36,174 nt of DNA. It comes from Actinomycetota bacterium. Its GTDB lineage: Bacteria > Actinomycetota > Acidimicrobiia > Acidimicrobiales > MedAcidi-G1. Position 1 is the stretch's first letter. Each line of letters opens with the position of its first letter. The stretch lies in contig JACNKQ010000060.1 of the NCBI GenBank assembly GCA_014381945.1, forward strand, positions 1-36,174, read 5' to 3'. Shown here in pieces: positions 1 to 36,174 of the stretch. The notes under the pieces are model-generated. The model worked only from the letters and a program-made list of their open reading frames with translations, was not told the origin of the DNA and did no database searches. The translations under genes were made by a program, and so were the position numbers.

Positions 1-1092
1 GCCGTGCACGACGACCAGCGAGGCGAGCCCGCCGACGACGAGCGCGAGCACCGTCGCCACAACGGCGAACAGCAGCGAGTTGCGCAACGCCACGAGTGCC
101 GAGACCGGCAGCAGGTTCACCCGGTGGGCGAGGGCGCCGTAGTGGCGCAGCGAGTAGCCGTCACCGACCGCCAGGGAGCGTTCGACGAGCACCGCCACCG
201 GGAGCAGGAGCACCGTGGCCAGCAGCGCCAGGTTGGCGCCGAGCAGTCGCGTCGTCGGGCGTTGTGGCCACCGGGCCGACGACCGTTCACCAACGGCGCG
301 GCGCCGCTGGAGCCGGTTGGTCACCACGACCATCGCCACGACGGCCACGAGTTGCACCACGGCGAGTGACGTCGCCGACGCCAGATCACCGCGCCAGACG
401 GCGTGGCGCCAGATCTCGGTATCGAGGGTCGCCCTCGTCGGTCCGCCCAGGATCAGGATCACGCCGAACGAGGTCGTACAGAACAGAAACACGATCGACG
501 CCGCAGCAGTTATGGCCGGCCAGAGCCTCGGCAGCGTCACCGACCGGAAGGTCCGCCACGGCCCCGCCCCGAGCACCCGGGCCTGCTCCTCGACGGCCGG
601 GTCCAGGCCCTCCCAGAAGGATCCGACCGTCCGCAGCACGACCGCCACGTTGAAGAACACGTGGGCGGCGAGGATCGCCCAGACGGTGTGCCGCAGCCGA
701 AAGGCGCCGTCGTCGATGCCGAAGCGGTCGAACAGGGCGGCGAAGGCGCTGCCGACCACGACCGTCGGCAGCACGAACGGGACGGTGGTCAGCGCCCGCA
801 GTGCGGCCCGGCCCCTGAACCGGTAGCGGGCCAGCAGGTGTGCACCGGGCAGGGCGGCCAGGACCGTCAGCACCGTCGAGACCGCCGCCTGCCAGATGGT
901 GAACCATGCGACGCTGCGGAACGAGGCCGAACCGGGCAGCCCCGTCAGGCGGTCGAGGCCCTCGCCGGTGAGCCCCCGGCCCACGATGGAGGCGACCGGG
1001 TACAGGAAGAAGACGCCCAGAAACGCCACCGGGAGCAGGACCGCAGCAACCCGCACACTCCCCCGGACTCCTGTCAGGTAACGAGCGCCCAC
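1..1092 (-). CDS. thiP: Thiamine ABC transporter permease, 3' part cut by window edge
   Basis: The frame is open from a GTG at 1092 to base 1, giving 364 residues with no stop, so the gene continues off the window. The protein is a chain of hydrophobic segments. An EAA-type loop lies at about residues 177-205 (EEQARVLGAGPWRTF followed by LPRLWPA), the site where binding-protein-dependent permeases contact their ATPase. A second set of membrane helices begins near residue 280, which fits the doubled 12-helix architecture of ThiP/FbpB permeases. The GTG start lies 5 bases after the stop of the binding-protein gene and follows a GGTAGGG that can act as ribosome binding site, so the two are one operon. 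Thiamine specificity is inferred from the riboswitch upstream; an iron(III) permease would look similar by sequence alone. The ATPase is not visible and may lie beyond the edge. Confidence 0.85.
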   Translation of the reverse strand, partial: MGARYLTGVRGSVRVAAVLLPVAFLGVFFLYPVASIVGRGLTGEGLDRLTGLPGSASFRSVAWFTIWQAAVSTVLTVLAALPGAHLLARYRFRGRAALRALTTVPFVLPTVVVGSAFAALFDRFGIDDGAFRLRHTVWAILAAHVFFNVAVVLRTVGSFWEGLDPAVEEQARVLGAGPWRTFRSVTLPRLWPAITAAASIVFLFCTTSFGVILILGGPTRATLDTEIWRHAVWRGDLASATSLAVVQLVAVVAMVVVTNRLQRRRAVGERSSARWPQRPTTRLLGANLALLATVLLLPVAVLVERSLAVGDGYSLRHYGALAHRVNLLPVSALVALRNSLLFAVVATVLALVVGGLASLVVVHG

Positions 1093-1097
1093 GTGCC

Positions 1098-2168
1098 CTA
1101 CCGCAGCACGATCCGGGTCCACCGCTCGGTCCAGGCGTTGCGGTTGGCGCCGATGCCTGCGGGTGGGAGCGTGTGCGGATCCTCCGGCAGCACCACATGG
1201 TCGACGAACGCCTGAGGGAGTTCAGCGGTCGTCGATGCCGGGAACACGAACATGTTCAGGGGTACGTTCTCCTGGAAGGTGTCCGAGAGCAGGAAGTCGA
1301 CGAGCGCCTCGGCGGCGGCACGGTGGGATGTGCCGGCGAGGATGCCTGCGAACTCGACCTGCCGGAAGCAGGTGTCCGTGATGACGCCGGTCGGCGCCGT
1401 GTCGACGGGCGGGTCCGCATAGATCACCTCGGCGGGGGGGCTGGAGGCATACGAGATGACGATCGGCCTGTCGCCCCCGCCCGCCACGAACTGTCCGTAG
1501 TAGGCGTCGTCCCAACTGGTGGTGACGAGCACGTCGTTGAGGCGCAGCGCCTTCCAGTAATTCTCCCAGCCGTCGCCGAACTCGGCGATCGTGGCCAGCA
1601 GGAAGGCCAGGCCCGGTGAGGAGGTCTCGGGGTTCTCGACGACCAGCAGGCCCTCGTACGCCGGGTCGGCCAGGTCGGCGAGGGTCTCCGGCACCGGCAG
1701 GTCGTCGTCGAACCGGTCGATCCAGTAGTTGGCGCAGACATCGCCGAAGTCGATGGGCGTGACCCGGTGGCCGGGGTCGAGTTGCAGCGACGCCGGCACG
1801 TTGGCCAACGCCGGTGACTCGTAGGCCTCGAACAGTTCGGCGTCGAGCGCACGCTGGAGGAAGGTGTTGTCGACGCCGTACATGACGTCGCCCAACGGGT
1901 TGCCGACGGTGAGTACCGATGTGGCGACCATCTGGCCCGTGTCACCGGCGTTTCTGACCGTCACCGTCACGCCGGTCTCGGCGGTGAAGGCCTCGAGGAT
2001 GCCCTCCGAGACCCGGAAGGAGTCGTGCGTGACCAGCGTGATCGCCTGGCCGGCGATGGGCTCAGAGCCTGGCGCAGGCGCCGGATCGCTGCCGCAGGCA
2101 GTGAGCAGGAACGCAGCCGCGCCAAGAGCCGCGACGAAGGGAACTGTTCTGGTCAGGATCCTGTGCAT
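1098..2168 (-). CDS. thiB: Thiamine-binding lipoprotein of ABC transporter
   Basis: This 356-residue extracellular solute-binding protein would capture thiamine or a phosphate ester for the adjacent permease. The start at 2168 is preceded by GGGAG at good spacing and opens a lipoprotein signal: an arginine-containing N-terminus, a hydrophobic stretch, then LLTAC with the lipidated cysteine at residue 25. The mature part begins with a VTHDSF-like segment typical of the TbpA/ThiB group and continues with the two-lobed periplasmic binding fold (for example PIDFGDVCANYWIDRF and TTSWDDAYYGQF). An open frame extends further upstream, but that DNA is the riboswitch, so the longer start is rejected. 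Regulation is by the TPP riboswitch immediately 5'. Ligand assignment rests on family resemblance plus the riboswitch. Confidence 0.9.
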   Translation of the reverse strand: MHRILTRTVPFVAALGAAAFLLTACGSDPAPAPGSEPIAGQAITLVTHDSFRVSEGILEAFTAETGVTVTVRNAGDTGQMVATSVLTVGNPLGDVMYGVDNTFLQRALDAELFEAYESPALANVPASLQLDPGHRVTPIDFGDVCANYWIDRFDDDLPVPETLADLADPAYEGLLVVENPETSSPGLAFLLATIAEFGDGWENYWKALRLNDVLVTTSWDDAYYGQFVAGGGDRPIVISYASSPPAEVIYADPPVDTAPTGVITDTCFRQVEFAGILAGTSHRAAAEALVDFLLSDTFQENVPLNMFVFPASTTAELPQAFVDHVVLPEDPHTLPPAGIGANRNAWTERWTRIVLR

Positions 2169-2174
2169 CGAAAC

Positions 2175-2284
2175 TCCCTCCGCCGGCATTATCCGGTTCA
2201 GGTTGATTCGGGTCGACAGCACCCCGACCGCACACACGGCCGACGCTGCCCTCTCAGCCCGGCATGTGGCCCGAGCTCCCCGGT
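2175..2284 (-). ncRNA. TPP (THI-element) riboswitch
   Basis: Read on the minus strand, the leader of thiB contains the hallmark TPP aptamer pieces in order: GGGG near 2281, GGGCTGAGAGGG near 2250-2261, ACCCG near 2210, then CAACCTGAACCGGATAAT and GCCGGCGGAGGGA ending at 2175. The last block overlaps the ribosome binding region of thiB, only 7 bases from the start codon. In this family TPP binding usually represses; here the likely mode is occlusion of the GGGAG site, because there is no room for a separate terminator. The element fills almost the whole gap between the GH3 stop (2303) and thiB. Confidence 0.93.
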
Positions 2285-2302
2285 CGGTTGTCAGGACGCA
2301 GG

Positions 2303-4837
2303 CTAACCCTCGAGCGTGAGCGCCAGCACCGTGCGGATGTCGGCGGACGAAACACCCAGCCGCACCTCGTAGTCGCCCGGGTCCGCATACCAGCCCGCCT
2401 CCCCGCGGTGCCCGACGTGCCCGCCACCGGCGGCGACGGGCACGCGGTGGTTGCGGTCCGCGTAGCCAGGGTCGGCAGGGTCCCAGTAGGCGAAGGCCCG
2501 GTGGTCGAGTTCGATCGCCACCTCGGTCCTCTCACCCGGTTCGAGGTGCACCTTGGCAAACCCCCGGAGTTCCTGTGGCGGCCGGGCGACCACCGGGTCC
2601 AGGTGGGCCACGTAGCACTGCACGACCTCACTGCCCGCACGGTCACCGGTGTTGGTGACGGTCACGGTGGCGGCCACGGTCGCCCCGTCGGCCAGCGCTG
2701 CGGCGCTGGGGATCTCACCGAGCCGGGAGCCTCCCCACTCGAACGTCGTGTAGCCGAGGCCATGGCCGAACGGATAGGCCACGTCGATCCCTCGGGCCTG
2801 ATACCAGCGGTAGCCGACGAAGACGCCCTCCCCGTAGTGCACCCGGCCGGCCTCACCCGGATAGTTGGTGAAAGCCGGCGTGTCCTCGAGGCGGTGGGGG
2901 ACGGTCGTGGGCAGGCGGCCCCCGGGCTCGGCGTCGCCGAACAGGACGTCGACGAGGGCGTCGCCCATCTCCTGGCCCCCGAACCACGACTGCAGCACCG
3001 CCGGTGCCGCATCGGCCCAGTCCATGGTGACCACCGATCCGGAGTTGACGACCACGGCGGTGCGGGGGTTGGCGGCACACACCCGACGTATCAGTTCCGG
3101 CTGGTCGCCCGGCAGGTCCATCGACTCCCTATCACGGCCCTCGGTCTCCCAGTCGTCGTTGGTGCCGACTACGAGGACGACAGCGTCGGCGTCGGCGGCC
3201 AGCGCCACGGCCCGGTCCATGAGGTCGTCGACGGCCGGTGGGCGCAGGCCGACCTGGGCCCCCCGGATGAAGACGCTGTGCTCGCTCGAGTACTCGACCA
3301 CGAGGTCGACCGGCTCTCCGGCGACCAGAGTCACCTCCACCTCGACTTCGATGCTGCCCATCCCGAAGAACGCCTCACCCTGGGGCGGTGGGTCGTCGAT
3401 GCCGTCGAGCACGACCGCTCCGTCTACGAGGACCCGTGCCCGCCCGGCCTGCACGAGCGTGAGCGTGTGATCGCCGGTCTCCTCCGGGGTGAGCCGGGCC
3501 GTGGCCCGGAACGAGAACTCTCCGCTGTCGGTCGTGATCAGGCGGCCACTCAGGCCTGTTGCAACCCGCTGGGGCCCGCCCTCCCACGCCGTGCCGTCGA
3601 AGTACTCGACGGTGAAGCCCGGTGTTCCGTCGGCGCCCGTCAGGTGGCGGCGCCGAACCGGCCGGGTGGTGCGCTCGGTGAAGGCCCCGGGTTCATGGCG
3701 CACCTCGCAGGAGCCAGCGAGCCGTGCGGTAATCGCCTCGAGCGGCGAGGTGGAGTGCTGCGGCACCAGGGCCGCTGAACCACCACCCATGAGCATGGCG
3801 TCGGCGGCGTTGGGGCCGATCACCGCGAGGGTGCCGATCGAGGAGGCATCCAACGGCAGGACGGATTCGTTTCGGTACAGCACCATCGATTCGGCCGATG
3901 CCCGACGTGCCAGCGCACGGTGTGACGGTTCGTCGAGTTCGGCCTCGGGCCCGTCGAGCGGGTCGTCGAAGGCCCCGGTCCGTTCCAGCAGGGTGAGCAG
4001 CCGTCGGGCAGCGGCGTCGAGCAGCGTTGCGTCGACATCGCCGGCCTCCACGGCCGCGACCAGCGCCGGGCCGTAGAAGCGGCCGGCGCCGGGCATCTCG
4101 AGGTCGAGCCCCGCTGCGGCCATCACCGCCGTGGTCTTGGCGGCGAACCAGTCCGTGACGACGATCCCGTCGAACCCCCACTCGTCGCGCAGTACCCCGG
4201 TGAGCAGCCACCGGTTCTCGCAGGCGAACGTGCCGTTGACCCGGTTGTACGACCCCATCAGCCCCCACGGCTCGGCTTCGGCCACGGCGATCTCGAAGGG
4301 CCTCAGGTAGACCTCGCGCAGGGCGCGGTCCGGGACGACCGAGTCGATGCTGTTGCGCTCGAACTCCGAGTCGTTGGCTACGAAGTGCTTGATGGTGGTG
4401 CCCACGCCGCCACCCTGGACGCCCCGGATGAACGCAGCCGCTGTCCGGCCGGTGAGCACCGGGTCCTCCGAGTAGCACTCGAAGTTGCGGCCACCGAGGG
4501 GGGTGCGGTGGATGTTGACGGTCGGGGCGAGCAGCACGTGGCAGGCACGGGCACGGGTCTCGGATGCAAGCACGGCACCGAGTTCCCCAACCAGTTCCGG
4601 GTCCCAGGTGGCGCCGAGTGCCGAACCGCAGGGGATGCACAGCGCCGGTGTTCCGGTGCCGAGCAGGCCGGCGCCACGTGCGCCGTTGGGTCCGTCGGTG
4701 ACCTTGAGGGCGGGGATGCCGAGTCGCTCGACGGGATTGGAGTCCCAGATGCCACGGCCGGTCATGAGGGCGGCCTTCTCCTCCAGGGTCAGGTCCGCCA
4801 TGAGGGCGTCGATGCGGTTGGCTGCTGTCTCTCCCAT
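2303..4837 (-). CDS. Glycoside hydrolase family 3 (beta-glucosidase type) with PA14-like insert
   Basis: The 844-residue protein hydrolyses beta-glycosidic bonds if it follows its family; the exact sugar cannot be read from sequence. The N-terminal GH3 barrel has the KHF motif (K150-H151) and the nucleophile Asp229 in GFDGIVVTDW. The second domain carries the proposed acid/base Glu566 in TEGRDR followed by LPGDQ. Between about 405 and 535 sits a PA14-like insert (TVEYFDGTAWEG), as in carbohydrate-binding bgl enzymes. The C-terminus (about 720-844) is a fibronectin-III-like domain. No signal peptide is visible, so the enzyme is probably cytoplasmic and acts on imported oligosaccharides. I chose ATG 4837, with GGGAG 9 bases upstream. 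A much longer open frame runs back over the divergent amidohydrolase, but that extension has no homologous content. It is transcribed towards thiB but separated from it by the riboswitch. Confidence 0.92.
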   Translation of the reverse strand: MGETAANRIDALMADLTLEEKAALMTGRGIWDSNPVERLGIPALKVTDGPNGARGAGLLGTGTPALCIPCGSALGATWDPELVGELGAVLASETRARACHVLLAPTVNIHRTPLGGRNFECYSEDPVLTGRTAAAFIRGVQGGGVGTTIKHFVANDSEFERNSIDSVVPDRALREVYLRPFEIAVAEAEPWGLMGSYNRVNGTFACENRWLLTGVLRDEWGFDGIVVTDWFAAKTTAVMAAAGLDLEMPGAGRFYGPALVAAVEAGDVDATLLDAAARRLLTLLERTGAFDDPLDGPEAELDEPSHRALARRASAESMVLYRNESVLPLDASSIGTLAVIGPNAADAMLMGGGSAALVPQHSTSPLEAITARLAGSCEVRHEPGAFTERTTRPVRRRHLTGADGTPGFTVEYFDGTAWEGGPQRVATGLSGRLITTDSGEFSFRATARLTPEETGDHTLTLVQAGRARVLVDGAVVLDGIDDPPPQGEAFFGMGSIEVEVEVTLVAGEPVDLVVEYSSEHSVFIRGAQVGLRPPAVDDLMDRAVALAADADAVVLVVGTNDDWETEGRDRESMDLPGDQPELIRRVCAANPRTAVVVNSGSVVTMDWADAAPAVLQSWFGGQEMGDALVDVLFGDAEPGGRLPTTVPHRLEDTPAFTNYPGEAGRVHYGEGVFVGYRWYQARGIDVAYPFGHGLGYTTFEWGGSRLGEIPSAAALADGATVAATVTVTNTGDRAGSEVVQCYVAHLDPVVARPPQELRGFAKVHLEPGERTEVAIELDHRAFAYWDPADPGYADRNHRVPVAAGGGHVGHRGEAGWYADPGDYEVRLGVSSADIRTVLALTLEG

Positions 4838-4883
4838 CCACCGATACTCCCGCATCGGCGGGCAGAAACGGACATCCGGAAAA

Positions 4884-4900
4884 CCTGACGCTCTGTCAGG
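4884..4900. promoter_or_regulatory. Inverted repeat, probable TetR-type operator
   Basis: CCTGAC and GTCAGG form an inverted repeat around a 5-base centre (CTGAC-N5-GTCAG core). It lies in the 97-base gap between the divergent GH3 gene and the amidohydrolase, about 20 bases upstream of the TAGCCT box. The same core and spacing recur as a perfect palindrome at 15266-15286. Operator function is inferred from symmetry, position and resemblance to actinobacterial TetR sites; no regulator gene is in the window. Confidence 0.5.
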
Positions 4901-4920
4901 AACTCGGAGGCGGCGGCGAG

Positions 4921-4926
4921 TAGCCT
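4921..4926 (+). promoter_or_regulatory. Putative -10 box (TAGCCT) for leaderless mRNA
   Basis: A TAnnnT hexamer ends 8 bases before the ATG at 4935, the distance at which transcription would start at or next to the start codon. There is no Shine-Dalgarno sequence in between. The same arrangement is seen before other genes of the window (9296, 10926, 13964, 15340). Confidence 0.4.
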
Positions 4927-4934
4927 CCTCCACC

Positions 4935-6671
4935 ATGTTCGACCTGCTCATTACCGGCGGCACGGTGATCGACGGCACGGGCACACCCGGCGTGCCTGCC
5001 GACGTGGGCGTAACCGACGGGCGCATCGCCGCCACCGGCGACCTCTCCGGCGCCGAGGCCGTCGAGACCCACGACGCCACCGGCAAGGTCGTCTGCCCCG
5101 GCTTCGTCGACCCCCACACCCACTACGACGCCCAGATCCTCTGGGACCCCTGGGCCACCCCGTCGAGCCTCCACGGCATCACCAGCATGGTCATGGGCAA
5201 CTGCGGCTTCTCACTGGCCCCGATCGGCGACGATTCGGACGCCGAGTACATCGGCGCAATGATGGTCAAGGTCGAGGGCATGTCTGCGGACGCCCTTGCG
5301 ATCGGTGTCGACTGGAACTGGCGCACCACCGCCGACTACCTGGCCCGCCTCGACGGCAACATCGGCGTCAACATCGCCGCCATGGTCGGCCACTGCGCAC
5401 TGCGCCGCACTGTCATGAAGGACGACTCCGTCGGCCGCGAGGCCACCGACGCCGAGATCGCCGAGATGCAGCAGCTCCTCCATCAGGGGCTGGAGGCCGG
5501 CGCCCTGGGCTTCTCGACCAGCCGCTCCTACACCCACTCCGACGGCGACGGCGCACCCATACCGTCACGTGTAGCCGCAGCCGACGAGGTCGTCGCACTG
5601 TCGTCGGTCGTCGCCGACCATCCGGGCACCTCGCTCGAATGGGTCGCAGACGGCTGCATGAACGGCTTCCGCGAGGACGAGGTCGACCTCATGGCCCGCA
5701 TGTCGCTGGCCGGCCGCCGTTCCCTCAACTGGAACGTCCTCACCGTCGACTCAGCCCGACCCGACGACTACCGCAACCAACTGGCCGCCTGCGAACAGGT
5801 CGCTGAACGTGGAGGCAGGGCCGTGGCCCTGACCATGCCGATCCTCGTCGGCATGAACATGCACTTCCACACCTTCTGCGCCCTCTACCTGCTCCCCGAC
5901 TGGGGCGAGGTCATGGCCCTCCCCCACGAAGAGAAGGTGGCGGCCCTGACCGACCCCGACACCCGCCGCCACCTCGAGACACGGGCCGCTTCACCCGACG
6001 CCGGCGTCTTCTCACGACTTACCGGATGGGGCCTCTACCGCGTCGGCGACACGTACTCTCCAGAAAACGAGGGCCTCAAGGGTCGCCTGGTCGGCGACAT
6101 CGCCCGCGAGCGCGGCGTGCGCGACTTCTACGCCCTGCTCGACATCGTTCTCGCCGACGACCTGCGCACCGTGCTGTGGCCCGGCCCCACCGACGACGAC
6201 CCTGCCAGTTGGCTGATGCGCCAGGCCGTCTGGGACCACGACCACGTCATGATCGGCGGCTCGGACGCCGGCGCCCACCTCGACCGCATGGCCGGCGCCT
6301 CGTACACCACAGAGTGGCTGGCCGACTGCATCCGTGGCCGACAGCTGGTCGGCCTCGAGGCGGCCATAGCCCACATGACCGACGTGCCTGCCCGCTTCTT
6401 CGGCCTCCGGGAGCGGGGCCGGATCGAACAGGGCTGGCACGCCGACCTGGTCGTGTTCGATCCTGTGGTCGTAGGCGCCGGCGAACTCCTCCTCGAGTTC
6501 GACCTTCCCGGCGACAGCCCGAGGCTCATGGCGGAACCCGTCGGAATCGAAAGGGTCTACGTCAACGGCGCACTGGCCGTCATCGACGGTGCACACACCG
6601 AGGCACTCGCCGGCACGGTTCTGCGCTCAGGCACCCACACCGAAACGGTGCCAATCCCCGCCGACGCCTGA
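4935..6671 (+). CDS. Amidohydrolase, N-acyl-D-amino-acid deacylase (D-aminoacylase) family
   Basis: The 578-residue protein belongs to the D-aminoacylase/dihydroorotase-like amidohydrolases. These metal-dependent TIM-barrel enzymes cleave N-acyl-D-amino acids or related cyclic and linear amides. Visible motifs are the N-terminal beta-sandwich strand and metal site (LLITGGTVIDGTG, then GFVDPHTHYDAQ), MGNCGFSLAP, GALGFSTSRS, and the catalytic-aspartate region IGGSDAGAHLDRM. The C-terminal sandwich strand includes GWHADLVVFDP and IERVYVNG. The length is usual for the family. The open frame begins earlier, but ATG 4935 follows the TAGCCT box and matches the family N-terminus. It is convergent with the EF-G2 gene, with only 44 bases between stops. 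The true substrate is unknown; many such marine paralogues act on other amides. Confidence 0.85.
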   Translation: MFDLLITGGTVIDGTGTPGVPADVGVTDGRIAATGDLSGAEAVETHDATGKVVCPGFVDPHTHYDAQILWDPWATPSSLHGITSMVMGNCGFSLAPIGDDSDAEYIGAMMVKVEGMSADALAIGVDWNWRTTADYLARLDGNIGVNIAAMVGHCALRRTVMKDDSVGREATDAEIAEMQQLLHQGLEAGALGFSTSRSYTHSDGDGAPIPSRVAAADEVVALSSVVADHPGTSLEWVADGCMNGFREDEVDLMARMSLAGRRSLNWNVLTVDSARPDDYRNQLAACEQVAERGGRAVALTMPILVGMNMHFHTFCALYLLPDWGEVMALPHEEKVAALTDPDTRRHLETRAASPDAGVFSRLTGWGLYRVGDTYSPENEGLKGRLVGDIARERGVRDFYALLDIVLADDLRTVLWPGPTDDDPASWLMRQAVWDHDHVMIGGSDAGAHLDRMAGASYTTEWLADCIRGRQLVGLEAAIAHMTDVPARFFGLRERGRIEQGWHADLVVFDPVVVGAGELLLEFDLPGDSPRLMAEPVGIERVYVNGALAVIDGAHTEALAGTVLRSGTHTETVPIPADA

Positions 6672-6715
6672 TCGCCTCCCGGTACCGGCCCTGACCCCGG
6701 ACCGGCGCCGGACCT

Positions 6716-8767
6716 CTACCGCTCGGGGGGTTCGGGAACCTTCGTTCCGGACGGCACCTTGGCGTAGTGGGAGGGGACTGTCGTGAAGCGACCCCGGCCA
6801 CCGGTCAGCGACCGCAGGTCGATGGCGTAGCGCACCAGCTCGGCCTCGGGGACCAGGGCGCTGACAACCTGGTCGCCCCACCGGTCGATCTCCGTACCCT
6901 GCACCGTGGCCCGACGGGAGGAGAGGTCGCCCATGACGTCGCCGAGGCACTCGCCCGGAGCGGTGACCTCGACGGCGGCAACCGGCTCGAGCACCACGGG
7001 CCTGGCCTTGGCGAGCGCCTCCTGGAAGGCCAGCTTCCCGGCCATCTTGAAGCTCATCTCAGACGAGTCCACCGAGTGGGCCTTGCCGTCGTACACGGCG
7101 GCCAGCAGGTCGACGACCGGATAGCCCGATCCGCCACCCTGGGCCATGCCCTCTACGACCCCGGCCTCGACGGCCGTGATGTACTGGCGCGGGATCACCC
7201 CGCCGGTCACCTCGTTGACGAACTCGAAGCCGGCGCCGCTGCCGAGCGGCTCGATCCGAACAGATGCAACCCCGAACTGGCCGTGGCCACCGGACTGCTT
7301 CTTGTAGCGGCCATCGGCCACGGCTGCCGCCTGGATGGTCTCCCGGTAGGCGACGCGTACCTCTTCGGTGTCGACATGGACCCCGAACTTGCGCTCCATG
7401 CGCGACAGCACCGACCGCAGGTGGGTCTCGCCGAGCCCGGAGAGGAGCGTCTGGCGCGTCTCATCGTCACGGCGCATCTCGAGTACCGGGTCCTCGTCGA
7501 GGATCCGGTGGAGCGCCTCGGCCATCTTGTCCTCGTCGTTGCGGCTCCGGGGTGACACCGCCCACGAGAGCACGGCGGACGGGAAACCGATGGCAGGGGC
7601 CGTTGCCCGACCGGCCGAGGAGAGCGTGTCGCCGGTGTGCGTGGCATGGAGCTTGGTGACGACGCCGATGTCGCCGGCCTTCAGCGCCGTCACGTCGACC
7701 GACTCGCCACCCTGCACCGTCATGATCCCGCGGAAGCGCTCGGTGTCGCCGGTGCGCCCGTTGACCAGCATCGCGTCCCTCGTGACGGTGCCTGCCAGGA
7801 CACGGAAGTACGACATGTGGCCCAGATAGGGATCGACGGACGTCTTGAACACCTGGACCAGCGTGTCGGCATCCGGATCCGGCGTGACGTCGACCGACAT
7901 CCCGCCGATGGCGACAGGTACGGCCGGGCGGTCCTGCGGAGAGGGTCCTACCTCGACGATGTAGTTGCAGAGGCGGTCGACGGCGATCGGGATTGTTGCC
8001 GACCCGCACACCACCGGGAACACGTTGCCCGAGGCGATGCCGTTGCCGAGCACCCTCTCGAGTTCCTCAAAGCCGGGTACATCGCCACCCAGGTAGCGCT
8101 CGAGGAGGTCGTCGTCGGCAACGACGATGTTCTCCACCAGCGATTCGTGGATCTGGGCCTCGCGGGCCTCCATCTCTTCGGGTATCTCGCCCAGCTCCGC
8201 GTGGCCGCTGTCGTAGATCCAGGCCTTGTCGGTGAGCAGGTCGGCGATGCCGTGGAACGACTCCGCCGCGCCTATCGGAATCTCGAGCGGTGCAACCCCC
8301 GACCCGAATGCGGCCTGGAGTTCCGCCAGCACCGACTCGAAGCTGGTGTGCTCACGGTCGAGCTTGTTGACGAACACCAGGCGGGGCGTGCCGCGTTCGG
8401 CTGCCTGGCGCCAGAGCACCACGGTGGCGTGGTCGAGGCCGCTCGAGGCATCGACCACGAAGACGGCGAGGTCGGCGGCGTGCACGGCCCCCACGGCTTC
8501 ACCGGCGAAGTCGAAGGTGCCCGGCGTGTCGAGCAGGTTTATCTTGTGGTCCTGCCATTCGAGGACGGCCAGCGCCGTCGTGAGCGAATGGCCGGAGGAC
8601 TTCTCCTCGGGCTCGTGATCGCAGACGGTTGTACCGTCCTCGACCGTGCCGACCCGTGGCAGGGCGCCGGCCCGGAACAGCATCGCCTCCGCCAGCGAGG
8701 TCTTTCCCGAACCGGGCGGACCCACCAGCGCGACGTTCCGGATCCGGTCGGGCGTGAACGCCTTCAT
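6716..8767 (-). CDS. EF-G-like GTPase (EF-G2 type)
   Basis: A 683-residue translational GTPase of the EF-G superfamily. The G1 loop GPPGSGKTS (residues 16-24), G3 DTPG (80-83) and G4 NKLD (134-137) are intact. The P-loop lacks the AHIDAGKTT form of canonical EF-G, which marks the EF-G2/FusA2 paralogue group common in actinobacteria. The later domains are complete: the domain II beta-barrel near 300-380, then domains III-V with a GGHGQFG motif and GGVIPRQY. It therefore looks functional rather than decaying. Canonical EF-G drives ribosome translocation; the role of this paralogue is not settled and may be conditional. It has a strong GGAGGAGG ribosome binding site at 8774-8781 that partly lies inside a hairpin. 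No str-operon neighbours (rpsL, rpsG, tuf) are present, consistent with a paralogue. Confidence 0.92.
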   Translation of the reverse strand: MKAFTPDRIRNVALVGPPGSGKTSLAEAMLFRAGALPRVGTVEDGTTVCDHEPEEKSSGHSLTTALAVLEWQDHKINLLDTPGTFDFAGEAVGAVHAADLAVFVVDASSGLDHATVVLWRQAAERGTPRLVFVNKLDREHTSFESVLAELQAAFGSGVAPLEIPIGAAESFHGIADLLTDKAWIYDSGHAELGEIPEEMEAREAQIHESLVENIVVADDDLLERYLGGDVPGFEELERVLGNGIASGNVFPVVCGSATIPIAVDRLCNYIVEVGPSPQDRPAVPVAIGGMSVDVTPDPDADTLVQVFKTSVDPYLGHMSYFRVLAGTVTRDAMLVNGRTGDTERFRGIMTVQGGESVDVTALKAGDIGVVTKLHATHTGDTLSSAGRATAPAIGFPSAVLSWAVSPRSRNDEDKMAEALHRILDEDPVLEMRRDDETRQTLLSGLGETHLRSVLSRMERKFGVHVDTEEVRVAYRETIQAAAVADGRYKKQSGGHGQFGVASVRIEPLGSGAGFEFVNEVTGGVIPRQYITAVEAGVVEGMAQGGGSGYPVVDLLAAVYDGKAHSVDSSEMSFKMAGKLAFQEALAKARPVVLEPVAAVEVTAPGECLGDVMGDLSSRRATVQGTEIDRWGDQVVSALVPEAELVRYAIDLRSLTGGRGRFTTVPSHYAKVPSGTKVPEPPER

Positions 8768-8777
8768 GCGGCACCTC

Positions 8778-8798
8778 CTCCGCCGGCGGCCGGCGGAG
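8778..8798 (-). promoter_or_regulatory. Hairpin overlapping the ribosome binding site of the EF-G2 gene
   Basis: The arms CTCCGCCGG and CCGGCGGAG pair perfectly over 9 bases around a 3-base loop. The arm nearer the gene overlaps the first half of the GGAGGAGG ribosome binding site (8774-8781). A second small stem, CCCC/GGGG, lies just upstream at 8801-8813. Together they could hide the site and make translation conditional. This is a structural reading only. Confidence 0.35.
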
Positions 8799-9013
8799 TC
8801 CCCTCATCGGGGTCCCCCGGGTGTCACCGGCCTCGTCGTCCGTGGGTGCGTGACCGTAGCCCCGACGCGTCCCGACCGCCAGAGCCGGGACCCGTCCGGC
8901 ATTTCCCGCCCGGCCTCGCGGATCACATTCGTTTCCTCCGTCGCGGTCGCTTGTCCTCTCCCGGAGTCCATCGCAGACACCGCCGACGGGTAGGGGCGAA
9001 CGGTGTATGCACC

Positions 9014-9250
9014 ACCGCAGGCTCTTCGACCGATCCTGAGGTCTACCTCCTCGACACTTCCGTGCACCTGACCGATCCGCTGGGGATCCGCAAGTTCGGC
9101 GCCCACCATGTCGTCGTTCCGGTCGTCGTCCTCGACGAACTCGTCGGGCACCCGCTGTTCGCCCATGTCACTCTCACCCGCTCCGAGCGCTCGGCCGTGG
9201 CGTCGCTGGTCGCCGGCCTCGTCGAGACCGAGCCCCTCAAGCTCGAGTAG
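9014..9250 (+). pseudogene. Remnant of a PIN domain like that of PhoH2/YlaK proteins
   Basis: The frame ending at the TAG 9248-9250 encodes VYLLDTSVHLTDPLG, then FGAHHVV and PVVVLDELVGHPL. This matches the start of the PIN nuclease domain of PhoH-type proteins (YVLDTSVLLxDP, then EVVLPVVVxEELxxK). The metal-binding Asp of LLDTS is present. The match fades about 35 residues in, and the frame stops after about 70 residues, so the rest of the PIN domain and the whole PhoH ATPase are missing. There is no ATG or GTG in frame next to the conserved start; only a distant TTG is available. I read it as a fragment of a larger gene; a very small stand-alone protein is less likely. The left boundary is approximate. 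Confidence 0.5.
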
Positions 9251-9295
9251 GGGTGCTTCCCCTCACCCTGACCGGTCCGGGCACCGGTCCCTCCC

Positions 9296-9301
9296 TAGAC
9301 T
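9296..9301 (+). promoter_or_regulatory. Putative -10 box (TAGACT) for leaderless mRNA
   Basis: TAGACT ends 8 bases before the GTG at 9310 with no ribosome binding site between them. It supports 9310 rather than the earlier in-frame GTG at 9253 as the start. Confidence 0.4.
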
Positions 9302-9309
9302 CACGCCCC

Positions 9310-10908
9310 GTGGGGGCAAGACTCGTACGTGCGCTGCCCTTCCTGATCGCTGCCGTTGCGGTCCTCATTCCCCTCCCGGGGATGCTGGCCATGGGCGCCA
9401 CGGCGATGGAGGAGGGCAATGTCCTCGTCGTCGCCGACCTGCTCCTCGACGGGCGCTGGCCGAACGCCGACGTCGAGTACCTCTACCCGCCCGGCAATGT
9501 CTGGGCGGTCGGCGCCGCCTTCTGGGCACTGGGACCGTCCGTCCTCGTCGAAAGGCTGGTCGGCCTCGCCTACCGGGCACTGCTGCTCTGGGGCCTCTAC
9601 CGCATGGCACGACCGTGGGGCCGGGGCACGGCAACTGCCGCCGCACTCACCGCCTGGGTGCTGCTGGCACCCTTCGGCCTGTTCGCCTACTCGTGGCTGT
9701 GCGGCCTGGCGCTGCTGGTCGCCGGTACCGCACTGGTGCTCGACGGCGGCGCACGCCGCTCGACGGCGGTCGGCGCCGGGCTGCTCGGCCTGGCCGTGTT
9801 CCACCAGATCGTGCTCGGGCCGGCAGTCCTGCTGGTACTCGCCAACGAGGCATGGCGCACCACCCGGGCACGACGACGTCGGCTCGCCACCGGCCTGGCC
9901 GGCGGGCTTTCGCCGTTCCTGCTGCACCTCGTGCTGGTCGGTCCGGTGGCGCTGGTCGAGGGCGTCGTGGTCGACCCGGTGTTCCGACTCCGCTCAGGTC
10001 GCCGGCTCCCGCTCCCGCCCGACCCGTCGGAGAGCGCCGACATGTTCGCCCGCCTCGACGACATGCTCCGCGGCCCGGACCCATGGCCCGGGTTGTCGCG
10101 GTCGGCGCAGGTCGCCGCTGTGTTCTGGCTGCTGATCGTGGTGGCGGCGGGCCTCGTGGTGCTTCCCCGCCTGTGGCGCATTCCGCACCGGCGACGGTTC
10201 ACGACCCTGGCGCTGGTCGGCATCGCGATCGTCCCGATGGTGCTTCAACGGCCCAGCCCCAACCACCTCAAGTTCGTCGGCGGCTACGTCTTCGCCATCG
10301 GAACTATTGCTGTGGCCGTGGCAATCGGGCGCCGGCTCCCGCTCTCCCGCCGCCACCTGGCGGCACCCCTTGCGCTCCTCGTCGTGGTGGGGCTGCTGTT
10401 CGCCGTGGCACCACACCACCTGGGGCGGTTCACGGTCGACGCCTTCACCCAGCGGGCGGCCGCCTGGTCGACGCCGTCGATCACGCACGCCGGCCGGACC
10501 ATGCCCGTGGGAGACCAGACGTTCGTCGTCGAACTCGAGGCCCTGCTGGCCGAGGTCGATACCCGCACCGAACCGGGTGACTCGGTGTTCGTCGGACCCG
10601 TCGACCTGACCCGCACCAACTACTCCGAGACCTTCCTCTACTTCCTTCTCCCCGACCTGGTGCCTGCCAGCCGCCACCTGGAGATGAACCCCGGGCTCGC
10701 CAACCGGCTCGGCGGTCCGCTGGCCGACGAGTTGTCCGATGCCGACATCCTGATCCTCACCGACCGGTTCGACGGCTGGTCCGAGCCGAACACCTCGTCC
10801 GACCCGGGCGCCCCTGAACCGGCCCGGGTGGTCGCCGACCACTTCTGCGAGGCGTGGTCGTCGGAACACCACGTGCTGCTGGTTCCCTGCGCCGACCGTT
10901 CCTCCTGA
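9310..10908 (+). CDS. Polytopic membrane protein, GT-C glycosyltransferase-like
   Basis: A 532-residue protein with about ten hydrophobic segments. The first outer loop after helix 1 carries a pair of acidic residues (E34-E35) and a VEYLYPPGNVW motif near 55-65. This resembles the acidic loop and D-x-Y-x-P-P-G pattern of GT-C (lipid-linked sugar) glycosyltransferases. After the last helix, about 120 residues form a soluble tail (VGDQTFVVELEALLAEVDTRTEPGDSVFVGP) as in many actinobacterial GT-C-like proteins. The likely place of action is the outer face of the cytoplasmic membrane, in cell-envelope glycan synthesis. The following AT3-SGNH acyltransferase gene, starting 32 bases later on the same strand, fits an envelope-decoration function. 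The assignment is by motif and topology only; it could be an uncharacterised integral membrane protein without transferase activity. Confidence 0.6.
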   Translation: MGARLVRALPFLIAAVAVLIPLPGMLAMGATAMEEGNVLVVADLLLDGRWPNADVEYLYPPGNVWAVGAAFWALGPSVLVERLVGLAYRALLLWGLYRMARPWGRGTATAAALTAWVLLAPFGLFAYSWLCGLALLVAGTALVLDGGARRSTAVGAGLLGLAVFHQIVLGPAVLLVLANEAWRTTRARRRRLATGLAGGLSPFLLHLVLVGPVALVEGVVVDPVFRLRSGRRLPLPPDPSESADMFARLDDMLRGPDPWPGLSRSAQVAAVFWLLIVVAAGLVVLPRLWRIPHRRRFTTLALVGIAIVPMVLQRPSPNHLKFVGGYVFAIGTIAVAVAIGRRLPLSRRHLAAPLALLVVVGLLFAVAPHHLGRFTVDAFTQRAAAWSTPSITHAGRTMPVGDQTFVVELEALLAEVDTRTEPGDSVFVGPVDLTRTNYSETFLYFLLPDLVPASRHLEMNPGLANRLGGPLADELSDADILILTDRFDGWSEPNTSSDPGAPEPARVVADHFCEAWSSEHHVLLVPCADRSS

Positions 10909-10925
10909 GCCCTGACGTCTAGCGG

Positions 10926-10931
10926 TAGCGT
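10926..10931 (+). promoter_or_regulatory. Putative -10 box (TAGCGT) for leaderless mRNA
   Basis: TAGCGT ends 9 bases before the ATG at 10941, with only pyrimidine-rich sequence and no ribosome binding site between. It implies the acyltransferase can be transcribed separately from the membrane-protein gene upstream. Confidence 0.35.
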
Positions 10932-10940
10932 TTCCCCGTC

Positions 10941-13130
10941 ATGGCTGATCAGGGGCGCCCCGCCTTCACCTACATCCCGGGGATCGACGGAATCCGGGGC
11001 ATCTGGGTCGTCATCGGCCCGCTGATGTACCACGCCGCCACCGACACGGTCTCCGGCGGCATCCTCGGCATCGACCTGTTCTTCACGCTGTCGAGCTTCC
11101 TGATCATCTCGATCGCCCTCAACGAGTTCGAAAAGACCGGCCGCATCGACCTCAGGGCCTATGCGGGTCGCCGGGTACGTCGCCTGCTGCCCGCCCTGTT
11201 CGTGGCGCTCGGAATCCTGACCCTGTACCTGATGCTGTTCGTCCCGGTAGACCAGTACCCCCGCTGGACCGGGGCGATCGTCTCTGCGCTGGCCTACTGC
11301 GCCAACTGGTTCGAGATCTTCTCCGGCGTCTCGTACTTCGAGGACTTCCAGTACTCGCCGCTGCGGCACGTCTGGTCGTTCTCGATCGAGGAGCAGTTCT
11401 ACATCTTCGCCCCGCTGTACCTGATCTTCGTCCTCCACTTCTTCAAGAGGCACGCCTACTCGGTGATCCTCTGGACGATGGTCGCCGGCACGATCGCCTC
11501 GACCTGGTGGATGGGCCACCTCTATCCGGGCGGCGGCGACCCCTCGCGCGTCTACTACGGCACCGACACCCGGGCGCATTCCCTGTTCGCAGGCATCATC
11601 CTCGCCGTCATCGTGCGGCAGCGGGGCCCGGTCCGTGGGCGCCGGGCGCAGCTCGCCTGGGTGGTCGGGGCATATGCGGCGACGCTGTTCTTCACATGGG
11701 CCATCTTCGAGATCTCGGAACAGAGCGCCTGGATGTTCGAGCACGGCGGGTTCCTGATGGTGGCCGCCATCTCATGCGTGATGGTCTACGGCGTCGCCCA
11801 GCCCGCCGAGCCGGCCTGGCATGCATGGTTGCCGGCGTCGTTGTCGGCGCCCGGCGCCCCGAGGTACCGCAGGGTCCAGGTGGGCGCCCTGTACGCCGGG
11901 CTGTTCACCGCCGGGTGGGTCGTCGTGAGCGTGGCGCGTGGCAACGCCCCGTTCGACCACTGGCCGTACCTGCTCGGGGTCGGCACCGGCTGGTTCTGGT
12001 ACGGCTGTGCCGGCGCCACCAAGGGCCCCCTGCACTGGTTCCTCGAGTCACCGATCATCCGCTGGGTCGGCAAGATCAGCTACGGCCTCTACCTCTACCA
12101 CTGGCCGATCTACCTGCTGGTCACCCCCACCAGGGCCGCACGGCTGATACCCGGCGTCGACGTGATCGAGGGCAACAACCTGATCTGGCTGCACCTGGCG
12201 ATCACCTTCGCCGTATCGACCGCCAGCTTCTACCTGATCGAGTTGCCGGTGGTCAGGCGCCGGGTGCCGCTGCTGGACCGGCCGCTCAAGCCGATCCCGG
12301 CCCTGTCCGCCGTCGCAGTGGCGCTGGTGGCGATCCTGGGTGGCCTGCTGTGGGTCAACACCCGGCCGGCGGACGAGGCGGCCGCCTCGTCGCAGGGCCC
12401 GTGCGCCGAACAGGGCCTGCTGCCGCCATCCACCGACGACCGCCTGCGGGTGCTGGTCGTCGGCGACTCGGTCGCACTGCAGATCGGCGAGGCGCTGTGC
12501 ACCTGGGCGCTCGGCAACCCCGGCGAGATCGTGGTCCTCAACGAGGCACATCTGGGATGTGTCGTCGGCCGCTACGGCCAGAAGCGCATCCCCGAGGGCA
12601 TCGAGGGCCCGGTCGGCGAGCTCTGCTCAGCGTGGAACGATCCCGTCGAGCCCCACGTGATGCTCGACCCCGAGGTCGTGTCGTGGCCGACGGCCGTCGA
12701 GGTCTTCGAACCCGATGTCGTGCTGGCGCACATCACCCCATGGGACGTGACCGACCGGTTGGTGCCATCGCTGGGCGACGAGTGGGTCAACATCGGGATG
12801 CCGGTCTACGACGACTACATCTCGTCCGAGTACCGCCTGGCATCCGAGGTGCTGGGGGCGTCCGGTGCCCGGGTGGTGTGGCTGGAGGGTGCCCACCTCA
12901 AACGCGAGGTCCGGCCCCAGAACCACCCCGACCGCATCGACCGCCTCAACGAGCTCGTCGTTGCCGCCACCGCCGATCTCGGGTTCGTGGCGACGGTGCC
13001 GTACCGGGACTTCATCGGCGACATCGGCACCGACCGTGAGCGCCACACCCGCTTCGACGGCGTGCACCTCTCGGAGGCGGGCGTTGCCGAGGTGGGCGTC
13101 TGGCTCATGGACGGGATCCTTGCTCCCTGA
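10941..13130 (+). CDS. Membrane acyltransferase, AT3 domain fused to SGNH domain (OafA-like)
   Basis: This 729-residue protein moves acetyl or other acyl groups across the membrane onto surface glycans. Residues 1-440 are the acyltransferase-3 membrane domain: an opening GIDGIRG, the conserved His31 after helix 1, a basic RRVRRLLPA loop (77-85), RHVWSFSIEEQFYIF (142-156) and YGLYLYHWPIYLL (381-393). After a linker helix, residues 500-729 form an SGNH hydrolase-like domain with the nucleophile motif VVGDSVA (Ser510) and the terminal DGVHLS pair (Asp706, His709). This is the two-domain architecture of OafA and related O-acetylases, at the expected length. The acceptor is unknown; the preceding GT-C-like gene suggests an envelope polysaccharide. 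It is convergent with the HD gene. Confidence 0.9.
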   Translation: MADQGRPAFTYIPGIDGIRGIWVVIGPLMYHAATDTVSGGILGIDLFFTLSSFLIISIALNEFEKTGRIDLRAYAGRRVRRLLPALFVALGILTLYLMLFVPVDQYPRWTGAIVSALAYCANWFEIFSGVSYFEDFQYSPLRHVWSFSIEEQFYIFAPLYLIFVLHFFKRHAYSVILWTMVAGTIASTWWMGHLYPGGGDPSRVYYGTDTRAHSLFAGIILAVIVRQRGPVRGRRAQLAWVVGAYAATLFFTWAIFEISEQSAWMFEHGGFLMVAAISCVMVYGVAQPAEPAWHAWLPASLSAPGAPRYRRVQVGALYAGLFTAGWVVVSVARGNAPFDHWPYLLGVGTGWFWYGCAGATKGPLHWFLESPIIRWVGKISYGLYLYHWPIYLLVTPTRAARLIPGVDVIEGNNLIWLHLAITFAVSTASFYLIELPVVRRRVPLLDRPLKPIPALSAVAVALVAILGGLLWVNTRPADEAAASSQGPCAEQGLLPPSTDDRLRVLVVGDSVALQIGEALCTWALGNPGEIVVLNEAHLGCVVGRYGQKRIPEGIEGPVGELCSAWNDPVEPHVMLDPEVVSWPTAVEVFEPDVVLAHITPWDVTDRLVPSLGDEWVNIGMPVYDDYISSEYRLASEVLGASGARVVWLEGAHLKREVRPQNHPDRIDRLNELVVAATADLGFVATVPYRDFIGDIGTDRERHTRFDGVHLSEAGVAEVGVWLMDGILAP

Positions 13131-13156
13131 GGTCCAGAGCCTTGATTCGCTGATTC

Positions 13157-13175
13157 CCTGAGCCCGGCTCTCAGG
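13157..13175. terminator. Short hairpin between convergent genes
   Basis: CCTGAG and CTCAGG pair around a 7-base loop in the 40-base gap between the acyltransferase stop (13130) and the HD-protein stop (13171), touching the latter. There is no clear T tract on either side, so it is at best a weak bidirectional terminator. Confidence 0.25.
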
Positions 13176-13956
13176 TCCGTTCCGCCCACCAGGCGTCGAG
13201 GCGGGCCTCCAACTCTTCCCTCTCGAGGTCGCCGTCCGAGCGCTTGAGCGCCAGCAGGAACGTGAGCGCCTCGCCAACCTCGCGACCCGGTTCGAGACCG
13301 AGGTGTTCCATCACGGCCTGGCCGTCGAGGCCGGGGCGTTCGGCGGCACGGCGCTCCTCCTCGGCAAGCGACTGGATGCGGGCCTCGAGGTCGTCCATGG
13401 CGGCCTGGATGCCGGCCGCCTTCTCCCGGTTGCGGGTGGTGCAGTCGCAGCGGATCATGTGGTTGAGCCGGCCGAGCAGCGGCCCGGCGTCCCGGGCGTA
13501 TCGGCGTACCGCCGAGTCGGACCAGCCATCGGAGTAGCCCTTGAAGCGGCCCGAAAGGCGGACCAGTTCGGCCACCTCTTCGACGAGCGGCTCCTCGTAG
13601 CCGAGTGTTGTGAGTCGCTTGCGGGCCATGCGGGCACCGACGGCCTCGTGGTGGCGGAAGGTCACGTCGCCGTGCTCGAACGACCGGGTCTTCGGCTTGC
13701 CGACGTCGTGGAACAGGGCGCCGAGGCGGACGGTGATCTCGGGCTCCGTCTTGCCGACCACGGCGATCGTGTGGGCGAGAACGTCCTTGTGGCGGTGGAT
13801 GGGGTCCTGCTCCATGCGCAGCAGCAGCAGTTCGGGGATGAGGAGCTCCATCTCGCCGGAGTCGACCGACGCCCACAGCCCGGGAGCGCAGTCGGGCTCG
13901 AGCAGGATCGTGGAGATGCGGTCGGCGCCAGCGGTCCCGTCGGTTGATGCGGACAT
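13171..13956 (-). CDS. Stand-alone HD-domain phosphohydrolase, like the C-terminal part of CCA tRNA nucleotidyltransferase
   Basis: A 261-residue protein with a complete HD metal site: HRHKDVLAHT, then LGALFHDVGKPKTR and VTFRHHEAVGA. These blocks and the lead-in LIPELLLLRMEQDPIHRHKD are those of the HD half of actinobacterial PcnA/CCA-adding enzymes. The N-terminal nucleotidyltransferase domain (G-S, DxD, RRD) is absent, and there is no trace of it upstream, where the next gene begins. A coiled, charged tail (residues 180-261) replaces it. It may act as a 2'-phosphatase, a 2',3'-cyclic phosphodiesterase or a nucleotide phosphohydrolase; I cannot choose among these. ATG 13956 was chosen because TAGACT ends 7 bases upstream (leaderless layout); the longer frame overlaps the neighbouring gene. 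Confidence 0.8.
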   Translation of the reverse strand: MSASTDGTAGADRISTILLEPDCAPGLWASVDSGEMELLIPELLLLRMEQDPIHRHKDVLAHTIAVVGKTEPEITVRLGALFHDVGKPKTRSFEHGDVTFRHHEAVGARMARKRLTTLGYEEPLVEEVAELVRLSGRFKGYSDGWSDSAVRRYARDAGPLLGRLNHMIRCDCTTRNREKAAGIQAAMDDLEARIQSLAEEERRAAERPGLDGQAVMEHLGLEPGREVGEALTFLLALKRSDGDLEREELEARLDAWWAERT

Positions 13957-13963
13957 GTCGGGG

Positions 13964-13969
13964 AGTCTA
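13964..13969 (-). promoter_or_regulatory. Putative -10 box (TAGACT) for leaderless mRNA
   Basis: On the minus strand TAGACT ends 7 bases before the ATG at 13956. It is the same hexamer as at 9296 and decides the start of the HD gene. Confidence 0.4.
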
Positions 13970-14008
13970 CGGAAGTGTCGCCCCCGGGCCGGGAGAGATC
14001 CGGGGGGA

Positions 14009-15241
14009 TCAGGAATTCGGCGGCGCCTCGATGTCGAGGTGGAGCATGCGGGCGGCATTGCCGCGCACGATCTTCCAGACCACGTCGGCGGGCAGGTGGC
14101 CCATCATGTCCTCGGCCACCTGCTTCGTGTTCGGCCAGGTGGTGTCGGTGTGCGGGTAGTCGGTCTCGAACGTGACGTTGTCGACCCCGACCTCGTCGAG
14201 CGATGCGAGACCGTGGTTGTCGCGGAAGAAGCAGCCGTAGACCTGCCGGTAGTAGTAGGTGGACGGCGGCTCGGGGATGATGTCGGCCACGCCGGCCCAC
14301 GCCCGGTGTTCCTTCCAGACGTCGTCGGCCCGCTCGAGGATGTAGGGGATCCAGCCGATCTGGCCCTCGCTGTAGGCCAGCACCAGTTCGGGGAAGCGCA
14401 CCAGCACGCCGGAGAACAGGAAGTCGCTGAGCGAGGCGATGGCGTTGTTGAAGCTCAGCGAGGCGGCCACAGCCGGCGGGGCATCGGGCGAGGCGGCCGG
14501 CATCTTGGACGACGAGCCGATGTGCATGCACACGACGGTCCCGGTGTCCTGGCAGGCGGCGAAGAACGGGTCCCAGTAGCCGGTGTGGATCGACGGCAGC
14601 CCGAGGTTGGGGGCGATCTCGGAGAAGCACACGGCGTGGCAGCCCCGCTCGGCGTTGCGGCGCACCTCGGCGGCGGCCAGGTCGGCGTCCCAGAGCGGGA
14701 TGATGATGAGGGGAACCAGCACCCCGCCGGAATCGCCACACCACTCCTCGACCATGAAGTCGTTGTAGGCCTTCACACAGGCGAGGGCGAGATCCCTGTC
14801 GGAGGCCTCCCAGAAGGTCTGGCCGCAGAAGCGGGGGAACGTCGGAAACGACAGCGACACATCGACGTGGTTGGCAACCATGTCGTCGACGCGGGCCCTG
14901 GGGTCGTAGCAGCCGGGGCGCATCTCGTCGTAGGTGATGGGCGACAGCGTCATCTCGTGACGTTCGAAGCCGACGGCGGCCACGTGGCGCTTGTTGGGAT
15001 GGACGAGATCCTCGTAGAACCAGACGTCGCACCACGGGGCGTCGGAGGCGTCGAGTTCGTACTCGTACATCTTGGCGCCGCCCACCCACTTCATCTCGCC
15101 GAGGCGACGGCGCTCGACGCGGGGACCGCGTTCTTTGAACCTCTGGGGCAGCCACTCCTGCCAGAGGTGCGGCGGTTCGACGATGTGGTCGTCGACGCTG
15201 ATGATGCGTGGTATGGGCGTGCCTGCGACGGAGTCGGTCAT
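14009..15241 (-). CDS. Amidohydrolase 2 (ACMSD-like) family protein
   Basis: The 410-residue protein is a metal-dependent TIM-barrel hydrolase or decarboxylase of the amidohydrolase-2 family. It begins with the family signature IISVDDHIVEPPHLW, which supplies the first metal ligands. Other family features are SFPTFPRFCGQTFWEA, CMHIGSSSKM, LVLAYSEGQIGWIPYILERAD and the late ETDYPHTDTTWP motif with the catalytic Asp. Homologues in actinobacteria often sit among fatty-acid or steroid catabolic genes. Here it is divergent from an enoyl-CoA hydratase homologue, with a perfect operator-like palindrome between. The start at 15241 overlaps the stop of a 5-codon upstream reading frame (ATG 15255 to TGA 15238). 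The substrate is not known. Confidence 0.87.
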   Translation of the reverse strand: MTDSVAGTPIPRIISVDDHIVEPPHLWQEWLPQRFKERGPRVERRRLGEMKWVGGAKMYEYELDASDAPWCDVWFYEDLVHPNKRHVAAVGFERHEMTLSPITYDEMRPGCYDPRARVDDMVANHVDVSLSFPTFPRFCGQTFWEASDRDLALACVKAYNDFMVEEWCGDSGGVLVPLIIIPLWDADLAAAEVRRNAERGCHAVCFSEIAPNLGLPSIHTGYWDPFFAACQDTGTVVCMHIGSSSKMPAASPDAPPAVAASLSFNNAIASLSDFLFSGVLVRFPELVLAYSEGQIGWIPYILERADDVWKEHRAWAGVADIIPEPPSTYYYRQVYGCFFRDNHGLASLDEVGVDNVTFETDYPHTDTTWPNTKQVAEDMMGHLPADVVWKIVRGNAARMLHLDIEAPPNS

Positions 15242-15265
15242 GTGTTGTCGGTCATGTTGTTCCCA

Positions 15266-15286
15266 AATCTGACGGTCCGTCAGATT
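15266..15286. promoter_or_regulatory. Perfect palindrome, probable TetR-family operator
   Basis: The arms AATCTGACGG and CCGTCAGATT are exact reverse complements around a single central T. The site sits in the 111-base gap between the divergent amidohydrolase and enoyl-CoA hydratase genes, so one dimeric regulator could control both. Size, symmetry and the CTGACGG core are typical of TetR-family operators in actinobacterial acyl-CoA catabolic genes. A related site with the same CTGAC-N5-GTCAG core is at 4884. Confidence 0.7.
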
Positions 15287-15339
15287 CTAGGCCCGTGCTG
15301 AATCCACCCGGCAAGTTCGGCCCCCGGACACGCCTCCGC

Positions 15340-15345
15340 TACGGT
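15340..15345 (+). promoter_or_regulatory. Putative -10 box (TACGGT) for leaderless mRNA
   Basis: TACGGT ends 7 bases before the ATG at 15353 with CCCCACC between, so no ribosome binding site. It lies 54 bases from the palindrome at 15266-15286. Confidence 0.35.
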
Positions 15346-15352
15346 CCCCACC

Positions 15353-16159
15353 ATGGACGATCCCGGACACGACGGGCCGTACGGCGATGCCGCCACGTAC
15401 GAACGCCATGGGCACGTCGCCACCATCACCTACAACCGGCCCGAGGCCCTCAACGCCGTCAACGGCGACCTGCGGCGCGACCTCAACGCCGCATGGGAGC
15501 GGTTCGTCGCCGACGAGGAGGCCTGGGCAGCGATCGTCACCGGAGCCGGCGACAAGGCGTTCTGTGCAGGCGCCGACCTGCGGGACGGCACCGGATCGAC
15601 CGGCGATTTCCCCGGCACCTTCTGGGAGATCCCCACAGTCAACTCCTTCGAATCCGGCCTCGAGGTGTTCAAGCCCACCATCGCCGCCGTCAACGGCCAC
15701 TGCATCGGATACGGGCTCACCGCCGCCGTCGCCTGCGACTTCGTCATCGCCGCCGACCACGCCACCTTCTCCTGGCCCGAGGTCACCATCGGCGTCCCGA
15801 CCATCGTCGGCGCCATCCGCCTGCCCCGCAAGGTCGCCTGGGCCGATGCCATGGAGCTCCTCCTCACCGGCGAGCCCATCGATGCCGAACGGGCGAGGGA
15901 GATCGGCCTGGCCTGGAAGGTCGTACCCGGTGACCGGCTCATGGACGAGGCTCGCACGCTCGCCGATCGCCTCTGTCATGCCGCCCCGCTGGCCGTACGG
16001 GCCACCAAGGAGGTGGCGACACGCACCGCCGCCATGTCGTGGAGCGAGGCCGTCCGGTTCGGCGAGACGATGCGCCGCGTGGCCGGCGCCACCGACGACG
16101 CCACCGAGGGGCGCAGGGCATGGGCCGAGAAGCGCCCACCCGACTGGCAGGGCCGCTAG
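15353..16159 (+). CDS. Enoyl-CoA hydratase/isomerase (crotonase) family protein
   Basis: A 268-residue crotonase-fold protein. The oxyanion-hole segment KAFCAGADL (68-76), the helix NGHCIGYGLTAAVACDF (114-130) and WPEVTIGVP (141-149) are clear. In classical crotonase two glutamates catalyse hydration (Glu144 and Glu164 of the rat enzyme). Here Glu143 matches the second, but the first is replaced by Thr123. The protein is therefore probably not a standard 2-enoyl-CoA hydratase; isomerase, hydrolase or another CoA-ester activity is possible. Its promoter faces the amidohydrolase across a shared palindrome. The F420-type oxidoreductase gene follows 50 bases downstream on the same strand and may be co-transcribed. 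Confidence 0.88.
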   Translation: MDDPGHDGPYGDAATYERHGHVATITYNRPEALNAVNGDLRRDLNAAWERFVADEEAWAAIVTGAGDKAFCAGADLRDGTGSTGDFPGTFWEIPTVNSFESGLEVFKPTIAAVNGHCIGYGLTAAVACDFVIAADHATFSWPEVTIGVPTIVGAIRLPRKVAWADAMELLLTGEPIDAERAREIGLAWKVVPGDRLMDEARTLADRLCHAAPLAVRATKEVATRTAAMSWSEAVRFGETMRRVAGATDDATEGRRAWAEKRPPDWQGR

Positions 16160-16209
16160 GCGCAAATGCCAGAATCCTGTCCCGCTGCACGACGAATCCG
16201 GAGATCCAC

Positions 16210-17079
16210 ATGAAAGTCGGCATCATGTTCGCCAACGCAGGTCCGTTCGGCACCGCTGAAGGCTGTGCCACCATCGCCACACACGCTGAAGCCGCCGGCT
16301 TCGATGCCCTCTGGACCGTCGAACACGTTGTGTTCCCCGCTGCCTACGAGTCGGCCTACCCCTACGACGACAGCGGCCGGATGCCCATGACCGACGACAC
16401 GCCGCTCACCGATCCCCTCATCTGGCTGACCTGGGCCGCCGCCCACACGACCCGCCTGCGCCTCGCCACCGGCATCCTCATCCTCCCCCAACGCAACCCC
16501 CTCGTCCTCGCCAAGGCGGTCGGCACCCTCGACGCCATGAGCGGCGGCCGGGTCGACCTCGGCATCGGCGTGGGCTGGCTGCGCGAGGAGTTCGACGCCC
16601 TCGCCATCCCCTGGGAGCGCCGGGCCGCCCGCACCGACGAGTACGTCGCCGCCATGCGCACCCTGTGGGGTGGAGACAAGGTGTCGTTCGACGGCGAGTT
16701 CGCATCGTTCGACCAGGTATCGAGCAACCCCAAACCGGCCAACGGGACCGTGCCGATCATCGTCGGCGGCCACAGCGCAGCCGCCGCACGCCGCGCCGGC
16801 CGGCTCGGCGACGGCTTCTTCCCAGCCAAGGGCGACCTCGACGCCCTGCTCGACACGATGCACCGCGAGGCAGAGGCCCACGGCCGCGATCCCGCCGACA
16901 TCGAGGTCGTCTGGGGCGGCGACGACGTCATGAGCGCCTCGGTCGTCGACCGTGCCGCCGACCTGGCCGCCAAGGGCGTCACCCGGCTGGTGGTCCCCGC
17001 CTTCCTCTTCTGGGGTGACCCCGAGGAGTCACTTGCCCGGTTCGGCGAGGAGATCGTTGCCCCCCTGGCCGAGGTCTGA
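16210..17079 (+). CDS. LLM-class F420-dependent oxidoreductase
   Basis: A 289-residue luciferase-like TIM-barrel protein, which would use reduced coenzyme F420 to oxidise or reduce an unknown substrate. The family features are the opening MKVGIMFANAG, LWTVEHVVFP with the barrel His, LRLATGILILPQRNPLVLAKAVGTLD, the GGRVDLGIGVGWLREEF loop that binds the cofactor phosphate, and the late VPIIVGGHS. The start at 16210 follows GGAGATCC, a fair ribosome binding site; the frame extends upstream only by overlapping the crotonase gene. The length fits the TIGR03619-type group. Presence of this enzyme implies that the organism makes F420, a trait typical of actinobacteria. FMN use cannot be excluded from sequence. 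Confidence 0.87.
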   Translation: MKVGIMFANAGPFGTAEGCATIATHAEAAGFDALWTVEHVVFPAAYESAYPYDDSGRMPMTDDTPLTDPLIWLTWAAAHTTRLRLATGILILPQRNPLVLAKAVGTLDAMSGGRVDLGIGVGWLREEFDALAIPWERRAARTDEYVAAMRTLWGGDKVSFDGEFASFDQVSSNPKPANGTVPIIVGGHSAAAARRAGRLGDGFFPAKGDLDALLDTMHREAEAHGRDPADIEVVWGGDDVMSASVVDRAADLAAKGVTRLVVPAFLFWGDPEESLARFGEEIVAPLAEV

Positions 17080-17171
17080 GCCGCCCTCGCTACCACCGGG
17101 GGTTCCGAGAGGGGCGCCGACACGGCAGGCTGGGGGTATCTACACCTGCCTGATCCGAATGTGAGCAACCG

Positions 17172-18086
17172 ATGACCGGTTGGATGCGCGATCCACGCGA
17201 CCGCCGCGGCCGCAGCATGGGCCCCGGCTTCGGCGCCGGACGACGACGCATGGCTTCGAGTCGTCACGGGACCCCCCGCCACAGTCGCCTGTCCGAACTG
17301 CTCCTCGAACGCCGGACGCTCCTCCTCGTCATCCTGCTGATCGGCTTCTTCGTCGTGGTGGCAATCGGCTCCGGCAGCACCGACGATCCCGTCGAGGAAC
17401 AGCAGGACCTGGCCGCCCAACTGCAATCCGCCATGGTGCGCGCCGGACTCCCCACCGTGACGGTCGACGTGGATGACTGGAAGGTCGCCCTCTCAGGACG
17501 CGTGGCCTCCGATGAACTCAGGGAGGCCGCCACCCGGGTGGCACAGGCCCACCCCGATGTCGTGAGCGTCGTAAGCCGGATCGTCGTGCCGACACCCATC
17601 GTCGAGGAGACAGTAACCGAAGACGAGGCTCCCGACCTGCCCGCCAACCAGGCCGACCTGCTCCTCCAGGCCCGCCTCAGCGCAGCGGCGGCACGTACTC
17701 CGATCCAGTTCGGGAGCGGCGGAGACCGCATCACAGAGGACTCCATCCCCACCCTCGAGATGATCGCCGAGTTCCTGGTCGCCAACCCGTCGGTACGCGT
17801 CCAGATCATCGGTCACACCGACAGCGACGGCGAGGAGGACGCCAACCTCTCGCTCTCACGGATCAGGGCCGAGGCGGTACGGGCCCAGTTGATCGCCCGC
17901 GGTGTCGAAGCCGAGCGCCTCACCCCCCTCGGAATGGGCGAATTCGACCCGGTGGCCGACAACCTCACCCGGGAGGGCAAGGCCCGAAACCGGCGCATCG
18001 AGTTCCTCGTGCTGCCCGAGGGCCAGGAGGGCCTGTCTGCGCCCACGACGACCTCGACCACCGAAGCACCCGCCGCCGACAGTTGA
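17172..18086 (+). CDS. Membrane-anchored BON-OmpA protein (ArfA/OmpATb-like)
   Basis: A 304-residue envelope protein. A basic, arginine-rich cytoplasmic head of about 48 residues precedes one membrane helix (49-66). A BON-like alpha/beta domain lies at about 80-140 (VDVDDWKVALSGRVASDELREAATRVA), and an OmpA-like peptidoglycan-binding domain at about 178-282 with IIGHTDSDGEEDANLSLSR and the terminal NRRIEFLV. A Thr/Ser/Pro-rich tail ends the protein. The order of helix, BON and OmpA matches mycobacterial ArfA, and the length is similar. The likely role is tethering the membrane to peptidoglycan. Start uncertainty remains: in-frame ATGs at 17187, 17217 and 17250 would shorten the basic head. 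It has no obvious functional link to its neighbours. Confidence 0.85.
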   Translation: MTGWMRDPRDRRGRSMGPGFGAGRRRMASSRHGTPRHSRLSELLLERRTLLLVILLIGFFVVVAIGSGSTDDPVEEQQDLAAQLQSAMVRAGLPTVTVDVDDWKVALSGRVASDELREAATRVAQAHPDVVSVVSRIVVPTPIVEETVTEDEAPDLPANQADLLLQARLSAAAARTPIQFGSGGDRITEDSIPTLEMIAEFLVANPSVRVQIIGHTDSDGEEDANLSLSRIRAEAVRAQLIARGVEAERLTPLGMGEFDPVADNLTREGKARNRRIEFLVLPEGQEGLSAPTTTSTTEAPAADS

Positions 18087-18130
18087 CCCGGAACATGGCG
18101 ATCGGCGGGCGGGGCTGCGAGACTGGACAC

Positions 18131-18715
18131 ATGGCACGCCCTGTTGCTCCAGCCACCCGAAGTTCCGTGGACCGGAATCCAGCCACCCCCGACTGGCGCG
18201 GCGTGCACCACCTCGCCATGGTCACACCCGACATGGACGCCACGGTCCGCTTCTATGTCGGCGTCCTCGGAATGCCGCTCGTGGCCACGTTGCGCGCCGG
18301 GCCGATGCGCCACTACTTCTTCGAACTCGGCCCCGGCAACACCATCGCCTTCTTCGAGGTGCCCGGCGCCGAGACCTTCTCGAAGCCCGCCGGGGCGCCC
18401 TCGACACGGGCAATCCAGTTCGACCATGTCTCGTTCGGCCTCCCCGACGAGGCTGCCCTGACCGCCCTCCAGCAGCGCCTCGTGGCTGCCGGCTGCGGGG
18501 TCACCCCCGTCGTCGACCACTCCATCCTGCGGTCGATCTACTTCCACGACCCGAACGGCATCGCCCTCGAGGCCTCCTGGTGGACGATCGACGGGCAGGC
18601 CCTGGCATTCAAGCCTGACGACCCGCAGTTGTTCGCCGACCCCGACCCGGTTGCGGCCGTCGCCGAGTTGGCAGAGGGCGGCCTGCAGTCGACGCCCACA
18701 ACACGCCTGCGGTGA
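18131..18715 (+). CDS. VOC (glyoxalase/bleomycin-resistance/dioxygenase) family protein
   Basis: A 194-residue vicinal-oxygen-chelate protein. Two beta-alpha-beta-beta-beta modules are visible: WRGVHHLAMVTPDMDATVRFY from residue 23 and QFDHVSFGLPDEAALTALQ from about 97. Candidate metal ligands are the His in VHHLA, the His in FDHVSF and the Glu in GIALEASWW. Substrate and reaction are unknown. The start at 18131 is the last in-frame ATG before the fold; GAGACT ends 6 bases upstream. Its stop overlaps the start of the next gene by 4 bases (GTGA), so the VOC and MpaB-like proteins are probably co-translated and may act on the same compound. Confidence 0.85.
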   Translation: MARPVAPATRSSVDRNPATPDWRGVHHLAMVTPDMDATVRFYVGVLGMPLVATLRAGPMRHYFFELGPGNTIAFFEVPGAETFSKPAGAPSTRAIQFDHVSFGLPDEAALTALQQRLVAAGCGVTPVVDHSILRSIYFHDPNGIALEASWWTIDGQALAFKPDDPQLFADPDPVAAVAELAEGGLQSTPTTRLR

Positions 18716-19614
18716 GTACCGGCTGGCGGGAGCGCATCACCGACGCCGCCACCGGCCTGTTCCGACACGCCCCCGACCCGTTGGCTGACACGCTCGAACA
18801 CCCCGGTGACCCGGGGCTGTTCGGTCCCGGTTCGGTCACCTGGGGGCTCATGAGCGACCCCGCAGCGTTCGTCGGTGGCATCCGCGCCCTCCTCGTGCAG
18901 GCGGCCCACCCCGAGGTGGCCGCCGGTGTCGGTGACCACTCCGTCTACCGCAAGGACCCGCTGGGCCGACTCTCGCGTACTGCCGCCTACGTGTCGGCCA
19001 CCACCTACGGGGCGCTTCCCGAAGTCGACCGGGCGCTCGCCGCCGTCCGGTACGCCCACCGGCCGGTCAGCGGCACGTCGCATCGTGGCATCACCTACGA
19101 CGCCGGCGATCCCGGCATGGGGGCTTGGGTCCACAACTCCCTCGTCGACTCCTTCCTCACAGCACGGCGCACCTACGGCCCGACCCCTGTGTCCGACGCC
19201 GATGCCGACGCCTACGTGGCCGAGCAGGTCCGGCTCGGCGAGCGGCTCGGCATCTCGCCGCTTCCCGACACCGCTGCCGAGCTCTCCGCCTGGCTGGCAG
19301 GTCACCCGTCGGTCGCCCCGTCGCCAGCAGCCGACGAGGCCATCGCCTTCCTGGCCGGATCGGGTCTTCCGACCGCCACCCGATTCGCCTACCGCCGCCT
19401 CTTCGCCGCTGCCGTCGTAACGATCCCGCCCCGACTCCAGGAGGCCATCGGCGCCCGGCCCCGACTCGGCGCACGTTCCAGCGGACGTGCCGTGGTCGCC
19501 GTGCTGCGCTCGGCCATGGGCAACTCTCCCGCCTGGGCGGCGGCACTCGAACGCTGCGGCGAGCCACGACCGCCCGGCCTCCGCTTCCGCAACGCACCGG
19601 GCACGACCCAGTAG
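18712..19614 (+). CDS. MpaB/DUF2236-family oxygenase-like protein
   Basis: A 300-residue helical protein of the oxygenase MpaB (DUF2236) family, related to the rubber oxygenase Lcp that binds haem b. Family marks are LFGPGSVTWGLMSDPAAFVGG, LLVQAAHPEVAAGVGDHS with the conserved His, then DPLGRLSRTAAYVSATTYG, and AWVHNSLVDSFLTA with a second conserved His. It starts with GTG overlapping the VOC stop, a sign of tight translational coupling. The length is normal. Actinobacteria carry several such genes; substrates are mostly unknown. A frameshifted acyl-CoA ligase remnant begins about 100 bases downstream. Confidence 0.85.
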   Translation: MSTGWRERITDAATGLFRHAPDPLADTLEHPGDPGLFGPGSVTWGLMSDPAAFVGGIRALLVQAAHPEVAAGVGDHSVYRKDPLGRLSRTAAYVSATTYGALPEVDRALAAVRYAHRPVSGTSHRGITYDAGDPGMGAWVHNSLVDSFLTARRTYGPTPVSDADADAYVAEQVRLGERLGISPLPDTAAELSAWLAGHPSVAPSPAADEAIAFLAGSGLPTATRFAYRRLFAAAVVTIPPRLQEAIGARPRLGARSSGRAVVAVLRSAMGNSPAWAAALERCGEPRPPGLRFRNAPGTTQ

Positions 19615-19711
19615 CGAGCGCCGGCAGGATCCCCAAGGGCAAGGGAGCGTCCGGAACCATGTCGAGCCCTTTCGAACCCCTCATCGGCACCGAGGTCGGC
19701 GTCAGCCGATG

Positions 19712-19969
19712 GACAAGAACCTCGAAGAGCACCCCGGGGGTCCGGATGGCATCTGTCGTGTCGATACCCGACCCGATGTTCGATGAGGTCGGACATGCAT
19801 TCGTCGTCGCCACGGACGATGCAGGCACCGGACTGGCCGCCTCGCTCGATGCCCACTGCGGGAAACGGCTCGCCAACTACAAGGTGCCCAAGGCCTTCCA
19901 CGGCTGGCGAAAGGAAAGGTCGACGGTAGGGCGCTCGCCGCCGAGGCACTCTCCGCAGCACAGGGCTGA
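19712..19969 (+). pseudogene. Remnant of an acyl-CoA synthetase (AMP-binding enzyme) C-terminal domain
   Basis: Three frame segments join into the end of an acyl-CoA/fatty-acid ligase. NLEEHPG is read in one frame up to the G run at 19736-19740. After a one-base shift comes VRMASVVSIPDPMFDEVGHAFVV and, further on, CGKRLANYKVPKAF. After a second shift near 19905-19913, GKVDGRALAAEAL ends at TGA 19967. The last block holds the GK lysine that ligates the adenylate. Repairing the shifts gives the standard AMP-binding_C domain, but the N-terminal adenylation domain (about 400 residues) is missing, so this is a dead fragment. The 19615-19711 DNA upstream shows no recognisable coding sequence. A sequencing error could explain one shift but not the missing front. 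Confidence 0.75.
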
Positions 19970-20025
19970 CCCCAACTGGCCGGAGCCGCATGCGTGCGAC
20001 ACCGATCTGCGCCACAATGGTGGCC

Positions 20026-20943
20026 ATGACGGCAACGGTTATCGACGGCGGGGCGATAGCAGCCGAACTCCTGATCTCGCTGCGCGAGGACATCGTGCGG
20101 TCCGAACACGGTGCGCCCGGCCTCGCCACGGTGATGGTAGGGGACGACTACGGCGCAGCGGTCTACGAACGTCGCCTCCGACACCTGGCCAAGGGACTCG
20201 GCTGCCACTACGCCCCACACCACCTCCCCGCCGATGTCGAACTGGCCGAGGTGCTGGCCACGCTCGGTGCCCTCAACGCCGACCCGCGTGTCTCCGGCAT
20301 CCTGATCCTGCGGCCCCTCCCGCCCCAGATCCCGGAGGCAACCCTGTACCGGAGGCTCGACCCCCTCAAGGACATCGAGGCCGTCCACCCGTGGAACGCC
20401 GGCCTGGTCGCCCTGGGAGAGCCCCGATTCACACCGTCCACCCCTGCGGCGGCGTTCCACATGCTCGACCGCTACCTCTTCGACTCGGGCCGCAAGCCGT
20501 CGGAGTTCTACGAGCAGTCGACGATCGTGTGGGTCGGGCGCTCGAACAACGTTGGCAAGCCGGGCATGTGGCTCGGACTCGAACGACACGCCACTGTGAT
20601 CTCCTGCGACCGCTGGTGCGACGAACACGGCCGCATGCGCCACTTCGCCAGGCAGGCTGACGTCCTGATCGTCGCCGCCGGCGTGCCGAACCTCATCGGA
20701 GCCGACGACGTCCGCGACGGCGTGATCGCCATCGACATCGGCATCAACCCGGTCACCGATCCCGAAACCGGCAGGGTGCGCCTCGTCGGAGACCTCGACT
20801 ACGACGGCGTGGCGAGCAGGGCCGAGGCCATCTCCCCGGTACCCGGAGGGGTGGGGCCCATCACCGACGTATGGCTGTTCGCCAACACGGTCAAGGCCGC
20901 CGGCCTGCCCCGTTGGGTCCACGAACTCGGGCAACCCCGGTGA
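20026..20943 (+). CDS. FolD-like methylenetetrahydrofolate dehydrogenase, cyclohydrolase residues lost
   Basis: A 305-residue homologue of FolD, which oxidises 5,10-methylene-THF and hydrolyses the methenyl product. The nucleotide site is intact (WVGRSNNVGKPG, 169-180), as are DIGINPV (237-243) and PVPGGVGPIT (271-280). The three residues needed for cyclohydrolase in the human enzyme (Lys56, Gln100, Asp125) align with Leu51 (YERRL), Leu95 (GILILRPLP) and Glu118 (KDIEA). TPCTP has become TPSTP. The protein is therefore likely a dehydrogenase only, or has another role. Its distance from the C1-amine genes is short (about 1 kb), and folD also sits near glx/sox genes in rhizobia, so a link to methyl oxidation is plausible. 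Start chosen: ATG 20026, with CACAAT ending 7 bases upstream; ATG 20017 is an alternative. Confidence 0.8.
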   Translation: MTATVIDGGAIAAELLISLREDIVRSEHGAPGLATVMVGDDYGAAVYERRLRHLAKGLGCHYAPHHLPADVELAEVLATLGALNADPRVSGILILRPLPPQIPEATLYRRLDPLKDIEAVHPWNAGLVALGEPRFTPSTPAAAFHMLDRYLFDSGRKPSEFYEQSTIVWVGRSNNVGKPGMWLGLERHATVISCDRWCDEHGRMRHFARQADVLIVAAGVPNLIGADDVRDGVIAIDIGINPVTDPETGRVRLVGDLDYDGVASRAEAISPVPGGVGPITDVWLFANTVKAAGLPRWVHELGQPR

Positions 20944-21008
20944 GGCCACCGCATCCTCGAACCCCGGCCCTGGTAGAGAAGGCAGCCGAACAGCGACTTC
21001 CCGCCTAG

Positions 21009-21860
21009 CCTGCGCCCGCCGACGACCGCTTCGACCTCGACTGCACGCGATTCGACCCGGTTGGCCTGCGGACCGCCTTCCCCCACCTGTCGCCCCCGGA
21101 CCGCCTGGAAGGGATCCACCAGGGCCCGGGCGCCGGGCACCTCGACCCCCGGGCGTACGTACGCGCCGAGGGAGCGGCCTGCGCCGCCGCCGGCGGGACC
21201 GTCGTCGATGCCCTCGTCGACTCGGTGCTCGACCTGGGCACTGCCGTCGAGATCGGTACATCGGCCGGAGTGTTCAGAGCCGGCCGGGTCGTGCTCGCCA
21301 CCGGGCCCTTCTTCGCCCACGGGCTCACACCGGCCGAGGGCCTGGACCTGACCGTCGGCACCCACACCATGCTCCACGTCGAGCCCTCCCCTGCCGACGC
21401 CGAGCGGCTGGCCGACCTTCCCAGCCTCATCGTCAGGCCCGACGCCGAGGACCGCCACTTCTTCGTGCTTCCCCCCAGGGCCGGCCCGGACGGACGGGTC
21501 GTGATCAAGATCGGAGTCCCACAGCACGGGAGACGGCTCGACGCAGACCGGACCGCCGCCTGGTTCCGCACCGACGGCGACCCCCGAGCAGCTGTCCGCC
21601 AGGAACGGCTGCTCCTCGACCTGCTCCCCGGCCTGGACGTGGCGTGGCGCCGCACGGTCCCGTGCGCCACGACCTACACCGGGAAGGGCCACCCCGTCAT
21701 CGACGACCTTTCTGACCGGGTCAGCGCACTGATAGGTGGCAACGGCTACGCCGCCAAGTGTGCCCCCGCCCTTGGCGGGCTCGCCGCAGGAAGGATCCTG
21801 GGCGAACCCTGGCCGACTGAACTCGACCGCGGCCTCTTCGAACGAGCGCCCGGTTCGTAG
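21009..21860 (+). pseudogene. N-terminally truncated DAO-family FAD oxidoreductase
   Basis: From just after a TAG at 21006 the frame reads 283 residues of a sarcosine/D-amino-acid-oxidase-like flavoprotein: GPGAGHLDPRAYVRAEGAA, RAGRVVLATGPFFAHG, HFFVLPPRAG, CATTYTGKGHPVIDD and GGNGYAAKCAPALGGLAAG. The first about 120 residues of the family, with the GxGxxG dinucleotide loop, are missing. No ATG occurs before the conserved part; the only early start is an internal GTG at 21225. The segment cannot bind FAD normally and is best read as a deletion remnant. The upstream 65 bases after the FolD stop hold no FAD loop. It is a different paralogue from the intact oxidoreductase that converges on it at 21883. 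Confidence 0.78.
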
Positions 21861-21882
21861 GACTCAGGAGACGCAGAACTCG

Positions 21883-23223
21883 CTAACTCCAGGGATAGGG
21901 CGAGTTGCTCAACGGGTGCAGCCGGCCGGCGGCGTAGCGGGAGTATCGGAACGGCTCGAGCAGGGACTGCGTCTCGCCTACCAGTTCCTTCGCCACCAGG
22001 GCGCCCACGCCGATCATCTTGAAACCGTGGTTCGAGTCGGCGATCACGTAGACGTTGTCGCAGAAGGTGTCGAACACGGGGAAGCTGTCGGGGGTGAAGG
22101 CGCCGATGCCGCCCGAGGGGGCGTGGCTCATGAGGCTCGCCTTGCCCTCGAACCTCTCCTGGCAGTGCGACAGCGCCGACGCCCATACCGCACGGAAGTC
22201 CTCGCCGACGACGAAGTCGGGGCTGGACGGGCCGTAGGGGTCGATGGCGACATCGCGCCAGGGGCGCTCCACCGGATAGGGCATGTAGCCGCCCTGCACG
22301 CCGCCGAAGTTGAAGTCGGGCTTGTAGTAGACGCCCCACTTGCCGTCGACGAGCAGTTTGCCGTCCTCGTCGTGCAGCGGCGCATCGGCGTCGACGTGCA
22401 CGACCGGTGGCATCGTGCCCTCGTTGTTCATCAGATAGCCGGGGTCGACGTCGAGGGTGCCCTCCTGGAGGGCCCAGAACTTCCAGGTCGGCTGGGTGAT
22501 GACCTCACCGTCGACGAGTATGTCGGTGGTGTCGGGCAGGTCCAGCATCTCCCAGAGCTTCGGTACCCAGGGCCCGGCGGCGGCCACGACGTTGTCGACG
22601 GCGATGGCCTCGCCACGGTGCGTGACCACGTGGGTGACGGCGCCGCCGTCGACGACCAACTCGGTCACCAGTGTGTCCGTGACCACGTTGACGCCCTCGG
22701 CCTCGACCTTGGCCAGCAGGGCGTTTACCGTCGCCATGTTGTGGGCGTATCCGCCCTTCTTTTCGTGCAGGACGCTGGTCACTCCGGTGCAGCGCCAGTC
22801 GGCGAAGATGCCGCGCATGTAGTCGGCGGTCTCCTGCTCGCCCTCGACGAAGACCGACTCGTAGCCGATGGCCTCCTGCTGGGCGGCAATGGTCGCCACG
22901 TCGGACCGCATCTCCTCGTAGGAGATCTGGAGGTAGCCCACCGGGTGGTATTCGAATGCCTCGGGGTCTGACTCCCACACCTGGACCGAGTGGGCCATCA
23001 GCTCGCGCATGGCGGGCTGGAAGTAGTTGTTGCGGACCACGCCGCAGGCGATCCCCGAGGGGCCGGCACCGGCGTGCGACTTCTCGAGGACCACGATGTC
23101 GCTGCCGTCTCCGGTGCCGCGGGCCCTGAGCTCGCTGGCCAGGTGCCATGCGGTAGACAGGCCGTGGATGCCGGCGCCGACGATGCAATAGCGGACGGAC
23201 TCGGGGACTGGCACAGAACTCAC
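21883..23223 (-). CDS. DAO-family FAD-dependent oxidoreductase (sarcosine-oxidase-beta/MgdA-like)
   Basis: A 446-residue flavoprotein. The FAD loop VGAGIHGLSTAWHLA is at residues 15-29, followed by VVLEKSHAGAGPSGIACG and VVRNNYFQPAM. The C-terminal FAD-binding strand is VYVIADSNHGFKMIGVGALVA, as in sarcosine and dimethylglycine oxidases and the beta-like subunit of N-methylglutamate dehydrogenase. It would oxidise an N-methyl or secondary amine, giving an iminium or formaldehyde level C1 unit. The start is the GTG at 23223, after AGCGAGG. It is the last gene of the six-gene minus-strand run, 57 bases after the small 139-residue protein. No delta, alpha or gamma partner subunit is present in the window, so it may act alone or with the small protein and the separate GcvT-like fusion. 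Confidence 0.85.
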   Translation of the reverse strand: MSSVPVPESVRYCIVGAGIHGLSTAWHLASELRARGTGDGSDIVVLEKSHAGAGPSGIACGVVRNNYFQPAMRELMAHSVQVWESDPEAFEYHPVGYLQISYEEMRSDVATIAAQQEAIGYESVFVEGEQETADYMRGIFADWRCTGVTSVLHEKKGGYAHNMATVNALLAKVEAEGVNVVTDTLVTELVVDGGAVTHVVTHRGEAIAVDNVVAAAGPWVPKLWEMLDLPDTTDILVDGEVITQPTWKFWALQEGTLDVDPGYLMNNEGTMPPVVHVDADAPLHDEDGKLLVDGKWGVYYKPDFNFGGVQGGYMPYPVERPWRDVAIDPYGPSSPDFVVGEDFRAVWASALSHCQERFEGKASLMSHAPSGGIGAFTPDSFPVFDTFCDNVYVIADSNHGFKMIGVGALVAKELVGETQSLLEPFRYSRYAAGRLHPLSNSPYPWS

Positions 23224-23280
23224 GGGTGAGCCTCGCTGTTCGTTCGGGCGGGACCGAAATTCAGGATGGGGGCCGGGTAC

Positions 23281-23700
23281 CTAGTGGGCCGGGGGCTCCC
23301 AGCCCTCGAGCGCCGGTGGCGTGTAGTCGTCGCCGACCGACTTCGAGTCGGCAACCCAGGGACCGAGCTCTACCTGGTGGAACTTGCAGTGCCTCTCCTT
23401 GAGCTGGATGCCGTACGAGTTGCCCGAGATGAGGTGCTTCATGAGCACCTTGCGGGCGATCTCGTCCTCGCGGCCCTCAGGGATCTCGAAGTAGATCTTG
23501 AGGAACGCGTTCGAGTTCCGGTCGAACACGGCGGGGATGCCGTCCTCCTCGAGCAGGTGGATGTCCTCGAGCCAGTTCAGGTCCCTGCCGGGCGTGAGCT
23601 CCATCAGGTCGAGGTCGTCGACAAGGGACATGTCCTCCTGGTACTCGAACCGCTTCCCGGCGAGGACCTCTGCGTCGATCGCAATTGACTTCTGGGCCAT
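23281..23700 (-). CDS. Conserved-context small acidic protein of unknown function
   Basis: A 139-residue protein that I do not recognise. It is acidic in its first half (YQEDMSLVDDLDLMELTPG, LEDIHLLEEDG). A mixed strand-helix segment follows (NAFLKIYFEIPEGREDEIA, then MKHLISGNSYGIQL). Only one cysteine is present, so it is not the zinc-type SoxD/MgdB subunit that sits in this position in sarcosine oxidase and N-methylglutamate dehydrogenase operons. There is no signal peptide or membrane helix. It has a strong AGGAGG site that contains the stop codon of the preceding glutamate-synthase-like gene (10-base gap), which implies coupled synthesis. Its position between that gene and the FAD oxidoreductase suggests a subunit or substrate-channel partner of one of the two. 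Confidence 0.75.
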   Translation of the reverse strand: MAQKSIAIDAEVLAGKRFEYQEDMSLVDDLDLMELTPGRDLNWLEDIHLLEEDGIPAVFDRNSNAFLKIYFEIPEGREDEIARKVLMKHLISGNSYGIQLKERHCKFHQVELGPWVADSKSVGDDYTPPALEGWEPPAH

Positions 23701-23709
23701 GGATGCCTC

Positions 23710-25140
23710 CTAGTTCCCGGCCTGGGCGATGCCCCTGGCCATGAGGTCCTTCATCTCCTGCAGCGCCCGCTCCTCGCTGACCCCGGGGATGTAGGTGGTG
23801 CCGGCCAACGGAACCTTGGCCATGGCGGAGGCCTCGTGTGTGAGCGCCGCCAGGTCCTCGGGCTCCAGGCTGTGGATGTCGGTCTTGCCGCAGGCGCGGG
23901 CCAGCAGTTGGACCTCCATCGTGAGGGTGTGCAGGAAGTTGTAGACCCGCAGTGCCGCCTCGTCGACGTCGAGGCGGGCCCTCAACTCGACATCCTGTGT
24001 GGCAATGCCCACCGGACAGCGGCCGGTATGGCAGTGGTAGCACTCGCCGGCCGGCACGCCGATGGTGCCCTCATAGTCGGTGACGCCCTCGATGTGCTTG
24101 TTGCAGTTGAGGGCCATCAGCGCCGAGGTGCCGAGTGCCACGGCCTTGGCCCCCAGGGCGATGCACTTGGCCACGTCGCCGCCGTTGCGGATGCCGCCGG
24201 CCACCACGAGGTCGACCTCGTCGATCAGCCCGATGTCCTCGAGTGCCCGTCGTGCCTCCGGGATGGCGGCCATGAGCGGTATACCGGTCTCTTCGGTGGC
24301 GAGGTGTGGACCGGCTCCGGTACCGCCCTCGGCGCCGTCCAGGAAGATGGTGTCGGGACCGCACTTTGCGGCCATCCGTACATCGTCGTAGACCCTCGAG
24401 GAACCCAACTTGAGTTGGATCGGGACCTGGTAGTTGGTGGCCTCCCTGATCTCCTGGATCTTGAGCGACAGGTCGTCGGGGCCGATCCAGTCGGGGTGGC
24501 GGGCCGGTGAACGCTGGTCGATTCCGGCGGGCAGGGCGCGCATCTCGGCCACCTGCTCCGTGACCTTCTGTCCCATGAGGTGGCCACCGAGGCCGACCTT
24601 GCAGCCCTGGCCGATGAAGAACTCGACGGCGTCGGCAAGCATCAGGTGGTGCGGGTTGAAGCCGTAGCGGCTCTGGATGACCTGGTAGAACCACTTCGTC
24701 GACAGGTCGCGCTCGGGCGGGATCATGCCGCCCTCGCCCGAGCAGGTGGCGGTTCCGGCCATCGATGCGCCCTTGGCGAGCGCCTGCTTCGCCTCGATCG
24801 ACAGCGCCCCGAAGCTCATACCCGTGATGTAGACGGGAATGTCCAACTCGAGGGGCCTGGCGGCGAAACGGGCACCCAGGACCGTCCTGGTCTCGCACTT
24901 CTCGCGATAGCCCTCGATGACGAACCGGGTCAGCGTTCCGGGCAGGAAGACCAACTCGTCCCAGTGCGGGATCTTCTTGAAGATCGAGAAGCCCCGCATC
25001 CGGTAGCGGCCCAACTCGGCCTTCACGTGGATGTCGTTGATGACCTCGCTCGTGAAGATCCTGCTCTTGCCGATGACGTCGGTCGGGCGGTTGGTGTCGA
25101 TCTGGACGTCTACGCCCTTGATGTCGTTTGCCTCGGGCAT
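23710..25140 (-). CDS. Glutamate-synthase-like FMN/Fe-S subunit (MgsC/GlxD type)
   Basis: A 476-residue protein equivalent to the FMN-binding synthase domain of GltB. PVYITGMSFGALSIEAKQAL (102-121), SGEGGMIPPER, IQLKLGSSRVYDDV and the glycine-rich DGAEGGTGAGP (268-278) and VVAGGIRNGGDVAKC form the FMN barrel. The iron-sulphur cysteines lie at 367, 370 and 375 (GECYHCHTGRCPVG), close to the 3Fe-4S motif of glutamate synthase. In N-methylglutamate synthase the corresponding subunit joins an amine-derived nitrogen to 2-oxoglutarate. AGGAGG precedes the ATG by about 8 bases and overlaps the stop of the GXGXG gene 12 bases upstream. Whether the product is glutamate or an N-alkyl glutamate cannot be read from sequence. 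Confidence 0.9.
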   Translation of the reverse strand: MPEANDIKGVDVQIDTNRPTDVIGKSRIFTSEVINDIHVKAELGRYRMRGFSIFKKIPHWDELVFLPGTLTRFVIEGYREKCETRTVLGARFAARPLELDIPVYITGMSFGALSIEAKQALAKGASMAGTATCSGEGGMIPPERDLSTKWFYQVIQSRYGFNPHHLMLADAVEFFIGQGCKVGLGGHLMGQKVTEQVAEMRALPAGIDQRSPARHPDWIGPDDLSLKIQEIREATNYQVPIQLKLGSSRVYDDVRMAAKCGPDTIFLDGAEGGTGAGPHLATEETGIPLMAAIPEARRALEDIGLIDEVDLVVAGGIRNGGDVAKCIALGAKAVALGTSALMALNCNKHIEGVTDYEGTIGVPAGECYHCHTGRCPVGIATQDVELRARLDVDEAALRVYNFLHTLTMEVQLLARACGKTDIHSLEPEDLAALTHEASAMAKVPLAGTTYIPGVSEERALQEMKDLMARGIAQAGN

Positions 25141-25152
25141 CTTCGTAACCTC

Positions 25153-25941
25153 CTAGAGGACGAGTTTGCGCTCGGATGGCTCGAGCGCGTCGTAGTTGTG
25201 GAGCACCTTGCCGCACTCGAACTTCTTGAGGTCCGGAGGAGTGCCGAGGCCGTAGATCTCGAACTTTCGGTTGATGAACTCGTGGTCGGAGTCGTCCATC
25301 TCGGCGGGTACGCAGTCGACGCCGAGCGAGGCGATGTTGCCGCCGACGTAGATGAGTCCGTCGTACATGGAATCGCCCAAACCGTCACCGGCGTCACCGC
25401 AGATGACCTGTCGGCCGCGCTGCATCATGAAGCCGGTGTTGATGCCGGCGCGGCCTGTGACGATGATCGTGCCGCCCTTCTGGTCGATGCCGGTACGGGC
25501 ACCGACGTTTCCCTTGATGACCAGGTCGCCACCCCGCAGCGCTGCACCGGTGAGGGAGCCGGCGGGCCCCTCGACGACAACGGAGCCGGACATCATGTTC
25601 TCGGCCAGGGACCAGCCGACGCGGCCGTTGATCTGGACCTCGGGTCCGTCGATCAGGCCGCAGGCATACCAGCCGGGGCTGCCCTCGAACGTGATGTGGC
25701 AGCGCTTCAGGATGCCGACTCCCAGCGAGTGCCTGGAGCCGGGGTTCAGGATCGTGACGTCGTTGACGCCCTCGTCGTAGACGATCCGCTTCAACTCGAG
25801 GTTGATCTTGCGGGTGGTGAGGTCGGTGGCGTCGATGACGGCCCGGTCACCGTCGATCTGGGCCGTCATCGGCGGTTCGGGATCCGGCTCGACGAGCCCC
25901 CGGGCGTCGTAGACGACCCCGCTCCTGGTCAGACCTGCCAT
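25153..25941 (-). CDS. Glutamate-synthase GXGXG-domain subunit (MgsB/GlxC type)
   Basis: A 262-residue right-handed beta-helix protein corresponding to the C-terminal structural domain of GltB. Repeated G-x-x-G turns are visible: PGSRHSLGVGI, GRVGWSLAENMMSG, GPAGSLTGAALRGGDLVIKG, NVGARTGIDQKGG, GRAGINTGFMMQRG, CGDAGDGLGDSMYDG and YVGGNIASLG. In N-methylglutamate synthase this subunit (MgsB) holds the amidotransferase and FMN subunits together. The gene overlaps the amidotransferase gene by 13 bases and is followed after 12 bases by the FMN subunit gene, so the three are made as a set. The C-terminus (DLKKFECGKVLHNYDALEPSERKLVL) resembles the GlxC tail. Confidence 0.9.
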   Translation of the reverse strand: MAGLTRSGVVYDARGLVEPDPEPPMTAQIDGDRAVIDATDLTTRKINLELKRIVYDEGVNDVTILNPGSRHSLGVGILKRCHITFEGSPGWYACGLIDGPEVQINGRVGWSLAENMMSGSVVVEGPAGSLTGAALRGGDLVIKGNVGARTGIDQKGGTIIVTGRAGINTGFMMQRGRQVICGDAGDGLGDSMYDGLIYVGGNIASLGVDCVPAEMDDSDHEFINRKFEIYGLGTPPDLKKFECGKVLHNYDALEPSERKLVL

Positions 25942-26858
25942 GTGAGCACCTCCCGCTCGAAGGGGTCACGGGTGTCGACCTCACGGCCTACCAGGGCACT
26001 GATGGCCATCTCCTCGGAGGCCATGACCACCAGGTCGTCGCTTTCGAACAGCACCAGCGGCTTGGCCGCCATCTCGTCCTTGGCGATACCGAGTTCGTTG
26101 CTGGTGGCAACGAGGTAGGTGAACACGCCGTCGAAGTCGTCGAGGCTGCCCTTCATGGCCGTCTGGAGGTCGGTTCCCTCTGCGAGCTTCTCGGCCAGGT
26201 AGACCGCGATGATCTCAGAATCACACTCGGACTGGAACCGGTGTCCGGACCTCTCCAGGCGGCGCCGCCACTGGTGGTAGTTGGTGAGCTGGCCGTTGTG
26301 GACAACCGCCACGTCTGCAAAGGGGTACGCCCAGTAGGGGTGGGCGCTGGCCAGGTCGACGTCGGACTCGGTCGCCATGCGCACGTGGCCGATGCCGTGG
26401 GTGCCGCGGATTCGGTCCAGGCCGTACTGCTCCAGCACCGTTTCTGCGTCGCCGAGGTCCTTGACGATCTCGAGCGAACTGCCGAGCGAGAGCACCTCGC
26501 ACCCGGGGATGTCCTCCAGGTAGTCGGCCAGCGGCTTGAGGTCGCCGTCGTAGCGGACCGTGGCGCGAAAGGCGTAACCGGTGTCGCTGTGGATCGTCGC
26601 CAGGACGGCACCGATCTTGGCGAGCCGGGACTCGACCTCGGCCCGGTTGCGCTCGAGCCGCTCGTCGACGCCGAAGCTCCCGTATTCGTTCGGCTCGGCG
26701 AGCATGAAGCGGATGGTCACGAGGTCGTCCGGCTCGCTGTAGAGGGCGTAGCCGGTCGAATCCGGCCCGCGGTGCTTCATGGACTGGAGCATCGTGGTGA
26801 GCTCCGAACCCATGTCCGATGGCCCATCGCGGTGGATGATGCCGGCGATGCCACACAT
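25929..26858 (-). CDS. Class II glutamine amidotransferase subunit (MgsA/GlxB type)
   Basis: A 309-residue N-terminal-nucleophile amidotransferase. MCGIAGIIHRDG exposes Cys2, the catalytic nucleophile after removal of Met1. HRGPDSTG, HVRMATES, the VVHNGQLTNY strand and SECDSEIIAVYLA complete the glutaminase pocket. It is a stand-alone version of the GltB/PurF amidotransferase domain and in MgsA acts on gamma-glutamylmethylamide in place of glutamine. AGGAGA lies about 9 bases before the ATG. It is 54 bases downstream of the glutamine-synthetase-like gene and overlaps the next gene by 13 bases. Glutamine or a gamma-glutamyl-alkylamide are both possible donors. Confidence 0.9.
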   Translation of the reverse strand: MCGIAGIIHRDGPSDMGSELTTMLQSMKHRGPDSTGYALYSEPDDLVTIRFMLAEPNEYGSFGVDERLERNRAEVESRLAKIGAVLATIHSDTGYAFRATVRYDGDLKPLADYLEDIPGCEVLSLGSSLEIVKDLGDAETVLEQYGLDRIRGTHGIGHVRMATESDVDLASAHPYWAYPFADVAVVHNGQLTNYHQWRRRLERSGHRFQSECDSEIIAVYLAEKLAEGTDLQTAMKGSLDDFDGVFTYLVATSNELGIAKDEMAAKPLVLFESDDLVVMASEEMAISALVGREVDTRDPFEREVLTWQV

Positions 26859-26912
26859 AGTCGTTGTCTCCTGGTCGGTGGTCGGGGTCGTTCTCGTCAG
26901 CCGGGAGCGTGC

Positions 26913-28325
26913 CTACGGGAGGATGTCGAGGTATTCTTCGACGTCCCAGTCGGTGACGGTCGCCATGAAGCGTTCCCATTCGTCGCGTTTGTAGTGCTCG
27001 AAGACGCGGTACATGTCGCCGGGAAGGGCGCTCTTGACGACCTCGTCGGCATCGAGGGCATCGAGGGCCTCGCCTAGCGACAGCGGTATCTTCTTGACCT
27101 CCTTGCCGGCTTCCATGGCCTCGTAGATGTTGCGCTCCTCGGGCGGGCCCGGGTCGAGGTTCCGGTCGAGGCCGTCGTCCATCGCCTTGATGAGGGCGGC
27201 AAACGAGAGGTACGGGTTGACCGCCGAGTCGACCGAGCGGTATTCGAAGCGGCCCGGTGCGCTGATGCGCAGGGCGGTGGTGCGGTTCTGGAAGCCCCAG
27301 TCGGCGAAGACGGGCGCCCAGAAGCCGGTGTCCCAGAGGCGCCGGTACGAGTTGACGGTGGGGGAACCCAGGCAGGTGAGTGCCCGGAGGTGCTCCATGA
27401 TGCCGCCGATGGCCTTCATGCCGATCGGGCCGGGGATCTGGGGGTTGTCGCCCTCGGGCATGAACGTGTTGTTGCCGCCCTCGTCGGGCTCGCCGTCCCA
27501 CAGCGAGATGTTGTGGTGGCAGCCGTTGGCGGACACGCCCATGAACGGCTTGGGCATGAAGCACGGGAAGGCACCCAGCTCGCGTCCGACCTGCTTGCAG
27601 ATCTGGCGGTAGGTGGTGAGCCGGTCGGCGGTGAGCTCGGCCCGGTCGAAGTTGAAGTTCAACTCGAGTTGTCCGGGGGCGTCTTCGTGGTCGCCCTGGA
27701 TCATGTCGAGGCCCATGGCCTCGCTGTACTCGACCACCTTGTGGATCAGCGGCTGCAGTTCGGCGAACTGGTCGATGTGGTAGCAGTTTGGCTTGGTCAT
27801 GCCCTCAACGGTTGGCTTGCCGTCGGCGTCGGCCTTGAGCCACATCATCTCGGGTTCGGTGCCGGCGCGCAGGTGCAGGCCGGTCTTGGCCTCGAACTCG
27901 GCGTGGATGCGCTGGAGGTTGCCACGGCAGTCGGAGGTGAGGAACATCCCACCGTCGACCTCCTCCTCACGTCCCCGGAACAGGGTGCAGAAGACCCGGG
28001 CGGTCTTGGGGTCCCAGGGGAGCTTGCAGAACGTGTCGGTCTCGGCGACGCCGACCAGTTCGCGTGACTCGGGTCCGTAGCCGATGTAGTGGCCGTGCCG
28101 GTCGACGAAGAGGTTGGCCGTCGAGCCGTAGACGAGTTGGAAGCCCTTGTTGGCGATCGTGCCGAAGTGCTTGGCCGGGATGCCCTTGCCCATGATCCGT
28201 CCGGTGACGGACACGAACTGGCAGTAGAGGTACTGGATTCCCTCGGCTTCGATCTGCCGCTGGATCTCGGTGACCTGCTCCTGACGTCCTTCGGCCTCGA
28301 TAAACCGCTCGATGTCGGTGGACAT
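26913..28325 (-). CDS. Glutamine-synthetase-like ligase, possible gamma-glutamylmethylamide synthetase
   Basis: A 470-residue ligase of the GlnA/GlnT superfamily. It joins ammonia or an amine to the gamma-carboxyl of glutamate using ATP. Active-site landmarks are GTEPEMMW (Glu157, Glu159), GDHEDAPGQLELN (Glu214, Glu221), the metal-site NGCHHNIS (His270-271), NSYRRLW, and RFEYRSVDSAVNPYL. The start at 28325 has a strong AGGGGGA just upstream; a longer frame exists but is not supported. It is the first gene of the minus-strand run, directly before the three glutamate-synthase-like genes. That order is the one expected of gamma-glutamylmethylamide synthetase followed by N-methylglutamate synthase. 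A role as a biosynthetic glutamine synthetase is less likely given the context, but the amine is unproven. Its promoter region is the AT-rich island at about 28400. Confidence 0.88.
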   Translation of the reverse strand: MSTDIERFIEAEGRQEQVTEIQRQIEAEGIQYLYCQFVSVTGRIMGKGIPAKHFGTIANKGFQLVYGSTANLFVDRHGHYIGYGPESRELVGVAETDTFCKLPWDPKTARVFCTLFRGREEEVDGGMFLTSDCRGNLQRIHAEFEAKTGLHLRAGTEPEMMWLKADADGKPTVEGMTKPNCYHIDQFAELQPLIHKVVEYSEAMGLDMIQGDHEDAPGQLELNFNFDRAELTADRLTTYRQICKQVGRELGAFPCFMPKPFMGVSANGCHHNISLWDGEPDEGGNNTFMPEGDNPQIPGPIGMKAIGGIMEHLRALTCLGSPTVNSYRRLWDTGFWAPVFADWGFQNRTTALRISAPGRFEYRSVDSAVNPYLSFAALIKAMDDGLDRNLDPGPPEERNIYEAMEAGKEVKKIPLSLGEALDALDADEVVKSALPGDMYRVFEHYKRDEWERFMATVTDWDVEEYLDILP

Positions 28326-28568
28326 GCTTCCCCCTGCTCGTGGATTGGCTCCGGTACCGCTACCGGTTCGACAACGGTGTGTCCGTCGTCGCTCGACTAT
28401 CATATATATCAAGTAGCCTTACTGCTAGTGAAATTCTGCTAGATCGAAATCCGCCGGTTGCGGAGGACTGTGGTCGGCATCCACCCTGTTCTGCAGTCGT
28501 TCCGGGTGGCAGAATCGGACGATCCACCAGTACCAATCGTGGGAGACGACCGTTGAGGGAAAGCGACC
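28326..28568. promoter_or_regulatory. Divergent promoter region with AT-rich island
   Basis: This 243-base gap separates the ligase operon (leftwards) from the DUF1989-GcvT fusion gene (rightwards). Around 28397-28445 the GC-rich background drops sharply: TCATATATATCAAGTAG is followed by TTACTGCTAGTGAAATTCTG. Several TATAAT-like hexamers are available in both directions (for example TATATA on either strand), so both promoters and an operator probably lie here. No coding frame is credible. The ligase is preceded by AGGGGGA and the fusion gene by GAGGGAAAG. Confidence 0.5.
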
Positions 28569-30917
28569 ATGTCTGACGCCGGTCCCAGACTGCTCCTCCC
28601 CGGCCTCGCTGACATCGCCCCGGGCACCGAGCGCTACCGCGTCAAGGGCGGCGCCGTCACCGCCCTACTGCTGGAGCCCGGCGACGAGCTCCAGGTGGTA
28701 GACCCCGAGGGCTGCCAGCCCGTCGAGGTCGCCGCCTTCGACCGCTCGGGTACATGCCACACAGGGCTCCTCGGTGTCGAACAGGGCACCCCCGCCACCG
28801 GCATCGCCGAGATCCTCACCGCCGGCCGGGAGGGCGGTCGCCGCGACGCACAGCGCATCGCCGACGCCCTCACCGACCAGGACATCGACCTCGGCACCGC
28901 CAATGCGGTCCACCTCTTCGCCCCCGACTCTCCCGCCGGAGAAACCGCCAGCCTCACAGCACAGGCCCCAGTCATATGCGTGGTCGGCGTGCCCGGCCCC
29001 CGGATGCTCCCCCACGAGCAGAACCCACCCACCGACGTGATCGTCTGGGTCCACCGGGCACGGCTGCCCGAACCGGGCATGGAGGTCCTCCCCGACCCGC
29101 TGGCCGACCAGAACCAGGACATCCGCATTCCCAGGGCAACCGCCGTCGCCTACCAGGTCAGCGCCGGCGAGTTCATCCAGGTCATCGACGTCGAGGGCCG
29201 CGAGTGCTCCGACTTCCAGGTCTTCACCACCGCCGGCCTCGAGGCAGGCATCGAACGCACCCTCGACGCCACCATGACCCGCAGCCTCATGGGGGCCAGC
29301 TACCCGATGCCGGGCCTGTTCGCCAAGTACTTCGCAGTCGACGGCCAGCCTCTCGTCGAGATCATCCAGGACACCGTCGGCCGGCACGACACCTTCAACA
29401 CCGCCTGCAACCCCCGCTACTACGAGGAGATGGGCTACCCCGGCCACATCAACTGCAGCGACAACTTCAACCGGGTCCTCGACCCCTTCGGCGTCACCCC
29501 CCGCAGAGGCTGGGAGGCCATCAACTTCTTCTTCAACACCAACCTCGACGATGACAACCAGATCTTCTTCGAGGAACCCTGGTCGCGTCCCGGCGACTAT
29601 GTCCTGCTCCGGGCGCTCACCGACCTGGTGTGCGTCTCCTCTGCCTGCCCGTGCGACATCGACGCCGCCAACGGCTGGAGGCCCACCGACATCCATGTCC
29701 GCGTCTACCCGGCGACCAACACCTTCAAGAAAGCGACGGCCTTCCGCATGACGACCGATGCCGAGCCCGAACTCACCAGGGAGACCGGATTCCACCCCAG
29801 GACGTCCGGGCACACCCGCAACTTCACCGAGTACGCCGGCTTCTGGCTGGCCAGTTCGTACACACGGCACGGCGCCGTCGAGGAGTACTGGGCCTGTCGC
29901 CAGAAGGCCGCCGTCATCGACCTGTCGCCACTGCGCAAGTACGAGGTCGTCGGCCCCGATGCCGAACTGCTGCTCCAGACCTGCGTCACCCGCAACATCC
30001 GCAAATTGGCGGTCGGGCAGGTCGTCTACACGGCGATGTGCCACGACACCGGCGGGATGATCGACGACGGGACGGTCTTCCGCCTCGGCCGGGACAACTT
30101 CCGCTGGATCGGCGGCTCGGACGCGAGCGGCCAGTGGCTGCGCACCCAGGCCGTCGAGCGCGGCCTCGAGGCGTTCGTGCGCAGCTCCACCGACCAGTTG
30201 CACAACATCCAGGTGCAGGGGCCGCTCAGCCGGGAGATACTCGGCGAGGTGGTGTGGACCCGACCCGACCAGCCCACCATCGACGAACTGGGCTGGTTCC
30301 GACTCACGATCGCCCGCGTCGGTGGTGCCCAGGGCATCCCGCTGGTGGTCTCGCGCACCGGCTACACGGGCGAACTCGGCTTCGAGGTGTTCTGCCATCC
30401 CGACCACGCCCCGGCCGTCTGGGACGCCGTCTTCGCAGCAGGCGGCCCGAGAGGCATGGTGCCGATGGGCCTCGAGGCGCTCGACATGCTCCGCATCGAG
30501 GCCGGCCTGGTCTTCGCCGGCTACGAGTTCTGCGACCAGACCGACCCCTTCGAGGCGGGCATCGGCTTCACCGTGCCCCTCAAGACCAAGGAGGACGACT
30601 TCATCGGGCGTGAGGCCCTGCTCGCACGCAGTGCCAGCCCGCAGCGGAGGCTCGTCGGCCTCGAACTCGCCGGCGACGAGGTCGTCGGCCTCGGCGACGG
30701 CGTCTACGTCGGCCGCAACCAGGTCGGCACCGTCACCAGCGGCGTGCGCTCGCCGATCCTCGGCCGGAGCATCGCCCTCGCCAGGGTCGCCGTCGGATAC
30801 GCCGAGAACGGCACGCAACTCGAGGTCGGCAGGATGGACGGCCATCAGAAGCGCCTCCCCGCGACCGTGGTCGGCTTCCCCCACTACGACCCGGAAAAGG
30901 AACGCGTGCGGGCCTGA
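28569..30917 (+). CDS. Fusion of two DUF1989-like domains with a GcvT-like aminomethyltransferase
   Basis: A 782-residue protein with three parts. Residues 20-165 form a diverged DUF1989-like barrel (GGAVTALLLEPGDELQVVDPEG). Residues 185-390 form a fuller DUF1989 domain (AVAYQVSAGEFIQVIDVEG, then the Cys-rich LVCVSSACPCDIDAANGW with Cys355, 360 and 362, and PTDIHVRVYP). Residues 415-775 are a glycine-cleavage T-protein/DmdA-like fold with GGMIDDGTVFRLG (the catalytic Asp region), SRTGYTGELGFEVFC and GLEALDMLRIEAGL. T-proteins bind tetrahydrofolate and take up a methylene or methyl group. I infer that this enzyme passes a C1 unit from an N- or S-methylated compound to THF. It is divergent from the ligase operon and has GAGGGAAAG upstream. 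The role of DUF1989 is not established; its cysteines may bind metal. Confidence 0.87.
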   Translation: MSDAGPRLLLPGLADIAPGTERYRVKGGAVTALLLEPGDELQVVDPEGCQPVEVAAFDRSGTCHTGLLGVEQGTPATGIAEILTAGREGGRRDAQRIADALTDQDIDLGTANAVHLFAPDSPAGETASLTAQAPVICVVGVPGPRMLPHEQNPPTDVIVWVHRARLPEPGMEVLPDPLADQNQDIRIPRATAVAYQVSAGEFIQVIDVEGRECSDFQVFTTAGLEAGIERTLDATMTRSLMGASYPMPGLFAKYFAVDGQPLVEIIQDTVGRHDTFNTACNPRYYEEMGYPGHINCSDNFNRVLDPFGVTPRRGWEAINFFFNTNLDDDNQIFFEEPWSRPGDYVLLRALTDLVCVSSACPCDIDAANGWRPTDIHVRVYPATNTFKKATAFRMTTDAEPELTRETGFHPRTSGHTRNFTEYAGFWLASSYTRHGAVEEYWACRQKAAVIDLSPLRKYEVVGPDAELLLQTCVTRNIRKLAVGQVVYTAMCHDTGGMIDDGTVFRLGRDNFRWIGGSDASGQWLRTQAVERGLEAFVRSSTDQLHNIQVQGPLSREILGEVVWTRPDQPTIDELGWFRLTIARVGGAQGIPLVVSRTGYTGELGFEVFCHPDHAPAVWDAVFAAGGPRGMVPMGLEALDMLRIEAGLVFAGYEFCDQTDPFEAGIGFTVPLKTKEDDFIGREALLARSASPQRRLVGLELAGDEVVGLGDGVYVGRNQVGTVTSGVRSPILGRSIALARVAVGYAENGTQLEVGRMDGHQKRLPATVVGFPHYDPEKERVRA

Positions 30918-31009
30918 TCGCCACCGAGGCCCGTCTCCATGTCACTCGTGACACGAGGCCCGTCCCCAAATCACTCGAGGCCCGTCCCCAAATCACTTCG
31001 TCCCCCGAT

Positions 31010-31042
31010 CAAGTGATCCGACGCCCGCCCCCCGATCGCTTG
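31010..31042. terminator. Hairpin 1 in repeat array, probable bidirectional terminator
   Basis: CAAGTGATC (31010-31018) pairs with GATCGCTTG (31034-31042), with one G-T wobble, across a 15-base loop. It lies between convergent genes and has the same geometry as the second hairpin. There is no T tract, so factor-dependent or stem-only termination is assumed. Confidence 0.45.
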
Positions 31043-31052
31043 CCACACGCCA

Positions 31053-31087
31053 GCAAGTGATCCGACGCCCGTCCCCAGATCACTTGC
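31053..31087. terminator. Hairpin 2 in repeat array, probable bidirectional terminator
   Basis: GCAAGTGATC (31053-31062) pairs perfectly with GATCACTTGC (31078-31087) across a 15-base loop. It shares arm sequence and loop size with hairpin 1, showing duplication of a terminator-like element just beyond the permease stop. Confidence 0.5.
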
Positions 31088-31098
31088 CCGTCCCCCGA

Positions 31099-34000
31099 TC
31101 ACGCCTCAATGAGTCCGAGTTGCTCCTTGCGCTTGTCGGCCCACTCGGAGATGATCATGTCGACCGCCATGCCGATGGCGGCGACCGCCATGCCGGCGAT
31201 GATCGCCCGGCCGCTGTCGACGTTGGGCTGCGCCTCGATCAGGTCGCGGGCGAGGCCGCCGGTCTTGATGAGGCCACCGATCATCACCATGAAGAGGCCG
31301 AACATGATCGTCTGGTTGATGCCCAGCATGATCTCCGGCACCGCCAGCGGAACCTTCACCTTCCACAGCGTCTGGCGCTTCGTGCAGCCCGACATCGTCG
31401 AGGCCTCGACGAGGTGGTGCGGAATGTTCCGGATGCCGAAGATCGTGTAGCGGATGGCCGGCACGCCCACCGACATGACGACGGCGAAGACGACGGCGGT
31501 GTCGGAGACCGAGAAGAACATGATCGCCGGCAACAGGTAGACGAACGAGGGGAACGTCTGGAAGGCGTCGAGCAGCACCTGCACCACGGAATTCCGGCGA
31601 TCCGATGCAGAGGCCCAGATCCCGAACGGCACACCGGCGGCCGCTGCGAAGAACACGGCGAACGTGAGCTGGTACAGGCTGAACATCGCCGGGGCCCAGA
31701 AGCCGCTCAGGGCGATGAAGGCGAAGAAGCCCGACGCAAGGATCGCCAGGCGCCTGCCGTTGACGAACCAGCCGATCGTGAACAGGAGCAGGACAGCAGC
31801 GACCCACGGAACGGTCAGGAAGGCGTCGCGTAGGGGCAGCAGGGCATAGCGCTCGAGGTGGTCGCGGAACCAGATGGTGCTCTGATAGAGGCTGATGTCA
31901 TGGCTCTGGGCGACGATGCTGCTCGTCGCCCCGGCCAGGGGACCCTTGAGGAGCAGGGCGAGGAAGACACCCGTGCCCACCGTCACCGCCGACGTGAACA
32001 GCGCCGGAAAGCCACTGACCGGCGTGGAGACCCTGTCGGCCGGAGAACCGTCCGTTCCACCGAAGCCTCGTCGCAACGTGTCGAACACGAGACCTACGAC
32101 GAGGGCGACGAGGGCGAACTTGAGGGCATCGGCGTTCTGGCTGACCGGGCCGTCGATGATGATCCCGAGCAGTACGACCAGCCCGACGCCGATCGCCGCT
32201 GCAGACACCATTGCCCCCGGGAGGTGCTTCCCCTCCGTCGCCGATCCGTTGCCACCGAACACGGTGCCGAAGACGCGCCGGAGGACATCGAGTCCGAAGC
32301 AGACCACGAGCACCACGACCGCCACCTGCAGGATGCCACCGAGGTTGTCCCGCACCTCGCCCGGCGTCAGCAGGCCGACGACGACCACAGCCACCAGCGC
32401 CGCAGCGGCACCGGCGGGGCCCTTGTGTTGCTGCCACAGCGCCACGCCCTCGACCCGTGGCGAGTCGGAGACCGTGACGATCCCCCGGCGAAACCCCTCG
32501 ACGAGCAACACGGCGACCCCGAGGATGACGAGAACCTGGACGACCGGCCTCGCGTTCTGGATCGCCCCGACGTTGACGACGATGTCGAGGATGACGCCGA
32601 GGGCCAGGGTCCCCACGGCACCGATCAGGTAGGGGTGCCGGCCGGCGGACGGGGCGTCGGGGGAAGCCCCTGAAGAAGCGTCGGCGGCAACGCGGGCGCC
32701 GAAGACCCGCTGCAACACCAACAGGATCCCGGCGAGGATCAGGACGACGAACGCCGACTGGATGATTCCGAGCCGGTTGTCACCCAACAGGAACAGCAGG
32801 CCGACCACGACGACGACGACACCACCGGCGTAGGCCACCCGGGCATGGTCGTCGAGCCCGTCCATGCGGGCCGAGGATCGACCGAGCAGGTCGATGACCA
32901 GCCCGATCGCCAGAATGGCGACGACCAGCACGAGGGCGTTGTCGAGTCCTTCACCCGCGAGGTTCTGGACCGGCAGGATGATCTTGTCGTCGAGGTGCCA
33001 TCCCAGCCAGTCGATCCAGTCGTACACGGACCAGACGAGGGCGTTGTCGACGAACCAGTCTGTGGCCTGGCGGACGTGGTTCTGCATCCAGCCCTTCGGG
33101 ACCCGCTGTGCGGCATCCCAGGTGTTGGCCATGAAGAGGCCGATGGCGAGGACGGCGCCGGTGGCCAGCAGGTAGGGATGCCTCCTGACGAACGACTCGT
33201 CGGCGTCATGGTGGACGGGCTGCAGGTTGCCGAGACCCTGGCTGAACCGGTCGAGGGTGATGGCCATGACGACGACGGCGATGCCGATCTCCACGCCGGA
33301 GCCGATCTTGAGGCCGGTGAGGCGGAACAGGAGGTCCTGCCCGAGGCCGGCGGTGCCCACGAACGAGGCGATGACCACCATGGCGAGGCACTCCATCACC
33401 ACCTGGTTGATGCCCACCAGGAGGGCGCTGCGGGCTGCCGGCATCTCGACCTTCCACAGCATCTGCCGTGGTGTGCAACCGGACATGACGCCGGCCTCGA
33501 CGACCTCCTTGGAGATCCCCTGGATGCCCAGGATGGTGAGGCGGGCCATCGGGGGCATGGCATAGGCGATGGTTGCGATGACACCGGCCTTGTGCGACAC
33601 ACCGATGAACACGCCGATCGGGATCATGAACGTGAAGTGCGGCATCGCCTGGGTGAGGTTCAGCAACGGGTTGAGGAACTGCTCGACCCGACGGCGCTTG
33701 GCGGCGAAGACGCCCAGCACGCTGCCGATGGCTGCAGCGATCGGGACGGTGACGAGCACCGCCGAGAGCGTGATCATCGTCTTGTCCCAACGGGTCTCGG
33801 CACCCTCCTTGAGGGGAGGCTCGCCGATGAACGAGGCGTAGACGATGAACCCGACGGACAACAGGGCCAGCTTCCAGCCGCCCAGCTTAAAGCCGGCAAC
33901 GCCGAACAGGCCGGCGATCACGATCCAGGGAAGGGCGGGGATGTCCCACGGCTCGTAGAAGCCGATGAACGCATACCAGGCGACGAGCAGGGACACTGCC

Positions 34001-34920
34001 GCCCAGCCGCCGCTCCGCCTCTGCCAGGCCAGATAGGCGCCGCCGCCGACCATGCCGGCGAACAGGACCACCCAGGGCAGGACGCCGAGGTGCAGCCATT
34101 CGCGGTCGCCTAGCCAGGGGAAGTCCCCGAACTGGAGCGGATAGCCCCGGATGAGCAGGCCCTCGCTGATGTCGAGCGGCGCCTCCAGCCACTCGGCGAC
34201 ACGACGCAGGAGAACCTTGACCTGGAACGACTCCTCGGAGGTCTGGAACAGGATCCAGCCGGCCGTGGCGATGCCCGTGGTGGCAGCCAGCCAGGGGAAG
34301 CCGCTGACCCGGTCCCGGATCCACATCGCTGCCGTGACGAAACCGGCAGCGAGGAACACCCACCCCAGGGTCCCCGGCTCGCGGCGGATGCCGTCGAACA
34401 GGTCGACCGACCAGGCCAGCCAGGCGACACCGGCGAAGGCAGCCAGCCACCGGCCGGTACGCACCGTCCAGACCTTCCAGGCACATGCGGCGAGCAGGAC
34501 CACCGCCAGGATCAACCACGGCACCCGTGACAGGTGCCAGTTGACGACGAAGTCGAGGAACTCCTTCTTGCGGAGGTGGTCGAACCAGACGTTGACCCAG
34601 CCGGTGGCCTTGTGGCGGCCGGCGCCGGCGTCGCGTCCGGCGAAGTCGAACCAGTCGACGGTCCAGGCCCGGGGCACCGAGTAGAGCCACTCGGTGATTC
34701 CGGCCTCCTTGTCCTGGTGGAGTCGCAGGTCGCCGAGGCGCCACCAGAGCAGCCAGATCGCGGCAAAGGGACCGACCGTCAGCAGGAACTTGGCCCGACC
34801 CGTCATGCCCTTGGCGGGACCGTCGGCCGAAGCGGCACCGTGCTCCACGGACTGTGTGGGCGGCGCTACATCGACCGCCTCGGGCGTGGACGTAGCCCCT
34901 GGAGTGGGAGCGTCGGGCAT
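31099..34920 (-). CDS. Giant double ABC permease of glycine-betaine (ProW/OpuAB) type with repeated membrane linker
   Basis: A 1273-residue permease, several times longer than an ordinary ProW. After a Pro/Ala-rich head and about eight hydrophobic segments, the first permease domain (about 380-560) has the EAA loop EAGVMSGCTPRQMLWKVEMP (475-494). A second permease domain (about 1035-1260) repeats it as EASTMSGCTKRQTLWKVKVP. Between them, residues 650-955 hold five similar hydrophobic units about 60-71 residues apart, each ending in a motif like LDVLRRVFG (near 680, 740, 812, 885 and 953). Both halves of the transporter channel are thus in one chain. ATG 34920 is 9 bases after the ATPase stop, so the two are co-translated. 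The importer likely takes up glycine betaine, choline or a related quaternary amine. The role of the repeated helices is unknown. Confidence 0.88.
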   Translation of the reverse strand: MPDAPTPGATSTPEAVDVAPPTQSVEHGAASADGPAKGMTGRAKFLLTVGPFAAIWLLWWRLGDLRLHQDKEAGITEWLYSVPRAWTVDWFDFAGRDAGAGRHKATGWVNVWFDHLRKKEFLDFVVNWHLSRVPWLILAVVLLAACAWKVWTVRTGRWLAAFAGVAWLAWSVDLFDGIRREPGTLGWVFLAAGFVTAAMWIRDRVSGFPWLAATTGIATAGWILFQTSEESFQVKVLLRRVAEWLEAPLDISEGLLIRGYPLQFGDFPWLGDREWLHLGVLPWVVLFAGMVGGGAYLAWQRRSGGWAAVSLLVAWYAFIGFYEPWDIPALPWIVIAGLFGVAGFKLGGWKLALLSVGFIVYASFIGEPPLKEGAETRWDKTMITLSAVLVTVPIAAAIGSVLGVFAAKRRRVEQFLNPLLNLTQAMPHFTFMIPIGVFIGVSHKAGVIATIAYAMPPMARLTILGIQGISKEVVEAGVMSGCTPRQMLWKVEMPAARSALLVGINQVVMECLAMVVIASFVGTAGLGQDLLFRLTGLKIGSGVEIGIAVVVMAITLDRFSQGLGNLQPVHHDADESFVRRHPYLLATGAVLAIGLFMANTWDAAQRVPKGWMQNHVRQATDWFVDNALVWSVYDWIDWLGWHLDDKIILPVQNLAGEGLDNALVLVVAILAIGLVIDLLGRSSARMDGLDDHARVAYAGGVVVVVVGLLFLLGDNRLGIIQSAFVVLILAGILLVLQRVFGARVAADASSGASPDAPSAGRHPYLIGAVGTLALGVILDIVVNVGAIQNARPVVQVLVILGVAVLLVEGFRRGIVTVSDSPRVEGVALWQQHKGPAGAAAALVAVVVVGLLTPGEVRDNLGGILQVAVVVLVVCFGLDVLRRVFGTVFGGNGSATEGKHLPGAMVSAAAIGVGLVVLLGIIIDGPVSQNADALKFALVALVVGLVFDTLRRGFGGTDGSPADRVSTPVSGFPALFTSAVTVGTGVFLALLLKGPLAGATSSIVAQSHDISLYQSTIWFRDHLERYALLPLRDAFLTVPWVAAVLLLFTIGWFVNGRRLAILASGFFAFIALSGFWAPAMFSLYQLTFAVFFAAAAGVPFGIWASASDRRNSVVQVLLDAFQTFPSFVYLLPAIMFFSVSDTAVVFAVVMSVGVPAIRYTIFGIRNIPHHLVEASTMSGCTKRQTLWKVKVPLAVPEIMLGINQTIMFGLFMVMIGGLIKTGGLARDLIEAQPNVDSGRAIIAGMAVAAIGMAVDMIISEWADKRKEQLGLIEA

Positions 34921-34929
34921 CGTCGCGGC

Positions 34930-35940
34930 TCAGTTGTCCGCAAAGAGTGCTTCGGCCACCTGGGCGCGGGTGATGGAACCGACCACTACGCCGTCCTCGA
35001 CCACCCGGACCGGACCGGGGGCGTTCAGGACCTGTCGGGCCGCTGCGGCGACCTTGACATCGCCCGCCACCTCGCCTTCGGCTTCTTCCGAGACCGGTCC
35101 CATGAGCGTGTGGACCCGCAGCAGCTTCGAACGCGGAACGTCCCTGGTGAAGGCGGCCACGTAGTCGGTGGCCGGATCGGTGATGAGGTCCTCGGCCGTG
35201 CCGAGCTGCTCGATCAGGCCATCGTGCATGATGGCGATGCGGTCGGCGAGGCGGATTGCCTCATCGAAGTCGTGGGTGATGAACACGATCGTCTTGTGCA
35301 GCGTGGACTGCAGTCGCAGGAACTCGTCCTGCATCTCCCGTCGGATCAGCGGGTCGAGGGCGGAGAACGGTTCGTCGAGGAACCAGACATCCGGTTCCAC
35401 GGCGAGCGACCGGCCGATGCCCACGCGCTGCTGCTGGCCGCCGGAGAGCTCGCGGGGGAAGTAGTCACCCCGACCATGCAGACCGACCAGGTCGATGATC
35501 TCGAACGCCCTGGCGTGTCGGGTCTCCCGGTCGACGCCCTGCACCTCGAGGGGGAAGGCGACGTTCTCGGCAACCGTACGGTGGGGGAACAGCGCGAAGT
35601 GCTGGAACACCATGCCCATCTTGTGGCGACGGAGTTCGATCATCTCCGCCTCGGTGGCGGCAAGGAGGTCCTGGCCGTCGAACTCGATGTCGCCCGCCGT
35701 GGCATCGATGAGACGCGACATGCAACGCACCAGGGTGGACTTGCCTGAGCCGCTGAGGCCCATGAGCACAACGATCTCGCCCTCGTGGACCTCGAGCGAG
35801 GCGTCACGGACGGCAGGGATGTAGCCGTTCTCCTTGATGGTAGCGAGGTCCGGGTTGCCGCCGTGGGCGGCGAGGAACTTCCGGGGTTCGGGCCCGTACA
35901 ACTTCCAGACGTTCTGGCAGATGACCTTCGGATGACTCAT
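34930..35940 (-). CDS. proV: Glycine betaine/proline ABC transporter ATPase (ProV/OpuAA type)
   Basis: A 336-residue ATPase. The Walker A motif is GLSGSGKST, followed by the Q-loop FQHFALFPHRTV typical of ProV, the signature LSGGQQQRVGIGRSLA, Walker B VWFLDEPFSALDP and the switch FITHDFDEA. The N-terminal extension WKLYGPEPRKFL is also ProV-like. The C-terminal 100 residues (VPRSKLLRV, then VRVVEDGVVVGSITRAQVAEAL) are a shortened CBS-like regulatory tail, which in OpuA senses ionic strength. ATG 35940 matches the family start; the open frame extends 34 residues further without similarity. It follows the binding-protein gene after a 149-base gap containing a strong hairpin and is followed 9 bases later by the giant permease. 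Substrate class is inferred from family. Confidence 0.92.
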   Translation of the reverse strand: MSHPKVICQNVWKLYGPEPRKFLAAHGGNPDLATIKENGYIPAVRDASLEVHEGEIVVLMGLSGSGKSTLVRCMSRLIDATAGDIEFDGQDLLAATEAEMIELRRHKMGMVFQHFALFPHRTVAENVAFPLEVQGVDRETRHARAFEIIDLVGLHGRGDYFPRELSGGQQQRVGIGRSLAVEPDVWFLDEPFSALDPLIRREMQDEFLRLQSTLHKTIVFITHDFDEAIRLADRIAIMHDGLIEQLGTAEDLITDPATDYVAAFTRDVPRSKLLRVHTLMGPVSEEAEGEVAGDVKVAAAARQVLNAPGPVRVVEDGVVVGSITRAQVAEALFADN

Positions 35941-36008
35941 GGTGGTCCGGGCCTTCTCGGATCTGGGGACTGGCTGGTCGTTGGCGGTGAACGGCCCATG
36001 GCAGGCGA

Positions 36009-36052
36009 CGGGCCGGTCGTGGAGGAGGGTGGGATCCTCCACGACCGGCCCG
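36009..36052 (-). promoter_or_regulatory. Strong intercistronic hairpin after the binding-protein gene
   Basis: The arms, 36009-36026 and 36035-36052, are perfect reverse complements over 18 bases (for example GGGCCGGTCGTGG against CCACGACCGGCCC) around an 8-base loop. There is no T tract after it on the minus strand. Such stems after binding-protein genes usually protect the upstream mRNA or cause partial termination, so that the binding protein is made in excess over the ATPase and permease. Confidence 0.6.
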
Positions 36053-36089
36053 ACACTAGGTCACCGGCGGTGCCGGTGTGAACGGTCCG

Positions 36090-36174
36090 CTATGACATCC
36101 AGGACTTCCAGCGGTCCTCGTTGTCGGCCAGCCATTTGGCGGCCGCATCCTCGGGCTCCATGCCGTCGATGTCG
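36090..36174 (-). CDS. C-terminus of glycine-betaine-type substrate-binding protein, 5' part beyond window
   Basis: The last 27 codons before a TAG at 36092-36090 read EPEDAAAKWLADNEDRWKSWM. The pattern AAxxWLxxNxDxxxxW is the usual end of OpuAC/ProX quaternary-amine binding proteins. It lies upstream of the ATPase and permease on the same strand, completing the importer. Only the tail is in the window, so no ligand residues can be checked. Confidence 0.75.
   Translation of the reverse strand, partial: DIDGMEPEDAAAKWLADNEDRWKSWMS

Follow-up and report, generated by a model that had tools for sequence, protein, structure and literature searches.

The closest described relatives of the gene cluster analyzed here are the N-methylglutamate synthase (MgsABC/GlxBCD) systems that accompany GmaS in Paracoccus aminophilus (pAMI6) and Acidithiobacillus caldus (mpAca1.1): they have the same three subunits, in the same order, together with a ligase of the glutamine synthetase (GS) family. 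GmaS-like ligases make gamma-glutamyl amides. The three subunits also recall glutamate synthase (GltB/GltD), each of GlxB, GlxD and GlxC having its counterpart in a different part of GltB. Another system, the N-methylglutamate dehydrogenase or heterotetrameric sarcosine oxidase SoxBDAG (MgdABCD), includes a small subunit, SoxD/MgdB, which is encoded beside methylamine-glutamate genes and bears a conserved cysteine (zinc) motif. Trimethylamine N-oxide (TMAO) demethylase, Tdm, releases dimethylamine. The step after Tdm could be filled by the dimethylamine monooxygenase DmmDABC, whose component DmmC is the DUF3445 protein (PF11927) of the P. aminophilus dmmDABC operon (PMC4543880).

The sequence under study, hereafter the window, is a stretch of 36,174 nucleotides from an Actinomycetota bacterium and is a TMAO/methylamine locus. 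Its features are listed below; X139 denotes the 139-residue protein of interest.

19990-20943, plus strand: FolD-family methylene-THF dehydrogenase/cyclohydrolase (matches below curated cut-offs)
21883-23223, minus strand: FADox, a FAD oxidoreductase of the SoxB/DAO family, variable companion (PF01266, 1.2e-37; TIGR01373, 68.5 bits, below cut-off)
23281-23700, minus strand: X139, ATG to TAG, 139 aa, outside catalogued families; proposed accessory subunit of a GlxBCD/MgsABC-like complex
23701-23712, minus strand: GlxD stop and X139 ribosome-binding site (TAG at 23710-23712 overlapped by AGGAGG)
23710-25140, minus strand: GlxD/MgsC-like FMN subunit, 476 aa, of the X139-linked clade (PF01645, 1.6e-91)
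25153-25941, minus strand: GlxC/MgsB-like GXGXG subunit, 262 aa (PF01493; synteny)
25929-26858, minus strand: GlxB/MgsA-like class II glutamine amidotransferase, 309 aa (PF13522/PF13537; synteny)
26913-28412, minus strand: GmaS-like ligase of the GS family (best PDB match, glutamate-methylamine ligase 9qur)
28569-30917, plus strand: Tdm, divergent from the glx operon (NF053776, 1216 bits against a cut-off of 1100)
31099-34920, minus strand: double ABC permease, 1273 aa (assigned by neighbourhood and similarity among relatives only)
34930-36042, minus strand: ABC ATPase of the proV betaine/choline type (TIGR01186, 321.9 bits against a cut-off of 326.6)

The minus-strand operon runs from the GmaS-like ligase through GlxB, GlxC, GlxD and X139 to FADox. 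Amidotransferase, GXGXG and Glu_synthase subunits adjoin a GS-family ligase, as in an N-methylglutamate synthase module, and GlxB, GlxC and GlxD of the window are probably N-methylglutamate-synthase-like. The best PDB match of GlxD is GltB (7mfm, 118 bits); this subunit retains the cysteines of the 3Fe-4S type motif. The ligase scores 324.5 bits against TIGR03105 (type III glutamate--ammonia ligase), below the cut-off of 469.6, and its start codon is tentative: a TTG is listed, with homology from near residue 12-44. The double ABC permease is kept near the cluster in several relatives; its two halves align to each other in relatives, which is unusual for a betaine-type importer. We also observed a DAO-like frame on the plus strand (21012-21860) that matches relatives of 275-300 aa over nearly the full length of the frame and lacks a start codon (ATG, GTG or TTG) ahead of 21225; a 5' truncation, a frameshift or an unusual start is possible.

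X139 lies between the FMN synthase subunit and the flavoprotein FADox, as the first-pass annotation had it. Nine nucleotides separate the GlxD stop codon from the X139 ATG, and 57 nt separate X139 from FADox. The translational coupling to the FMN subunit proposed on that occasion is plausible, the AGGAGG motif overlapping the GlxD stop codon, although the two genes themselves do not overlap. The single cysteine (C105 in the window translation) and the lack of a zinc motif noted then are both confirmed. In an alignment of 25 sequences C105 is swapped for Ala or Ser in several relatives and is therefore not a conserved metal ligand; X139 carries no redox or metal motif of its own. The same alignment, which covers several families, has 46 invariant columns, including NWLED, VFDR, ARKVL and GN-YG, and residues 95-139, the C-terminal segment, are strongly conserved. 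The pN/pS ratio of X139 is 0.17-0.26 against five close relatives (79-91% identity) and, less reliably estimated, 0.46-0.59 against four that are more distant. X139 is a real gene under purifying selection.

X139 also represents a conserved family of proteins that none of the searched libraries lists. It scores above no curated cut-off in Pfam, NCBIfam or PHROGs, retrieves no significant PDB sequence in single-sequence or profile searches, and matches no part of glutamate synthase in profile searches. The best family score of the window protein is to Lsr2 (E 0.024, 14.7 bits against a cut-off of 29.6), and the lowest E-value among the 25 members is 0.0034 (LED repeat, 3 members); both were treated as chance, as were influenza PA (E 0.46-1.3) and CMF34 (E 0.13). 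AlphaFold models have a pLDDT of 48.6 with 7 sequences and 57.2 with 20 sequences. Blocks between residues 21 and 90 reach 67-83, with a strand at 65-69 and a helix at 78-91; this agrees loosely with the strand-helix centre seen at first reading, in a model of modest quality (mean pLDDT 57). The C-terminal segment (95-139) has low confidence when folded alone; conserved as it is, it may be an arm bound to a partner, or else the alignment is simply shallow. Foldseek with the model returned nothing at E <= 0.001. A dsRBD fold is not claimed, the best VIA-align hit (4wft, dsRBD-like) having a Z of just 2.3 from a low-confidence model. Profile and structure searches, the check suggested at the outset, thus assign X139 to no known family, and our literature search found no paper on it.

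A scan by exact words of one sequence, which reaches close relatives, found X139 in 21 loci of GTDB contigs. Carriers amount to 6 of 296 genomes in the class, 12 of 396 in the phylum and 39 of 121 in the order of genome G486. We tabulated 70 loci; dropping two repeats (L039, L053) left 68, and 65 were testable for an upstream GlxD once three with less than 200 nt upstream (L021, L022, L114) were set aside. GlxD stands directly upstream of X139, on the same strand, in 65/65, so that the proposed check for a conserved family always adjoining glxD/mgsC came out positive. A FADox gene starts within 200 nt downstream of X139 in 27 of the 68 loci and does not in the other 41. These two counts tie X139 to GlxD, with FADox as an optional companion. 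Gene fusions between X139 and GlxD had been suspected from long open frames; the loci themselves show nothing beyond an in-frame upstream extension or the opposite orientation.

The association is with one particular type of GlxD. Among the 396 phylum genomes, 11 of the 12 X139 carriers are exactly those with a GlxD of at least 81% identity; in the twelfth (G383) X139 adjoins a GlxD fragment of 94 aa where the contig ends, and the remaining GlxD copies reach at most 58% identity. In a GlxD tree of 51 rows the 36 X139-linked sequences form one side of a branch with 100/100 support and a length of 1.99; this tree carries a long-branch warning, and the split is present in 100% of 200 bootstrap trees. 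Canonical MgsABC sets are found without X139. A second GlxD copy, of 52-58% identity, is present in 8 of the 12 phylum carriers. In G456 this copy belongs to a complete gmaS-mgsABC set by soxA and soxB (L136) and is 77% identical to P. aminophilus MgsC. The two types therefore coexist in one genome and are probably not redundant. We found 462 plasmid records with a GlxD relative, all below 60% identity; searching plasmids with X139 itself gave just two 40-residue matches (37.5% identity, E 1), and a phage search found no X139.

Several differences separate the X139 clade from canonical MgsABC besides the extra gene after glxD and the long stem in the GlxD tree. X139-type GlxD is 52-53% identical to its P. 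aminophilus pAMI6 and A. caldus mpAca1.1 counterparts, and the subunits are longer than those of P. aminophilus (GlxD 476 vs 441 aa, GlxC 262 vs 227, GlxB 309 vs 295). The X139-linked ligase shares 31-35% identity with four canonical ligases, those of L048 (second copy), L073, L088 and L089. According to PMC7948447, RhGmaS has catalytic Asp177 and Glu186 and pocket residues Gln175, Glu179 and Asn188, and takes dimethylamine poorly (Km 16 mM, vs 27 uM for monomethylamine). The window ligase motif QGDHEDAPGQLELN keeps these catalytic and pocket residues, the numbering being mapped by motif and not by structure. The motif is absent from a fifth match (L070, 29% identity), probably a ligase of a different kind. 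In two X139 clusters, L047 and L110, the GS-family ligase is divergent (53-54% identity, vs at least 71% in the others), and in L047 it lies on the opposite strand; replacement of the ligase is possible there.

One close relative of the window, L053 (G244 contig 66, of the same length as the contig of L011; flipped coordinates 5975-11860), has an intact X139 cluster, with X139 94% and GlxD 99% identical to those of the window. Its FADox is a 53-aa C-terminal remnant and its Tdm is in two fragments, a natural decay around the retained module.

In what we consider the probable reading, a distinct GlxBCD/MgsABC-like clade has X139 as its dedicated fourth component, which most likely serves as a structural or regulatory subunit. 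The unit of inheritance would comprise the GmaS-like ligase, GlxB, GlxC, GlxD and X139. The ligase would join an alkylamine to glutamate, GlxB would split the amide and release the amine into the complex, and GlxD (FMN, 3Fe-4S) would join the amine reductively to 2-oxoglutarate. X139 may dock on GlxD by way of its core, folded at about residues 17-93, and of the conserved arm at its C-terminus; it may stabilise or gate the amine path in its own clade. We place X139 on GlxD, with somewhat better than even likelihood, because GlxD is its one constant neighbour; physical binding, docking of the C-terminal arm and any catalytic role are inferred. Against the subunit reading, there are canonical MgsABC sets that have no X139, and in a divergent homologue, encoded where a chimeric-looking contig ends (L123, described below), most of the C-terminal arm is missing.

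Other readings of X139 have to be weighed against this one. The window is GC-rich, with long ORFs on both strands, and X139 might be a spurious frame, for example a shadow of the 140-aa ORF on the opposite strand at 23266-23688. One opposite-strand frame is indeed almost open (0 or 1 stop) in 10/10 sequences checked, so that openness alone is no proof of the X139 gene; the low pN/pS of the minus-strand frame and the conservation of its protein across families contradict a spurious origin, to which we give practically no credence. The first-pass annotation suggested a folded, undescribed partner subunit where SoxD/MgdB would stand, which can be taken as a new partner for the flavoprotein. X139 proves to be undescribed, conserved and probably folded, but its constant companion is glxD/mgsC. 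A flavoprotein partner is favored by the placing of X139 in the window, between glxD and FADox, and by the 27 loci with a nearby FADox; the 41 loci with none within 200 nt contradict it, as does the decay of FADox beside a well-kept X139 in L053. As for SoxD, PF04267 is found above cut-off in 16/16 X139 genomes searched, and another contig of the genome from which the window comes carries soxB, soxD, soxA and soxG consecutively, with NCBIfam scores of 498, 85, 817 and 67 bits, respectively, which are clear though below subfamily cut-offs. X139 has no match to PF04267 or TIGR01374 at E <= 1 in Pfam and NCBIfam; in hhalign its profile gives E 0.47 and a probability of 0.1% with the SoxD of its own genome, and no similarity to the SoxG. 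Thus, like SoxD/MgdB, X139 is small and encoded beside methylamine-glutamate genes, but it differs in profile, has no conserved cysteines and coexists with SoxD. That it is a new flavoprotein partner replacing SoxD/MgdB is very improbable.

An assembly or maturation factor for GlxD, serving FMN or Fe-S loading or the protection of an exposed surface without being a subunit of the finished enzyme, is another reading: an operon-encoded maturation factor or regulator would leave the same genomic pattern as a subunit. Obligate linkage to one clade of one subunit is also expected of a dedicated chaperone, and the lack of a redox or metal motif in X139 agrees with such a role. On the other hand, no X139 accompanies the canonical MgsC of L088, which has a cysteine motif of this kind, and conservation over most of this small protein fits a permanent interface as well or better, which is not decisive. 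We regard a maturation factor as rather unlikely. The dedicated subunit remains our preferred interpretation, and the question of its substrate can be posed separately.

X139 co-occurs with Tdm, which we scored at E <= 1e-100. Tdm is found in 11 of the 396 phylum genomes, 10 of which carry X139 (Fisher p 3e-17), and in 12 of the 121 genomes of the order of G486, 11 of which carry X139 (p 1.2e-5); these p-values take genomes as independent, which related genomes are not. Over both sets, 19 of 21 distinct Tdm genomes carry X139. One Tdm genome without X139 (G603) has DmmC, homologues of DmmB, DmmA and DmmD, and a canonical gmaS-mgs set, that is, the textbook route. The other (G669) has neither X139 nor DmmC; a FADox relative and no glx gene were found within the 19 kb that surround its Tdm. 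Conversely, X139 occurs without Tdm in 2 of 12 phylum carriers (G486, G584) and in 28 of 39 carriers in the order of G486, this genome belonging to both sets. In L135 (G456), Tdm is flanked by two FADox paralogues (2476-3675 and 11438-12745), with 41% and 51% identity to the FADox of the window, so that FADox may accompany Tdm and not X139.

DmmC was detected in 0/16 X139 genomes and in 0/121 genomes of the order, together 52 X139 genomes without DmmC. Since 82 of the 121 DmmC-less order genomes also lack X139, its absence there is not specific. Among 11 genomes picked for a canonical GlxD without X139, five have DmmC (p 0.006, indicative only, as the set was hand-picked and one member was chosen for its Tdm). 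Either DmmDABC or the X139 module is carried by 20 of the 21 Tdm genomes. No homology was found between the two, and they would represent different solutions, a monooxygenase vs a glutamate-linked route.

We may therefore hypothesize, tentatively and as a possible rather than a probable reading, that X139 marks an undescribed glutamate-linked route for dimethylamine, replacing the dimethylamine monooxygenase after Tdm. Dimethylamine is proposed as the substrate because of the Tdm association and the missing monooxygenase. The X139-linked ligase would convert dimethylamine and glutamate to gamma-glutamyl-dimethylamide, from which GlxBCD-X139 would form N,N-dimethylglutamate; FADox or a Sox enzyme would then yield N-methylglutamate, and SoxBDAG would return glutamate. 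Our literature search found no paper on a bacterial N,N-dimethylglutamate route. A serious competitor, itself a little short of an even chance in our estimation, is that the cluster encodes the usual GmaS/MgsABC pathway for monomethylamine plus one additional component, dimethylamine being left to another enzyme, for example FADox. This concerns the substrate and is compatible with X139 as a subunit. The ligase retains the pocket residues equivalent to Q175, D177, E179, E186 and N188 of RhGmaS; the 28 Tdm-less carriers of the order also favor monomethylamine, as does the X139 cluster of L053, intact though Tdm and FADox are broken. In addition, no second GlxD is listed in 4 of the 12 phylum carriers (G000, G335, G373, G497), so that these four may depend on the X139 type for any use of methylamine. 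Yet the other eight have an extra GlxD copy, and in G456, where that copy sits in a full gmaS-mgsABC set near sox genes, two monomethylamine pathways would be redundant. The presence of the X139 type in 19/21 Tdm genomes and the absence of DmmC from all 52 X139 genomes likewise argue against an ordinary monomethylamine pathway.

A dimethylamine route of this kind would be of interest beyond Actinomycetota. According to two reports, dmmDABC is absent from all SAR11 representatives, where tdm and gmaS are ubiquitous, and this dimethylamine gap is a metabolic bottleneck for which an unknown isoenzyme has been suggested (PMC5520151, PMC8918994). In SAR11, glxBCD are the genes SAR11_1313-1315 (PMC3160333). 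For the missing dimethylamine step the X139 module offers a concrete candidate, as it travels with Tdm in Actinomycetota and DmmC is found in 0/52 carriers searched. If the dimethylamine route is true, the SAR11 step could be filled by its counterparts in AT-rich marine bacteria. Leaving dimethylamine aside, X139 still defines a testable protein family, as the obligate fourth gene of an operon resembling that of N-methylglutamate synthase. The X139-linked set is a separate branch of a known kind of enzyme system, with a link to dimethylamine that is testable and possibly important; surveys that take every gmaS-like gene as a monomethylamine marker may merge two pathways.

A divergent homologue was found in an IMG/VR contig (L123). 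Its gene starts nine nucleotides after a GlxD C-terminus and specifies a protein of 136 aa with 32-33% identity to X139 (hhalign E 1.5e-11; pairwise BLASTP E 7e-15). The GlxD fragment is 64-72% identical to X139-type GlxDs over its 85 aa and 50-62% to others, for which just 78-79 columns are comparable. This indicates that X139 exists, much diverged, in some AT-rich genome; the contig has 29-35% GC, and SAR11 as its source is a guess from this base composition. In the same contig, the ORF at 4563-5330 has 30 aa like a T4-like cyanophage/pelagiphage protein joined to the GlxD C-terminus at the shared word NPVG, a junction 0.8 kb from the contig end. We take this junction as an assembly chimera or a recombinant and do not claim a viral origin of X139; further scans of viral contigs for X139 returned the L123 contig again, or nothing.

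Sequence comparison also reveals variation in the cysteine motif of GlxD. Many canonical MgsC, in rows L073, L075-L080 and L089, lack the last motif cysteine (GRDPAG or GKDPAG), which is kept in X139-type GlxD, in L088 and in others (TGRCPVG). This suggests that the 3Fe-4S cluster may have been lost or altered in part of the MgsC family.

Follow-up and report, generated by a model that had tools for sequence, protein, structure and literature searches.

The 36,174-nucleotide stretch of DNA analyzed here (hereafter the window) encodes a 1273-residue permease with a long run of hydrophobic sequence between its two permease domains. The question that this locus raises is where that sequence came from and what it might do between two permease halves.

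A fused double permease in a methylamine gene neighbourhood

The first-pass annotation had described two full permease domains with separate EAA loops in one 1273-residue ORF, and this description was borne out, with Pfam BPD_transp_1 matching two stretches of the ORF (122 bits, cut-off 26.4) and an EAA loop readable in each half (EAGVMSGCTPRQMLWKVEMP and EASTMSGCTKRQTLWKVKVP).

31099–34920, minus strand: fused double permease, TmoW-like, 1273 aa (ORF; two Pfam BPD_transp_1 domains; ChoW/ProW-like in NCBIfam)
33226–33801, minus strand: permease core 1 with EAA loop, residues 374–565 (Pfam; dN/dS 0.07)
31126–31680, minus strand: permease core 2 with EAA loop, residues 1081–1265 (Pfam; aligns to core 1; OpuA TMD match)

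The two cores align with each other over 180 residues, scoring 292 where shuffled sequences average 36. Both domains are nearest to the ChoW/ProW permeases in NCBIfam but lie below the curated cut-offs for those subfamilies (choline permease ChoW, TIGR03416, 318.6 bits over two stretches, cut-off 363; E. coli-type ProW, NF008196, 291 bits, cut-off 439). The ORF is a fused double permease of the ProW/ChoW/OpuA type, with two BPD_transp_1 domains. The fusion itself, which had been flagged as unusual for permeases that normally work as single-domain homodimers, turned out to be ordinary, because every close homologue found in the proteobacteria and Acidimicrobiales is a fused two-domain chain, usually of 656–730 aa, and FbpB is a solved fused type I precedent.

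The neighbouring genes are those of an importer and of trimethylamine N-oxide (TMAO) catabolism.

34930–35940, minus strand: ProV/TmoV-type ATPase, likely start MSHPKV at 35940 (TIGR01186, 322 bits)
36090–36173, minus strand: C-terminal end of a substrate-binding protein of the TmoX type, truncated where the contig stops (77% identity to the L025 OpuAC protein)
28569–30917, plus strand: trimethylamine N-oxide demethylase (Tdm), convergent neighbour (NF053776, 1216 bits, cut-off 1100)

The ATPase gene lies immediately upstream of the permease; its longest ORF (34930–36042) starts at 36042, the start at 35940 being judged likelier from 336-aa homologues and the sequence. The contig ends 130 bases beyond this ORF, and the last 27 codons of the binding protein, reading DIDGMEPEDAAAKWLADNEDRWKSWMS-stop, match residues 318–343 of the L025 protein. 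Because the contig ends inside this gene, the OpuAC family search found no complete binding protein in the window's own genome. The same genome encodes trimethylamine monooxygenase (Tmm) on another contig (NF058570, 811 bits). In relatives L025 and L028 the gene order is binding protein, ATPase, permease and tmm, with a complete operon in L025, and tmm lies directly downstream of the permease in L025, L027, L028, L030 and L033. Deletion of tmoW in Ruegeria pomeroyi abolishes growth on TMAO, and tmoXWV of HTCC1062 complements (PMC8918994). Given the partial OpuAC-type gene, the ProV-type ATPase, the adjacent tdm and the tmm genes beside homologous operons, the 1273-aa protein probably serves a TMAO importer as its TmoW subunit, the substrate being assigned from these neighbours. 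The host is a marine member of the Acidimicrobiales, judging by its named relatives.

A type III glutamine synthetase-like gene (26913–28412, minus strand; 324 bits, below the 469.6 cut-off) adjoins tdm and perhaps takes part in handling methylamine nitrogen. Lipoprotein-like ORFs were also seen in sister genomes, one with two near-identical OpuAC domains in a single chain (L100, G005:C111, 3–2080, minus strand), the other with Bmp, SBP_bac_3 and OpuAC domains and then the beginning of a further OpuAC copy (L101, G013:C31, 1–2523, minus strand). Both run off their contigs, as the window's contig likewise ends inside an OpuAC gene, and breaks at these receptor ORFs fit a repetitive multi-receptor lipoprotein.

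An array of two-helix hairpins between the permease halves

A hydrophobic linker of some 300 residues had been noted between the halves; it extends over about 349 residues (655–1003) and contains ten hydrophobic segments, that is, five two-helix hairpins. Phased as helix, basic turn and helix, the units start at residues 655, 714, 788, 857 and 929.

32782–32958, minus strand: hairpin A, residues 655–713, a weakly supported copy (layout and start motif shared; 10/100 shuffles reach its score)
32560–32781, minus strand: hairpin B, residues 714–787 (0/100 shuffles; 94% to the junction profile described below)
32353–32559, minus strand: hairpin C, residues 788–856 (0/100 shuffles; 52% to the junction profile)
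32137–32352, minus strand: hairpin D, residues 857–928 (0/100 shuffles; 34% to the junction profile over 57 columns)
31912–32136, minus strand: hairpin E, residues 929–1003 (0/100 shuffles; 29% to the junction profile over 60 columns)

The first phasing of the units gave only three significant pairs in pairwise scoring, and the phase used here performed better. With shuffles that keep the hydrophobic pattern, pairs B–D and D–E score at z of about 9, with 0/1000 shuffles reaching either score, and the same pairs reach 94 and 85% in profile comparison. When each unit was compared with a profile of the four others, hairpins B to E all scored above every one of 100 shuffles, whereas the score of hairpin A was reached by 10 of 100. 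Hairpins B–E are therefore statistically supported repeats, and of the five similar units originally proposed, hairpin A belongs to the series by position and layout only, a tentative assignment. Plain BLASTP self-comparison of the protein, as run, gave no off-diagonal hit, so that sensitive methods are needed to see the repeat; the self-alignment by which it was to be judged thus failed in its simple form, and the shuffle tests and profile comparison uphold it.

Two details of the original description required correction. The unit spacing measures about 54–74 residues rather than 60–71, and the VLRRVFG-like motif, placed earlier at the end of each unit, lies halfway along each hairpin, at its turn (LQRVFG, FRRG, LRRVFG, LRRGFG). 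These RR-motif turns carry two to four Lys/Arg residues, the opposite turns none or one, and by the positive-inside rule the RR-motif turns are cytoplasmic. The outer loops are only 3–9 residues long.

Parentage and distribution of the hairpins

To look for a parent of the repeats, a profile was built from ten unit sequences (those of the window and of the relative L022) and set against profiles for each part of the family. The sole region to match it was the junction hairpin, which links the two halves and consists of the last core 1 helix (..GIAVVVMAITLDRFSQGLG..) and the first helix of half 2 (..RHPYLLATGAVLAIGL.., RHPYLLATG).

33106–33309, minus strand: junction hairpin J, residues 538–605, putative repeat parent (sole region matching the repeat profile)

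The match has a probability of 89.8% (E=1.8e-6, 61 columns) against a junction profile made without the window's clade and of 73.8% against canonical homologues only. In a sliding scan of the whole protein, windows starting at residues 526–580 (within 526–649) gave 48–87% and those elsewhere under 1%, with reversed-profile controls under 4%; 49 hydrophobic windows from unrelated proteins reached at most 1.7%. Units B, C, D and E also match the junction individually (94, 52, 34 and 29%, respectively). These comparisons indicate that the array arose by internal duplication of the hairpin that joins the two halves, so that the duplication proposed from the sequence gains a named parent. Identity between the units and the junction is low, and the array is carried by two sequences only. 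Repeats at the DNA level amount to short, chance-like families, which indicates that the duplications are old.

That the array is instead a separate small membrane protein inserted between the halves seems very improbable. The low identity to the junction and the lack of a match for hairpin A would fit such an origin, yet apart from the junction no part of the protein, and none of the unrelated membrane segments, gave a match, no other array-bearing protein and no stand-alone family was hit in 48 family genomes and 395 genomes sampled across the class, and no Pfam family matched the array. Two further comparisons concern inserts elsewhere in the family. The pre-core hairpin (PW..GGW), expected as a source from its doubling in L079–L084 (see below), was rejected at 0.08–0.3% in profile comparison, and so was kinship of the array to the linker insert of the 1013-aa class (0.13%).

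The array is present in 2 of the 48 family genomes, both of one genus, with no other carrier among the 395 sampled in the class, and this distribution excludes the possibility, raised at the outset, that the linker consists of ordinary helices common to all homologues. The 1273-aa form is confined to the window and L022/L003, the window's protein and its counterpart being 85% identical. L022 comes from an independent MAG, and its 1273-aa counterpart aligns without an indel, so the array is not an assembly artefact.

The homologues fall into length classes. The canonical class (656–730 aa) occurs in proteobacteria and Acidimicrobiales; a class of 866–879 aa, from the window's own family, has extra hairpins confined to its N-terminal half, and a class of 1013–1015 aa has about 135 further residues in the linker. 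In a tree of the cores the 1273-aa pair groups with most of the 866–879 class, at a weak support of 0.71, and apart from the 1013 class. Sister lineages either have no insert at the array site or have another module there, copied from the N-terminus.

33946–34545, minus strand: N-terminal extra hairpins N1, N2 and N3, residues 126–325 (mutual repeats; absent from the 656–730-aa homologues)

In profile comparison N1–N3, N1–N2 and N2–N3 reach 98, 95 and 90% probability, and the best outside match of the three hairpins, though weak, is to the pre-core hairpins. The linker insert of the 1013-aa class is a copy of N1–N2 (99.85%, E=9e-31). In another Acidimicrobiales lineage (L079, L081 and L084) the pre-core hairpin in the N-terminal third is visibly doubled, GPVPWIVIIGLLAGIGALLGGWKLAALAGACSLYLA / GAVPWVVLVGLFAVAGAKLGGWRLALLAGGCSLYLA, as a recent-looking tandem duplication. 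One isolate, ALOHA_A2.5_69, carries paralogous permeases of 1014 and 879 aa (L024 and L026; G009:C170 and G009:C5).

Because three different parent hairpins are seen, namely the junction hairpin in the window, the N-terminal module in the 1013-aa clade and the pre-core hairpin in L079–L084, the stretch leading from the first helix of each half to the core has been expanded at least three times. The family may thus grow as its own two-helix hairpins are copied in tandem, time and again, at a single permissive site before each half, in at least three independent expansions that possibly serve multi-domain binding lipoproteins, a generalization to which we give slightly less than an even chance. 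If true, a transporter can gain whole helical scaffolds stepwise, two helices per step, with its topology kept.

Selection, structure and a proposed scaffold role

The alignment of the window's protein with that of L022 is gap-free over its whole length, including the 349 codons of the array. In this comparison dN/dS is 0.61 (0.47–0.84) in the array, about six-fold above the cores (0.07–0.12, core 1 being the lowest), and 0.13 in the N-terminal hairpins. Of 57 changes in the array helices, 98% keep the polar or non-polar class, where random nonsynonymous changes would be expected to do so in 76% of cases (P=3.5e-6). The array helices are therefore under relaxed selection that keeps hydrophobicity: their hydrophobicity and length are kept, and their sequence is free. 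The retention of ten helices through this divergence without one indel hints that the array is more than filler.

A neutral insertion decaying toward loss is an improbable reading of these figures. The high dN/dS of the array would agree with it, as would a same-genus genome in which the last ~170 permease codons alone remain beside tdm, directly joined to unrelated sequence (L034, 6001–6513; = L012, G002:C13), a remnant that is either a relic of a 5' deletion or an assembly join. In the two carriers, however, the frame is open, indels are absent, helix changes keep their class as above, and purifying selection on the gene's cores is strong.

Somewhat less improbable, but still unlikely, is a functional docking or regulatory module selected for a specific task; it might, for example, offer a platform to a partner membrane protein or to the binding lipoprotein, or sense lipids or osmotic state. 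The indel-free codons, the strongly kept helix hydrophobicity, conserved patches such as NRLGIIQSAF and RDNLGGILQVAVV and the multi-domain binding lipoproteins of sister genomes, with two OpuAC domains, are all in line with such a module. Against such a module, the dN/dS of the array is far higher than that of either the cores or the N-terminal hairpins, its outer loops are very short, and close sister lineages do without the array or have an unrelated insert at the site.

Residues 75–1273 were modelled with AlphaFold2 from 24 sequences (model numbering is the window residue minus 74). The cores are mostly at pLDDT 70–87 and the array is below 50 (30–50), or at 39 when the array was modelled alone from its two sequences. 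The best PDB match to the model is OpuA (Z 25.7, 267 residues, window residues 987–1262), and the fused FbpB matches across both halves (Z 15.2, 392 residues). A scaffold has been described around the OpuA TMD (PMC8199443); the array lies in the stretch before core 2, which would be the counterpart of that scaffold.

The reading that we favour, and consider fairly probable as a whole, is that the protein is the TmoW of a TMAO importer whose junction-derived hairpins form a passive membrane scaffold on a working pore. TmoX on the outer face would hand TMAO to the pore formed by both fused halves, two copies of the neighbouring ATPase would bind the two EAA loops and power uptake, and Tdm would demethylate the imported TMAO. 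The junction hairpin (the final helix of half 1, a basic turn on the cytoplasmic side and the opening helix of half 2) would have been duplicated repeatedly between the halves, adding helices stepwise and in pairs; since every copy brings in an even number, half 2 would keep its orientation and the pore could still work. In OpuA-type permeases each core is preceded by a scaffold region, and it is there that the ten extra helices would fall, most likely packing on the exterior of the pore and serving as a scaffold or spacer within the membrane, constrained only to be hydrophobic and of fixed length.

The main interest of the locus lies in membrane-protein evolution. How large membrane proteins gain helices has mostly been deduced from ancient events in which whole halves were duplicated. 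In the present case one bacterial family offers a living series, from no insert through a copied N-terminal module to a five-hairpin array, with the parent hairpin still recognisable. As growth on TMAO as nitrogen source provides a phenotype, both the even-number topology rule and the price of added helices are open to direct testing in this transporter. A search of the open literature for hairpin duplication in ABC permeases returned nothing relevant.

Among known systems, TmoXWV of R. pomeroyi and Pelagibacter HTCC1062 (PMC8918994) shares the OpuAC-type binding protein, the ProV-type ATPase, the tdm/tmm neighbours and TMAO metabolism; the N-terminal extra hairpins and the array are absent from the canonical-length homologues compared, a set that does not include the R. 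pomeroyi sequence. The 1013-aa homologues (L024, L030 and others) are likewise fused, lie in an operon with tmm and have extra helices in the linker before the half 2 core, but their insert copies N1–N2 (99.9%, E=9e-31) and has no kinship to the window's array (0.1%). OpuA of Lactococcus lactis (PDB 7ahc, 7ahh) is the closest solved permease by sequence (4.8e-38) as well as by fold (Z 25.7), although it is a homodimer with a single TMD fused to its own binding domain and has no hairpin array. The fused ferric permease FbpB (PDB 9j4r) carries both permease halves in one chain, as here, but serves another substrate class, and its chain of 490 residues leaves no room for an array.
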